Below are positions 1 through 64,000 of a DNA stretch of 64,000 nucleotides, piece after piece (positions within the stretch are counted from its first letter, which is position 1; the number at the start of each line of letters is the position of its first letter). Location of the stretch: contig CAIIXF020000008.1 of assembly GCA_903813345.2 (NCBI GenBank), positions 17,778,822 through 17,842,821 of the forward strand, read 5' to 3'. Under the pieces are notes generated by a model, which was given only the letters and a program-made list of their open reading frames with translations, searched no databases and was not told the DNA's origin. The stretch is from Owenia fusiformis. Lineage: Eukaryota > Annelida > Polychaeta > Sabellida > Oweniidae. A program made the translations under genes and the position numbers.

Positions 1-660
1 CTAACCATTTGGAAAATTATGCCATCAATCTGTCAATCGTGTCAATTGCTTCAGTCTAATTTTGAGAACCAAAATTTTATATCTTCAAATTTAGATTTTC
101 AATGCCATTCTACTTTGAAGAAGTTTTAGGTCTCCTGTGCATAAAATCTATTCATACAATAATAAGAAAAGGAATATGTTTCAAGAAAGACAAAAATTGA
201 AAACGGTGATGTCCTAATTCCTGGCTTTTAGATATATTTGGCTTATAGATTGATAATTTTATTATCTTGGTATGGTGAGAAAATACTTATTGTTTGAAAT
301 TACTTACCATGCCATATGTTAAGTTTGGGTTATTTTAGGGATAAAGCTTTAGATTAACACGTGTTTTTTCAGAAGTCAATTTTCTGTTGAAAGTCTCACT
401 CCTTCTCAAGTTGGATAATTTGAAATATTTTCAAGTTTTGTATGGTGCCTTTTACAGTTATACTACATCATTCTCCATGTATAATACTTAGTATATAACT
501 TAAACTTCTTATTGTGCTTACATATATTCTTGATGCTGACTTGTAAATAGTTATGTCCCCTGTCCAAGTAAAATTTTTATATCAGTTGTAAAAACTGATG
601 TCGATATAGAAAACACATGATTTGAACACAGATACAGTGTATAAGATAAATAAGGGTTAT

Positions 661-788
661 GTACTGGGAGGTTTTGGATATGGGGTTTATCCAGAGGGAG
701 ATAGGCATATCTACCTGAGGGACCGTAGGGACCGAAGGTAGATGTGCATATCTCACGAGGGATGAACCCAATATCCAAACCGACCGTA
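661..788. mobile_element. Short inverted-repeat element (MITE-like), ~128 bp
   Basis: The left end (gtactgggaggttttggata) and the right end, read on the opposite strand, match imperfectly over about 30 bases, including TTTGGATAT and GGGTT. Most of the element can fold into one hairpin. It has no coding potential. It abuts the next inverted-repeat element. Confidence 0.45.
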
Positions 789-798
789 CATAACTGCT

Positions 799-1123
799 TT
801 ATCCTATACCAAGTAGAGTTTTCTAATTTTCTTTCTATTTTTTTTGATTTTTTTTTGATTTTTTCAATTTTTTTTCACATTTTTCTCATTTTTTCTATTT
901 TTTCAATTTTTTTCTATTTTTTCAAATTTTTATTTTTTTTCATTTTTTCACTTTTTTTCTTTTTTTCAATTTAAAAAAAATAGTTTTCGAAGCGGGAAGA
1001 TATGCCCTGGAGCGGGAGATATGGCGGGAGATATGGAGGTTCAGGATATGGAAACCTCAAAATCAGGATACGGGATATATCTTACCAACTTATCTCCCTA
1101 AAACTCTACTTGGCATAGGATAA
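799..1123. mobile_element. MITE with 24-bp terminal inverted repeats and a poly-T core
   Basis: The ends are TTATCCTATACCAAGTAGAG and its near-perfect inverted copy, with one mismatch in about 24 bases. The interior at 830-970 is almost pure T with scattered A and C, then switches to G-rich 'gcgggagatatgg' repeats. Any open frame in the T-run is a composition artefact. No clear target-site duplication is visible. Confidence 0.55.
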
Positions 1124-1390
1124 GATTAAGTATTCTCAGCTGACTTTATTTCAAAAATCTGAAAAATGTGATATGGATAAAATCATGTGAATGAAAAAAT
1201 GACTTACAAATTATTCTAACTGTATTCCTTATGAATATATTAAATTGAATATAACATCATAAATTATGCAAAATATATTATTATTTATTTATGTATATAA
1301 AATATGCATGGTAATGTCATGCATTATTGAATAGAATATAAATATTATTTTAAACAAATATAATACTGTTGAGTTAGTACATTTGTAGAA

Positions 1391-1573
1391 AAGATAGGTA
1401 TCTCTTAAACCAATTATTGAAAACATTCTGTAAAAAAACACGGTATTTTTTCAAATTATGTTGTGACCATTCAAAAGATGACCGTTAAATTGAGATGTGT
1501 TAAATTTTTAGATTTTTTTTATAACTGGTTTAAGAGAAACGTGTGTTCAAAAAGTTCACCATATCGATACCAC
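1391..1573. repeat. Dispersed repeat with inverted ends; related copy near 57753
   Basis: The segment begins gataggtatctcttaaacca and ends with an inverted match (tggtttaagaga ... atcgatacc). The words 'tctcttaaaccaattattg' and 'gtaaaaaaacaCGGt/TGGt' recur at about 57790-57840, so this is a low-copy family. It has no coding content. Confidence 0.45.
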
Positions 1574-1950
1574 TCCTTTCAAGATCCATATTCCAGGTTA
1601 GGAAAATCAGTCATTTTTAAATATCAAGTCTTGTAATGTCACGAAGGACATTTGTTATTTAATGATGATGTCTTGATGTAACTTGGCTCACATATTAACT
1701 CCAGAGCACAAACCAAAGAAACATTTCAAATTGGGATGACATCTTGATTAATTCATTCTCTGCTTATGTTTTCTTTGATAATGTACTGGATTTCTTTTAA
1801 ATTGCTAATTGTATAACAAACGAAAATTGTAGAAGTTCTCAAATAGTTTAAATTGTAGATGAACCCCCGTAAGATAGAAATGGGAAATAATCGCCTTCCA
1901 TAACGTCAGCTAAACTCAAGTTGCAGTATGTGCCTAGCCTATATCGTTGA

Positions 1951-4900
1951 TTACACTGGCGATGAAGGGAGAGAACGTCTGAGTTTGCTGAGAATATCCC
2001 TGGCTGAAGGTGCCGAATCGGACGTCCAGCATTCCAATATTAAAGCACTAATCTGAAAAACAATAAGGTTTATATGTAGGACACATGTCACTCTGTACAA
2101 AGGTGAGATCTGGTTTTGAGATGTTTGACTTGGACGCCGAGTCGTGATCTGAGATAATAGGGAGGTAACGTTACACGTTTTAAGAGAACCTGTATACGTT
2201 AGCGTGTAATATGTTAACCCCGGGGATTACTGTTCTTCTTTTAATTCACTTTCTGGTGACCTAATTACAATTATTTTCCGTATACCTTTACTACTAAACC
2301 AGCCAAGCATGAACAGTACAAATGTGAGAACTTATCCACAGAGGACCATAATTCTACACGTATACGTACATTTAAAAAAACACCTGAAGGTTGAGTTAGA
2401 CATGGACGTGAACATGTGATATTTTGGCCCCAAGAGAGTGTTGTCCTTTCCACTTGTTAATGCAGGGATCAATTTCAATATTTTCTTCAACCCATCATAC
2501 CCAATCTGTTAAGTAAAGATCATGAAGGGAAAAGCTAGTGCAGAGGTGACCATAAATTTTCACATCCACGTTTTAAAAAATATTGCTTACGTAACCTCCC
2601 TGATGACTTCAAATAATCTAATATATTAAATCATTCTATAAGAGACTGCTTGATTAATTGTTGCACAAAAACTACGATTTTTATCAGTAGGCCTATCAAT
2701 TTTGGTCAACATTTATGATGATATATGTCCAGTTCATGCTACATACTTGATTGCCTATGAATCCCAGTTTGCCATGCACCTTCAGGAGCCCCATTATAAC
2801 ATCAAGATGGCCTGTGTCTCGAGAGAGGAGTGCCCGGGTGTCTAGGAGAGGGAACGTGTGATGAAGACGTTCACAATAAATTTGATGATAGTCTTCAATC
2901 CCTACAGCTAGTTCTCCAATGGCTGACTGCGCTAGTGCATTTTGTACTTGAAGTGGTAAAACCAACATATTTCTACGCTTTGATGGTTTAGGAGGTCTTT
3001 CGGGAGTAGTCGGTTCCTTTTCTTGGATGGATTTCAATTTGGTAGGCATTGCCTGTGAAGGTGTTAATTTTGCAGCTATTGCATTCATATTGTCTGTTTT
3101 AATTGGTGTAATTGTTGCATCATAGTTGGTGACGCTGTCCACACATGTCGACTTCATGCTAAACATACTGAGAGCGTCATCCGGGGTGAGGAGCCTACTA
3201 ATCATAATATCAGTGTCGATAATCAGAGAGTTAACGGTGCTAGCGTCAGTATGAGAGATAATACCAGATAGATTGTCCAGCGTTTGGCTACTGATGCTTG
3301 GGTCATTAATGAAGAAACTATCAACTGCCATTTCCCTGTACCTGGTTTTGTGTAGACTAATAGTGCGTTTTATGTCATCTGGCGTATCGTCTTTAACAAT
3401 AGCATTCAGGTCGGGAAGAAGTCTACGTTTGCTGCGTTTAGTTTTTGTCACGCTTGGACCACCACTACTCATGTATGCATTTTCCCGAGAGGTTGTATCA
3501 TACGGCTGAAAAAGGCTTTGCCGATTGTTTTGTACAAGTGGTTTGTCAATAGTTCCAGGCGTTCTTAATCCTATCGCCAGTTCAAATGACTTATTCAATT
3601 CGGTATTCTGATCTGAAGATTTTGCTGGAGTTCCTGGAGTCTTCAATCCAACTGCAATTTCAAATGATTTATTTAACATTTTCTTTTCAGGGTCCTCGAG
3701 CTCAAAATCAAGAGACATGTCGAATGATTCATTCAGGCCAATATCCGTCTCTATTGTAGTACCATTTAACAAAGCCGAGTCATCAAATATTAATTTGATA
3801 TCCTCTGCTGTTGTAGTCTTTTCAATGAGTCCAAGGGCTTCCAAGAGTGATTTATTCAGATCATTTTGTGAACTGTAACGCGCTGATCTCTTTCTGAATT
3901 GAAGTCTACGAGAAACGCCTACCTTTGCACTAGGGGTGTCAGTTATCTCAAGGTTGGCGTCAGAGATGTTTTCAAATGTGTCATTTATCACATCCTCATG
4001 CATAATATTTGATTGAGTGTTACTTATGTTTCCTATAGGAGACTTATATCCAATGGGAGATTGCTGTATATCATCTGTAATTGGCGATTGTTGATATTTG
4101 ACTGCAGTCTGGTTTAGACTTGATAGTGTTTCATCAGCCATTGGTATTTCTGTAAACGGTGTGGCACTCCCTGCTATATGTTCATAAATATCACTAAGAG
4201 GAGTTTCAGTACGTGGGGTCACACACGTCAGTTCTAATGTCTCACTTCCTTGTGATCTACTTGGAGTCCAATTGCTTGAACCAGGCGACCATATACTTGT
4301 GTTCTGTGTCGTATCAAACGTATTACAGTGGTCTGATTGGCTAGTACTAGCTTCTGTTGCAACGGGATTGTTTGTTTCTTTGATTTTGTGAGGAGTGGAA
4401 GCTATTATTGCATCAGTGTTGATTTTAGGTTCATCACCCGTGGATTCAAATATCTTGCTTGTATTTTGGCTATTGGTATCAGACTCGTGCATTGTGGCAT
4501 TCTTTTGTATTGCAGCAGGAGTAATCGTCTCATATATTGTGTCACACTTGGTGCTATCAAACGATTCATTGTTTCTTGTGCGATTTGGAAGATTGATTTG
4601 AGGTTCAATTTTTGCCATTGCTGTAGTAACACTATTATGTTCATCTGTATGTTTACTTAGATTATGTACACTATGGTCATCAGCAGTATGAATTATATTG
4701 TCTAATTTAGATATGCTTATGGTACCCTGTGAAGATGTTCCGAGGCCAGAATCATCGCTGGCTGTTGATGTGTCATTTCCTCTGATACTCTTGGAAACAA
4801 ATGAATTGAGAAGTGAAAAGCTATCATCTGAGCACGATTGATCATGCCTAGCTGCTGAATACACAGGGTCTCTATTTCTGGCAATATTTTTTAATTTAGA

Positions 4901-7614
4901 TGGTGTCTTATGCTTTTTCATTGCCTTGTTCTCCGTCTCGGACGTACTCAGGTCGGAATCAGGAATAAATGATTCATTGACGTGTCCAATCATGTTTGAT
5001 TTTTGGTTTGGTAAGTTTTTGGTGCTCTGGTGATTTGTTTGAACCGATGTTTCAGTTATTGGTTCTATTCCTATTGGAATTGGTGGTAAGGCCCTGCTTT
5101 GCATTGATGTAGCCCCCAAAGATTGAGTATCATGTGTAGTATTTGGTCCTTTATATGGGGTAAGGTCTAATTTAGGGGGAGTACAAGAAGAGTTGGTATC
5201 ATCTAAGAATTTTGGCATTTTAGGAGTTTTGGTGGTAAATAAAGGCTTATGGTTCATCATTCCAGCTAAAGATTCATTGTCACAGGATACATCCCAAGCA
5301 TTCATAACACTACGACTATTAGGTGTATTTGGGAGTCTTCTCTTTTGTTGACTTCTATTATCTTTGAAACAAGTTGGTGGAGTCAGAATACTGTTATTCA
5401 AAGGGGGTCCAAGGATGGTATAGCCATCGGGGGAATCATTTGACGGCTGGTTGGTAGCAGTGGATGCACGAGCATTAGTGGGTAGTTGTGAAGGAGGTAT
5501 GATGGATGGCTGAGACGGCCGCTTAGGCAATTGTCTCCTCTTGGCTGATGACCATGTAGATGCTGACGATATTCTCGATGGTGATGGAGAGTATGATCTT
5601 GGGAGGCCAGAAGTGAAATTCTGGGAATGCTGTGAAATAGATCCCACTGTATCCCGAAAGGAATTTGGGGAAAGAGAGTGCTGTGTTATAGACTTCGTTG
5701 TTTCATGAAAAGGATTCTGGGAATTAGACTGCTGTGATATAGATCTCGTTGCACCCCGATAGTCACGGAGAGTATTTTTCATAGGACTATGACAGCTAGA
5801 TATGACATCTGGTATAGGAGAGGGTTGGTGTTCATCTGAGCCACCTGCCTTCACATGATCAGCTACACGAGCATCAGGGTTATTTCTTTTTGCAGGTGTT
5901 CTCTCATACAGATTACCATCAGTTTCTCTAGTGTGTAGATGTTCAAGTCTAGTGTGCTCTTCACTTGTAACTATTTTATCCTTGGAGTCAGTTCCGTTGG
6001 GTTTCACGCCATGTCTGTGGTACGCTAATGAGGCCAACATCTCCAGGAGGATTAAGCCAAAAGATCGGACGTCAGGCGCATAGAGGTTTTGCTCCAGTGT
6101 ACTCAAACTGTCAATATATCTGAAAAGAAGGGGAAGAAATGAAATAATGTCCATATCATCAATTCCTTTTGTCATAGGATATAAATCCATTAAATGAATA
6201 TTCCTGCTTATTTTGTCTTTTTACAGAGTTCACAGTGTTTTGCGTGCACACTCAGTCCACAACAGTTTTGAGGAAATGCACAATCCATGTTTGTACACAA
6301 GAACTGTCCGGGGAATTGTCATAGTATGCAGATCTCGCAGATCCATCCACTTACCTACTAATGGAATAAAGCACAGCTACTGCATCCTTTCGTTGCTTAG
6401 GCAATCTTGGAACTTGCGCCTGGACCTCTTTACTTGCTTCAAAGTCACCAATTACCGCCTTAATTGTCAGGCTCTGAAACATACAGTATATGGGTATTAG
6501 ATAAAAGAATCACAGTCGATTGATCTTCAGTTCAATTGTGGAAGTGGAATTAGAGCAATATGTGGAATGCCAAATTGATGACAATCTCGAATCAGATATG
6601 TCTCCAAACAAGCAGATCCACGCTCAAACTTGTTGCGATAAATACAAATTAGTCTACGAGCATATGTCCTGGCCCCGTATGGATTTTCTCTAATAACAAA
6701 TGGTCTGAGGAAAGTAATTTATAATATAAAGTGAGGGGAGACTGATGAGGTCGATTGCCCGATGAATACAAATATGATAACATGTCAGGCCCGTAGCCAG
6801 CCCTCCATTCTTGGCAAAAACTGGCCACGGGCCTGTATGTAATTCAACCATTTACCCATCACTGACTCAACACACTCTATAATAAAGAATGTATACTGGT
6901 ATATTAAGGACCTTACCTCGAGTGATCCACCAATGAAAACGGAGCTACTGTTAAGGTTGTTGTGTAGGATGTTCAGCTCCCTGAGATGCGTTGGCGAGGT
7001 CCAGTGTGATAAGGTGAAGACTGGCTTCCGTCACCCTCCTTATATTGACCTGGAGGAAGTCCCGAAGACTGCCGTGTTCGTAATACTGACGACATATTAC
7101 CCTGGAATAAATAATTAAGACGATATTTTAGGTATGCCACGCCCTTGTTTTCATAAGTAAAAACGATATTTTGTAAAATTGTAGCAATACCGTAATGTGA
7201 TATTTTTAGGGGTTTGTATTGTCTTGTGATTTTGTTTCCCTTTGTGTATTTGAACAAATAAACATTTTACTTTTTCAAACCATCAAGTTAATTTTTTGAG
7301 AACACGATTCATTTAAAAATGACATTGAGAACTCTAAAAGGTTGAAAAATTAATGTTCTTTGAGGTGCGTACCTGCTATGTTGACTGATGCCATGCCCGC
7401 TGACCATTTCAAGAGCACCGCAAAAGTTATTCTTGTTCACCGCCCACAGGTATGTAGCTATATTTGGGTGTTCCATCAAACTCAGTTTGGACATTGCCCT
7501 GACCTCTTTGGACCAGTTCTGTCGTCTGCTTGGCTGGTAAATCTTCATAACTCCTTCCAGTCTCCTTCCTTGGTCGGTCTGCCATTGGACTCGGACTTTT
7601 AACACATCTTCAAC
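1951..7614 (-). CDS. Pseudokinase with a kinase domain split by a ~1,000-residue insert (5' end not found)
   Basis: Five phase-compatible exons are visible: 7373-7614, 6917-7101, 6355-6473, 2747-6119 and 1951-2052 (stop at 1951). They give about 1,340 residues without the N-terminus. The first exons encode an N-lobe: VMKIY with the beta-3 lysine, a KEVRAM alpha-C glutamate and HPNI. Next come a hinge (YYEHGSLRDFL), a catalytic loop reading LHNNLNSS in place of HRDLKxxN, and GDFE in place of DFG. Loss of the catalytic aspartate predicts an inactive kinase or scaffold. The fourth exon resumes the C-lobe (APDVRSFGLILLEMLA), runs through a Ser/Thr/Asn-rich, probably disordered stretch, and returns to a folded-looking tail (VQNALAQS, HTFPLLDTRALLSRD, GKLGFIGNQ). 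The last exon supplies the subdomain XI motif LILECW and ends SPV. The reading frame slips by one base near 6986 inside exon 2, which could be an assembly error or real decay. TEX14-like pseudokinases are one possible affinity, unproven. Confidence 0.75.
6786..6835. mobile_element. Minimal CAGGCCCGTAGCC-type element (50 bp)
   Basis: It begins CAGGCCCGTAGCCAG and ends CTGGCCACGGGCCTG, which are inverted copies. It lies in an intron of the pseudokinase gene. The same ends occur at 24929 and 37031, so this is the smallest member of a local non-autonomous DNA-transposon family, perhaps hAT-like. Confidence 0.5.
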
Positions 7615-7971
7615 CTGGTGTATATATAGTCGCAAATTATATTAAATGAGATCAAAATGTTTATACATTTTAGCATAATACAACATTCAAAAACGACGAG
7701 GCGAAAAATATTCGTCTGCCTCATCATGGAGCGCTACAAAAAATTATGTACATTATTCAGATTTTAAAATGGCGACTATGAAATATGAACCAATGGAAGT
7801 TCACGCCTGATAAAACACGTGATAAAACACCATTAAAAAGCAATAGAAGAACATGATGGTGAATAAAAAATTGATAAGAGTTATACAATTTAATATTTCT
7901 CAAAGGGTGTTCTGGTTACGCTACAGCCATCATGCTTTTATTTGATTAATAAAACTTGTATCAAAGTGCAA

Positions 7972-8345
7972 AAGTCTTTTCTGGGTCACCGCGAATGGCA
8001 TGATTTCCTCGAGTCTCTTCAGTTGCAAGGCAACCATACTGGGACCGATTCGTGTCGTTCCACTACTGCCCTTGGTGGGGGCCCGCTACCATACTGTATG
8101 ACTCCCGGAGTCTACCAAAGCACGTTAGTGGAGGAACCAACCACAGTCTCACAATCTGTCTCCGACAAGAGCGGCCAGAGAACCAACCCATGCCAAGGGC
8201 CGGTATACGGTTGGACCTTCGGACCGGGTGTCCGTAGTGACAATGATCAACAACTCCGTACCTGGGGCTCGAACGCGGGACCTCCGTATCCCCCGGTACA
8301 TTCTACCACAGTCTAACCCACTCGGCCAAACTGCTCAGGTGTCTG
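7972..8345 (-). mobile_element. tRNA-derived SINE, copy 1 (~370 bp)
   Basis: On the minus strand the head reads TTGGCCGAGTGGGTTAGACT, an A-box like tRNA-Leu/Ser. It is followed about 45 bases later by GCGTTCGAGCCCC, a B-box. The body shares very high identity with an opposite-oriented copy at 42030-42415, ending near 'gaatggcatgatttcctcgag'. It lies just upstream of the first visible pseudokinase exon. Open frames across it are not genes. Confidence 0.8.
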
Positions 8346-8599
8346 ACCTGCTCAAAAATGTTATATTTGTTATTTTCGATTTTGCTTGAATGAACTCGAA
8401 CGTGTCTTTAACACTCTTATTTTCTAAACCGTTTGTTTGGAATAACAAATTACAAACAACGACAATCACCGGCAAATGTGTAAATTGGCTAATACGCGTA
8501 ATTGCGCCTTCTGCATGGTCTGAGATGTCATAATGCAACAGAGGAACAACAAGAGCGAATTCGATTATTTTAACATTCAATCAATTTTCAGTGTTCATA

Positions 8600-9235
8600 A
8601 GCATGCATTAGGTCTTATTTCAGTCAGAGATTTGTAGATTTAAGAACTCAGAAAATTTCGTCTAATTGTAGTTACCACAACGTGACATTTTTTAGAATAA
8701 TCGTGAACATCGTAAGTGTTCAAAATATATGTTCATGCATGAATCCAATATTTGGATCAATGTTTGTCACATGTACTTGTTTTTGAGATATCAATTCGCC
8801 GTCTTGAAAACACACTGACTTTGTGCTGGACTAATTACAAAGTCATGAAATGCAATCACTAACATTTCTACAAAAACACGTCAAAATCTAGCATATTGGC
8901 CCTTTTTGATAAGATGGATTTGTAAAATGTACATACGACTCGTATATTCGAGGGCATTGTTACATTGTTTTTGGGTTAACGATATGTGGTAATTAATGAG
9001 ACGTCGTGCCAAACAAGCCAATAATCGGCCAATAATGTTGCCGAGTAGGTCTTGAATTAACCCGATTTCTATTCATTCATGATAATTTATTGACATTATT
9101 TACCAAGGGCAAAAATCCGACTAATTACTGTTACGCGTTCGATATATTTTCTTGTTTTACAATGGGTCTTGGACGAGATGTTTATTGAAATTGTTATTTG
9201 ATTATGACTTGGAATCTTACTTAACATTGAATTCG
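8600..9235. other. No gene seen (8.6-9.2 kb)
   Basis: A+T-rich unique-looking DNA with no long frame, no convincing splice-bounded exon and no repeat that I recognise. Missing 5' exons of the pseudokinase gene could lie here or further right, but I could not identify them. Confidence 0.4.
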
Positions 9236-9241
9236 GATTTA

Positions 9242-9342
9242 CCAACAAGAGGAAATACCCCAGAATCCATGTTCATGTGGATTTGGTTTATCTTTACATG
9301 GAGATAGGTTCCTTTGAATTCTGGGGCATTACCCCTCTTGGG
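9242..9342. mobile_element. ~100-bp hairpin element
   Basis: The left arm (accaacaagaggaaatacccc) and right arm (ggggcattacccctcttgggt) are inverted copies, with ATTCTGGGG/CCCCAGAAT at their inner ends. A second inner inverted pair surrounds 'catgttcatg'. It resembles a small MITE. Confidence 0.45.
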
Positions 9343-10036
9343 TCACCAGAAATTCACTTGCAATGCGTATTTTCAAGAAATAATGAGAATAAAAACCCAC
9401 TCTAGTAAGCTATTGAATTTTTGTAACAATAGCAAAGTTTAGATTTCAATTAATTGAGAAAAAGCCAAAGTTGATCAGAGTGACTGAGGTCCCTACATGA
9501 ACTAAACCTTTAAAAGAGAAGTAAAATCCTTTAAAAGGAGTCGAATTGAGAAGTCAATTTCCGGAATGGCGGCTATGTAGCTCAGTCAGAAATATGAATG
9601 TAAAGCAAGGTGAAACACCATTAAAATACTTTATATTATATATTTCGATGATGGCAATCAAAGAACACGATAATGACTCACAAGTGATGAGATTGTGCAC
9701 AATTGAATAATACATGACTTAAGGCTTAAACTCGATAGAAGTTACTAGTATATGATTAATAAAACTTCATTAAAGAGTTCAATTGATAGCCCTGTCCTGG
9801 CTACTCGACTCTTTAATATTTATAAGATTTTATCTCTAAATCGAATTATAAGTGATCGCATACCAGTGATTGTAAACGGTAAGTAGTTAAAACAACTTTA
9901 AGTTAAATTGTTTCAATCAAAACGGTTACTTTAAAGTTATTATTGGCTTTAGTATTTAACAAAAATCAATTATATATGTCAGAGTTGACACATGACGTTT
10001 AATTATTTAATTTATCTCGACAAACCTCGGATTTTC

Positions 10037-10999
10037 CTAAGTCCCAATCAATCTCAAACTCACCTTCGGGGAAAGTTGCAATCTACTGAGAGAGTTCAAT
10101 GACTTTGGCACGCTTGATTTGATGGTATCGCTGTATATTGTTTCAGGCGTACAGCAATTTGTGTGTGGTAACCCTAAATGTAACGCCCAACCAACGCCAG
10201 AGTGGACCAATACAGCCAATGCTATAACTGCAGCTAACACAAGCTCGATTGTAGTGTTTCCACCTTCATCCAAAACGCTGTAACCAACTGTTAATGTGAT
10301 CGTTACAATTGTGGCAGCTAGGGTATCCAATCCTAAGGATATGTGTAACGTTTTCAGTGTTTGTCGTCTATACTTGTATCCAGGCTTTGAGGATGTCCGA
10401 TAGATCTTCCAGTATATCACCACAATAAGAGCTAAAGCCACAGTGTGCCCTAGCCACATGAAGCAAATAAGAAGAGTGGAGTATTCTGAGTTTGGTTCGA
10501 ACGGGAGTCGAAGAGGAATACACGTTATAGTAAAAGGTAGCTCACTTGTGAAAAACTCTAGATTTGACAATGGCAAGAACGTCAAGGTAGCAATAGTGAA
10601 AACTTCAAGAGAAATAATCAATATATAAAAGTAAACATAAATAGATCGGAACGTCAGTGACAGGTTAGTTCTTTGCCACGACAGAATCAGAAATCCCTGG
10701 GTCGCCACAGCGCAGTATAATCCCTGTAGCGCGAACAACGCCCCGTATCCTCCAACGCTACAGAGTGCTGCGCCATCCACTTGTCTATGCAATAGTACCA
10801 AGAAGGAGAATACGCCTAATAATATCCATATTGTATCTGTGATGCATTGATGTACTTTGATCGTTGTTGGATGGGCCTTCTGCTGTTTCTGCACCCTCAA
10901 TAGTAACAATAACGTGTTCAACACAATCCCTATTGCAGACAGGACACACAGTGCGTATATCGCACCAGATATAGTTTCTTCATTTTCGTTATCGCTCAT
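10037..10999 (-). CDS. Orphan seven-transmembrane receptor, single exon, 320 aa
   Basis: The ATG at 10999 opens a 320-residue frame with seven hydrophobic segments at about residues 12-35, 50-70, 80-107, 120-143, 175-200, 215-241 and 250-276. This is a GPCR-like topology with a short extracellular N-terminus. Cys80 at the top of TM3 and Cys160 in the second extracellular loop could form the usual disulfide. NTT at residues 248-250 is a possible glycosylation site. TM3 ends SWQR instead of E/DRY, and TM7 lacks NPxxY, so it is not a standard rhodopsin-family receptor. The C-tail (about 280-320) starts with a CC pair that could be palmitoylated and is Ser-rich. The intronless frame, full length and clear membrane pattern support a real gene; the ligand and class are unknown. 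Confidence 0.75.
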   Translation of the reverse strand: MSDNENEETISGAIYALCVLSAIGIVLNTLLLLLRVQKQQKAHPTTIKVHQCITDTIWILLGVFSFLVLLHRQVDGAALCSVGGYGALFALQGLYCAVATQGFLILSWQRTNLSLTFRSIYVYFYILIISLEVFTIATLTFLPLSNLEFFTSELPFTITCIPLRLPFEPNSEYSTLLICFMWLGHTVALALIVVIYWKIYRTSSKPGYKYRRQTLKTLHISLGLDTLAATIVTITLTVGYSVLDEGGNTTIELVLAAVIALAVLVHSGVGWALHLGLPHTNCCTPETIYSDTIKSSVPKSLNSLSRLQLSPKVSLRLIGT

Positions 11000-12800
11000 C
11001 TTGCCAATTCACATTTCAGTTTGGTGATCATTCCTATTCATATAGAACTTCACGTTCTCGACTAAACCCACCAAGTCGATTATTTTTATTACTCTTTCTT
11101 CATCCAATATAGTTTGTATGGTTCAGTTCGTCTTTTTGTTCCTTGGTTCACCATATTTTTGTTCATTCGCTATTCCTGATGATGCATCACTTATTTTCGT
11201 ATATTGTCAAGTGCATCCGTAATATCTGAGCAATTGTTAAAAGTCATTTTTCATCCACTATTTTTTAATTTCAAATGTCACTTTACATTGGTCTCTTTTG
11301 AAATATAGTAACAGAGTAAGATCGTAATATATAACGGATTACTACTTCTCACTTTTGTTGCCTCACAATGTCTCGCTGTGTTCAAACTAGCAGGCCAAAA
11401 GTCTCACAAAAACTCCACTGGCGTTCTATACTAATCTCTTAATACGGAATTTGATTACGATAAAGAAAACTAACAATTACGATCCAGCTTTTGTTAACTG
11501 TCATTTAAGATATTATTCCACAATGTTTATATACCTTAATACTGTGCTCTTGTACCTGGAATTAATCAGAAGGATCAATGGTTTAACAGAATTAATATTA
11601 TTTTTGAGATTTGCTAAGGGGATGTTGATTGCACTTATGTGTTGAATTACATTATTCGGGAGTCAGTCTACGTTGTATCTTTACAAACAGAGATTAAATA
11701 TTTGAAGACGGCTGGTGTATGGTTGTATGTTTTGTTGCTTTTGACAAGGGTTTAGTTACAGCAATGAAAATTGGGTTATAAATCCAAATAATAGGTCTTA
11801 AATTTGAGGAAAAGTTACTGACAAAGTTCTGAACTATTAATTGAACGTTACAGATTGTTTATTTTTAAATAATCTTTGTCAAAAAACCCTGAACGATATC
11901 AATTTCTCAAATCTTTGTAAAAAAGAAAAAATCGATGTGGTTTCACTCTTTACCATTTGTAGTTGTGCCAGACGTCATGGACTCGAACGACCGTTAACGT
12001 TCTTCTTTTATTTGGATATTCATATTCCGTTTGTCATTTTTTCACTTTCGCTGCTAAGATCCTTGTTCTAAATCGTTCCTTCTTCATTCATATACATGTC
12101 TACTCCAATAAGTTTTGCCCGCCTTTACGTGCTTCACTAAACAACCGGTAATAAAAAGTATAAGAGTCATACTCCAATGTATATATATCGCAAGAACTGG
12201 TTAAATAGTCACAAATCAGATTAAACTTATGAATTGCACAATAGTGAAAAATTAATAGAAAATATGAAGTATGATTTATGTAATCTTTGAATCTCATTAA
12301 AGGTTAACAAAAAGATTAATGGAAAATCTGATTTACTGGCAACTGCTTGGGCAAACACGTAGTTTGATGTTTGCATCAGAGAATATAGTAGGCCTGGAGC
12401 CATAATGGGTTACATACGGGCAACCGTTAAAGAAGTAACACCCTTTATTATGGTCATACTCTTCATAGTTTGTACGCATTAATTTTAGTGAATGACTATA
12501 CACTTTTAATAATCATTATATCAATCATTCAATGGTTCTTAATTAAGGGCCACATTATTGTGACATTTTTGGCGCAATGTGTCTGCTGGTTTGCATCATC
12601 AAAAAACGTTAGTCAAAATCTCCGTTCTGTCCAAGTGGCAGCTAGGGATAGAGAATGTAAAATGTCGGAATCAACCTTTTCAAAATTATAACAATTACAC
12701 TTAAAAAAATTCTCTTTAAAAAAAAAACAATGATATTATTGATTGTGAAGGTTAGAATATAAGACGTAGTAATGCCTAAGTTCATTAGAATACATAGGCA
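11000..12800. other. Gene-free A+T-rich stretch
   Basis: 5' flank of the 7TM receptor and beyond. Only short frames without splice support are present, such as low-complexity T-rich frames at 11841-12151. I see no structured repeat except scattered A/T runs. Confidence 0.4.
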
Positions 12801-12810
12801 TATACATTCA

Positions 12811-12940
12811 AAATATCACCACCTGCCACTTGTTGCAGACGCCATTTGTTACAGACGTCAACCATAGAACTCCGAACACCAACCGTCCACAAAAAGTTGG
12901 AGACTAAAACAATATATCACCACTTGTGGCGGTGACGTAA
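12811..12940. mobile_element. TCACCACC-family MITE, copy 1
   Basis: It starts with (a)TATCACCACCTGCCA and ends with a small hairpin, TCACCACTTGTGGCGGTGA. In between are 'cagacgcc' and 'aaaaagttggagac'. The same architecture recurs at 28147, 52471 and 55041. The ends are short inverted repeats related to TGTCACCACC. Confidence 0.6.
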
Positions 12941-13497
12941 TAAAATACTAGCTAGTTCCTCGCCTGCCTCAAACATGTAGATAGCTAATTACCCCCAGTA
13001 AAACCTGTTAGCGTTTATGGCCAAGGTTGGTTACATCTTCTGTTCAAATTCCTCTTATGTTGTAGTTTGAAATTAAATGATTAAAACCGTCAAAAATGAA
13101 ATGCACTGACCAGATATGCACATCAATAATATATCAATCTTTAATGTTTGGGCAATCATATATTGTTCCTAATGTAGCTGTCACATTAGCTGTCATAGCC
13201 GTGAGGGGTCAACGTGTGGCTAATTTTGGGCATTAATTTTTCAATGAATTAGTTATTTTCCATTTGTATTTTATGTAAAAAATAAGGAATGTGAAAATGT
13301 TCCATCTTTTTTTATGATAGTGTTGTTTGCTTTTGACTCTGCCTGATTTTATATCATGCCTACGTGCCTGCCATGTGTGTTGAAAACGGCATTTTGAGCT
13401 CGGTTTACTGGGAAGTTCTAATTTAACAAGACTTGATTGACTGAACACTGATATTCCACCTGAAAACAATATTCGTGCTACCATGACGACAAATACG

Positions 13498-13568
13498 TGA
13501 CGTCATAATATATTTAGGTCGCATTGACATAACCTTGAGCTGGAATCAATTATTTCACTGTGACGTCA
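13498..13568. promoter_or_regulatory. Pair of perfect CRE palindromes (TGACGTCA)
   Basis: TGACGTCA occurs at 13498-13505 and again at 13561-13568, 63 bases apart, in DNA otherwise poor in CpG. The site is 133 bases upstream of the first in-frame ATG of the three-exon gene that follows. On the other strand, a short frame with a basic N-terminus starts at 13484. CREB/ATF proteins bind this palindrome; use as a promoter here is inferred. Confidence 0.45.
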
Positions 13569-13700
13569 TGTAGACATTATGAAATCATGGAGGTTGTCTG
13601 TAACAACAAACATCCAAGAGCAACATAACAAAACAAAGAAGTCTATGCAATTTATTTACGAAGACGTGTTTAACACAACTGCAATAATAGAATAGCAAAT

Positions 13701-15139
13701 ATGTTGTATATTGAGAGCTGTTTAGTAATGCTTGAAGATATAATGTCGTTGATACAGACCGTGTCATCGGATGCAATTGAGACCGTTACGAGGTAGGCTT
13801 AAATTAAAGCTTAAAACTCTTCAACAATGCAAATTTTTCCGTATTCGAAAGTCTTTTCTCTCACAAGTCAGTTTTTTCTTTCTCTCTCTTCTTGGTTTCT
13901 TTTATTGTTCTCGAATGTTTTTAAAATCTCAGCAGGTTTGTTATTCCAGCCGATATTTTTTTGCTTATACAGTATATATCGACAGAATCACGATTTAAGC
14001 ATGTTATTGAAATCACCGGGAATATTCAACATATATGATGATCTTATTTATTACAGTTTGATGCAGAGTATTGTCAATCTACTTGGTCGTATATCAGCAT
14101 GTTTGGCCCTCACACTAGATGTCATACGAAATGCTACATACTTAGAAGATTATCTAAAAGGTAATTGTTGTAACTTTTTCGACACTAGTCTTCCGATAGT
14201 TTCTAATTTTTTTAGTTCGATTCTCAAACGAATGTAACATAAAAAAGGCGAACTATGTAGAGTTACTTTGTACAAAATAGTTGTGGGACGGATAAAAATA
14301 AGTATATATAAATGTTATATTTAAATGCTCAAATGATGAATTGGGGAATAAAAGATACATACATACCATTATTAAATCATATTTCTAAATAATGTGTTTA
14401 ATTTTATTTTACTAACTAGGCCCGCTAACTAATTTTGATTTTATTGATTGCAGGGGTCATTGGTTGTTCCCATGCGGCTCCATCAACGCAAGTGCAAGCT
14501 GAAGAGACTGGCAAAGGTGACCATGCACAGGAGCCGACGCCCCTTGTCAACACGAATGAGGAATACTCAGAAAGATTGACAGAAGACGTCGTCGTCGTTG
14601 TTGCGATGATTAACCCCTCACTGATAACTAGTCCGTCTATTGGGACAACTGGTTGTATTGAAGCAAGAAGCGTCTGTAGATCACCTAAGATTAGAATGGG
14701 CACTCGTCCTTTGAGACAATCCCTGACAGATGTTGATTTCTTTGACATTGATTCTAAGATCTACAATACCATGCGGCGCCAACGTTTGACCTCTATGCCT
14801 AAAATAAAGCACGGAATCTCTGCATTGAAGGCTGTGTCCTATGAGGCACCGGTTCCCGACATCCACGACGTCCACGATTCAACCGTATCATCTGGATCTA
14901 CCCCAAGAGAAATTGTTAACATTAACAATACTGTTAGCGTAACAGAACCAACTCCCCACAGGATAGTGGAGTCAAAGCACGAAGCAAATAGACAAAATAC
15001 AAAGCAACAATCGCCAAAGAAGTCAATTGTGAAACGAATAAGGAAGTTCCTGACGCCTAAAAAGTTGATTTCACTTGGAAGAAACTTGAAAAATCCGTAT
15101 ATCACTTTAGCAAATATATACTGTACAGTCTTTTCTTGA
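13701..15139 (+). CDS. Unrecognised three-exon gene, ~293 aa
   Basis: Exons 13701-13792, 14057-14160 and 14454-15139 join in consistent phase (donors ACGAG/gtaggc and AAAAG/gtaatt; acceptors ttacag and ttgcag). The first in-frame ATG is at 13701; ATGs at 13728 and 13743 are alternatives. Residues from about 15 to 65 form an amphipathic or hydrophobic helix-rich stretch (VNLLGRISACLALTLDVI). The rest is polar and likely disordered. It includes VVVVVAM at the end of a Thr/Glu-rich part, PDIHDVHDSTVSSGS, and a strongly basic tail (KKSIVKRIRKFLTPKKLISL) that could bind membrane or nucleic acid. Shorter upstream frames precede the start. An AATAAA signal follows at 15198. I do not recognise a family. 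Confidence 0.6.
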
Positions 15140-15197
15140 CATGTTTTTGATACCAATTGTTGTTATATGTTTTTTATTATTTATTGTTATAAAATAT

Positions 15198-15203
15198 AAT
15201 AAA
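15198..15203 (+). terminator. Poly(A) signal AATAAA of the three-exon gene
   Basis: AATAAA lies 59 bases past the stop codon at 15139, within an A+T-rich 3' flank. Confidence 0.5.
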
Positions 15204-15468
15204 TTATTTGTTGCATTGTAAACGCATCAGTATTTATTTTTTATTCACCTGAATGATACATGTACAAATTAATTTAGACTGTCATCCAATAACTTTTTTC
15301 ATTTTAACATTTCACTCCACATGCCACCGTTCAATGCATGCTTTTCTCATCATTATCCTTTATCTTCGGCTTGCATATTGCATATGCTACATTTTCAAAT
15401 AATATATTAAGTTTGAACAGTCAATTCTTCCTCATCTCTTGAGAAATCTAATGTTTCCTCTGCTGACT

Positions 15469-16672
15469 CCCGGGGGGTTCACTGTGTACACAATTCGGCG
15501 GTGGTCCCTTACCAATTTGTCCAAGGAGCACGTAGGTTATCGCAAACAATTCCAAACGATTCTAACTTGAATTATGAATATTTTCTGATCATGAACATGG
15601 TTGTATCTTTTAGATCCATTCATTATCTTCAAGAAAAATATATATAATGATAATTAAGTTAATCAGACCTAAGTGATATTGAAGGGGCAATGGACCAATT
15701 AACATACTTTTTCAAAAATGTTGACCTAATTTTCACCAAAAATGCAACCTATTATTATATTGTTGAATGCATAATTAGAATGTGCTTTGAGACATGTTCG
15801 ATTTCCTAAAATTTGATTGCTCCAGGGACTTTAAAGATATTGAATTTGGATGACCAAAATGAACTGAAACCAATGAATAGCATGAGATTTTTCAATGGAG
15901 AAATAACATGGGGAACACTTATCTTGATGCAATTAAGTTTTTCTTTCAAGAACTATTTGATAGATCAAAAAATCTGTGAAAATGGGGTCAACATCTTTGA
16001 AAAGTGTGTTGATGGGTTAAATATCTCCGAGTTTGTTTGAATTTATTATTACTGTGCATAATTTTCTTTGAGATAATGAATTGATCCAAAAGATAAACTT
16101 GTCTTCATTGTCAGAAAATAGTCATAATCCAAGATATAACCTTCTGAAATTGTTTGCGATAACCCACGTGCTCCTTTGGATGTGTTCCCATACCAACCAA
16201 TGTAATGCCCAAAAGCCATACCAAATGTCAAAATATAAGACCAATGCCATACCAAATGTCTAAATATAGGACCAATGCCATATATGGCATATATATGCCA
16301 CATATACCAGTTATATGATTGGTCCAAAGTAGATTTTTTCCAGGGAAAAAGTTAATGTTTAAACTAAAGAAGGTCCCAAGAAAAAGGCAATTTTTGAGGA
16401 AAACGTTCCAAATCAACCTCAAATTAAGGATATGATGTGTAACTTCTAGACCAATGGCATACCACAAGTGTGAGGTTACATATTTTCCACAACCATTCTC
16501 ACACCAGAAAGTGGAAAAATACGACCATTGCCATACCTCAAAAGCCATAATGTGGAGGCATTCTCATATCAGTTCCCAAAATTCGGCTCCATTGCCATAC
16601 CAAATGTCAAAAAAGGTACCCCATGCGCGCCGAGGATCCCCGTCCAAGTTTATATACAGTGAACCCCCCGGG
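15469..16672. mobile_element. Outer inverted-repeat transposon (~1.2 kb) carrying a nested element
   Basis: The left end CCCGGGGGGTTCACTGTGTA and the right end acagtgaaccccccgggtg are inverted copies. The right half holds degenerate repeats of 'gccataccaaatgtcaaaa' (16200-16620). A different inverted-repeat element occupies 15520-16181. No transposase frame is visible. Confidence 0.55.
15520..16181. mobile_element. Nested MITE with ~90-bp inverted repeats
   Basis: The left arm starts tccaaggagcacgtaggtta and continues through 'ttatgaatattttctga'. The right arm (ending acgtgctcctttgga) carries the same words in inverse order and orientation. The loop is non-coding. It lies inside the 15469-16672 element. 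Confidence 0.55.
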
Positions 16673-16746
16673 TGTTGACTCTGTTACGGATCTTGAACAA
16701 AGCCCCCCCCCCCCAAAGCCTGGTCTTGCTGAATTTCATCATAATG

Positions 16747-18151
16747 CAGACTTGCCAACCTCCCGTTTTTCTACGGGAATCTCCCGTAAATTTTTTGTTT
16801 TTCCGTAAAAAATACCAAACTCCCGTACCGTTTTCTCCCGTAAAAATTCCCGTAAACTCCCGTACCGTATTTCTACTATAAAATCTCCCGTAATTTTTTT
16901 TAAAATATGGCCGTAAAATCTCCCGTATATTTGCCGAAACCTCCCGTAAAATCTCCCGTATCCTGGTATAACTCCCGTAAAATCTCCCGTATTCTTGGTA
17001 TAACTCCCGTAAAATCTCCCGTTTTCTGGTATAACTCCCGTAAAATCTCCCGTATTCTTGGTATAACTCCCGTAAAATCTCCGTTTTTTGCTGTCGAAAT
17101 CTATCGTATTTAAAAGGAATTTGACAAATTTGTGACCTTGATTATTGCAGGCACGCTTCTTTCTTTTACTCCAAGAAGGATTGGCTCCCATGGTTCACTA
17201 TCGATTCTTTCATAAATAACTTAAAAGTACTTCATTCCCATGATTCAAATTGCTTTTCTGCGATCAGTTCGGTATAAGTTTGCTCATCAAATGTTCACAA
17301 ACGGGGGCCAGCTCATATTCTGTCATACTTCTGTCGGGAGAATACATTTTGTTTTTATATGGCGCTAAACAAAATATTCCCGCAATATAAGGCGCATTAT
17401 GGGTAGGGACTGCTGTGAAATAATGAACGTAAGTGACATCTATCTTAGATTATAAGTTCTAATTAATTTATTAACTGCGCATAGTCATAATAATTTCAAC
17501 CAATTAAATCGCTGGATTTAATACCGTAAAGACTCCCGTTTTTTCAAAATCTACCGTAAAAACTCCCGTTTTTTCAGAAATCTACCGTAAAAACTCCAGT
17601 TTTTTAAAAATCTACCGTAAAAACTCCCGTTTTTTTCAGAAATCTACCGTAAAAACTCCCGTTTTTTCAAAAATCTACCGTAAAAATTCCCGTTTTTTCA
17701 GAATCTTCCGTAAAAACTCCCGTTTTTTCAGAAATCTACCGTAAAATCTCCCGTTTTTTAAAAAAATCTATTGCAAAAACTGCCGTTTTTTCAAAACCTA
17801 CCGTAAAAACTCCCGTTTTTTCAGAACCTACCGCAAAAACTCCCGTTTTTTCTGAAATCTTCCGTAAAAAAGTCACGTTTTTAAAATTTACCGCGAAAAT
17901 TACCTTTCTTTAAAAATTCCCGTAAAAACTCCCGTTTTTCAAAATCTCCCGTAAAAACTAAAGTTTTTTTCCAAAATTTACCGCAAAAACTCCCGTTTTT
18001 TTTAAATCTCCCGTAAAAACTACCGTTTTTTTCAAAAATCTCCCGTAAAAACTCCCGCAAAAACTACCGGATTTTGAAAAAAACTCCCGTAAAAGTACCG
18101 CAACTTTTTTTAAATCTCCCGAAAAATTTTCATTTTAGGTTGGCAAGTCTG
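16747..18151. mobile_element. CTCCCGT-repeat DNA transposon, copy 1 (1,405 bp)
   Basis: The termini are CAGACTTGCCAACCT and its exact inverted copy. They are flanked by TAATG on both sides, a possible 5-bp target duplication. The left third is tandem 'taactcccgtaaaatctccc' units of about 32 bp. The middle (about 17105-17520) is unique-looking DNA shared with copy 2. The right half is about 31-bp units of the form 'ctaccgtaaaaactcccgtt'. Long frames such as the Gly/Phe/Thr-rich one on the minus strand are translations of the tandem repeat. No transposase is present, so it is non-autonomous. Confidence 0.8.
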
Positions 18152-19095
18152 TAATGGATTACTCTAAAATGAAAAATACGAAATTAGTTTGGAAATGAGC
18201 AATCCTCGAATTCATGAGAGTAAAATAATTTCTTCCTTCAGGATACCTGTACATGATGCGGAGTATCCAGGTCATCATGCGTGCAGAGCATGAAATAACC
18301 AGCAGGTTGAAAGTAATTATGTTACATTAGGAGGTCGACAATATCATTGGCGAATGCACGGTCGTAGCCTGGCATGAGGTAGGCGAGGAAATTGCCTCTA
18401 TTACTAGTAATTTCGACGTTTCAATTAAAACTCTGAAAATGAAGTCCTATGAAAATGTTATTTCGCTTTTGACTCATTTGCATCGCCAAATTTTAGATCC
18501 TGGCTTCATCCTTGAAGTCTGCCTAGCAAAGAACATACTCTAGGCGGATTTTGGTGAAAAATTTAGATAGAATATTTTGATCATTAAAAATCATAGAAGA
18601 AGTAAATGATGGAATAGTGTCCCAATTGCAGAGAGAGCGTCATGTTGTATTGAATGTCATGTATGTTTTTCAAAATAGTGATAAATATCTGAATCTGAAT
18701 CTGAACTGCTAATATATAATTCTCTACAATTTCTCAAAATTATAGATAATCTCGATTTTCACCAAGACTGTGATTCTTCATCCTCCTAAGCAGGTGTACA
18801 GAATCCGTACCTCCAAAAAGTAAGAAGATATTCTGGATTTTAAAGCCCTGTGATTGGAGGATGTTCATTCTTTTACTCTAAAATATATGTAAAACATTGC
18901 ATGTATTAGAAGAGATCTTAAAATAATTTTAATATATATCTATCCACATGAAAAAAAAAATTATGTAGGAAAACTGGAAAACTGCTACCAGGTTCTCAAT
19001 CTAATCAACTTGGGTCTCCGTACTGTCTATATAATGGCCTTGGGAATTCTGTTGTTTCCATTTTTGCCCTCAATTGAATGGCTAAGTTCCTTTGG
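18152..19095. other. No gene seen between repeats
   Basis: A+T-rich DNA with no supported exon or clear repeat structure. Confidence 0.35.
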
Positions 19096-19345
19096 TGTAA
19101 CACATCCCTTTAACTTAGGGAAGGCGGTCAACTATAGGGTCTAATATAGTCAACCAATGCCCCCAACCGGGCCCCCATAAGTCAACCAATGCCTCAATTA
19201 TCGAAGCGGCATGATAAGGCCTCAATGTCAACTAGGGCCTCAATATAAAAGAGCTGCTACCAATCGTCTTTAGGCACTTTAAGGTTAAATAATTGGAGCG
19301 ATATAAATGCAGTCAACTAGTTCCTCAATATGGTCAATGAGGGCC
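19095..19345. repeat. Degenerate 'gtcaac-tagggcctcaata' repeats
   Basis: Words such as gtcaac(c/t)a, 'atgcc(t)c' and 'gcctcaat' recur irregularly about seven times. The spacing is uneven, so this is a decayed tandem repeat or transposon end. Confidence 0.35.
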
Positions 19346-19536
19346 TTACTAAAATTCTTAGGGTTCCCTTTCTTAAACAGCATATGCAAATTAAATGTAT
19401 TGCAGAAAACGTCCTAATCCTGCAAAAGGTTTAAAGCATATCATAAATATGCGAACTGAGTATTTACTAGGACGAACGTGTTTATTTTTTATAATATGAA
19501 TCACATATTTTATATTTTGTTTTCGTAAACATGGTT

Positions 19537-19633
19537 ACCAAGACCCTGTACTCCCCCCTTTATCCTTCTCTCTAGGTATATTGCCAGGTAAAGAGAGTGA
19601 AGGTGACGGGGGGGGGGATACAGTCTTTGGGCA
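19537..19633. mobile_element. ~97-bp G/C-run hairpin element
   Basis: The left arm (accaagaccctgtactcccc) and right arm (gtgacggggggggggatacagtctttgg) are imperfect inverted copies around a short centre. A separate small hairpin with arms caaggacgtctgtc and gatagacgtccttg lies at 19799-19843. Confidence 0.35.
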
Positions 19634-20700
19634 AGACTATTTACGGAGTTGAGTTTTATTCATCACTGGCACATTGCATTCTGATTTATCATAGTCCCTC
19701 TTTACCTAACGCTTTTCTGAACTATTCCAAAAGGATAGTAAAGGCTGTGGATCCTACAATGGGCACATTGTACTTGAATGGGAGTTTACTTACCTCTTAC
19801 AAGGACGTCTGTCAAAGCCCAAGTATCTGAGATAGACGTCCTTGCCTCTTACAACTGTGAAAATCCTCAGTATTATAGGTCTTTTGCCCCAGTAATGAAT
19901 GAATTAAAATACATGATTGTTTAGTTTGTACTTCATGCTTTTGTCACAATGATTTACAAGGCGACATGATCCGTCATAAATATTTCAAGTGTCCAGTCCT
20001 TAACACTAAATAAATAAGTTGATTTTGAGATGTTTTTATTCGAGCATTATTAAAAGGAACATTCTGACCGTAGATTGAACGACCGTCATTAGTACTGTGT
20101 GAAAATGCAACTTCCGGGTTGAATTCCAAGATACCTGTATATTTGCACGTTCATTTATTGGAAATGTGGAAATATGAATCAGAGCCAGGTTCCATATAAC
20201 TAATTATCAATCCTAAATAAATATTTACCTGAATCTGAGGTATAAAGGCGTCAACGCATCTCTAGAACGTCATTAAGTAGATCTTTTCATTTTGATACAT
20301 TAGGGATAACATTATATTCAATTCAAACCCGAATAAAAAGAAAAATTGTCGTAACGAGGAACAAGGTAAACATTAATTATTTCATACTATTTTACTCTTT
20401 TTATTCAAATACTATATTATATGAATTAGGTTTTGGTGAAAATATACGATAAATTAATTATGGTAATGGAAAATACTAAATTAGATAAGAGGCCTGGTAT
20501 ATTCCCTACATGCAAAATGAAGATATTTCATTAGGTTATGTTTCATATTAGCATAAAATGTCTTTCATATAGTTTTTGGTATTTCTAGTGTATGGTAATG
20601 TAAATGAAATATCGTTAGAAAAAATTATTTTGATGAGATCTGTTTTTGAATGACTTGAAATTGACGTTTTCTAGTTTCCAAATCAAATTAATAACAAAGT

Positions 20701-22387
20701 CAGACTTGCCAACCTCCCGTTTTTTACGGGAATCTCCCGTAAATCTTTTGTTTTTCCCAATCCGTAAAAAATACCAAACTCCCGTACCGTTTTCTCCCGT
20801 AAAAACTACCGTAAACTCCCGTACCGTATTTCTACTAAAATCTCCCGTAATTTTTTTTAAAATATGGCCGTAAAATCTCCCGTATTTTTGCTGAAATATC
20901 CCGTAAAATCTCCCGTATTCTGGTATAACTCCCGTAAAATCTCCCGTATTCTTGGTATAACTCCCGTAAAATCTCCCGTTTTCTGGTATAACTCCCGTAA
21001 AATCTCCCGTATTGTTGGTATAACTCCCGTAAAATCTCCGTTTTTGCTGTCGAAATCTACCGTATTTAAAAGGAATTTGACAAATTTGTGACCTTGATTA
21101 TTGCAGGCACGCTGGCTCCCATGGTTCACTATCGATACTTTCATAAATAACTTAAAAGTACTTCATTCCCATGATTCAAATCGCTTTTCTGCGACCAGTT
21201 CGGTATAAGTTTGCACACCAAATGTCCACAAACGGGGGCCAGTTCATATTCTGTCATACTTCTGTCGGGAGAATAGATTTTGTTTTTATATGGCGCTAAA
21301 CAAAATATTCCCGCAATATAAGGCGCATTATGGGTGGGGACTGCTGTGAAATAATGAACGTAAGTGACATCTATCTTAGATTATAAGTTCTAATTAATTT
21401 ATTAACTGCGCATGCGTCATAATAATATCAACCAATTAAGTCGCTGGATTTAATGCTCATGCGCGAAAAACCGAACCTAAAAATGGAACCTCACGCAGAT
21501 TATAAAAGTAAAGTAAACTCCCGTTTTTTCATAAATCTACCGTAAAAACTCCAGTTTTTTCAGAAATCTACCGTAAAAACTCACGTTTTTTCAAAATCTA
21601 CCGTAAAAACACCCGTTTTTTCAGAAACCTACCGTAAGAACTCCCGTTTTTTCCGAAATCTACCGTAAAAACTCCCGTTCTTTCAAAATCTACCGTAAAA
21701 ACTCCCGTTTTTCAAAATCTAAAGTAAAAACTACCGTTTTTTCAAAAATCTGCCGTAAAAACTCCCGTTTTCTCGAAATCTACCGTAAAAACTCCAGTTT
21801 TTTCAGAAATCTACCGAAAAAACTCCCGTTTTTCCGAAATCTACCGTAAAAACTCCCGTTTTTCCGAAATCTACCGTTAAAACTCCCGTTTTTTCAGAAT
21901 CTACCGTAAAAACTCCCGTTTTTTTCAAAAATCGACCGTAAAAACTCCCGTTTTTTCAGAAATCTACCGTAAAAACTCCCGTTTTTTTTAAAAATCTACC
22001 GCAAAAACCCCCGTTTTTTCAAAGCCTACCGTAAAAACTCCCGTTTTTTCAGAACCTACCGTAAAAACTACCGTTTTTTCTGAAATCTTCCGTAAAAAAG
22101 TCACGTTTTTAAAAATTTAGCGCGAAAATACCTTTTTTTAAAAATCTCCCGTAAAAACTCCCGTTTTTTCAAAATCTCCCGTTTTTTCAAAATTTACCGC
22201 AAAAACTCCAGTTTTTTTAAAATCTCCCGTAAAAACTACCGTTTTTTGAAAAATCTCCCGTAAAAACTCCCGCTTTTTTTCAAAAAACTCCCGCAAAAAC
22301 TACCGGATTTGTAAAAAAACTCCCGTAAAAGTACCGCAATTTTTTTTAAATCTCCCGAAAAATTTTCATTTTAGGTTGGCAAGTCTG
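20701..22387. mobile_element. CTCCCGT-repeat DNA transposon, copy 2 (1,687 bp)
   Basis: It has the same CAGACTTGCCAACCT inverted termini and the same three-part layout as copy 1: left 32-bp units, a shared unique middle at about 21060-21510, and right 31-bp units. It is flanked by a perfect 7-bp direct repeat, ACAAAGT (20694-20700 and 22388-22394), which is the likely target-site duplication. The right array is longer than in copy 1. No transposase frame is present. Confidence 0.85.
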
Positions 22388-22399
22388 ACAAAGTTCAAC

Positions 22400-24480
22400 A
22401 AACGACAAATCTGGTGTTGTCGATGTTTTTATTCGAAATATCGTCTTGACCGATTTCAAGAAAAAGCCGTCTCAACAAACAACAAGAAATACATAAACAT
22501 AACACGTAACAACGTCAACACGACAATACAGGCAGGTCGACAATGTAGTGTAAGTCAATGACTTCTTGAAAACCTCTCATTGGTTTGAACACTACTTTAA
22601 TCGTTTGATCAAATAAATATCACGATTAGTCTTGTCTCAAGGCCCAATGCCTCACTTCCTTTCTGTTTTTATTTAAGTTATATACTGAATGAGGTGAAGA
22701 TGCATGCTTAAGTTAAGATCATGTTGTTCAAGATTATGTCAATTAATGTGATGTTAAATGAAAGACGTGCCATGATATTTAGATAATATAAATACCTTTC
22801 GGAAAAATCATTTTTTGAAAGACTTTTGGTCGCACACTACTGACTGATAACGAACCTAAAAAAGTAGAGTAAATCATAAACTCACCCCCTCCTTAAGGAT
22901 AACTGATAACTAGCAGCAGAAGTAGAAAAATGCCACTTAAAAGTACATATCATATTTAAGTGAACTCCAGATAAACATTTTTGTTGTAAACAAAAACAAT
23001 TAAGAATTCAGAAATGTACTATGGGTGCTATAAATCATTTAGGTACACGTATTTGCAAAACAGTTAGTCCATCCAAATAAAGATTAAAATAGAGACTATC
23101 TTGGAAAGCCAAAGGTTGGGCAGGTTAAGTTTTTTTTTTATCAAAGCTGGCTCGATGTTCAACTATTTAGTTTGATATTTCATTTCCTGACTACGACTGT
23201 TGGTGGTGGGTTATTTACCTAGAAATCGTTGGCCTTTTTCGGTAACACCACCAAAAACATAAATAAACATACCAAAAACGCAGAAAAACGACGATTGGTT
23301 AAAACATGTCTCAAGTTGCTGTTGATGATCAATCTAACTCAAAAAGTAAAAGTTAAATCTAAGAATTTTGATCTTGAGCAATTGTTGAACATGTCAATAT
23401 ATAAAAATATATAAATACGTGCCACCCGAATCGGGTTATAAGAGAAAAATACATTTACATTTGCGGCTATACAGAAATAACGATACGCACAAAATCAATT
23501 CAATTCAAGTGAAATAATTCATTTTACGTAACTATAGCAATACGTTAATAGCAAAGGAATAAAGGTAAGTTCGTTTAATGTTTCCATGATAACGTTGTAG
23601 AAAAGGTCAATTTAACATACATACTTTTATGGTATGTAATAGAAAACTAGGACATTTCTTCGTCCTAGTACAAAAAGCGACAATTTTTCTTCGTCCTTGT
23701 ACAAATTTAATGTTGTACTTAATAATTTGAAATAAAACTAGTTTTATGACATTTAATTATTTCGGACCTTTTTTAGATAATTCATATAACCATATTTTAT
23801 ATACGATTAATATATAAATAAATATATATATATGATATTAGGTATAATGCCGTTTTCATCTTTTCCCTTAAGATACCACTAAAGGTAAAAACACTTAAAG
23901 CCAGATCTAAATCAAATTAAACATGATTGCGAATATGAAATAATCCAATTGCAATTTAAAAGTCCTCTAGATGGCAAAAATAAACGCAGGCGACCCCTTT
24001 TATTCACAAGAACGGGAAAATGTTGTATTACCTACCACCACTCCCGCCATTTCAAAATGAATTAAAATCGATATTCGGTACCACTTGAAAGCTTTTGCCA
24101 GAAAGTAAGGTGAAAACTTGGTCAATGAATGGAACGTGTAACTGGAAATTTTCTTTGAACTATTTACAGAACGAAGGGGTAGAAAATCTAGTTTTTAGAG
24201 TTTTTCTCCGGAGTTTTCCGAGTCTAAACCGATCGCTTGAACCACGATGATTATCTTGTAAACGTAAAACTCACACATTGATCTTATATCTCATTTAGTT
24301 CGCTCAAGCTAAACGAGAAATGATATAATGAGTCCCGCAACATCAAAAAATGAGTTGTGAGAAAAACCAATCTTAGAATATTCACTGTCATTTTTGAAGT
24401 GACCAGAAATTGTTTTTCGTCGAGCTCAATTAAAGATATCTGTTGATTAACTAAAGTTTATCACTATTTAAGGAAAAGTA
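22400..24480. other. Upstream region of the dispanin gene; no gene seen
   Basis: About 2 kb of A+T-rich DNA with many short frames but no splice-supported exon. A 5' non-coding exon of the dispanin gene may lie here, because an acceptor-like 'cgtttcag' directly precedes its ATG. Confidence 0.4.
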
Positions 24481-24491
24481 ATCCGTTTCAG

Positions 24492-26950
24492 ATGGACAAT
24501 GCACAATCGGTAGATGCCACAAACAACGACACTAAAACCACTGAGGACAAAGAGGTAAAACCTCCACCATACAGCGTCGCGGAGGCTTCTGGGACATCAC
24601 CCCCTCAACTAAATGGCCAAGCAGGGGCGCAATGGAGTCAAGCGGGGCAACAATATGGTCAAGCCTGGCCTCAGCCTCAATATTGCGAAAAGGGGGCTCT
24701 ATCTGGTCCAGAAGGACTTGAATACGGTCAACCATATACCGGTAACCCTGTGAGCTACGCTGCGGAAACAAATCAGGTCGTCATCACAACGCAGCCAATG
24801 CAGAATGGGATGGCTGTGAATGTCGGTGCCCCACCACCCGACTATCTCGCCTGGTCTATATTTACAACAATTTGTTGTTGTTTCTGCCTTGGTAAGTGAA
24901 GCCATCTTGATCCATCAAGTAAACATATCAGGCCCGTAGCCAAGATTTTCCAAGGGGGGAGGTCACTTTTTAAAGAAATCCAGGGGAGTCCAAAAATGGC
25001 CCAAATCACTAGAAAAGTGCTCAGAATGATGAAAAACTGCATGATTGTGAAAGAATTTTCGGTCAGGGGGGGGGGGGAGTTCGCTCGAACCACTACGGGT
25101 GCATATTTGTTACGCGGTAAACACGATACAAAAATATGTCATATTCCGCAACGAATATGGCATATTCACTTGCGGTGTATGACAGATTCACCTGCGGTAT
25201 ATGGCATACAAACTAACCAATGAGAACGTGATACGGAAGTACGCAATTGTCAATTGCATCGATTGAACGAAATAGTAAAACGTTATTAATTATTGTAATG
25301 ATTACTGAATCAACAGTACTGTGTATCGAATATATTAACTTAGCAGAAGTACCAGTCACCAATCTCGCGTAATAAACTTACTCAATCAATCCAGGATTCA
25401 TATATTAGTACTCGACGCACTAACTATAATGGTAAAACAGCGTAGTTTTACATTTAGAGTCGATTCTCGCAACCAATCAAATCAAGGCTTTATGTATCAC
25501 GTTTTCACCTGCGGTATATGTCATATTCACCTGCGGTATATGGCATATTCCGCAAGTGAGTATGACAAATTCCGCAGGTGAGTATCGGGTATTCCCTGAA
25601 ATCAATGTATCGCATATTCACTGCGGAATATCGCATACTCACCTGCGGAATATGCCATATACCGCAGGTGAGTATGGCATATTCACCCGTATCACAAATA
25701 CCGCGCAACCATGAATGTATGCCATATACCGCGTAACAATATTCATGACTTAAGGAATTTAACATAATGAAGTGAAGCAACATTTCATCATTCAATGTAA
25801 ACTTCTGTTGAGTTATTTATGTTATTATTGCTTTTGTGACACTTTTATTGCAAAATCATGCAGTAACCGGATCAACAATTTCGTGGAACACTACTCATAA
25901 AAAACATTTTCATGACTCAATGAATGAAATATGTTATTTGTGGATAAAACATCTTGAACTTTATTTTACTTGTTCTAAGAAATTATTTTTTCTGATTCAA
26001 GTGCCTAATATACGACGGAAAAGTATTTTTAAATTGACAAATGGCACCCCAACAGTTCAATTTCTAGTCTTCCTTCAAGACCTTGTGAAGTTTATCGATG
26101 GTGGAGGAGGTCTTGTTAAAAATACAACTCACTTTTCCAATTTTTCACTTCACAATCTACAGTAAAGTGAATCTTCCGACTTATTTCAGTTTCCCTCCTT
26201 CTTATGGAACCATACTCCGCGCGTTCAGACCCTACTTACAGCCCCAGTGGTCTTTTCATTTCATTCTTTTAATTTAAGCATTATATACTTGACATCAAAA
26301 ATACATTGTAGTTGTGTCCGATCATGGACTTTCAACTAGAGGACATTAATAGCTAACGTTTACATAGTTCAATAGACGATTTTAAGCTGCCAGCTTGAAA
26401 ATTCCTTTTTCAAGCTCCCTTTTCCCTATGCATATGCATTGAAAATTGGAACCAAATCAGTCAACTAGCTAGTCCCATGAGTTATCAAAGATTTTATTTT
26501 CCGAAAAATGGTGGCCATTTTGAAATTCAGTGGCCATAATGAAAATTGCTTCTTGAGCAGAGGTCCTACGGCTTAAGCCTATATCAAATCCGTCAACCCG
26601 TATTTGGGATACCATGATCCGGACACACGAACGGACGAATTGATTCTCTATATCCCCCTCGAACTTCATTCGTTGGGATAATTGAAAATATTTAGGATTA
26701 TGAAGGATGATTACAAATGAAGAAATATTACAGCTATATGTAGCCCTTTAATTTCAATTCAAACTTTGCAGGTATTGCAGCCATCGTGACATCTATGAAA
26801 TCAAGAGATTATGCTCGGGCAGGGGACGTGAAGAGAGCACAGCAAAAGAGTATCACTGCAAGGAACCTGAATTTTGCAGGCATTGTTATTGGACTCATAG
26901 CAATTGTTGCTATTGTAGTGCTAAGAGTCATACTACCGATGACTCTCTGA
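24492..26950 (+). CDS. Dispanin / CD225-domain (IFITM-like) membrane protein, 192 aa
   Basis: Exons 24492-24891 (TGCCTTG/gtaagt) and 26772-26950 (tttgcag/GTATT) join in phase. The N-terminal 114 residues are Pro/Gln/Gly-rich, with PPPY at 24-27, a possible WW-domain (NEDD4-type ligase) docking motif. The CD225 domain follows at about 116-190: PPPDYLAWSIF, a Cys cluster CCCFC (potential palmitoylation), the loop SMKSRDYARAGD, KRAQQKSITARN and a C-terminal transmembrane helix. Known members such as IFITMs and PRRT-type proteins sit in plasma, endosomal or synaptic membranes and influence fusion or trafficking. The intron falls right after the Cys cluster, the position I recall for vertebrate IFITM genes. 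An antiviral role here is not shown. A poly(A) signal lies at 27932. Confidence 0.88.
24929..25104. mobile_element. CAGGCCCGTAGCC-family element in the dispanin intron
   Basis: The left end is CAGGCCCGTAGCCAAG. The interior (gtcaaaaatggccca, poly-G near 25070) resembles the copy at 37031. The right end has decayed to ccactacgggtgc. Non-autonomous. Confidence 0.45.
25103..25743. mobile_element. Inverted-repeat element built of CCTGCGGTATATG palindromes
   Basis: The ends are ATATTTGTTACGCGGTA and its near-perfect inverse. Near the left end, and densely at 25500-25700, words such as CACCTGCGGTATATG and CATATTCCGCAGGTG alternate. They are reverse complements, so the region is a chain of overlapping palindromes. 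A unique 300-base stretch separates the two groups. It lies in the dispanin intron. Confidence 0.6.
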
Positions 26951-27029
26951 TGATATTCGATCCTGGCTGTACAATTGAACCGTTAGAGAGGGGTAATAAT
27001 TTCCAATCCTACTAGGACCCTATCTTCAT

Positions 27030-27245
27030 GAAGAGTTGGACCTCTATTTTATTGAAGAGCTGAACCTCTATTTTATTGAAGAGTTGAACCTCTATTTTAT
27101 TGAAGAGTTGAACCTCTATTTTATTGAAGAGTTGAACCTATATTTTATTGAAGAGTTGAACCTCTATTTTATTGAAGAGTTGAACCTTTATTTTATTGAA
27201 GAGTTGGACCTCTATATATTTTATTGAAGAGTTGAACCTCTATTA
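27030..27245. repeat. 24-bp minisatellite, ~8-9 copies
   Basis: The unit is GAAGAGTTGAACCTCTATTT + TATT, nearly perfect, with one longer unit at about 27210. Being a multiple of three it stays open in one frame (LYFIEELN repeats), but it has no start or splice context. It lies between the dispanin stop codon and its likely poly(A) signal, so it may sit in the 3' UTR. Confidence 0.8.
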
Positions 27246-27249
27246 TATT

Positions 27250-27436
27250 GTCACATAAGCCGTGTCGACTCGCCATTCGCCACCGTGTGGTTAATTTTGG
27301 GTATTCATTTTTTGTTATGGGCTGCTGAAATCTATTTATTTTGCTTCGCTCACCGTGTATCCAAGCCATGCCCTGCCGTCAGACCCTAATATTTCCACGG
27401 TAGCGAACAGTGGGCCCACACGGCTTTAAGTGTGAC
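27250..27436. mobile_element. 187-bp inverted-repeat element
   Basis: Ends GTCACATAAGCCGTGT and acacggctttaagtgtgac are inverted copies. An internal piece ('gtgtggttaattttgggtatt') is also found near 13215, so a relic copy exists there. It lies in the presumed dispanin 3' UTR or flank. Confidence 0.5.
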
Positions 27437-27931
27437 AGCTCGATAAGACAGACATATTGATAACATTGTGATAACATCAATGATAGTCACAGACGTGCAT
27501 TCCAGAAGTCAAAAGGGAGTAAAATCCAAAAAGACTTTAATTTATATTAACGTATAGACACTGGTATGATCTTATAATATAGATATCTCCTAGTCAGATA
27601 GCCATATTGTATGTAATAGATTTATAATTCCATATCTTACATGTATTTCTCAAAGCTGACAATCTATGATCTAATGATATTGTACATGTTTAGACTGTAA
27701 CTGTCAAAGTTTTATCTATTTAAAATAGACCTATATATATAAACCTGTAAAGTTTACACTAAAACATTATTTTCCTTTATTTGAAAAATTGCAATGAATT
27801 AAGAGGCATATGAAACTATTTTTGCTTGTCTTTTTGAGTTCTAAATTATGACTTCTCAAACATGTATGAATGTTCGATTTGTATTGTGTTTAATGGTGAC
27901 TGCATTTTGTCATGTATTTGTATATATTTTA

Positions 27932-27937
27932 AATAAA
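27932..27937 (+). terminator. Candidate poly(A) signal of the dispanin gene
   Basis: AATAAA (ttaAATAAATAA context) is the first clear signal noted after the CD225 gene, about 980 bases past the stop. Confidence 0.35.
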
Positions 27938-28146
27938 TAATTTTATAAAAGGGATTTGAAATGATCGATGTTTCAGTGCGATTTTAAGAATGAGAATGGA
28001 TAGAGAGTACAAATTCTAAGTTTTAAAAAATCAATGTTTTCCTTGCAATATTATATTTTCCTGAAAATGACCTGAGATGTCTGATAAAATATACAAGTCA
28101 TGGAAATTTCACAGGCACATATATCCAATAATTCGTGGGACATGTA

Positions 28147-28243
28147 AAATGTCACCACCTGCCATTTGTTATGGACGCCATTTATAACATTACCACCGCC
28201 ACAAAAAGTTGGAGACAATAACAATATGTCATGGTGATGACAT
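28147..28243. mobile_element. TCACCACC-family MITE, copy 2 (short)
   Basis: It starts TGTCACCACCTGCCA and contains 'acaaaaagttggagac' and the terminal 'atggtgatgaca'. It is shorter than copies 1 and 4. Confidence 0.5.
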
Positions 28244-28249
28244 ATAAAT

Positions 28250-29435
28250 CAAATATTTATCATGACTAATTATAAGTACTTTTGAACATTTAAATAGGCA
28301 TGACATGGAATGATGAGTATGCGAGCAAAACTATTGTAATATTTACTCTCAATTCGTCTCTATCCCGCCAAAAATATATTTTTTAAAATCAACAGGATAT
28401 ATCCCGTTTTTATCTATTGTGTAAAACCACAAACCAATTTATGTATACTCCTTACTTCCATCCCATCTATATACACACCCCACCAAAACACACAATCCAA
28501 CTAAGTACCAGTACGATTAGCCCGAACAGGTGGTTTTTGTGTATAAATTAATTGTGGGTTTATCTCACATACTTTTACATTCCTTCAATTTTTAAACTCA
28601 TTACAAACTGTAACTACCAGTAACTTGCAACCGTAACTTGCAACTGTAACTTGCACCATCAATAGAGTGTGATGTGATTTTTCTATTCTGAGAATTTGAA
28701 AGCTCGGATAAATCATACTCACACTAAATACAAAATTCAAATATTCCAGATTTGTTGTTTTTGAATATTTTATTTCTTATTTTATTTAAAGATGCATTGA
28801 CCTATCATGACACCTATAAGTTGGTTATGATGTCATTCTTCAATCTCAATGGGTAGAAATACCCCTTTGTTTCCTTGATCCACCAATAGGGGTCAGGATT
28901 TATTGGAAAGGTCTATTTCAACAGTTTCAACAATCTACTTGAATAACTAAAGTGAGTTTGAAACGTGTGAGCTCCTTTATATATTGTGTTTAATCAGTAA
29001 CAAGTGTATGCACTTGTTCATAGGGTTAAGATTTTTTCTCTACATTTTTCCACATTGAAGGTCTCTTGGAATGTAGCACAGATGCATGTTTGGTACGCAC
29101 ATTTCATTTCAACTAGGATGATTTAAAAAGCTACATGTAGCTTATCATCATAGAAATATTGCAGTTCTAACAAACTTCCTTGCCATTAACTCTCCTAATT
29201 TTGTTTACACTCAAAATACACATGTATCAAATATTATACATTCATGACATATTACATATCCTAGACACAATAAAATATTTAATTTACAACATTTATCAAA
29301 TATTAGTCATACCATATTACACATTCCTAGACACAATAAAACATTTATGCCCCTATAACTGTCACTTATCAATTAAAACCGTATGGTTTAAAATTTAATA
29401 TAAAAACTAATATATGCATGAATATTTAGATGTAG
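28250..29435. other. No gene seen
   Basis: A+T-rich sequence. Three short repeats of 'gtaacttgcaac' occur at about 28620-28650. No supported exon. Confidence 0.35.
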
Positions 29436-29439
29436 AATA

Positions 29440-29985
29440 TTACTTTGCGACTTTTTGCCACATGATCAATATTATTTGTCAAAGTCATGAGCTGCCACAA
29501 GATTTTTGCCACATGATCAATATTCTCTGATAATTTCATGAGTTGCCACATGAATTTTGCCAAATGATCAATATTCTCTGTCAATTTCATGAGTTGCCAC
29601 ATGATTTTGCCAAATGATAAATATTCTCTGATAATTTCATGAGTTGCCACATGAATTTTGCCACATGATCAATATTCTCTGTCAATTTCATTAGTTGCCA
29701 CATGATTTTGCCAAAATGATCAATATTCTCTGTCAATTTAATGAGTTGCCACATGATTTTGCCAAATGATAAATATTATCTGTCAATTTCATTAGTTGCC
29801 ACATGATTTTTGCCGCATGATCAATATTCTCTGTCAATTTCCTGAGTTGCCACATGACTTTTGCCATGCGATCAATATTCCATGTCAATTTCATGAGTCA
29901 CCACATGATTTTTGGCACATGATCAATATTCTCTGTCAATTTCCTGAGTTGCCACATGATTTTTGCCAAGTGATTAATGCTGTCA
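29440..29985. repeat. ~50-bp minisatellite, about 10 copies
   Basis: Units of about 50-51 bp contain ATGATCAATATTCTCTG, then 'tcaatttcatgagttgcca' and 'catgattttgcc'. Copies differ by scattered substitutions, and the ends fade into A+T-rich DNA. Short frames on both strands are translations of the repeat. Confidence 0.8.
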
Positions 29986-30174
29986 TATATTTTAATGCTG
30001 CTTATTTAAAATATTTTATATGTAAAAATTTGCTTTAAAAATATATTCCTTACTTTATACATACATCCATACTTAAAATCACTCAGTGATTGTCTTGAAA
30101 AGACTGACTAAAAATAGTCCTGAGTTATTTGAGTTACATGTACATTATTGTATGTCAACATGACCTTTTATGTA

Positions 30175-30814
30175 CAGGGTGTCCCGAAAGTATGGGGCCC
30201 CCCCTAGGCAGACATATTCCAGTGTCCTCATAGTATGTGTCATATATCATTTTAAAGCTTGTCCAAAGTTACATTGATTTGCCAAGTATCATGGTTTAAC
30301 TCCCAAATGGGAAATAGTTACAGTCATTTTAAAAGTTAGTGTTTTGTCAAAATAAAGTTCAATTTTACACCACATTTAGTCAATGTGTCCCCCCTTGACC
30401 GTGTTAACAGCGGCAATTATTTTCAGATATGACCTTAAAAGTCCTTCAAATAGGAGTGTGGAACTTTATAACCCTCTTAAAACCTGTTAAGGGACTTTAG
30501 AAGAGTTTCCTTAGAGTTTCTACCCTCACCGTTCTCGTTTTCCAACTCAATATCCATCCAATCCGAAAAGAATTGCTGCTGTTAAGATGGCCCGGGAGGA
30601 CACATTGACTAGTGATTTGGTGTAAAATTATACTTAACTTTGACCAAACACTAAATTTTTAAATACTTGTAATTTTTTCACATTTGAGAGTTGAACCATG
30701 ATATTTGGTGAATCAATGTAACTTTGGATAAGATTAAAATGATATATGACAGATACTATGATGACACTGGTATATGTCTGCCTAGGGGGGACCCCATACT
30801 TTCGGGACACCCTG
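30175..30814. mobile_element. Mariner/Tc1-like foldback element (640 bp)
   Basis: Ends CAGGGTGTCCCGAAAGTATG are perfectly inverted and flanked by TA dinucleotides at both sides, as expected of Tc1/mariner insertion. The two halves are inverted copies over more than 200 bases, for example 'caatgtgtcc...ttgacc' against 'ggaggacacattga'. It would fold into a long hairpin. No transposase frame. Confidence 0.75.
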
Positions 30815-31183
30815 TACATGTACATAAACATGTTACCAGTGGAAATTATGTGACTGTCCTATAGATTTGATAGCTACATCATGATCAAACCAAAGACACT
30901 GGATTGTCACCCACTTATTCTATTGTGAATAACACACATTGTAAATATTGCAAATACAGTACTGCATATCATTCAGTAGCCTCCATGCTTCTTACCAATT
31001 TTTAAAATGTTCAACAAAATGTTGATTTGATTGATTCACGATCACTGTGACTCAATTGTAAAATCAAATGATTTGAATCATGTTAAATTAACAAGCAGGC
31101 CCACCAGTGAAAATCAGACACAATTGAAACCAACTTGTTCTGCAGCAGCAGAAGCTCAATGAATTGCCATTGTCAAGAGTTGA

Positions 31184-34100
31184 TTAGTTTGTGTAAGCTC
31201 TGATGGGGTCACCCACTCTGATTGTGCCCACTGAGTCTGGCACCATGTTGATTCCGAAACATGGCGAGTTCCCGTAAACCTCTGGCTGCAAGCGATAACT
31301 GAAATACATCAATAAGTAATTTATTGCTTTTCTGAATTAAATTTTTACAAATTTCTGAACAATCAAGAACTGATTAGAAAGACATATGTGAAGATGACAA
31401 ATAACTATTTACCTCCTAAGCATCTTTAATGGCTGCTCTGCTTTGTCTTTCTCGCCTTTCTCTGGATCAATTGTAATGAAAATACACCTACAAGTACATT
31501 TAGAGTAGAGTGTACATGTAATTGTGATGGATACCTAAGCTCTATGCATTTCTTAAAGCCAATGGCTATGAATAATGAGACCAAAGGATGTGGATTGAGT
31601 GATAATTTCCAAAAAAGCTGCGCTCTTACCTTGAATGACTATAATGTACATGTTCAAGTATACAAGTATGGTGTCTCACTCGTAAGACAGAGTCTGATTT
31701 TAAGCATTATATTTTAGTAGAACTTATGAAACAGAAATAGAATATCATTAAACTAAACCATGGACTTTCAACAGACCCCCATGACTAAACTATGAATGAG
31801 GCTTAGTGGTGAATTGGGATGCAAATACAGTAGTATTCAATTTAAAAGGTACATGTACAGTATGATCAAAGATTTGCTCTTAAATGAAGCAAACTCACAT
31901 ACACAGTATTAAATGTGTTAAATATGCAGATGATGAAAACTAATAAAATTACAGTGCATCAAAATGTATCAAATTAGGTTTCATGAAAAGAAAGCAGACA
32001 ACTTGATGTGATGTTATAAAAGGAATGCAGGTAGGGTGAGCGATTCTTACCTGTGTGTAAATTAATCACAAACGAAAACAAAAAAATCAATTTTTAAACA
32101 TGTTACTGCTTTAATAAATGTAATATATATTGTTAATGCACTGAATGTTAAAATATTATTCATGGAATAATTAAAACACTAACACACTAGATCATCTTTT
32201 TAAGGTAGCACTCATGCTCCTTTCAACAATAAATGCAGCCATGAATTCGTATATAGAAATTAACTACAGTACTGCACAAAGTGCATAAATATGTAAGTGC
32301 ATACTATAAGTGCATAAACATGTAAGTGCATATTATAAGTGCATAAATATGTACCTTGTTCCTTCTTTCAAAAATGTGAAATGAACGTCATCTATGAATG
32401 CGGTCCTCCATGTATCCTAATAAAGCAAGAGAGGGAAATGAGCAAATATGATAATGAATGAATTACATCTACAAAGGATGAGTGAAAAGGATAAAGCCTT
32501 TAAAGAGAGAATCAGATCTAGCAATCAACCTAAAATAAATAGTTCCAATTTAAGAATATTTCTGGCTTATGTCATTCCTTTTCCATTCTATTCTATTTTC
32601 TAAAAATCCCCTAAGTGCACACTTTACTTCAGGAAAACTAAAGATTTTTACAATAATGTATTATTTTTTCTATTAGAATGGTTACCATTCTTATTATTTG
32701 GGAGAATTTAGACATTTTTCACATATTTTTGCACTTTGAATCCATTATAACTTACCAATTTATAACATATCGAAAATCTTTTGGGAGATATTGTATTTGA
32801 GATTGTAAGGAATAGATTGGTAGGTCTGTTGTATTTATTGCTTGTAATTTTGTCACACCCATAGATCTGATTCTGCCTTTAAGTTAAAGTGAGTTTTCGT
32901 TGTCTTAATATGGTTGCTACAACCAATTATACATCATCCATTTTACACAGGGCTTTGATTAGGTCACATATGACAGTTTTTGACAATTAAAATGAACTGT
33001 TCATTTCAACTTGGCTACCACAAGATGTCATTTGCATATATATTTTCAAGATCATGAAATAACACAAAACCAGCTAGAGATTTGAGTAAGAATAAAGTTG
33101 TACTAGTTTTCTTGTTGTTATAAGAATATTAGTGTTGATGACATCATTTCCTGTCTGAATTGGAAATGAGTGCTCCTCTTTTAATTGTCAATTTCGACCC
33201 AAAACCACCATAAAATTTTCAAATATTTTTTACCAAATATGGATAAGCGATATATGTAATTGGTTTTATTAACTAGAGTAGATACATGTAGTAGCTTGGA
33301 AAAGTTGGAAGGAATATACCTTTAAACAATATGTTTATCTACAAGCGATCAGGATTCACAAGGTTGAAAGATAATCACCATTACATATTACTGACAAAAA
33401 TGATTTTGAGCAAAAAAGGCCTTAAGGACCCAAAAAGTGGGCCTTTTTGGTCATTACTGAGCCTTGTAAGACCTTAATTTTGAATTTCAAAATTTTTTCC
33501 CGAGCAAGCCGGACGTTTTTTTCTCTGACCAGAAATTTGGCCCCCCTTGTTGGTTCCCAGATCTGCCCCTGCTTCATGTCCATTCAAAATTGAAGGTAAT
33601 TTTTGGGCTTTTAAAAATCAGTCTTTCGCCCTTACAAATCATTTGCATTTAACCTAGTGTCACTACATCTCCATATTAATGTGCTAGAGCTAAAAATAAG
33701 TGGTGATTTTGCCTAATCAATTAATTTGGCTGTTTTTATGCCAGGTTCAGAAAATTAAATGTAAGAAATACTATCTTCATAATGTTATCTTATGGGAAGT
33801 TTCTTGTCATTGGGAATATTAAGATTAGGAAAATGATAAAATTTGACCGCATCGCAAGTAAACCACTCGGATTAAATACCACTTATACAGTATTAGCTCA
33901 TTTGGGTAGGATTGCCAAGAAAATTTGTGTCAAAATCGGTGTCATTGCCATTACATGAAGCTTTCAACATGTTCAAGCCATTGTGAGTTTTGAACCCAGC
34001 CCTGTGTGTGATATATTTACCTATTGCAGTTTTTGATTTTCCAAAATGATGCATTCCCAATGTAAGAATTTATCCATTTATCCTAGATCAAAGATTTTAA

Positions 34101-37100
34101 TCATTTTATTTTCATTAATTCATTTTCTTCATCGCAAGGCAATCTTTTTATTCAAGCCGTCATAAATCTAGTGAATCTCATTCATGTCATGCTAATGTTT
34201 GTAACATTAACGTCACAAATAAATACAGGAACTATATGCTTTTGTAACAAAGTCAAACTCAGTGCATAATTGAGGGAATGTTATTCCAGTAGTTAGTTTT
34301 TCAATTTTTGGCATTTTTTAAAAAATTGGGCCCACATTATCAGATTTAGGGCAAAAATTTCAAAACTGGGGCACACATTTTTTCCACAGAAGTTTTTGGG
34401 GCCCCTCCTTTTGATTTACAGGTCCACCCCTGAAGGAGGATTCAAGATATATTGTATATTTTTGAAATTCTGTTGAATATACAATATACATGTACTAAAT
34501 GATGGCTTTAAATAACAAGAGTTGCTTTGCAATGTAAAGTGTAACACAATTACTTAAAGGCTGATGCTTAATTTAATTTGCATTGTTATTTTAGTTCAAA
34601 AGATATGACTTATATGAAATATAAATATTTATGTGTTTTGGAGTTGTCTCAGATCACTAGATATTCATACAGTTAAATCTATCTCGTAAGTGATGTATAG
34701 ATGGCACAAGTGCATAGGTGAGTTAATTTATATAGACAATGTGATAAGGAAGAAATGTCACGTGACTACATTTGGCGGGAATCAGTTTGTGAACTCATAG
34801 CATGGAAAGCCCACCAGCCTCCCCAGCACCAACCAAAGTAATGAACAGGTTAATGTACTGCAACTAAAGTAAGTAAAACATATATAAAATATATTGTCTA
34901 TTGTAATATATATCTTAGCGATAGGGACCCCTTTTGTATAAGAATATAGTATTAAATTGAGATAGATTAACTAATGTTTCTGTAAGAATTATGTTGAAAT
35001 CATGTAAACCCAATAATTGATATAACATATTGGGTTAAAGTAGTGATCAAGCGACTCCAAACCGCACATAACTCAAATAAATATAAATAATATTTATGTG
35101 TACATCACAATGCAAATGAGCATGAGCCTTTAAGTTAATCAGCAAATAAGCAGAAATATACCTCATCATATGCTTTAGATACATCTGACATGATTAGATT
35201 TGTACGAAAACGATCCATTGAGACGGGATTTTCCAGGCGTGAATTTAAATCTTGTAATGATGCCTCAGAAATGAACATATATGGACAATAGTCGGAAAAG
35301 GCCACCTGGAAAATATCATACATTCAACTTTTAAAGTAAATAAAAATGGAAAGAGGCCGGCACTGTTGTTAGTGTGATGAATAAGTTAATTAAACTGTAC
35401 TCAAGCATCAAACTTCACTGATCCCGATATTCCCTCAGGATATTTTTACTTCTTCATAGTCCCCAAGAGATACCAATTTTTTCATTTTGGAGCATAGCAT
35501 TTTGGCAACTTTGCACCACGAAGCTGCAGGATTTCAACTTCAAAAGCAATTTTGACAAAGCTTCGAACATTTCCCTGATTAATAAATCCAATTTCATGAG
35601 ACTAACTTTTTCATCGCACCTTACACAAATGAGTACCAGGCCATATTATTAGAGTTATTCAGATAAAATTGTATATACCTCATCAAATGGCTTAAAACTT
35701 GTGGCATGTATGTTGGTTCTGAAGTAATTAACATTGATTTGTTTATCATCTAGGTGTTTGTTGAGATCAGCCACTGAGGCATCAGATAACATGTTATATG
35801 TGGCACCATCCCCATATGCTACCTTTAATAGGAAGTTAACCACATAATACATTTGCATGTACATAAAAAATGATCAAAGTTGTTGCCAACAAAAATAGGC
35901 TCCTGCGTATCAAAGAGTCGGCTGTTTTTTGACATCTGGACGTAAAATACTCGTATATCCATTTGTTTAACCTACTTTTACTGAAAGATATATGAGTTCC
36001 ATTGAGTAGTTCACATACAATGAAATCAATTTCATATTACTTTAATAGTTGAAAGCCCATGATAGAACTGAATGAAATTGTATCTTGATGAAAGATACAT
36101 GTAGCATCAAATAAGACTGATCCAAGGTCAAAAGCCTGTTTGATAATTTAAAATACTTTTTAAAACAATTGAAGGTGCAATGTGCAGCTGATTCTATAAT
36201 TCTATCAATATTATATAATCTTTACATTTATTTGAATATATCCTACCTTTGCAATGGCATGATCAACAGATAAATCACTTAAAAATGAAATTGCTTGTGC
36301 ATGAATATGATGATACATGTACCTTATCCCAGGGTCTTGCCCATTTATCAAACTTCGACGCGCCATCCAGCATGGTTGATGTTCCTAGCTTTGGATGGAG
36401 ATGAAGAAGTCTGACTGGCTTATTAAGGTATTTACTAAACCAATCTGCTGCCTCTTGGCCACAACACACCCCTCTTACAAAGTGGTCCCAGATTCTACAA
36501 ATAGATTGCTCTTTTTAAATAAATATTTGTTAAATCGCCCTGCGACTTATAATGTTAAACAAAGTCTCCTTTTGGAAATTTTCTTTTAATATATATCATT
36601 GTATCGAATAAACATGATAAAAAATATACAAACAAAAAGGAAGAAGCTCATTGATTACACATAAGCAACAAGTTGATAGAAAGATGGCGCTATTGTGAAT
36701 TTGTTCATAAATATATCTTTCTGTCAACCTACACACTACTATACCTAACCCTAGAAATGCATAAGATACTCTGTTTGTCCAATCATCCGATAAACCATTC
36801 ATAAGGAACAGACAAATAAAAACAAATAACATAATCATTACTAATAAGCGAAATGGGCTGCTTATGAACACCAAATGCAAGGTATAGTAGAGTGACCTAG
36901 TCCCTACATGTATGATGTCAAATGTCAATTTTGTCTCTAACTCATGACTCTAGCTCTTAAATCTAGCAATATCATGATACCATACCAACTGGATTAAAGT
37001 AATATTGCAACAAACAATCAAAGTAACCCACAGGCCCATAGCCAGGGGGGGGGTTTGCAGGGTTCGGACAAACCCCCCTCGCCAAAAATTCTTTCAAAAT

Positions 37101-38701
37101 CATGCAGTTTTCACCATTTTGAGCACTTCTCAAGTGATTTTAGCCATATTTGGGCCAAAATTGTCAAATGGAAATTTTTGAAAACTGAACCCCCCTTGGC
37201 AAATCCTGGCTACGGGCCTGCCCCTCAAATAAATTCATTCACTTGCCTTATGATTGATAACAGTTTATGCACAGATGGTACATGTATGTACCAATAAAGA
37301 TAAACAAGGGACAAAAAATGAGTGCTACATACTTGACCTGATAGCACGTTGTCCCCTCTATGCTTGGGTGAGTTGGTACTTTTATTGTTGGCATACCAGG
37401 GGCATCTAGGTGCATGCTGTCACCGTGTATACTCGGTTCCACTAGGACAAGTGTTGGGTCAGTTCTGGCTGTAACTGTCTTACCCTCAGCACTCATGATC
37501 ATCCAATGTCTGTAAAAAAAATCATAAATAAATAAACTACTATTCTAGTGCTCAAGTTACATTGTATCTTCTGGTGGGATGTACAAACGGATGGACTGAC
37601 TGACTGACTATATCCTGTGATCTCCACAGCATTAAAGCAAGAGGGCGCAGCACCCAACTGAGATTATGAAAAAAGCCTTGCACTCAAATAAAATTCCATT
37701 TGCACCCACTTGAAAATGAGAAAAATCATGAAAAATTGGCATATTTTGACCATTTTGGTTTGAATTGTGAAAATGAGAATTTTGCACCCACTTGAGAAAA
37801 AATCCTTTGGAGAACACTGATATCCAAACAACATTTGTAGGGACAATAATTTGATAAATATTACAACTATGCCCATGATTAAAATTCTCTTAAAGACCTT
37901 TCAATCATTGTCCAGATCCAAAATGTGCTCTTTTTTATGCATTCAGATAAACTTCTGGTCTATCTGTCTATGACTGGTATACATGATATAACTTCAAACA
38001 GATAAAGAAATATGTAAGGAATACACTCATATAAAAAAAACATATCAATGAGTATTGTAGTATGTACATGTACATATATGTACTATATTTGCACATAGCC
38101 ATCTTTCGATGGATATCTCTCAGGAGATAGCTTTGTGCAAACTAAATAAATATGCATTGCCAATATAAAGATGACAGTTAGTCGTTTGTCTGTTTTTATT
38201 GAGATGAACTACTTTATGTATGAGGTCAACAACATGAACAATTTTTTATCTCCTCTGATTCACTACTATGTACATGTACAGGTACATGTATTGACATTTT
38301 TAGAGTGTCAAATACTGTATCATCAAAAATACATGTTGTCCAATAAGCTGTAGTTACATGAAGTTCTCTATAATGTAATTGCATTTTTCAAAAGAATTTG
38401 ATTTCTTATTTATAGGAAATCTTTGTAATCAACATGCATGTATATTGTACCAGTCAGGGATAATACCAGTGTACCTGTCCATAATTCCATTCCATTTGAG
38501 GCCCTCCCAGGTTACTTCAGCTTGCTCAACTTTGATTCCCTTGCAAGACTTGATCGGATACACGAAAATAGCTGCAACTTTGCCAACAATTGGAGCATTC
38601 TTTATTCTGTTTTTATGCAGCAAATAAAGTGCAGACAACTTCACTAAACTGCCTGAAACGAGCGCTGAAAACAGCACATTTTCGCAAAAAATATCAAACA
38701 T
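31184..38701 (-). CDS. MTARC: Mitochondrial amidoxime-reducing component (MOSC-domain molybdoenzyme)
   Basis: Eight in-phase exons: 38475-38701, 37333-37509, 36323-36494, 35679-35822, 35162-35305, 32355-32416, 31413-31487 and 31184-31298. Residues about 8-29 form a hydrophobic N-terminal anchor, as in outer-mitochondrial-membrane family members. MOSC_N follows (VGKVAAIFVYPIKSCKGI, DRHWMIM, KTVTARTDPTLV), then MOSC (GASKFDKWARPWDK, SEASLQDLNSRLE, FRTN, TRCIFITID, QPLKMLR, YGNSPCFGIN, GTIRVGDP). The cysteine of RCIFITID matches the molybdenum-ligating cysteine of the family. These enzymes reduce N-hydroxylated compounds with cytochrome b5 and its reductase. Exons 35679-35822 and 35162-35305 are homologous, both 144 nt and phase 0. 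Using one gives 323 residues, close to the ~335 of mammalian members; using both gives 371. This suggests alternative use. Confidence 0.92.
32417..35161. other. 2.7-kb intron of the MTARC gene
   Basis: No further exon seen. It is A+T-rich with degenerate transposon pieces: 'aaaaggcc...gggcctttttgg' near 33413-33450, and G-rich 'ggggcccctcc' near 34400. Confidence 0.4.
37031..37220. mobile_element. CAGGCCCGTAGCC-family element, 190 bp, in a MTARC intron
   Basis: Ends CAGGCCCATAGCCAGG and CCTGGCTACGGGCCTG are inverted copies. Poly-G and poly-C stretches (gggggggggtttg / aacccccctt) extend the hairpin. No clear target duplication. Non-autonomous. Confidence 0.65.
37640..37815. repeat. Degenerate two-unit repeat in a MTARC intron
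   Basis: The phrase 'tttgcacccacttgaaaatgag' occurs at about 37700 and again near 37780 with changes, separated by 'attttgaccattttggt'. Probably part of an old element. Confidence 0.3.
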
Positions 38702-39122
38702 GTTTCATCTTTGGCTACTTCCTGTTTGGTGACCTTTTACATTGCTACACATTCCAGATTAAAGTTTTGAAATGATAAGTCAGAATCATCACTATCAAAA
38801 TAATTCTTAAAGGTGAAATATTTAATAAAAATAAATTGAGTTTTTATATTTTAGCAGACCAATCGTACTCAAATGTAATAAAATGTAAGATATGTGAAAT
38901 ATTTTGTGGGAATGTGTTTTTAAAATGGCCGCGCCCATGAAAGGTTTTCTAAAAAATAAATTCTTTACATTTTGCCAATGTTTTAAACAGCATGATGGGA
39001 TTAGAGGTATGTTTTCCAAGTAAACATTGGGGAATTATTTATTTCACTTATTTATAACTTAAAGGTGCAATAATTAGTGCAGAGGGGTCATTCAACGATC
39101 ATGGACCAGTGTCAAAATATAT

Positions 39123-39515
39123 AGAGTCCATTTCACTGCTTCAGTGCGTCAGTAGAACGGCAAAAATAAGAAATTGGGAGACCATTGTGCAATAATATAT
39201 GGAAAAGTATATTCATAATGTACATGAATGACATTTGTATATTTCAGATTTTTTATTTTTTTGTGCAATAAGCCTGTGCCGTCTTGTAATTTGAAGAATT
39301 TCAGCCATGTTAATTTTATTGAAAATAACATGGCAGAGAAGCATCCAAATATAAGAGGCCACACACTTTCTAAGCCAAACTAGAAGCAATCCAAGATATA
39401 CAAATGTCATTCATGTTCAATAGGAATATATTTTTCCATATATTATTGCAAAATGATATTTTGATTTCTTATTTTATAGCTTTTACTGACGCACTTTAAC
39501 AGTGAAATGGACTCT
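39123..39515. mobile_element. Foldback MITE (~393 bp) upstream of the MTARC gene
   Basis: Termini AGAGTCCATTTCACTG and CAGTGAAATGGACTCT are inverted. The arms extend well over 100 bases (GCGTCAGTA/ACTGACGC, 'atacaaatgtcattca' on both sides). TA dinucleotides sit at the edges. Non-coding. Confidence 0.65.
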
Positions 39516-40354
39516 AAGTTTGGATATTTCACCAAGACTAACATCTATTTTTATTATCTACAAAGAAACGCCCTAGATAAACATTATTTTAGCTGATATT
39601 CCTCTTGAAACATGGTGGGTCTTAAAAATATAAAAGTGGAAGTCCCCTTTTTGAAGCTTTGAACTGAAATTACACTTCTAATGCTGAAATTGATAATTCA
39701 TCCATACATTTTAAGAAAATAGGTATGTCAAAGAAGATGTTAAACCAAATGTTGCCTTGATAGCTCAGAAAAAATTAAAAAACTTTCCTATTTTCTCTAC
39801 AGTCCTTATTGCCCCTTTAACATTGGCTAAGGGTCTCTTAAATACTTATATAACATGTATTTATTCGATTTTTAGAAAAAATTCTATCTAAAATTTCCAC
39901 GGAGAGAGAGGGGGGGGGGGGAGAGTGAGATTTGGCAGTTCTGCACTTTCAGAAGTAAAATTTGAAAAAAAGTTTTTTAAAGTTTTATTGAACAATGTGC
40001 TCTTTAAAAATGTAATACCCAAAGGCATTTCTGTCATTGTAAAATACTCATTTTGCACTGAATGCAGATCTTTACTTCAATACTTGTACACATCATGGTA
40101 GGCCTAGAACAGACTGGTTCGTTGGACACATACTCGGAAAACACTCTCTGTCAATTTCAAAGAACGCGGGTGCTCTTGAAAGGCCATGGTGTTATCCATA
40201 GAGAATGAGCATGTCTCATTGTAATGGAGTGAGATTCCATCTTCTCAACGGAAGCTGGGAAGTAGGGGTGTGGCTAGGGGTCGTATTTCATATTGTAATT
40301 CATGTACCTACATGTATGACCAGATTGTTGATCTAATAAAAAACGGCTATGTTC

Positions 40355-40420
40355 ACTGTTCTAGGTCGATCAATAAATTTATGGAAAATGTCTCTAAAAT
40401 TGAGAGTTTTCACTCAAACC
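40355..40420. repeat. Left member of a dispersed inverted pair (other at ~42715-42790)
   Basis: The word aggtcgatcaataaatttat and the following 'gaaaatgtctctaaaatt' recur in opposite orientation at about 42735-42778. The two lie 2.4 kb apart on either side of the reverse-transcriptase relic and the second SINE. They may be ends of one old element or two copies of another repeat. Confidence 0.45.
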
Positions 40421-40478
40421 ATGACAAATTTGCACAGAATGTACTGAGACAATTTATCTGATTATTTGTTCGGGGTCC

Positions 40479-40558
40479 GCGCATTATACCGACACCCGTT
40501 ATACCGACGCGCATTGTACCGACGCGCATTGTACCGAAAGGCGTTATACTGAATGCCA
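40479..40558. repeat. Short tandem repeat 'gcgcattgtaccgac'
   Basis: Five degenerate units of about 15-17 bp (gcattataccgac, cgttataccgac, gcattgtaccgac twice, ggcgttatactga). CpG-rich relative to the surroundings. Confidence 0.5.
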
Positions 40559-40806
40559 TAATCACTGTTCCACAACTAGTATAGTTACTTTGACGGAACG
40601 TCAATGGAACAAAATGGATGAACTTCCTGGTTACGAATTTTTTGCTCTCTCGATTTATACCTACTGATAAGTCAAGTTGCAGATTATAATTTGGCCCAAA
40701 GCTAGAAAATATAGCCTTGTTTAGTAAGTTTCTTCGATTTGGAATTTGTTTGGTAAATGAAGCTGTAATTCATATACTAAGGCACTAAGCCCCTCGCATC
40801 TTTCTA

Positions 40807-41290
40807 ATGGGTAGTCCGGTTTCACCTGTGCCGTTAGCCAACATTTACATGGAGTGGTTAGAGGAACAAGCCATTGCCACAGCGCCCCCAGGTTGTTCCC
40901 CGTCATTGTACAAAAGGTATGTAGATGTTGTACTAGAAATTGTTGACAACGACCACGTGAATGAATGGACAAATCATATGAATTCTATAGACGTTGTGAA
41001 GTTCACAGTAGAAAAAGAATCAGAGGGGAAACTGGCTTTCTTAGACACGCAACTTAACAGGAATTCGGATGGTTCAATTAGATGTACTGTAGAAAGAAAA
41101 CCTAGCCACACAGATCAGTATTTAAACTTTCAATCCAACATCCTCTTGAACACAAAATGTCGGTAATTTATAACGTTAATAGGAAGAGCAGATTCGATTT
41201 GCAGTGAACAGGGGGACAGAGTAGAAGAAACGTCAAATGTTAAAATAGCATTCGAAAGATGCGGTTATCCAAAATGGACTATTCTTTTTT
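40807..41290 (+). mobile_element. Broken Penelope-like retroelement fragment (reverse-transcriptase core)
   Basis: The translated segment carries hallmarks I associate with Penelope-like reverse transcriptases: GSPVSP, LANIYMEWLEE, a KRYVD palm motif, the 'hIxF...GKLAFLDT' block, then KPSHTDQYLNF and, further on, 'FERCGYPKW'. Only the palm and thumb portion remains; no endonuclease domain or complete frame is visible. It is a fossil with several breaks, probably long inactive. Confidence 0.75.
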
Positions 41291-42029
41291 TTTTCATTTA
41301 ATTTTCCATTTTTCCCCTAAAAGACACAGGAACGTTTTGAATGTAAAGCAGATACAAATAAGGACAAGACAGAAATAAAAAAGGTAGTAACCATACCCTA
41401 TGGGAAATGCTAACTGCTTATCGCAGGGGGTAAAAAGAAAGAATATATTGTGGATTTTGAAGCCCTGTGATCGGAGGATGAAATATCTTGAATACTTTGG
41501 AACTGAAGTACACTGAGTTCCTTAAGAGGTCGTTCAGTTTTCTTGTTTTTGTTCTACACAACACTTGTGTTTAATAGCCACGCGTAATTATTAATAAGCG
41601 TATCAGATTATTTCAAGCGTCGAAATAGGTTATTTTCGTCGACGTATCTACACAAACCTATTCACTAATTACCGTTATATTGAGCTATCTAGATGCGTCA
41701 ATAGTAATTGTTTTCACTCATCGGCTTTAGTGGCCCGCGATACCTTTTATTCCATCCATTTGAGACGCAATTGATATATTGGCAACAATGAAAATGAAAT
41801 GATTCTTCTTCATTTTGGAATGTTTCTCCTACCCGATATTCAAATATGTGTCTTCTTGTACTTTCTGTCTTTACGACTCCCGTTCACATTTGCAAGAGTT
41901 GTTGATTGCATTGCCTTGATCGTTGGTCAAACTTCAATTCCAACTAAATCCGATTAATCAATTAAGAAATGTAATTATCATGTTTATCTAAGCAAATAAT
42001 TGTAACAACTACATTATTTTTTAGCAGTT

Positions 42030-42415
42030 TGACACCTAAGCAGGGTAGCCTAGTGGCGTAGACTGAGGCTACTTTGCGGTTGAACGTCGTGGGATACGGA
42101 GGTCCCGCGTTCGAGCCCCAGGTACGGAGTTGTTGATCATTGTCACTACGGACACCCGGTCCGAAGGTCCAACCGTTTACCGGCCCTTGGCATGGGTTGG
42201 TTCTCTGGCCGCTCTTGTCGGAGACAGATTGTGAGACTGTGGTTGGTTCCTCCACTAACGTGCTTTAGTAAACTCCGGGAGTCATATAGTATGGTAGCGG
42301 GCCCCCACCAAGGGCAGTAGTGGAACGACGCGAATCGGTCCCAGTATGGTTGCCTTGCAACTGAAGAGACTCGAGGAAATCATGCCATTCGCAGTGACCC
42401 AGAAAAGACTTTTGC
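42030..42415 (+). mobile_element. tRNA-derived SINE, copy 2 (~385 bp)
   Basis: Plus-oriented copy of the 7972-8345 SINE. The A-box region is GGTAGCCTAGTGGCGTAGAC and the B-box GCGTTCGAGCCCC. The body 'acggagttgttgatcattgt' to 'gaatcggtcccagtatggtt' is nearly identical to copy 1. The tRNA-like heads differ more than the bodies, which may mean subfamilies with different heads. Confidence 0.8.
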
Positions 42416-42844
42416 TTCTTAATTTGACGTTTTAGTTCATTTATTTACATACTTTATTCATATTACTTTCCAGGCAGTTATGATTTTTATTGGTCAAATG
42501 AATGAACGAGACATCTAGATACTAGATATATTAAATACATCTAGATAGTATTAAAACCATAATTCGATTTGTCGGACATATATAAAATAACACATGAAAA
42601 CACAACACACATAGCTAAAATATCCGTAGCATTTGGTACAGTCGGTTCCCACGCTCTAAAACTGACAGAACCTATAGTGAAAAACATTCCCCATACTATA
42701 CCTTGTGATAATTTCATCTCTTTTGAGCAAATACTCACAATTTTAGAGACATTTTCTATGAACTTATTGATCGACCTGGTATTACAATTATAACTGTATA
42801 ATAATTTTATGCATATGGTGTTCATTCTTCTTATCTGTTTCCAG

Positions 42845-43548
42845 TGCATTCACTTCACAAAAGATCATACATCAAATGGAAAGATATGGCAGAGAGGAGT
42901 GCTTGGGAAACCCATTATAAATCTAGTGACCAATCAATCGACTGGCTGCTTTCCTATGGACACCTAAAACACGTCATTCTACCAGCTATCAGTCCAATAA
43001 TGAGGGAAAATGTTTCTTTTAAGATTATTGATATCGGATGTGGACAGTCGGATCTAATACCTCAACTTCTACTGAATGATTTAAACAACACTAATGCTTA
43101 CTGTACTGACTTTTCATACCATTGTATTGAGCAACTTAGAAACAAGTTCCATCAACTCAACATTGCTGACAACTGCACCAATGGAAATACACGTCAAGAT
43201 GTGAAATCTTGTAACAGACTTAATTTTGTAAATTGTGACGCTCAGTACTTACCATTCCAAGATGAAACTGTTAATTGCATCATTGATAAAGGTACAACAG
43301 ACGCCGTGTTGAAAGACGTGATAAAAGGAAAGAAAATATTTGAGAAAATTGTATGTGAATGTTTTCGGATTCTACATAAAGATGGCAGTCTTATACAAAT
43401 TACCGATGAAGTACCAGAACTGAGAGTTCCATTACTGGAACTGGTATTCTCAAAGTTTAAAATACAAACTACACAATTTTCTCTGTCATTTAAAATCATA
43501 GAGGATAATGAAATGGAATATTATGTTTATTTCATTAAAAAGGGCTAG
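42845..43548 (+). CDS. CSKMT: Citrate synthase lysine methyltransferase (main exon)
   Basis: The exon opens at an acceptor (tttccag) at 42845 and runs to a TAG at 43546-43548, giving about 234 residues. It is close to the whole length of human CSKMT/METTL12 (about 240). Seven-beta-strand methyltransferase motifs are clear: SIDWLLSYG, the SAM-binding IIDIGCGQSDL, TDFS at the end of strand 2, NCDAQYLPF, IIDKGTTDAV, ECFRILHKDGSLIQI and TDEVPELRVPLLE. These match block by block what I recall of CSKMT, which methylates a citrate synthase lysine in the mitochondrial matrix. The first two bases complete a codon from an upstream exon that I did not find, presumably the targeting peptide. The first internal ATG is at 42886. 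AATAAA follows at 43560. Confidence 0.85.
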
Positions 43549-43559
43549 AGGTTAAAATC

Positions 43560-43565
43560 AATAAA
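43560..43565 (+). terminator. Poly(A) signal AATAAA of CSKMT
   Basis: It lies 12 bases after the stop codon, a very short 3' UTR. Confidence 0.55.
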
Positions 43566-44210
43566 ACGTCGTACGTATATGCGCAACGAGGGCATCTGGA
43601 GGGCGAAATCTTAAATCGCATCTTGTTTACTGTTAAAAGGATTGTGGATTATTATAAAATAGATGAATACGATTTGGAACAGCCTTGAAATTTTAAAGTG
43701 ACGAAGCGGCAGTCCAATGGTACTCTTGACATTTATAAAAGATTATTCATGAACGATTGTTCGTCGAGTATGGGAGTATAACCTCAGATCAATATCAATT
43801 TTAGTAGATTTATTTCAAACAAATTGATCATATAATAAATTGTTTGACATGCAAGTTACAATTTGGTTTATTATTGGTGTTACTCAATATCTCCACCTTA
43901 CTGAGTTCTTGTAAAAATTATTGTATAACAATGTTTGAATTCATATTTTGTTATATTGAACAGAATAATGCTTTTCAATTGGAATGTGTCAATGAAATAT
44001 TATTGGATAATGTCGAATTCTGTAAACCTAGTACCCTTTGTGCAGAGTCTAGTTAAACTGAAGACGAAGCTCTCTTTTCAGAAGTGAAGTCAAACGAATG
44101 CAAAGCCGGGGTATAAACCTAGCATACTTAGAGTCATTTTTGGAGACTTCTGCTCACGACGTTTTCAATTAAAATACTACCGAGCTGTCCAAAATGAAGT
44201 CTATCCAATA

Positions 44211-44642
44211 ACCCAGATGCGAGTAGAAATAATCTTGATTTACGTCATTAAAAATTCAAAATTCAGTCAAAGTAATATCATATTTGAAATCTACATGTAA
44301 AATTACATCTAGAAATGTGGTTTTAGAAAGTGTTTATCAACTTTGAAAAATTACTTTTCTTCGAAAATGTGACTTCTAGCTCGGGGAGATTCCCCATAGA
44401 CCCCATGCTATAAAATCACAAAAAATGAAATATCTTTTCTTTTAGTGGACAGATAATATTTTGCTTTACTGGACATATTTTCATTAGTATAAGTATTAGA
44501 CACATAAGGGTTATATGAAAATTGAGCCACTTAAATTGATAATAATCAAGTTTAAGGGAACTTTCTTATATACCTGCCATGTTAATTGACCCGAATCAGC
44601 CACCTGGTGGTGAAACTGGTAACTACCTACTCGCATTTGGGT
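44211..44642. mobile_element. MITE with ACCCAGATGCGAGTAG ends (432 bp)
   Basis: The left end ACCCAGATGCGAGTAG and right end CTACTCGCATTTGGGT are inverted, with one mismatch. Left-part sequence such as 'aaataatcttgattta' and 'acatctagaaatgtggtttt' recurs at 61369-61677. Non-coding. Confidence 0.65.
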
Positions 44643-45710
44643 AATTGAAAATGAATGAGAAAAATGAATGCAGCAATAACATGCTGACAATAAAAAGAAA
44701 GCAATGTGATGGCCTGAAGTTGTTCTAGGGTCGACAACTATTGACTATGCATTAACGTTACCTTACCATTGAAATTTCTTGTATAAATATGTGCTTAAAG
44801 TTTAGATCATATTGACTACTGGAAGAAAGTAGAACTACTGTAGGCCAAACAGGAAAGTCAATGTTTACTTGGGATATTTACCATTGTAACTCTAGATTTA
44901 GATGTGTAAAGTGTTGTTTGGTATTTCAAGGCTTGCTTACATTATATACTTCAATTCCTTGATCAATCACCTTCAACTAACATTACATGACAAAACGCCC
45001 GAGAGTGAGGAAAGTGGTCTCCAAAATTAAGTACCGTATACGAAATGGATGTATCTGCATCTTGATTCACAAGGTTTCACCAGTTGCTCCAACTTTGAAA
45101 GTCGAAAATCTGTGTCGGAGCTTCTGAGCTTTCACTGGTGTCTAGACCCAAATAGCCGCATTTCATGGTCACAACACGCACGGGTAGTTAGTCACCCTCC
45201 TCTCTAATATTCTCTATATTAAAACTTTAATATAAAGACTATAAGAGGGAGGGGTGACTTACTCCCTGCCATGATGGCCACCGAGTTGTACAATTACTTA
45301 TTTTACTCCACCACGTCCTTAATATGCGATCAGAGTTACATTTCAGTTTGCTACTAATTACACATCCGTCGATCTCCCAAGAACCCCACGACAGGGATCC
45401 GAGACATGCGACTCAAAACCTATAATTATTTTCTATCCTCTGACGTCAGCAGAAAAATAATATGTTCTTTACCAATCGATCACATTATTTTTGTTGTCAT
45501 GAAGTCTAGAATTAATGATTCGATTATATACTTGATAGTTTTCAAATAATTGAAGTGTCCCTCGTGTTGGAAAATGTGATGTAGAAAAAGGATTTCGTGA
45601 GTTGTAATGAAGTCAAAACAATACATGATGAAGAATGAAAGTTAATCGGCGGTAACAGAAACTCATAACATCAAATAAAGTTGAAGACACAAGCCATCAC
45701 CTAGTTGCCA
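44643..45710. other. No gene seen
   Basis: A short imperfect hairpin (ctcctctctaatattctcta / tataagagggaggggtgactt) lies at 45198-45261. Otherwise A+T-rich DNA with no supported exon. Confidence 0.35.
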
Positions 45711-45714
45711 GAAG

Positions 45715-46090
45715 TTATCAGAAGTTCAAATCTGACTTAAGATATGAGATTTGACCTCCGATGACCTCTCAAGGTCGTAAAAGGTCAAAAATGTATTTTT
45801 CAACTTGTTTCAAATAGACAATTTTTTCAAAAATCATCTAACAGTTCAAATCTCACTTTGAATTTGAGATTTGACCTCCAATGATCTTCAAAAAAGATCA
45901 GAATGTATTTTTCAACTTGCTTTAAATCCTCTGAAGTTCAAATCTCACTTTAGATATGAGTTGACCTTCACCGACCTTCTCAAGGTCATACAAGGTCAAA
46001 ATTTATTTTTCAACTTGCTTCAAATTTTTCAAATTGACCTTTTTCAAGATCAGCTGCAAGTTCTCAGAAGTTCCAATCTGACTAAGATTG
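45715..46090. repeat. ~115-bp tandem repeat rich in AGGTCA half-sites
   Basis: About 3.5 degenerate units carry 'agttcaaatct(g/c)act', 'gagatttgacctcc', 'tcaaggtc' and 'tatttttcaacttg'. Two units contain direct AGGTC(A/G) pairs spaced by four bases (45772-45787 and 45983-45998). TCAAGGTCA occurs at 45980-45988. Confidence 0.7.
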
Positions 46091-46631
46091 AACTCATGTA
46101 TCGTGAGGAATTAGGTAATTCATGTTAATGCATTGCCTCGCCCTACTGGTATATCAGATCCTGGGTACACCCGAGCTTACATTACCGATAAACGATTTTT
46201 TCTATTCTCAGAATCACCGATTGATTACGCAGAAAGCAAAGAAGTCCGTATATTATTAATTACATGCTAACATGAACTTAAAGTTGATTAATTGTTCCGA
46301 TCGGTCTTCCCTCGAGATCAATGTACACATACAGGCACTTAGTTACAAGAACTATCAGCACATAAAACTTGAATTATTTTCTAGCTATCCAAGAAAATAT
46401 TGACATTTTTATAACACGTTTATGAGGAGTTTCGAATAAGGGCACTGACGTCATTACATTTGTGATTTCAAAACTGATAAACGTTAGATTGCTTTTGTCA
46501 CTGTAAGCACCATACGGTATGTTTCGCTAATAAGGTCATTTTAAAAGCGTTCGATGAAACATAAATAGGAAAGTATTAGTAACTAAAAATGCTTAGAGTA
46601 ATATAAAATAGAAAACTTTTTGATTACATTT

Positions 46632-46637
46632 TTTATT
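46632..46637 (-). terminator. Poly(A) signal for the 391-aa gene
   Basis: AATAAA on the minus strand, 35 bases past the stop codon. Confidence 0.5.
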
Positions 46638-46671
46638 ATTTAATCTGGCACCTATAAACAACATAGCCTAC

Positions 46672-47847
46672 TTATCCAACTAACGACTCCGTTAGATTAG
46701 CGGATGTGGGCGTACTTACAAATGTCCCTGGTTTTACAGAGCCATCTAACGGTGGCAATTTCAAAACCGCTATAGAGCGCCCACTGGTGGATAAATCAGG
46801 CATTTCAGACTTTCTATGTTTCTTTGACATATTGCTGTAATTTGCAGATTTTGATAGTTTCTTATAAGATAAATCGTTTTTCTCTATTTTTTTGACACTG
46901 TTAATCGACAAAGCCACATTTGGGTTGTCGTTCATGGATAATACACGCATGTGATGCCCTCTGCCGACTGGACTCTTATTCGGACCCAGTCGTATTATTC
47001 CATGTAAGGCAGAAACGTCTGGCGCTGTTCGACTGTTTGAATTTGCTGGTAAGTTCCGATAGCTGTCCATAGTGAAATCAAATGAGTTTCTGTTAGAGTA
47101 TTTGGCACCTGAATTATTGTTTGACGTTTTGGGGAACTGTGTTTGGTCTGAATCCCAGGACACCCTCTTATGGACGGAATCATGCGGGGAGGTCGGAGGG
47201 TGAGGTACTTCAAACTCTGAACTATTAAGCACTTCCCCTGAATCGTTGTACCGTCTACCCCAGTCATCATATTGCCCGTAACTCCGTTCTTTAACATAAT
47301 CATCTCCAGCTACGGGAGAAGCTTTAGTGACTCTCACACGTACATCTGCACTGTGTGAGTGGATTTTATCAATATCAGTGAGGTCATTAAAAGTACGAGA
47401 GTAAACACCCATTGCAGTTTGAGGTCTCACATTTTTCTTCGTCAATGTTTTTGGCCGAGTGACACTCCCGTTGGAAAGTCTTTTTGGCCGTGCACCAGGG
47501 TTTTTAGAAACTTTCGGAGAAGTTTTGTTGGAGTCTTGATTTGTTTGAAATGATGTGGTCAGAGTTTGGGCTCGCTTTGCCGCGAGTTGTTGATCGAGTA
47601 GGCTTTCAGTTTCGCTGATTCCACTCTTCGTAGAATCAGTGTCGTCGTCACTATTCAAGGAAAACTCATCGAACCTTTTATTTAACTCTTCCTGATCGTG
47701 TAAGAACTGGAAAATGTGCTGTTGTTTAGATTTCGGAAATTCCTTGTTGAACTTATCCAATATGTCCACACATTCGACAGTTTGGATATCATCATCACAT
47801 TCGCTACCAAAGTTTGTCTCATCGCTAAAGGCGTCACTATCAACCAT
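46672..47847 (-). CDS. Unrecognised 391-aa low-complexity protein, apparently single exon
   Basis: The ATG at 47847 sits in a good context (GTACCATGG). The first 40 residues are acidic (SDAFSDETNFGSECDDD). A Gln/Glu-rich helical stretch follows (QHIFQFLHDQEELNKRFDEF), then Ser/Asp and a probable short helix (ETESLLDQQLAAKRAQ). Next come a basic segment (RPKRLSNGSVTRPKTLTKKN), an RPQTAMGVYSRTF motif, and long Ser/Asn/Pro-rich disorder. Near the C-terminus are SKKHRKSEMPDLS and LKLPPLDGS. It has no membrane segment or known catalytic motif. GTAAGT inside the last 15 codons could act as a donor, so the C-terminus might be spliced. However, AATAAA on the minus strand at 46632-46637 fits the stop used here. 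Function unknown. Confidence 0.65.
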   Translation of the reverse strand: MVDSDAFSDETNFGSECDDDIQTVECVDILDKFNKEFPKSKQQHIFQFLHDQEELNKRFDEFSLNSDDDTDSTKSGISETESLLDQQLAAKRAQTLTTSFQTNQDSNKTSPKVSKNPGARPKRLSNGSVTRPKTLTKKNVRPQTAMGVYSRTFNDLTDIDKIHSHSADVRVRVTKASPVAGDDYVKERSYGQYDDWGRRYNDSGEVLNSSEFEVPHPPTSPHDSVHKRVSWDSDQTQFPKTSNNNSGAKYSNRNSFDFTMDSYRNLPANSNSRTAPDVSALHGIIRLGPNKSPVGRGHHMRVLSMNDNPNVALSINSVKKIEKNDLSYKKLSKSANYSNMSKKHRKSEMPDLSTSGRSIAVLKLPPLDGSVKPGTFVSTPTSANLTESLVG

Positions 47848-49545
47848 GGTACTTTCTGTACGATCCTCGATTCTACGGTTTAGTTTAACGGTATCTACTG
47901 GATTTTATTATTTTTTATATTCTGAAGTAGATTGGCGCCAACGTTCTTTTCTGGAAAGTATTATATGATAATCCAAATCACTGGCAGGACTACGCTCTGT
48001 TTACGTAGTTATTACGTACGCTGCGTTGTTGGAATTATTGGCCCTCATTTCCATTATTTTAGACGCACTGTTATCTCGTTGTTGCTACTCCTAGAAAGAC
48101 AAAGAAAAAGAGTATTAATTATTCACACTTATTGATATGACTGTTTTTCGAGGATGTTCACCTCAGTGATATCCAATCAGTTCGTGAAAATTCCCACATG
48201 CAATTACTAATAGAATACTAGTGTGACACGATTGATTCTTATTTTTATAATTCGATCTGTCACTCGAATAAATATCGTATTATAAACAATAATGATGTCA
48301 AGAACCTCTCCAAACTGAGCTACTCTCCGTGACAAAATGGAAACAATTACAATCCAAATGCGAACAGAAATACGTCAGGTACTTGCAATAAAACTTGCTA
48401 ATATTATGACGGTCACCTAGTGAAATGAAACGATATATAGAATTAGCCGATTTAAATATGATAGCGAATCGATGTTAGTTACACCGTCAATTCTTTTTTA
48501 GATCGATCCAGGAAACTATTTCGTGATGATGAATCCAATCTAATGCTTTGATATCTAAGTACATTTATTGAAGAGAAGCAATACCGGGATTTCAAACTAG
48601 ATACTACTCTCAATTCAAATAACTGTCCTTGATTTGACGAAGTTCAAAACTTGAACATTTTAAACTGAAACCTTGTGCTTTACATATCAGTATTTGGTTC
48701 ATGAATAAGACATAAAATTTCATAAAGTATATTTCATTATCTATATGTATAGCAATAATCATATATGTTAAATAGAATAAAATTACATATACGTAGTTTA
48801 AGTCATGTATATCGTGCAATAGTAAAGATATATCATTTGTTATACAACGAGTATTTAAAACTTATGCAAATGTCACACTTCCTTCGATACGTTTGGCAAC
48901 CATTTTTTTTAATTGAATAGCATATCAGAGCCAGTCAATGTTTGAATATTATTTTTGCTCCTAAATAAGTAAGTTACAATAATCCGGAAATTTATGAAAA
49001 GGGTGATTTTTTTAATTCGTCAAATATAAATATAAACAGGCCTTGGTGCGTAATTCAAAAGGGCACTTCCGGTCAAACAGAGCATTGTGAGGAAGTTTAG
49101 TTTGCTTTCTACATGTACATCGATTTACTATTCAGTATCGGATCAGTAATACACTTGAAATAACATCACAAGTACTATGTAAGAAAATACGAAAAACCGA
49201 TCAGTGTGTGATATATGAAATATGACAAACCCTTACATCACTCCTCAAAGATATCAGGTATAGACTAAAAGAGACAGAGTTGTTGACCAAGGTCATAATC
49301 ATTAGACAATCCTGAGTCTATCATCACTTTTCCAATGTTTGAGTAAATGAGTGTAAATAAACCAGATTCGATAGAATTTACTGGGGTGTAATAATAATCC
49401 AACATCAAAGTCTTAATTGATATAATTTCCATTAACTCGGTGGTATCAATAGCAACACTCAAAGACTCATACGTGCTCGTTCCCGGGTCTCTTTCGTCTT
49501 TATATTGATATTGCATTGGTAATATATACCTTGCATATATACGAT
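47848..49545. other. No gene seen; upstream flank of the 391-aa gene
   Basis: A+T-rich, with short frames only. No splice-supported exon and no repeat recognised. Confidence 0.35.
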
Positions 49546-49551
49546 GATATA

Positions 49552-50045
49552 CAGGGTGGGCCAATAAAAATTGGAACATTTTTTATTTATTCAATTTTCT
49601 TCATTATTGCAGACATATCCACAAGAATGCAGATAATGGTAAAATGATAATTTGAAATGTGAAAATGATAAAGATAGAAATATGAATGTATGATTATTTT
49701 TGGCTTGTCAAGATCTGTATACTGCATGTGTCATGGAAAATGTGCAAATCTTCTCTGCTTGAGACATCATTGCTGAAAATAAGTATATCTTTCATACCAT
49801 ACTACATATATACCCTTCAAATCGTCTCAACATAATCTCTATCAATTAAAACATATGTAGTTATCTCTAGAAGAAGCTAAAAATGTCCCCCTATAGCTTA
49901 ATTATAACTGATCTCCGCTGTTTTTCAAATCTGGCACACTATGTTTCAAAACCTATCATTTAAGCTATGTATGACTGACTGAGGTCAGCTTACCTTTATT
50001 ATTATTATAAAATAAAAATGTTCCAATTTTTATTGGCCCACCCTG
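49552..50045. mobile_element. Mariner/Tc1-like MITE (494 bp)
   Basis: Ends CAGGGTGGGCCAATAAAAAT are perfectly inverted over about 34 bases and flanked by TA on both sides. The interior is A+T-rich without a transposase frame. The ends differ from the 30175 element after CAGGGTG, so this is another family. A lone related end (CAGGGTGACCAAAAAAT) lies at 50222. Confidence 0.75.
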
Positions 50046-50239
50046 TACATGAAATCTGATCGAGTTGATGAATCGAAAAAGCATAAAACTCAAAAGATAA
50101 ATTCATTGATCCCATATAAAATACGTTTTTTTCTGCTGTTTTTAATTTAATATCAATCCTATTAGGATATTGGTCTGAAGTCAAACCAGGGAATCTATAA
50201 TAAGCCATACATCGTAAGGTACAGGGTGACCAAAAAATA

Positions 50240-52460
50240 CAAACCGATAATTTTGGAATAACTACATACATCAATCGAGGGCATTATAACGTTTTCATAA
50301 TTTGTAAGCAATGTAGAAAAATATCATCTTGATCTATCGAGGTATTTCAAATGACGTACTAAATAAAGGAATACGCTGACTTAACAGTTTGAAAAAAGTT
50401 ATGTCAACACGTTATATTGATTCTTGCAAATGTTTTGTGTATTGTAGATTTTTAACATTTTATTTCACTTTTATACACCCTCCTTAGAAATTGTTTGCAC
50501 GAGGAAAATATCAATAAGTCGTATTGCAACAAAAATAAAATTCTTTATAAAGTTTGTATTTTATTTGATTTAGAATAGACTATCATCATAACAAGACTAT
50601 CGTCCCATAACCACTTGGATGCACAAAACCATCATAAGATATTTTAAAATAACGTACTCACACGATCCTACATTATTTAACAGAGTCAACAAATAGCTTC
50701 GAATTCATCAATAGGCGATAGAAATCTTAGGTTGTTAACCTGTAGTTTTATCAACATTTTATCATTTTCTTTTGATATTGATATGTAAACACGTGTAAGG
50801 TAACATATTTTCTCACTTAACAAGTGGAGATGTAATAAGATATAAGTCGTTATCTCACCAGCAAGAGTCTTCTACGTTAACTAAAGTATCAACTTAAAGT
50901 ATATGCTTCCCAAATATAGAAACGTTTTTGTGAATACACGGGTAATTAACACGAGTTAATTAACACGTAATAAATAACATCTGCAACGCACTTACCATTT
51001 ACTTGTAATTAAGCATTTGTTGATTGCTATGGCAACAGTAACATTTATCCACCATTCGATTTCTCCTAACTCCAGAAACCTTGTTCTCGCGTATCTCTTA
51101 TTTGTCCAACGGTTCTTGGTAATAAATCTCGGGGAACCATTAAGTGTACCTCCTATTTGACAACATGGGCCTCTGTGAATGCCGTTACTCTTTATGCCCT
51201 AATCCTTTTAGCATAATAAAAGGTCCCATCGATTTTCACTTATTCAACTATAATAGGTTGCCAGTACCAACCAGGTATACATTTACCTTAGACGTTTTTC
51301 TGCACAGTAGATTGGGTCTTAACAAAACATGCTTTGTGTGCTTAATAAAGTTATACCACTAAGCTGAAAATGGGTTTATTTAATGTTTTTCGAAAAGTGA
51401 AACCTTTTTAAACGACCGCACAATGTGAATAGACTTTTCTCGGTAACTCGGTTAAGGACCCTCTATCTACGTCAGAAGTTACGTGGGGAATGACCTAAGC
51501 CTGAATTCGATTTTAAAGCGTCGTAATTTTCCATTAATCGATTAGAGTTAAATTGTATTCACAAGGACTGGGATAATGAAAAATAAATCTTTAGGTAAGA
51601 ACGTATTGAATGGTACATATCCAATATATGCTCACAATGATGTGCACCATGCTGACATCTTTCTTTTTAGATGTAAACCTCTGGGTGTTAGTGATGGTAC
51701 ATTTTACAAATTGCGAAAAAGCAACCATAATATTCCGAATTGCGCCCTTTACATGACCATCATTTTCCCGCAATACTTTCTAATTCTTATTTGAATCGTT
51801 GTCCCCATTAAATGTTGTTTTGAAATCAGTTTTCATATGCTTATCATTCCAAATAAAATATGACAAATTGTCCCCTTCCGGCTGTAATTTTCATTCATTA
51901 TTGGAAATTAATAGATTTTTTCTTTTGGTTGACAAAACGTTTCTGAGACTTTCTGACGAAAAAAATTAATTACAGTAAAACTTAGTGTTCGGAGTAAAGT
52001 GCTTTATGTATTCACACTGAATGGTGTTCAGATTAGAGAGCTAGATTAGGTAAAATGCTTTAAGGTTGAACATTTGATATTTATTTCCCATACTGGGCGG
52101 GCACCTTCCGATATATTTTGAAATATGTTCAAAATTCTTATAAGCCCAGTCCGTCATATTATGATCTAAAGGTCAAGGTCATATAGCTCAAGGTCTTCTG
52201 ACATATCAAAGGCGTTGTGATCTTTAGACCACTGTGCCCGAGGGTCGATATCTACATATATTTCGAATTCAAATTCACACTTCTAAAGTAGCGGAAAGAA
52301 ACGATAACATTCATGACATCATTTATAGTTTAGGCCAACATTACGTCATTGTTTAATGCCAATGTCACATTACACTGCCAATTAGTCGTAACCAACGAAT
52401 AAACCAAAAGTATTTTGTTTAAAAGTTTTATTTAAAACATTTAAAAATCTCAAACAAAAC
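50240..52460. other. No gene seen
   Basis: A+T-rich DNA with short frames only. 'aaaggtcaaggtcatatagctcaaggtc' near 52168-52195 contains a TCAAGGTCA motif like that in the 45.7-kb array. Confidence 0.35.
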
Positions 52461-52470
52461 ATAAACATGA

Positions 52471-52762
52471 AAAATGTCACCACCTTCCATTTATCACAGA
52501 CGCCTAACACCAACGTTAACCCAAGACATCGAACACCATCCGCCGGACGCCGACCACCAACCGCCTAATACCAACCGCCAAAAATTGCCGGACGCCGAAC
52601 ACCAACCGCCAAATACCAACCGCCAAAAATTGCCGGACGCCGACCACCAACCGCCGAATACTAACCGCCAAAAATTGCCGGACGCCGAACACCAACCGAC
52701 GAACACCGTTAAAAAGATGGAGACTATTATAACAATGTGTCACTACTTCTGGTTGTAAGGTA
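52471..52762. mobile_element. TCACCACC-family MITE, copy 3, with an internal 45-bp minisatellite
   Basis: It starts ATGTCACCACCTTCCATTTA and ends near 'aatgtgtcactacttctggt'. The middle holds three to four 45-bp units (ccaaccgccaaaaattgccg + gacgccga...). A unit of 45 keeps a frame open (NRQKLPDAEHQPPNT), but this is repeat translation. Other copies lack the expansion. Confidence 0.65.
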
Positions 52763-52982
52763 ATAAACACGACTATATTATCAAATATGGATTCAAATGT
52801 GAAACTCATCAAATTGATTTATAGTACATGTAGACCCTATAGCAGTTGCTAGCAAAAAAAGATGAAAAAGTACATAAAAATCTTTAAGTGCATTTAGGAA
52901 TGGGGCCTGGAACATTTTGTCAAAGGACTAATTAGAAATCTTTATGATAAATGCCCCATTCACGATTGTCATCTAAGTTACC

Positions 52983-53287
52983 AAATGCACGGTGTCTATC
53001 CAGGCCCCGCTGATATCGCGAGCAACGAGCTCATGTTTGAAAGCGGGGCCTCGAGAGATAAAATTGAAATATAAACGTTTCTATAAAACTTTAGTAAGTG
53101 GAACTCAGTACAACTTTATTTCATAGTACAATGGCTATTTCGATTGCAGGCCAACGACGTTCTTCAACTATAACTACTTATTTTATCATATCTCTCAAGG
53201 CCCCGCTTCTAACATGAGCTCATTGCTCGCGATGTAAGCGGGAACTTGCTCGCGATATACGGGGCCTGGATAGTCACCGTGAAATGG
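52983..53287. mobile_element. GC-rich inverted-repeat element (~305 bp)
   Basis: The left end (aaatgcacggtgtctatcca, then GGCCCCG) and right end (CGGGGCCTGGATAGTCACCG) are inverted. Inner palindromic words ATATCGCGAGCAA, GAGCTCATG and AAGCGGGGCC repeat on both sides. Strikingly CpG-rich in A+T-rich DNA. Confidence 0.6.
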
Positions 53288-53289
53288 GT

Positions 53290-55035
53290 ACGCGTAGTAT
53301 TATTCAGGTGTTTATTTAAAGGGCCACTCAGCAATAATTATTTAAGTCACATCCACGTAGTTTAGGTCAATACCACCTGAAACTAAAATTGATTTTTGTG
53401 GCAATATATCAATGCCAATCTATTTGAAGCTACCCCTTTTGCTAAATACGCGTCAAAAATGAAAATGTTCAACCCTCAAAGACCAGTAATTGTCTTTACT
53501 ATAACATAGCACCAGTCACATAAATTCTGATACCGTGTTATGTCTTTTAACACGGCCATTATGTCGTTCAATTTGTTTTCTTTATTACATGAGATTTATC
53601 ATGGAATTTTAATAAATACAGTTGCGTGTACAGTATCTTGGGTTGAGTGTAAAACAATTGCAAATTGAGTAGGGTTTCCTAAAGTTGTTGCAGCTTATCA
53701 AATGTCTGACGACCCTTGTATGTTCACATGCTACTCTGGAAAGCCATCTGGAATTAAATATTTAGCTTAATTGATGACTAATAAGGCCGGAATGGTATAT
53801 CCCTTTTAGAGACACAAAACGTGCCTATTATGTTTGATTTATGTATTAACTCAAAAAAGTAACCCGTCCTGTAATGTTTGCAAGGGATACCTTCTTAAAA
53901 AGAGGCTATCCCGATAAACCAACACACAGGCAAATGAATAGATAATGTCATTCATCATTACGATAAAAAACAAATACTGAAATATTTTGTTGACCACATT
54001 CATTGATACATTACGTGTGTCCTCTATAGAACGCCCACGGAGAGGACGCTCGGCTGATTCGCGTATCCTCAAGTCCGGTATCGCCGGTGATACGCTCTAA
54101 GCAACTCGCTAGTGTATCCCACGAGGTAATTTTTCCCTGTCAAATTCGGGACTAATTTCTTTAAAAAACGAAACAACTTCCATCTATCACTCTAGTTTCT
54201 AGGTGCAAAAAATCAACTCATTCCTGCAACATGTGAACGTATAGGGTAGGAGCATGAAGCAGGATTTTTACTTTAAATCATTTAAGAGCACCACGTTATT
54301 GGGATATACCTATTAATTCCCCCAGTGGGAACAGTTTTGAAGACAGTAAGGATGGTTCGTCTAGCTAGGATTTTGATATGGATGGCTGCGTACGTCAGTA
54401 CGGTAAGAGATACATTACATAATTATTTTAACACGACACGAGAACACAGTAACCATGGTAATCAATTAGCAGAGTTGCTATAGTTACCTGTCTCTAATTG
54501 ATGTGGCAACTTTTAAACAGACATTTAAAAGGTTTCAATCTTTGTTTCCCGTTCGGAATTAAATAATAGAGAATATGTTTTATTTTTCTATCCCAGTCTG
54601 TCTTTCACTACAGCAAGTGTACTTAATGGCATTTAGTCTCGCCTTGACTGAACTAGATCGTAGGTCAGAGGAAAGAAAGCTTCGTTATGTGAGGTTTCTT
54701 TTGTGTTAAACATTGCAATTCTGTTCCATGGTTCAGCCTGTCATAATCATTTACAGAATCCATGAAAAGAGGTATTCTTTAAATGTCGACAAAGGTCTAT
54801 CAAAACGTGTCATCTAATGTAAAGGTTATCATACAACAGTATTAGTCATGCTTATGTTCTGCATTGTGTTATAACATTCATTGGATTTATTTACGTGTTA
54901 AACTAGAAATGCCTAAAAGATTTTACTGCTTCAACTTGTGGAAGTAGTGATATGACCAATAAAAACTATTTAGTTGTCAACTATATCAACTAGTAGAATA
55001 TAGCATCATCCCCATGGATAATGAGGCATTTAACA
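53290..55035. other. No gene seen
   Basis: A+T-rich apart from a CpG-rich patch at 54020-54110 containing 'gcgtatcctcaagtccggta' and 'gatacgctctaag'. No exon with splice support. Confidence 0.35.
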
Positions 55036-55040
55036 TGCAA

Positions 55041-55158
55041 AATGTCACCACCTGACATTTGTTACAGACTCTGAACTCCGAACATCAACCGCCGATCGCA
55101 GCCATAAAAAATAAATTGGAGTCCATAACAATATGTCACCACTTATGGTGGTGATATA
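55041..55158. mobile_element. TCACCACC-family MITE, copy 4
   Basis: It runs from AATGTCACCACCTGACATTT to 'caccacttatggtggtgata'. Same layout as copy 1, with a terminal hairpin. Confidence 0.6.
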
Positions 55159-55159
55159 A

Positions 55160-56183
55160 TGAATGGAGAATGAGAGGAGAAAGTAAAAGAAATATTGTAA
55201 CATTCAGTATTTGTGAGATATATCTGATTAACATTCAACTAACTGCAAATAAATCAGAAAAAAACATATTTGGCCAACAGCTGCTCTGGATGGTCCAATA
55301 ATCTTCATTATACATGACGATTCTGATCTACATAAATAATCCAAATAGAAAAAGCGTAAACTCCAAATATATGGCAGATCGTAGATAACCTTTGAACCCT
55401 AGTATTTGCTCCGTAACACATATTCCGGAGACCCTTAAACTCAAAAGAGAACACAATATACTGCCCATAGAGTACATTCAACATTTGCCCTATGTTTTTT
55501 TATTATTTGTTTTGAAGCTTTGCAAAAAATCAGTTGATTTTGGGATGATATATGGGGTACTGGTGAACACAGGTGATATGAGGGGCAGGGGGTTGCTCCT
55601 TTTTATATTGGGTTCGAAAAAAATTTTTGTTTAAAAATAAATTCAAGAAATACTCCTGATAATAATCTTGATAAAGGAGAAACAATAGAAATTTTGATAG
55701 TCATTACCCTAAAACACTACTTCTTATAGAGTCAAAACCAAACCCCTAAAAAGGATAATTCTCAAAACCCTAAGAATTCAAATGAAAAGGTTGACATCAT
55801 TTTCAAAGGTTACTTACTGCATGTACAACATCTGGGGCTTGAGTCGATATAAAACAAACACACAAAAAGTTTCTCAGTTTGAATGAAATATGTTTTACCA
55901 AGGTTTGACCTTTGATATAATTAATATATTTGATCTTGGCTACTGAATCTTTTCATAAAAATGTGTTTGTTTTGTTCTTGCGAGAAAAGATACACAATGG
56001 AATCCTAAAGTATAACAAAATCCAATTTTTTACCCTATTTATGGACAGAAATCATTTTCATATTTTTTGTCGTAGCAAAAATTGGATATCATTGCATCAA
56101 CGCCATCGATGTACAAAAATATTACATTACTTAAAGAATGCATGTGAAGAATATTTTAGTATCCCTGTCTTTGTTTAAAATAA
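55160..56183. other. No gene seen before the assembly gap
   Basis: A+T-rich DNA with short unsupported frames. Confidence 0.35.
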
Positions 56184-56683
56184 NNNNNNNNNNNNNNNNN
56201 NNNNNNNNNNNNNNNNNNNNNNNNNNNNNNNNNNNNNNNNNNNNNNNNNNNNNNNNNNNNNNNNNNNNNNNNNNNNNNNNNNNNNNNNNNNNNNNNNNNN
56301 NNNNNNNNNNNNNNNNNNNNNNNNNNNNNNNNNNNNNNNNNNNNNNNNNNNNNNNNNNNNNNNNNNNNNNNNNNNNNNNNNNNNNNNNNNNNNNNNNNNN
56401 NNNNNNNNNNNNNNNNNNNNNNNNNNNNNNNNNNNNNNNNNNNNNNNNNNNNNNNNNNNNNNNNNNNNNNNNNNNNNNNNNNNNNNNNNNNNNNNNNNNN
56501 NNNNNNNNNNNNNNNNNNNNNNNNNNNNNNNNNNNNNNNNNNNNNNNNNNNNNNNNNNNNNNNNNNNNNNNNNNNNNNNNNNNNNNNNNNNNNNNNNNNN
56601 NNNNNNNNNNNNNNNNNNNNNNNNNNNNNNNNNNNNNNNNNNNNNNNNNNNNNNNNNNNNNNNNNNNNNNNNNNNNNNNNNNN
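56184..56683. other. Assembly gap: 500 N
   Basis: Exactly 500 undetermined bases, a round number suggesting an arbitrary scaffold gap. The right edge begins in 'tgtgtctattgagcctt' repeats, so a tandem repeat may have caused the break. Confidence 0.95.
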
Positions 56684-56685
56684 AA

Positions 56686-57120
56686 TGTTTGTGTGTCTAT
56701 TGAGCCTTGTGTGTCTATTGAGCCTTATGTGTATGTAAGCTCTCCTTTGAGCCTATGAAGCACTCTTATGTGTCTTCTGTCCAAGCTTTATACCTTAATT
56801 GTAACTTGTTATTCACATAAGTATTAGGTATTATTAAGTAACACACAAACATTTGTTTGACTGTAAAGAAATAAACACATCAAATTACCAATGTCTATTA
56901 TCTGGTAGTCAAATATATACTGACTTTTACTGTATAAGTCCTTTTGTGTCTTAATGTTGTGTGTACTTATATATAACCTTCATGTTTAACATTTTCCTGT
57001 GTGTCTATGAAAACTCCTTGTGTGTCTGCATGAAATGTCAACTGTTTCCCATTGGTTATATTTTGTGTTACCAATTACTTCTGTGTCTTATTTTTGTGAT
57101 TTCAATTTAACCTTGTGTTT
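56686..57120. repeat. 'TGTGTCT(A)TTGAGCCTT' repeat tract beside the gap
   Basis: The words 'tgtgtctattgagcctt' and later isolated 'tgtgtct' or 'tgtgtctta' recur about ten times with growing spacing. Probably the edge of a longer tandem repeat hidden in the gap. Confidence 0.45.
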
Positions 57121-57633
57121 ATCTATTATTTCACTTCAACCATTTATATAACCTTAAATACAAAAACAAACAAATATAATTTCTTTTTCGTAACCATCAG
57201 ACTTTTATTTTAAAAGCCTATATTAATCAGGATAGGGTCCTGCTTAGGGTATATTTATCTACTGCCATCTTGAACACCAGAAATTATGTAAGTGGGCCAG
57301 GTGTCATATTAATAAATAGGTACGGAAGATACACTTATTTTCACGCTACTTAATTTGACAGATTTGCTCAATTTCAAATATTGGCGGCAATTTTATTCAG
57401 GACTGATGTTTAATTTTTGTCTATGTTTATGTCATTAGGACAGGTATTTAGTAAGATATTTTCTGTATTCCTTTTGGAATAATGTAGAATTTAAGACATG
57501 TTGACATGAAAAGGAGTCACAGAAGTTTAATTTCTGAAGTGCATGGGACAAAAATTCCAAACAAAATTTGCAAATTGGCGGGTTTTCTGAATTCGCCAAA
57601 TTAAAAGGAGCTAAATTAAATGTATCTACACTG

Positions 57634-58118
57634 TTGTGTTGAACATGTTGAGTTGTTTTATTTCCTGTGGATACACCTATCAAGCTCACAGTACATTAGT
57701 TGATCATATAGGTGTTGCAAATGGACAACTTGCCATAGTACATTCTTGAAAGGATAGGTATCGATATGGTGAACTGAATTCAACAATGTTTTTCTCTTAA
57801 ACCAATTATTGCAAAAAAAATTTGTAAAAAAACATGGTCCTTTATGTAATGTTGACTAATTGCAACAATTAAATGCAATAAAAATTATTTATATATATTT
57901 TTATAGCTGTTTTTGTTAACATTTTTTGTTTTTAGTGCAATTGTTTTTTTGTTCCTTTCTCCCAATTCTTGAGAATGAAATAAAATAAATGTGATTTAGC
58001 CCTTATTTAAGAAAAACAAGGCTATTAACAGTCCATAATGAAACACTTGAATAATCCTTTGATGTACTGGGAAAGTGATGGACATATCAGCAGGAAATAA
58101 AACAACTCAACATGTTCA
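57634..58118. mobile_element. Inverted-repeat element (~485 bp)
   Basis: The left arm ends in gaacatgttgagttgtttta plus TTTCCTG (57643-57669). The right arm is a near-perfect inverse (58088-58116). The loop contains sequence related to the 1391-1573 repeat. Confidence 0.5.
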
Positions 58119-58316
58119 ATACCTATCAAATAATATGACACCTACCCTGCTTGCGTAGGGTATTTTTGTGTACCCGACGTGAGGCCTAGGTAGGTAGGGG
58201 CCTGTAAATGGTCCATCTCAAACAATTTTATCAATCTGACAAATCAGATGTCTACAGGCATTCTGGAAAATTACATTAAGTATGAATAGAGACCGCATTC
58301 AAATCAAACTCGGGCC

Positions 58317-58567
58317 CTATGGTGTGTCAGTGAGCACAAAGTCTTGACTGTTTTCCAAGGCATCTTCCATGAACTGTTCTGCCTCATCATGGGTGCTGTG
58401 TTTCACATCCATGTAGATCTTCACAAGCATCTCAGGAAGAAGCACTTTCAATATATAGTCCAGTAAAGTGAAGTTCGTCTTGCAGAAAATAGCCATTAGC
58501 TGTTCAATCACAACTTCATGTTGCTCCTCATAGAATATACCCAGCCTCACTTGGTACATCAGGTTAA
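58317..58567 (-). CDS. Last exon of a gene, C-terminus resembling PWWP3/MUM1 proteins
   Basis: A good acceptor (atatttgcag) on the minus strand starts the exon at 58567. It carries two leftover bases of a split codon, then 82 codons to a TAG at 58317. The sequence is helical and acidic: YQVRLGIFYEEQHEVVIEQL, FTLLDYILKVLLPEMLVKIY, HDEAEQFMEDALE. The LLDYILKVLLPEMLV segment and the spaced 'AEQF' recall the C-terminal YLxDVLLPEAxI...AEEKY block of PWWP3A/MUM1, chromatin-associated proteins. That comparison is from memory and moderate. Upstream exons should lie to the right but were not found; the 58.8-61.3 kb transposon complex would sit in the preceding intron. Confidence 0.5.
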
Positions 58568-58832
58568 CTGCAAATATTCATTAAAACATAGTGTTAAAAT
58601 AGGACACACGCCAAGATCGAAATCTTCTTTGTTACCATCTTAAACCATAAATGAAATGTGTAGTGTATTGATCTTATGCCAATGAATAGTACCTTAATGA
58701 TGCTGTACCCAGCTTCTATTTCATTATTCGGCTTGGAAAAAATTTGAAGGTATCATTTTGTTCAAGACATTCTCTAGAGTAAATAGATCTTGAGTAAAAA
58801 TGTGTGGGAAGTGAATTTGCTAAAGGCAGTTA

Positions 58833-61294
58833 CACAGGCTGGTATAGAATGCTATGCTATTTTTCATAAAAACACTAATTAGAATACTTCACAATTTATT
58901 TTTTAACTCATATGTTTCGTTATATCAATGAAATTCCTTACTCCGTGCAATGGATATATCATTTGCGGATAACCTTCACTTATGTTTGAAGTCCATTAAC
59001 GCTAGGAGTAAAAGCTATTGAAAACCATGCCAGAGTATCGAACCCTAAAATGTACCATTTCTTTTTTAACTTTTAATGGCATGATAAAGTGACACGGTAA
59101 CATTAATATATGTTTTCAGCATAACTCTGAATGTATTAATGAGATATTGATGTTAATTATAATTGATGTTAGTAATAATGTTAACATTTTTGTCGGGAGC
59201 AGTTTCACTGTGACGGAGCAGTTTCACAGTTCACATTTGCAACTGCTCTATACACAGTGGAGACGATTAGGTCGTTTAACGTTTATTCAGACAATTGACG
59301 TCATTGTGCGTTAATAACCAGGTATCGCTTTAATTGACGTACTCCAAATTCAAATTGATTTAGACGTTATTTTCGTTGCATTTCATTTCAGAAAAATACT
59401 TTTTGGTGATATTTATACATACAGATAAGCTTGAATTTTTAATTATTTAGCATACAGAAGAACATGGCTTCACTTCTTTCTGTTTCAATCAGGCTTTTAG
59501 AAGCAGAAACACTCTAGTATAATCATTTGAACAACTGACGACCAAATATCAGGATGGCTTATTTTGCGGTAAACACATGCAAGAGAGGCACCTGGGACAT
59601 GTTTATTACAATTTGGGCAAGATGTTTTTACTTTTATTCGAAGCATTGGATAAACATCTTCAACTTCCATGTGGGAATAGTGTTTTCTATGATGCAATAT
59701 TTTTATAAAGCAATAATGAAGACGTTGTCGAAATACGGAGTCGCGACTCGCAAAAAAGTCGTAATGACTCTATAGCATAATGATCACAGTCTCATTGCTT
59801 CGCCAATGAATTTCTATTATGGACAAATTGTGTTGGTATATTTTATTGAACAAAATTAGATTTCCATATTGATGAAATTAAATACAACATTTTGAATGTT
59901 TCATCCTAGAACGGGCCCGTATTGCCGATTTCTCCCATGAGTGCATCTGACTAAAATAAAGTCCACTTCAGAATTTAACTAATTTAAATTAATTTAGAAG
60001 AAAAAATATAAATATGTTCTTCATATTTATGATGATAAGAACGTCTTTTATCATGTCTTGAACAATTTTATTGATTGTTTTTACATTTAATATGAAATTT
60101 AAATTTTTAATTAGTAACTGCTGAATATGCGTAAAAATGCGAGTCGGATCCAATTCATAATTTATGATAATGATTTACAGGATAAAAGTCAGTAGGTCAG
60201 ACTATTAGCCAATGAGGGTAGCTCAAGGTAGGTTTATAAGTATACACATTTAGAAGCTTTAGATGGGGTCTTCCGGGGGCCCGGTCCGGGGGTCTTATTC
60301 ATGTTCTTATTCGCAGCAGAAATCTTCTCGATTTAATAATTAATCAATCTTTTAATCAGTATATGGCAAATATCAGTACTAGTTGAACATCGCATGTCAT
60401 CTGTTAAAAATTGTCACCTCAATTCCTGGGCTTTAATTTAATTACCTATAGTTTAAGGCTAAAAAGACAAACTAACAAGGGAGTGCAGATAGGCCTAGTA
60501 TAGCCGATATCGTTTTTGAAAGAGGTCCGTGATTTCTAGACGTAAGTCTGCCAGTTTTGAATCGAAATACGTGTAAATAAATTATACAACTGTTTATAAT
60601 TTATAATGGACGCTTTTTATCGATTCTCACAATTTCAAACATTGACAATTTCATCAAGAAGTACTAATGAGGTAGGTACATTTCGGCTAGTTACCTTGGT
60701 AATGGGCGATAATAAAAATGCGACCTACCTTGTACGACAATTAATGTTCCGCACGTTGATTATACGATTACACGTCAATTGACACGATTGATTACACATG
60801 CACAATTGAAAAACATACAACGTCAATCAACGTAGTATCCGTCAATCATCTACAATGACGTTAATTGACGAGATAAACGTTAAATGACCTAATCGTCTCC
60901 ACTGATACAGCGGACAAAAAATTAAACATTATTTTATATAAAAGAATTAAAAAGACCCAACACTTCGACATCTCTTGATACCATCAAAGTAATGCTGAAA
61001 TCATATGTAAATATTATTGTGTCGCTAAGAAATAGTACATTTTGGAGTAGGATACTCTGGCGCCATTTTCATTAGCTTTTCCTCCCAGCTTTATTGGACT
61101 TTTAACAGAAGTGAAAATTACCCGCAAATGATATATCCATTGATTGAAGTAAGTCATTTTCTTTTGTATAACGAAACATATCAGTTAAAAAATAAATTGT
61201 GTGGTTTTAGTTTTAGTGTTTCTTAGTGTTTTTATAAAAAATAATAACATGCTCTGCCACAGCACAGCAGACAAATTTTCGATACCAGCCTGTG
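58833..61294. mobile_element. Large foldback element (~2.46 kb) with ~300-bp inverted repeats
   Basis: The left arm starts CACAGGCTGGTATAGAAT and the right arm ends gataccagcctgtg. Matching blocks in inverse order include 'cacaatttattttttaact', 'catatgtttcgttata', 'ggatatatcatttgcgg', 'gccagagtatc' and 'aaaatgta(c)catttctt'. Similarity fades after about 300 bases per arm. A second transposon (59255-60904) occupies the loop. Confidence 0.7.
59255..60904. mobile_element. Nested DNA transposon (1,650 bp), non-autonomous or decayed
   Basis: The ends CAGTGGAGACGATTAGGTC are perfect inverted repeats that continue imperfectly (ttTAACGTTTA). ATACA flanks both ends, a possible 5-bp target duplication. 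Subterminal words AATTGACGT and related 'gtcaattgac' recur on both sides. The minus strand at about 59560-59640 encodes a CPNC zinc-ribbon-like peptide, but no transposase is visible. Confidence 0.7.
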
Positions 61295-61368
61295 AGGTTA
61301 TATGACACTATACTATTTATATTCAAAAATAGGGATAAGGGTGTAAAATATTATAAAATCAATAGACT

Positions 61369-61677
61369 AGATGCGAGTAGAAATAATCTTGATTTACAAC
61401 ATTAAAAATTAAATTCAGTCAAACTGATGTCATATTTGGAATCTACATGTAAAATTACATCTAGAAATGTGGTTTTGAAAAGAGTGTATCAACTTTAAAA
61501 TTTAATTTTCTTTGAAAATGTGACTCCTAGGTCAAGGAGATATATATTTTCTTGAGTTGGTCAAATAATATTTTCTTTTACTGGACATACTTTCATTTTG
61601 TATAACTATCAGATACAAAAGGGTAATATGAAATATTCAAGTTTAAGGGAACTTTCAAATACCCATATGCCATGTTA
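61369..61677. mobile_element. Second copy of the 44211-type MITE, interrupted at its right
   Basis: From 'agatgcgagtagaaataatc' it follows the 44211 copy (44218 onward) up to 'atgccatgtta', where the 61678 element begins. The sequence past that insertion no longer matches clearly. Confidence 0.6.
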
Positions 61678-61998
61678 CAGGCCTGTCAACTTGGGAACAC
61701 CTAACATGAGTGACTTGGAAATGTACAAAAATTTTCAAACGGACTGCGTGACATATCGGTAATTCGCGTGAAAAGTCCGAACGAAATGCGTACGTTTTTT
61801 TTCCCGTCGTTCGTTTTTTTTGCTGTGTAGACGATCTTTTTTAGAAAATTTTCTACAGAAATATTTTTGCTTGACAATTACCAGGTAAAATGCGTATTTG
61901 CGTGACATTTTCTGTCACGCAAAAATAACTGGCGTGACTTCAAATTCTTCAGCAAATGCGTGACAAATACGCAAATTGCGGGACAGTTGACAGGCCTG
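61678..61998. mobile_element. CAGGCCTGTCAACTT element (321 bp) with a 7-bp target duplication
   Basis: The ends CAGGCCTGTCAACTT and AGTTGACAGGCCTG are inverted. CATGTTA occurs immediately on both sides (61671-61677, 61999-62005). The interior repeats 'gcgtgacat', 'tgcgtgaca' and 'tgcgta'. It is nested in the 61369 MITE copy. The end form CAG-N-(C/T)TGYCAAC and the 7-bp duplication resemble the CTCCCGT elements. Confidence 0.75.
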
Positions 61999-62005
61999 CA
62001 TGTTA

Positions 62006-63480
62006 TTATGCTACCTCATTAAGATACTCAAATCTGATTGGTTAGAGCTGCAGGGTCTATTCTTGAAATCGCTGTTCCCTCTTCAAAAGAGGAGATGCGA
62101 AAATATTTCCTTATAAGGTCAAAATATTTCCCATGATGCAGTTCGCGGAGGAACAAATTTATACTTCCTTGTTTTCCCTCATAGGTTTAACATGGGGATT
62201 TTCACACCTATTTTTCAAACGATATATTCGTTCATATTCCCGTACGAGGGTACAAAAAAATTATTATAAACGATTGATCTCTTATTAATCTTAATATAAC
62301 AGCTATTTTTTTCATTGTATTGATGGTGAAAACGATGATTGAAAAGTGAGAAAATATTCCGGAAGAGAAGGTCACATGATCAGTTGACTAGTCGCCATAT
62401 TGGAAAAAAACAATTCCATTCGACTTTCAATACTCTCATGCAAATCTTACCGCACTACAGACTGCAACATCGATGCAACAACTGAATAAAAGTATTCATC
62501 TTCAAATTACATCATAGAGTTACGTTGAAAACCAACAAATCACTGAGCAGTAGACCAAAGAGGAAGCGTCGCTATTATCTAGGTCACTCTGTTCAGTGGT
62601 CCGAAAGCAAAGCTATAGTACTCGTTTCCGAATTTTATTGTTCATTGTACAATCTTTTATTGATTAAACTCGGTATACTGACTATTAAAGCAATGACAAA
62701 GAAGAATACTTCCGATGTTGTCATTGTTTTATTTAGCGTGCGGGTGTAAAAACAAAATTGTGTAATTAGTTTGATTTACAATTTTAGGGTCACGCAAATA
62801 GCTACGCGAAATGCATAGTGAGAAAATATTGACCAATCAAATTTTGTCCTTTTTGAGTGCTTTTTCAGTACATATTTGCGAACTTTCTGATTCAAAGAGC
62901 GAATCGCGAAAGGGAGAATTGCCATATTTGGCAGCAAGACCTCATTCTATCCAGTATTAAAGCAACGAGATCTCCAACCATACCATATTTTTAATACCCT
63001 ACCCCCAAGAGTGTGTGTGCATTTTGAAATTAAATCCTGAAACATGCACTTTTATTATTTAATTTTATAAATTAATTTCTTGACAATTTAACACCATCTT
63101 TTATTTATGTACAGTAAATTTATGGTAGGAATAGAAACCTGGTGGCTAAATTCTATAATGATGATATTGGAACTTAATTACCAAAGATATATATTGATTT
63201 TAAAATATGTATTAATGATAATGGCTTAGAATGGGTGCTGAATGATTCCATCTTGGGTCAGGAACTAGGTAATATTTTTGACACATGCTCTAAATCCTTT
63301 ATTAAAAATATTCATATATTCAAATATACCGCAAAACAAACAGCAGTTGCTAAGCAACAACAGTAAAGGGATTGGTAGAGATTGGGGAATTTGGTAAATA
63401 TATTTATGATGGAGATTTATGAACAACTACTTTAGGAAAAAGTTCAGGAGCGTATTTAAGTTTCATCATAAAGTTGTCGC
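62006..63480. other. No gene seen
   Basis: A+T-rich with short unsupported frames. A small hairpin (gttgctaagcaac) lies at about 63344. Confidence 0.35.
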
Positions 63481-63538
63481 ATTGTAAATCATTTGCGAAG
63501 GATTTACAATGAAATATATGATAACCCAATTGAAAAAT

Positions 63539-63845
63539 AAAACTAATTACCAACTTATTACCAACTAATTTACAACTAATTATCAACAATTCTGCTGGCA
63601 ATTGGAATTAAAGTTAAGCGTTAATTAAATCAATGATAATTATGGCCTAATTATCAGTAGCAAGTTCAACGTAAATTAACTTACAATAATGCTGATTTAT
63701 GATTTTTAGTTGATAATTAAGATATGAAATGTTTGAGGGTGATAGTAAGTGGTAAATTAAAACGTTTTTGTTCTGAAGTAGATTATTGGTTGATAGTTAA
63801 CATAAAGGATGATTTTAATGATAATTAGTTGTAAATTAGGCCCAT
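63539..63845. repeat. Inverted A+T-rich repeat 'TTACAACTAATTATCA'
   Basis: The segment opens with three variants of 'aactaattaccaact', the last being TTTACAACTAATTATCAAC. It closes with the inverse TGATAATTAGTTGTAAATTA, with 'ttagttgataattaag' in between. A likely small MITE or foldback. Confidence 0.45.
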
Positions 63846-64000
63846 GATTTAGAAATACAAACCCCCTAAATTTAATTTCAAGATGGTGGAAAAAGAAAAC
63901 ATGTGAGAGATATTTCTCTCATAAAATTGAGAATTACAACGTAAATGGTGCGTGTACTACCATGAAATTTGGTCAACATTATTATAAGGGTATGTAGAAC

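Follow-up and report, generated by a model that had tools for sequence, protein, structure and literature searches.

An Owenia fusiformis locus encoding a probable pseudokinase whose C-lobe appears to be split by a disordered insert of about 1,030 residues

The gene described here lies on the minus strand of a 64,000-nucleotide window of Owenia fusiformis DNA (all coordinates below are positions in that window), and its architecture as encoded is, on balance, that of an animal pseudokinase gene of TK/TKL type, present in a single copy, with a C-lobe split by an insert of about 1,030 residues. In this architecture the chain would leave the kinase fold after helix F, pass through a disordered loop of ~1,030 residues and, by way of a segment that is probably helical, come back to helices H and I, which the last exon would supply; we infer that the two parts of the C-lobe pack together. 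Since the catalytic residues have been lost, binding should be what the kinase fold still does, and the loop could be a multisite phosphorylation platform for a mitotic kinase of the Polo or NEK6-7-9 type that would phosphorylate its repeated N-x-S-F/L sites.

The readable part of the gene was modeled as exons 7614-7373, 7101-6917, 6473-6355, 6119-2747 and 2052-1951 (Table 1), and the exon edges, phases and sequence given in a first-pass annotation of this DNA all match the translation and the splice sites. Exon 6119-2747 consists of 1 nt plus 1,124 codons, is free of stops in its own frame (the other two frames contain 135 and 69) and has a codon score of 234.6 over its whole length; helix F is at its 5' end, so the insert and flanking kinase sequence do share one exon, as had been claimed. 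Between helix F and the tail lie 1,029 residues, 31% of them S, T or N and 68% disorder-promoting, in agreement with the ~1,000 Ser/Thr/Asn-rich disordered residues originally noticed after the kinase helix. This exon is closed at 2747 by the donor CAA/GTATGT, and exon 2052-1951, which is preceded by TTGTTTTTCAG, encodes ISALILECWTSDSAPSARDILSKLRRSLPSSPV and a stop; the splice sites at 2747 and 2052 are usable and the junction is in phase 0, as first proposed. The last exon has a slightly negative codon score (-4.8), which counts against the architecture.

Table 1. Features of the pseudokinase locus (positions in the 64,000-nucleotide window)
Feature	Position	Strand	Description
Exon 1 of readable part	7373..7614	-	N-lobe of the kinase, with the beta-3 lysine in GVMK and helix C marked by SKEV
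Exon 2	6917..7101	-	One frame reads YYEHGSLRDFL ... LDLANA and another LRELNILHNNLNSSSVFIGG; contains frame break
Frame break	6985..6989	-	~8 bases missing relative to kinase spacing
Exon 3	6355..6473	-	DFE where DFG expected; activation segment
Exon 4, 5' end	6035..6119	-	RYIDSL at APE position, then helix F DVRSFGLILLEML
Disordered insert	2948..6034	-	1,029 codons inside exon 4; open throughout, disordered by charge-hydropathy and composition
Seven N-[EK]-S-[FL] motifs	3584..5278	-	N codons start at 5278, 4978, 4570, 3856, 3733, 3673 and 3595
Tail	2747..2947	-	67 residues, probably helical; presumed site of helix G
Last exon	1951..2052	-	Predicted helix H/I of the kinase (subdomain XI), then stop

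The kinase identity of the locus was examined as follows: when the exons are joined and an X is placed at the frame break, the translation matches Pfam PF07714 with 37.6 bits (cut-off 23.1) over profile positions 32-199 of 258, the match ending at helix F, and this significant match predicts a TK/TKL-type kinase fold up to that helix. No exon passes the PF07714 cut-off alone; exon 1 by itself has no Pfam match and the first frame of exon 2 by itself gives E 0.031. The best 60 of the 113 solved-chain matches at E ≤1 include TYK2, JAK2, PERK, A-Raf and MLKL, with E values of 0.001 to 0.06. Taken one exon at a time, the gene is only weakly kinase-like: a PF07714 search of the host genome did not place the locus among the matches listed, which are a part of the 158 at E ≤0.001 (133 of 752 candidates scored). 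The catalytic motifs are degenerate, with HNN for HRD (in ILHNNLNSSSV), DFE for DFG and RYIDSL for APE, and the translation and alignment lack the set of residues that marks an active kinase (the Asp of HRD, the Asn of the catalytic loop, DFG and APE). The encoded kinase thus seems to be catalytically dead, that is, a pseudokinase.

The kinase fold is recognized as far as helix F, but does the chain return to it in the last exon? Against a home-made profile built from 17 kinase segments of the host genome, the 33 residues of the last exon score 8.2 bits at helices H-I, a value reached by 0 of 5,000 shuffles, and their frame ranks first of 1,105 segments in the window (runner-up 5.1). Without the insert, the kinase part scores 22.4 bits by itself and 25.7 bits once the last exon is added (a gain of 3.3), with the parts aligned in the right order. 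The recognizable portion of the returning C-lobe is only ~26 residues long, its alignment contains a two-residue gap, the conserved Arg of subdomain XI is lost, and Pfam gives unrelated noise and no kinase match for the last exon even at E 10. The first-pass annotation had this exon restoring subdomain XI, which holds above chance for the home-made profile and finds no counterpart in Pfam; its broader claim of a kinase C-lobe interrupted by ~1,000 disordered residues agrees with the sequence and splice sites, the returning part being recognizable over those ~26 residues. Its folded tail preceding the return did not fare as well: the 67-residue tail scores -3.5 bits against the home-made profile (3,309 of 5,000 shuffles do as well or better), no Pfam or PDB relatives of it were found, and a single-sequence model of the tail alone has three helices at low confidence (pLDDT 58, pTM 0.32). 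A likeness of the tail to an ankyrin domain was rejected as chance level (tblastn E 13; designed ankyrin protein E 2.6). A kinase that simply ends at helix F, i.e., a truncated pseudokinase in which the tail and last exon make up a small helical domain of their own with a fortuitous likeness to subdomain XI, would accommodate the tail score, the lack of Pfam or PDB relatives for tail and last exon, the gap and lost Arg, and the helical model in spite of its pLDDT; the shuffles, the first rank of the last-exon frame and the gain in the joint alignment argue against it, and we consider it unlikely. We give still less credence to an exitron, in which the insert would be at least partly removed and the main protein would have an ordinary kinase C-lobe. 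A splice-site scan covering 400 bases at the start of exon 4 and 450 at its end did find a donor at 5845 (CAG/GTGGCT) in phase with acceptors that would open the exon at 2946, 2841, 2817 or 2811, but this donor is weak (4.7, where the four donors in the exon model score 4.8 to 7.0), such donor/acceptor pairs probably arise easily by chance, and the insert is open throughout and exon 4 scores as coding.

Exon 7101-6917 contains a frame break at about 6987, before the catalytic loop, that leaves it about 8 bases short overall; the two-frame composite of this exon scores 22.4 bits and the frames apart score 8.3 and 6.8. The protein as assembled would consequently stop inside the C-lobe, and an assembly error, an allele and a pseudogene are the candidate origins of the break. 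A frame-restoring mini-intron inside exon 2 was rejected by inspection, because clear kinase helix E sequence would be lost with it. The first-pass annotation is silent on this break, on the loss of catalytic residues and on the missing exons 5' of 7614. Such exons, which should encode the kinase glycine loop, were found neither by consensus tblastn nor by a scan of codon scores and splice sites reaching 30 kb nor by a Pfam scan of minus-strand ORFs of at least 30 aa from 7.6 to 15.95 kb (59 of the 65 listed, the other six lying inside a receptor-like frame). These missing 5' exons, and the presence of the break in the sole copy found in the assembly (a search for a second copy there found none), would be expected of a recently decayed pseudogene whose protein ends inside the C-lobe, and if the break is real the locus would be the record of a pseudokinase being lost. 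We think such decay improbable, as the other four exons are intact, including a 3.4 kb open frame and usable splice sites, and an assembly error or heterozygous allele would look identical. The kinase-like domain of TEX14 is taken to be inactive. An invertebrate orthologue of TEX14 would likewise have a degenerate kinase and a long disordered region, and TEX14 has in common with our locus a possible cell-division setting and a Plk1 link; passages of a flatworm kinome paper name a Tex14 gene and cite TEX14 as Plk1-regulated (PMC4669435), and a CEP55-like EABR segment is present in the host genome above the Pfam cut-off. However, no ankyrin repeats were found in the 59 scanned ORFs upstream or by consensus tblastn of the window, and none of the genome's best ankyrin matches (E ≤1e-12) is at the locus among the matches listed (150 of 1,406 candidates scored), whereas a passage on pig TEX14 describes a kinase-like domain in one stretch, at 154-466 aa, C-terminal to the ankyrin repeats (PMC3248578). 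The disorder here is inside rather than after the kinase, and for the CEP55-binding motif AxGPPx3YxPP the 1,029-residue insert contains 0 occurrences of GPP...Y (GPPxxxY) and one GPP without the Tyr. Because neither ankyrin repeats nor the CEP55-binding motif was seen, we do not file the gene as TEX14, an assignment that we regard as quite improbable, and the earlier idea of a TEX14-like germ-cell or cytoskeletal scaffold is unsupported in the sequence searched. Both the pseudogene and the TEX14 readings are compatible with the split C-lobe architecture as encoded, so their likelihoods overlap with that of the architecture itself.

How does this architecture compare with other kinases? TK/TKL kinases (PF07714) have the same order of motifs, which starts at the beta-3 lysine, runs through helix F and ends with helix H/I, the last being a predicted element in our locus; they differ from the locus in its HNN for HRD, its DFE for DFG, its lost APE and subdomain XI Arg, and the ~1,030 residues after helix F. 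Long inserts also occur in Greatwall/MASTL (activation segment), CDC7 (up to subdomains X-XI), SRPK (spacer) and PERK/GCN2 (N-lobe). In these the kinase fold is likewise broken by long disordered sequence, but here the site is after helix F, the length is ~1,030 residues, the protein is a putative pseudokinase, and insert and kinase share one exon. Our limited literature search found nothing on kinase inserts between subdomains X and XI and only unrelated work on large disordered C-lobe insertions in pseudokinases; should the fold close over the insert, this would probably rank as one of the largest kinase C-lobe insertions, would show how far the kinase fold tolerates interruption after helix F, and would offer a specific scaffold, open to experiment, for which mitotic phosphorylation sites are predicted.

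The insert contains seven N[EK]S[FL] motifs, compared with a shuffle mean of 0.106 and a maximum of 2 in 500 shuffles. N is found at -2 of [ST]-hydrophobic 11 times (3.95 expected; matched by 1 of 1,000 shuffles) and D and E are not enriched there, so the Polo-like kinase substrate pattern N/D/E-x-S/T-hydrophobic exceeds chance in its Asn form only. An unbiased pattern scan of the insert gave a top statistic of 14.1, and the highest of 300 shuffles gave 14.4; the motif array is therefore clear as a tested hypothesis and borderline as a blind discovery. L-N-X-[S/T] and [S/T]-F appear as PLK1 motif variants in one passage (PMC10177174), and the PLK1 motif is given as common to Nek6/7/9 in another (PMC6570481). 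The N-[EK]-S-[FL] sites fit this PLK1/NEK6-7-9 consensus and are candidate cell-division phosphorylation sites, and the array leaves a role in cell division plausible, one which we judge possible but doubtful. It is more of a long shot that a dead kinase fold, opened after helix F, displays the N-x-S-F/L array for Polo/NEK on a single loop of ~1,030 residues as an invertebrate cell-division platform, possibly in the CEP55-linked intercellular-bridge pathway, which a review describes as mainly vertebrate. Polo-box docking sites (S-[ST]-P) are not enriched in the insert (1 versus 2.3 expected), and the host genome has five Polo-box matches at E ≤0.001.

The gene model proposed in the first-pass annotation is real and was placed correctly. 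It lies on the minus strand and has five exons (listed below) separated by introns of 271, 443, 235 and 694 bases in gene order, with the donors CAG/GTACGC, GAG/GTAAGG, TAG/GTAAGT and CAA/GTATGT. The large exon is open throughout its own frame, against 135 and 69 stops in the other two, and the codon score of this exon is 234.6; the score is 20.3 for exon 1, 12.1 for exon 3, -4.0 for exon 2 (part of which is out of frame) and -4.8 for the last exon. The large exon joins the last exon in phase 0, as had been claimed, and a stop follows after 33 codons. When the 62 AG sites between 2746 and 1501 are ranked by pyrimidine content, the acceptor used in this model (2052) is tied third with two others; the top-ranked site (1955) leads into a different frame, and the second (2148) gives the same frame and the same last exon with 32 residues more. 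Polyadenylation-type signals are present as AATAAA at 1289, 1150, 934 and 263 and as ATTAAA at 1663.

Exons of the candidate pseudokinase gene (window positions)
Feature	Position	Strand	Basis
Exon 1	7614-7373	minus	open frame and splice sites
Exon 2	7101-6917	minus	open frame and splice sites
Exon 3	6473-6355	minus	open frame and splice sites
Large exon (exon 4)	6119-2747	minus	open frame and splice sites
Last exon	2052-1951	minus	open frame and splice sites

Is the product related to kinases? The composite (the exon translations joined, an X linking the two reading frames within exon 2) matches positions 32-199 of the 258-position PF07714 profile at 37.6 bits, above the cut-off of 23.1, and PF00069 at 30.0 bits, below the cut-off of 31.7. 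The kinase signal of single exons is weak: exons 1, 3, 4 and the last exon each gave no Pfam kinase match, and exon 2, in its first frame alone, reached E 0.031. When PF07714 was run against the whole genome, with 133 of 752 candidates scored, there were 158 matches, and this locus is absent from those that were listed. Against solved structures the composite matched 113 distinct sequences at E up to 1; among the best 60, which were listed, TYK2 leads (E 0.001, two weak stretches combined), followed by JAK2, PERK and A-Raf, with MLKL lower, and the alignment ends at helix F. Translation and alignments show that the beta-3 Lys (GVMK) and the helix C Glu (SKEV) are kept, that HNN-L-N-S-S-S occupies the place of HRD-L-K-x-x-N, that DFE stands in place of DFG and RYIDSL where RYMAPE is expected, and that DVRSFG is the counterpart of the helix F DVWSFG. 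The product is predicted to be a pseudokinase.

In the frame of exon 1, exon 2 translates as ...LHLITLDLANA, and in that of exon 3 as LRELNILHNNLNSSSVFIGG; the protein as assembled would end 11 residues past the frame break. Scored separately with a profile built on 16 kinases from this genome, the two frames give 8.3 and 6.8 bits, values each reached by 1 of 3,000 shuffles, and they give 22.4 bits when joined with XX; the first 40 residues of the second-frame part alone score 0.6 bits (reached by 62 of 3,000 shuffles). The alignment spacing of the joined frames implies a net loss of ~8 bases near 6987. An assembly error, an allele or a pseudogene would account for the break equally well. Searches of the assembly (498 Mb, 525 contigs) with the large exon, exons 1-2 and exon 2 found no second copy of the gene: the large exon and exon 2 as DNA gave one match each, and exons 1-2 as protein gave two pieces, both from the gene's own locus. 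The window spans C8:17778822-17842821 of this assembly, whose split genes and kinase and ankyrin families would fit an animal.

The Ser/Thr/Asn-rich insert of ~1,000 residues noticed earlier is borne out; it measures 1,029 residues between helix F and the tail (the 67 residues that close the large exon), contains 135 S, 111 T, 77 P, 73 N and 73 D, and is 31% S/T/N and 68% disorder-promoting. By the boundary formula of charge-hydropathy analysis it lies mostly on the disordered side, with exceptions near composite residues 700-850 and 1000. Direct repeats are few: one 48-nt pair, whose copies are 75% identical and separated by 78 nt, plus five shorter families. An exitron form of the large exon is conceivable from the sequence: a splice-site scan of its first 400 and last 450 bases showed one weak donor, at 5845, whose phase agrees with that of acceptors placing the exon start at 2946 (one base inside the first tail codon), 2841, 2817 or 2811.

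To judge the proposed return to the kinase fold after the insert, 17 kinase segments found in this genome were made into a profile spanning helix F to helix I. Positions 60-85 of its 88 align with the last exon at 8.2 bits, a score reached by 0 of 5,000 shuffles (4,801 scores reported, the remainder taken as lower); with the final 24 tail residues the exon scores 8.1 bits (0 of 5,000), and with the whole tail 6.3 bits (1 of 5,000). The segment that holds it ranks first (7.3, next 5.1) among the 1,105 six-frame stop-to-stop segments of at least 30 residues in the window, and the composite rises from 22.4 to 25.7 bits once it is extended by the final 24 tail residues plus the last exon. Pfam, in contrast, gave no kinase match, either to the last exon alone (E limit 10) or to the tail joined with it (E limit 1), and PDB sequences gave the latter only two matches, unrelated and due to chance. 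The last exon is likely to be kinase helix H/I, though the recognisable stretch is short, and helix G is presumed to lie in the tail. The tail alone has no kinase signal (-3.5 bits, equalled or exceeded by 3,309 of 5,000 shuffles); it had been described as folded, and a single-sequence prediction for the final 90 residues that the large exon encodes does contain three helices, but at a pLDDT of 58, too low for use.

The insert also carries an array of candidate phosphosites. The motif N[EK]S[FL], first spotted by eye and given statistics afterwards, occurs 7 times (mean of 500 shuffles 0.106, maximum 2), two of the copies sitting in the 48-nt repeat pair and so not being independent. LN[EK]S[FL] occurs four times and N.[ST]F six times, counts reached by 0 of 2,000 shuffles in each case. 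Asn at -2 of [ST]-hydrophobic is found 11 times versus 3.95 expected (1 of 1,000 shuffles reached 11), and at the same position Asp (6 versus 3.93) and Glu (1 versus 2.53) are not enriched. When short gapped patterns were scanned without bias, NESF came out on top with a statistic of 14.1 (median top value of 300 shuffles 8.2); the array is borderline as a blind discovery because the shuffle maximum was 14.4. PLK1 motif variants given in a review include L-N-X-[S/T], N-X-S/T and [S/T]-F (PMC10177174), and another paper describes the PLK1 motif as common to Nek6/7/9, a Nek group that selects Asn at -2 (PMC6570481).

A germ-cell or cytoskeletal scaffold had been suggested as speculation, with TEX14 among the families to compare, and the gene is not shown to be a TEX14. 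In pig TEX14, ankyrin repeats occupy residues 1-99 and the kinase-like domain residues 154-466 (PMC3248578); the part of this locus that was scanned yielded no ankyrin repeats. A review describes TEX14 and CEP55 as vertebrate for the most part, with AxGPPx3YxPP as the motif (PMC9669650); the 1,029-residue insert has no GPPxxxY. A Tex14 is named in a flatworm kinome study (PMC4669435). The locus is of more interest as a pseudokinase with a split fold and an array of phosphosites than as a possible TEX14, and the split-pseudokinase reading is held back by the exon 2 frame break and the missing 5' end. Elsewhere in the genome, a CEP55-type EABR segment (27.4 bits, cut-off 25; two further matches fall below it) lies at contig C5:32440022-32440099, minus strand, in a coiled-coil frame containing NTRWQHYNKQRDQFV. 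Among the five matches of this frame to solved structures at E up to 1, a ribosomal protein is best (E 0.091) and CEP55 second and third (E 0.21); the frame may encode an invertebrate CEP55, or a related protein whose motif is similar.

Other features of the window are as follows. An interspersed repeat is shared by 7990-8330 and 41962-42264, on opposite strands, with the same translated stretch; its end resembles a tRNA-derived promoter, but ARAGORN found no tRNA in the window. An intronless 323-residue open frame (10037-11008, minus) has by eye the look of a seven-helix receptor, and Pfam gave it one sub-threshold chance match only. A short tandem repeat block whose units translate as GRFYGSYT / KTGVFTVDF is present in two diverged copies (16650-17194 and 20615-21162, minus; 17554-18134 and 21601-22370). 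The run of N at 56180-56700 may be an assembly gap or a stretch that was withheld. On the plus strand, a proline/glutamine-rich open frame (24447-24899) has at its end the first part of a CD225 (interferon-induced transmembrane) domain (25.8 bits, below the cut-off of 27.1), the open frame at 40789-41166 with GSPVSPVPLANIYM ... YVDV resembles a reverse-transcriptase fragment, and 42805-43548 is a 247-residue methyltransferase open frame (Methyltransf_11, E 4e-8).
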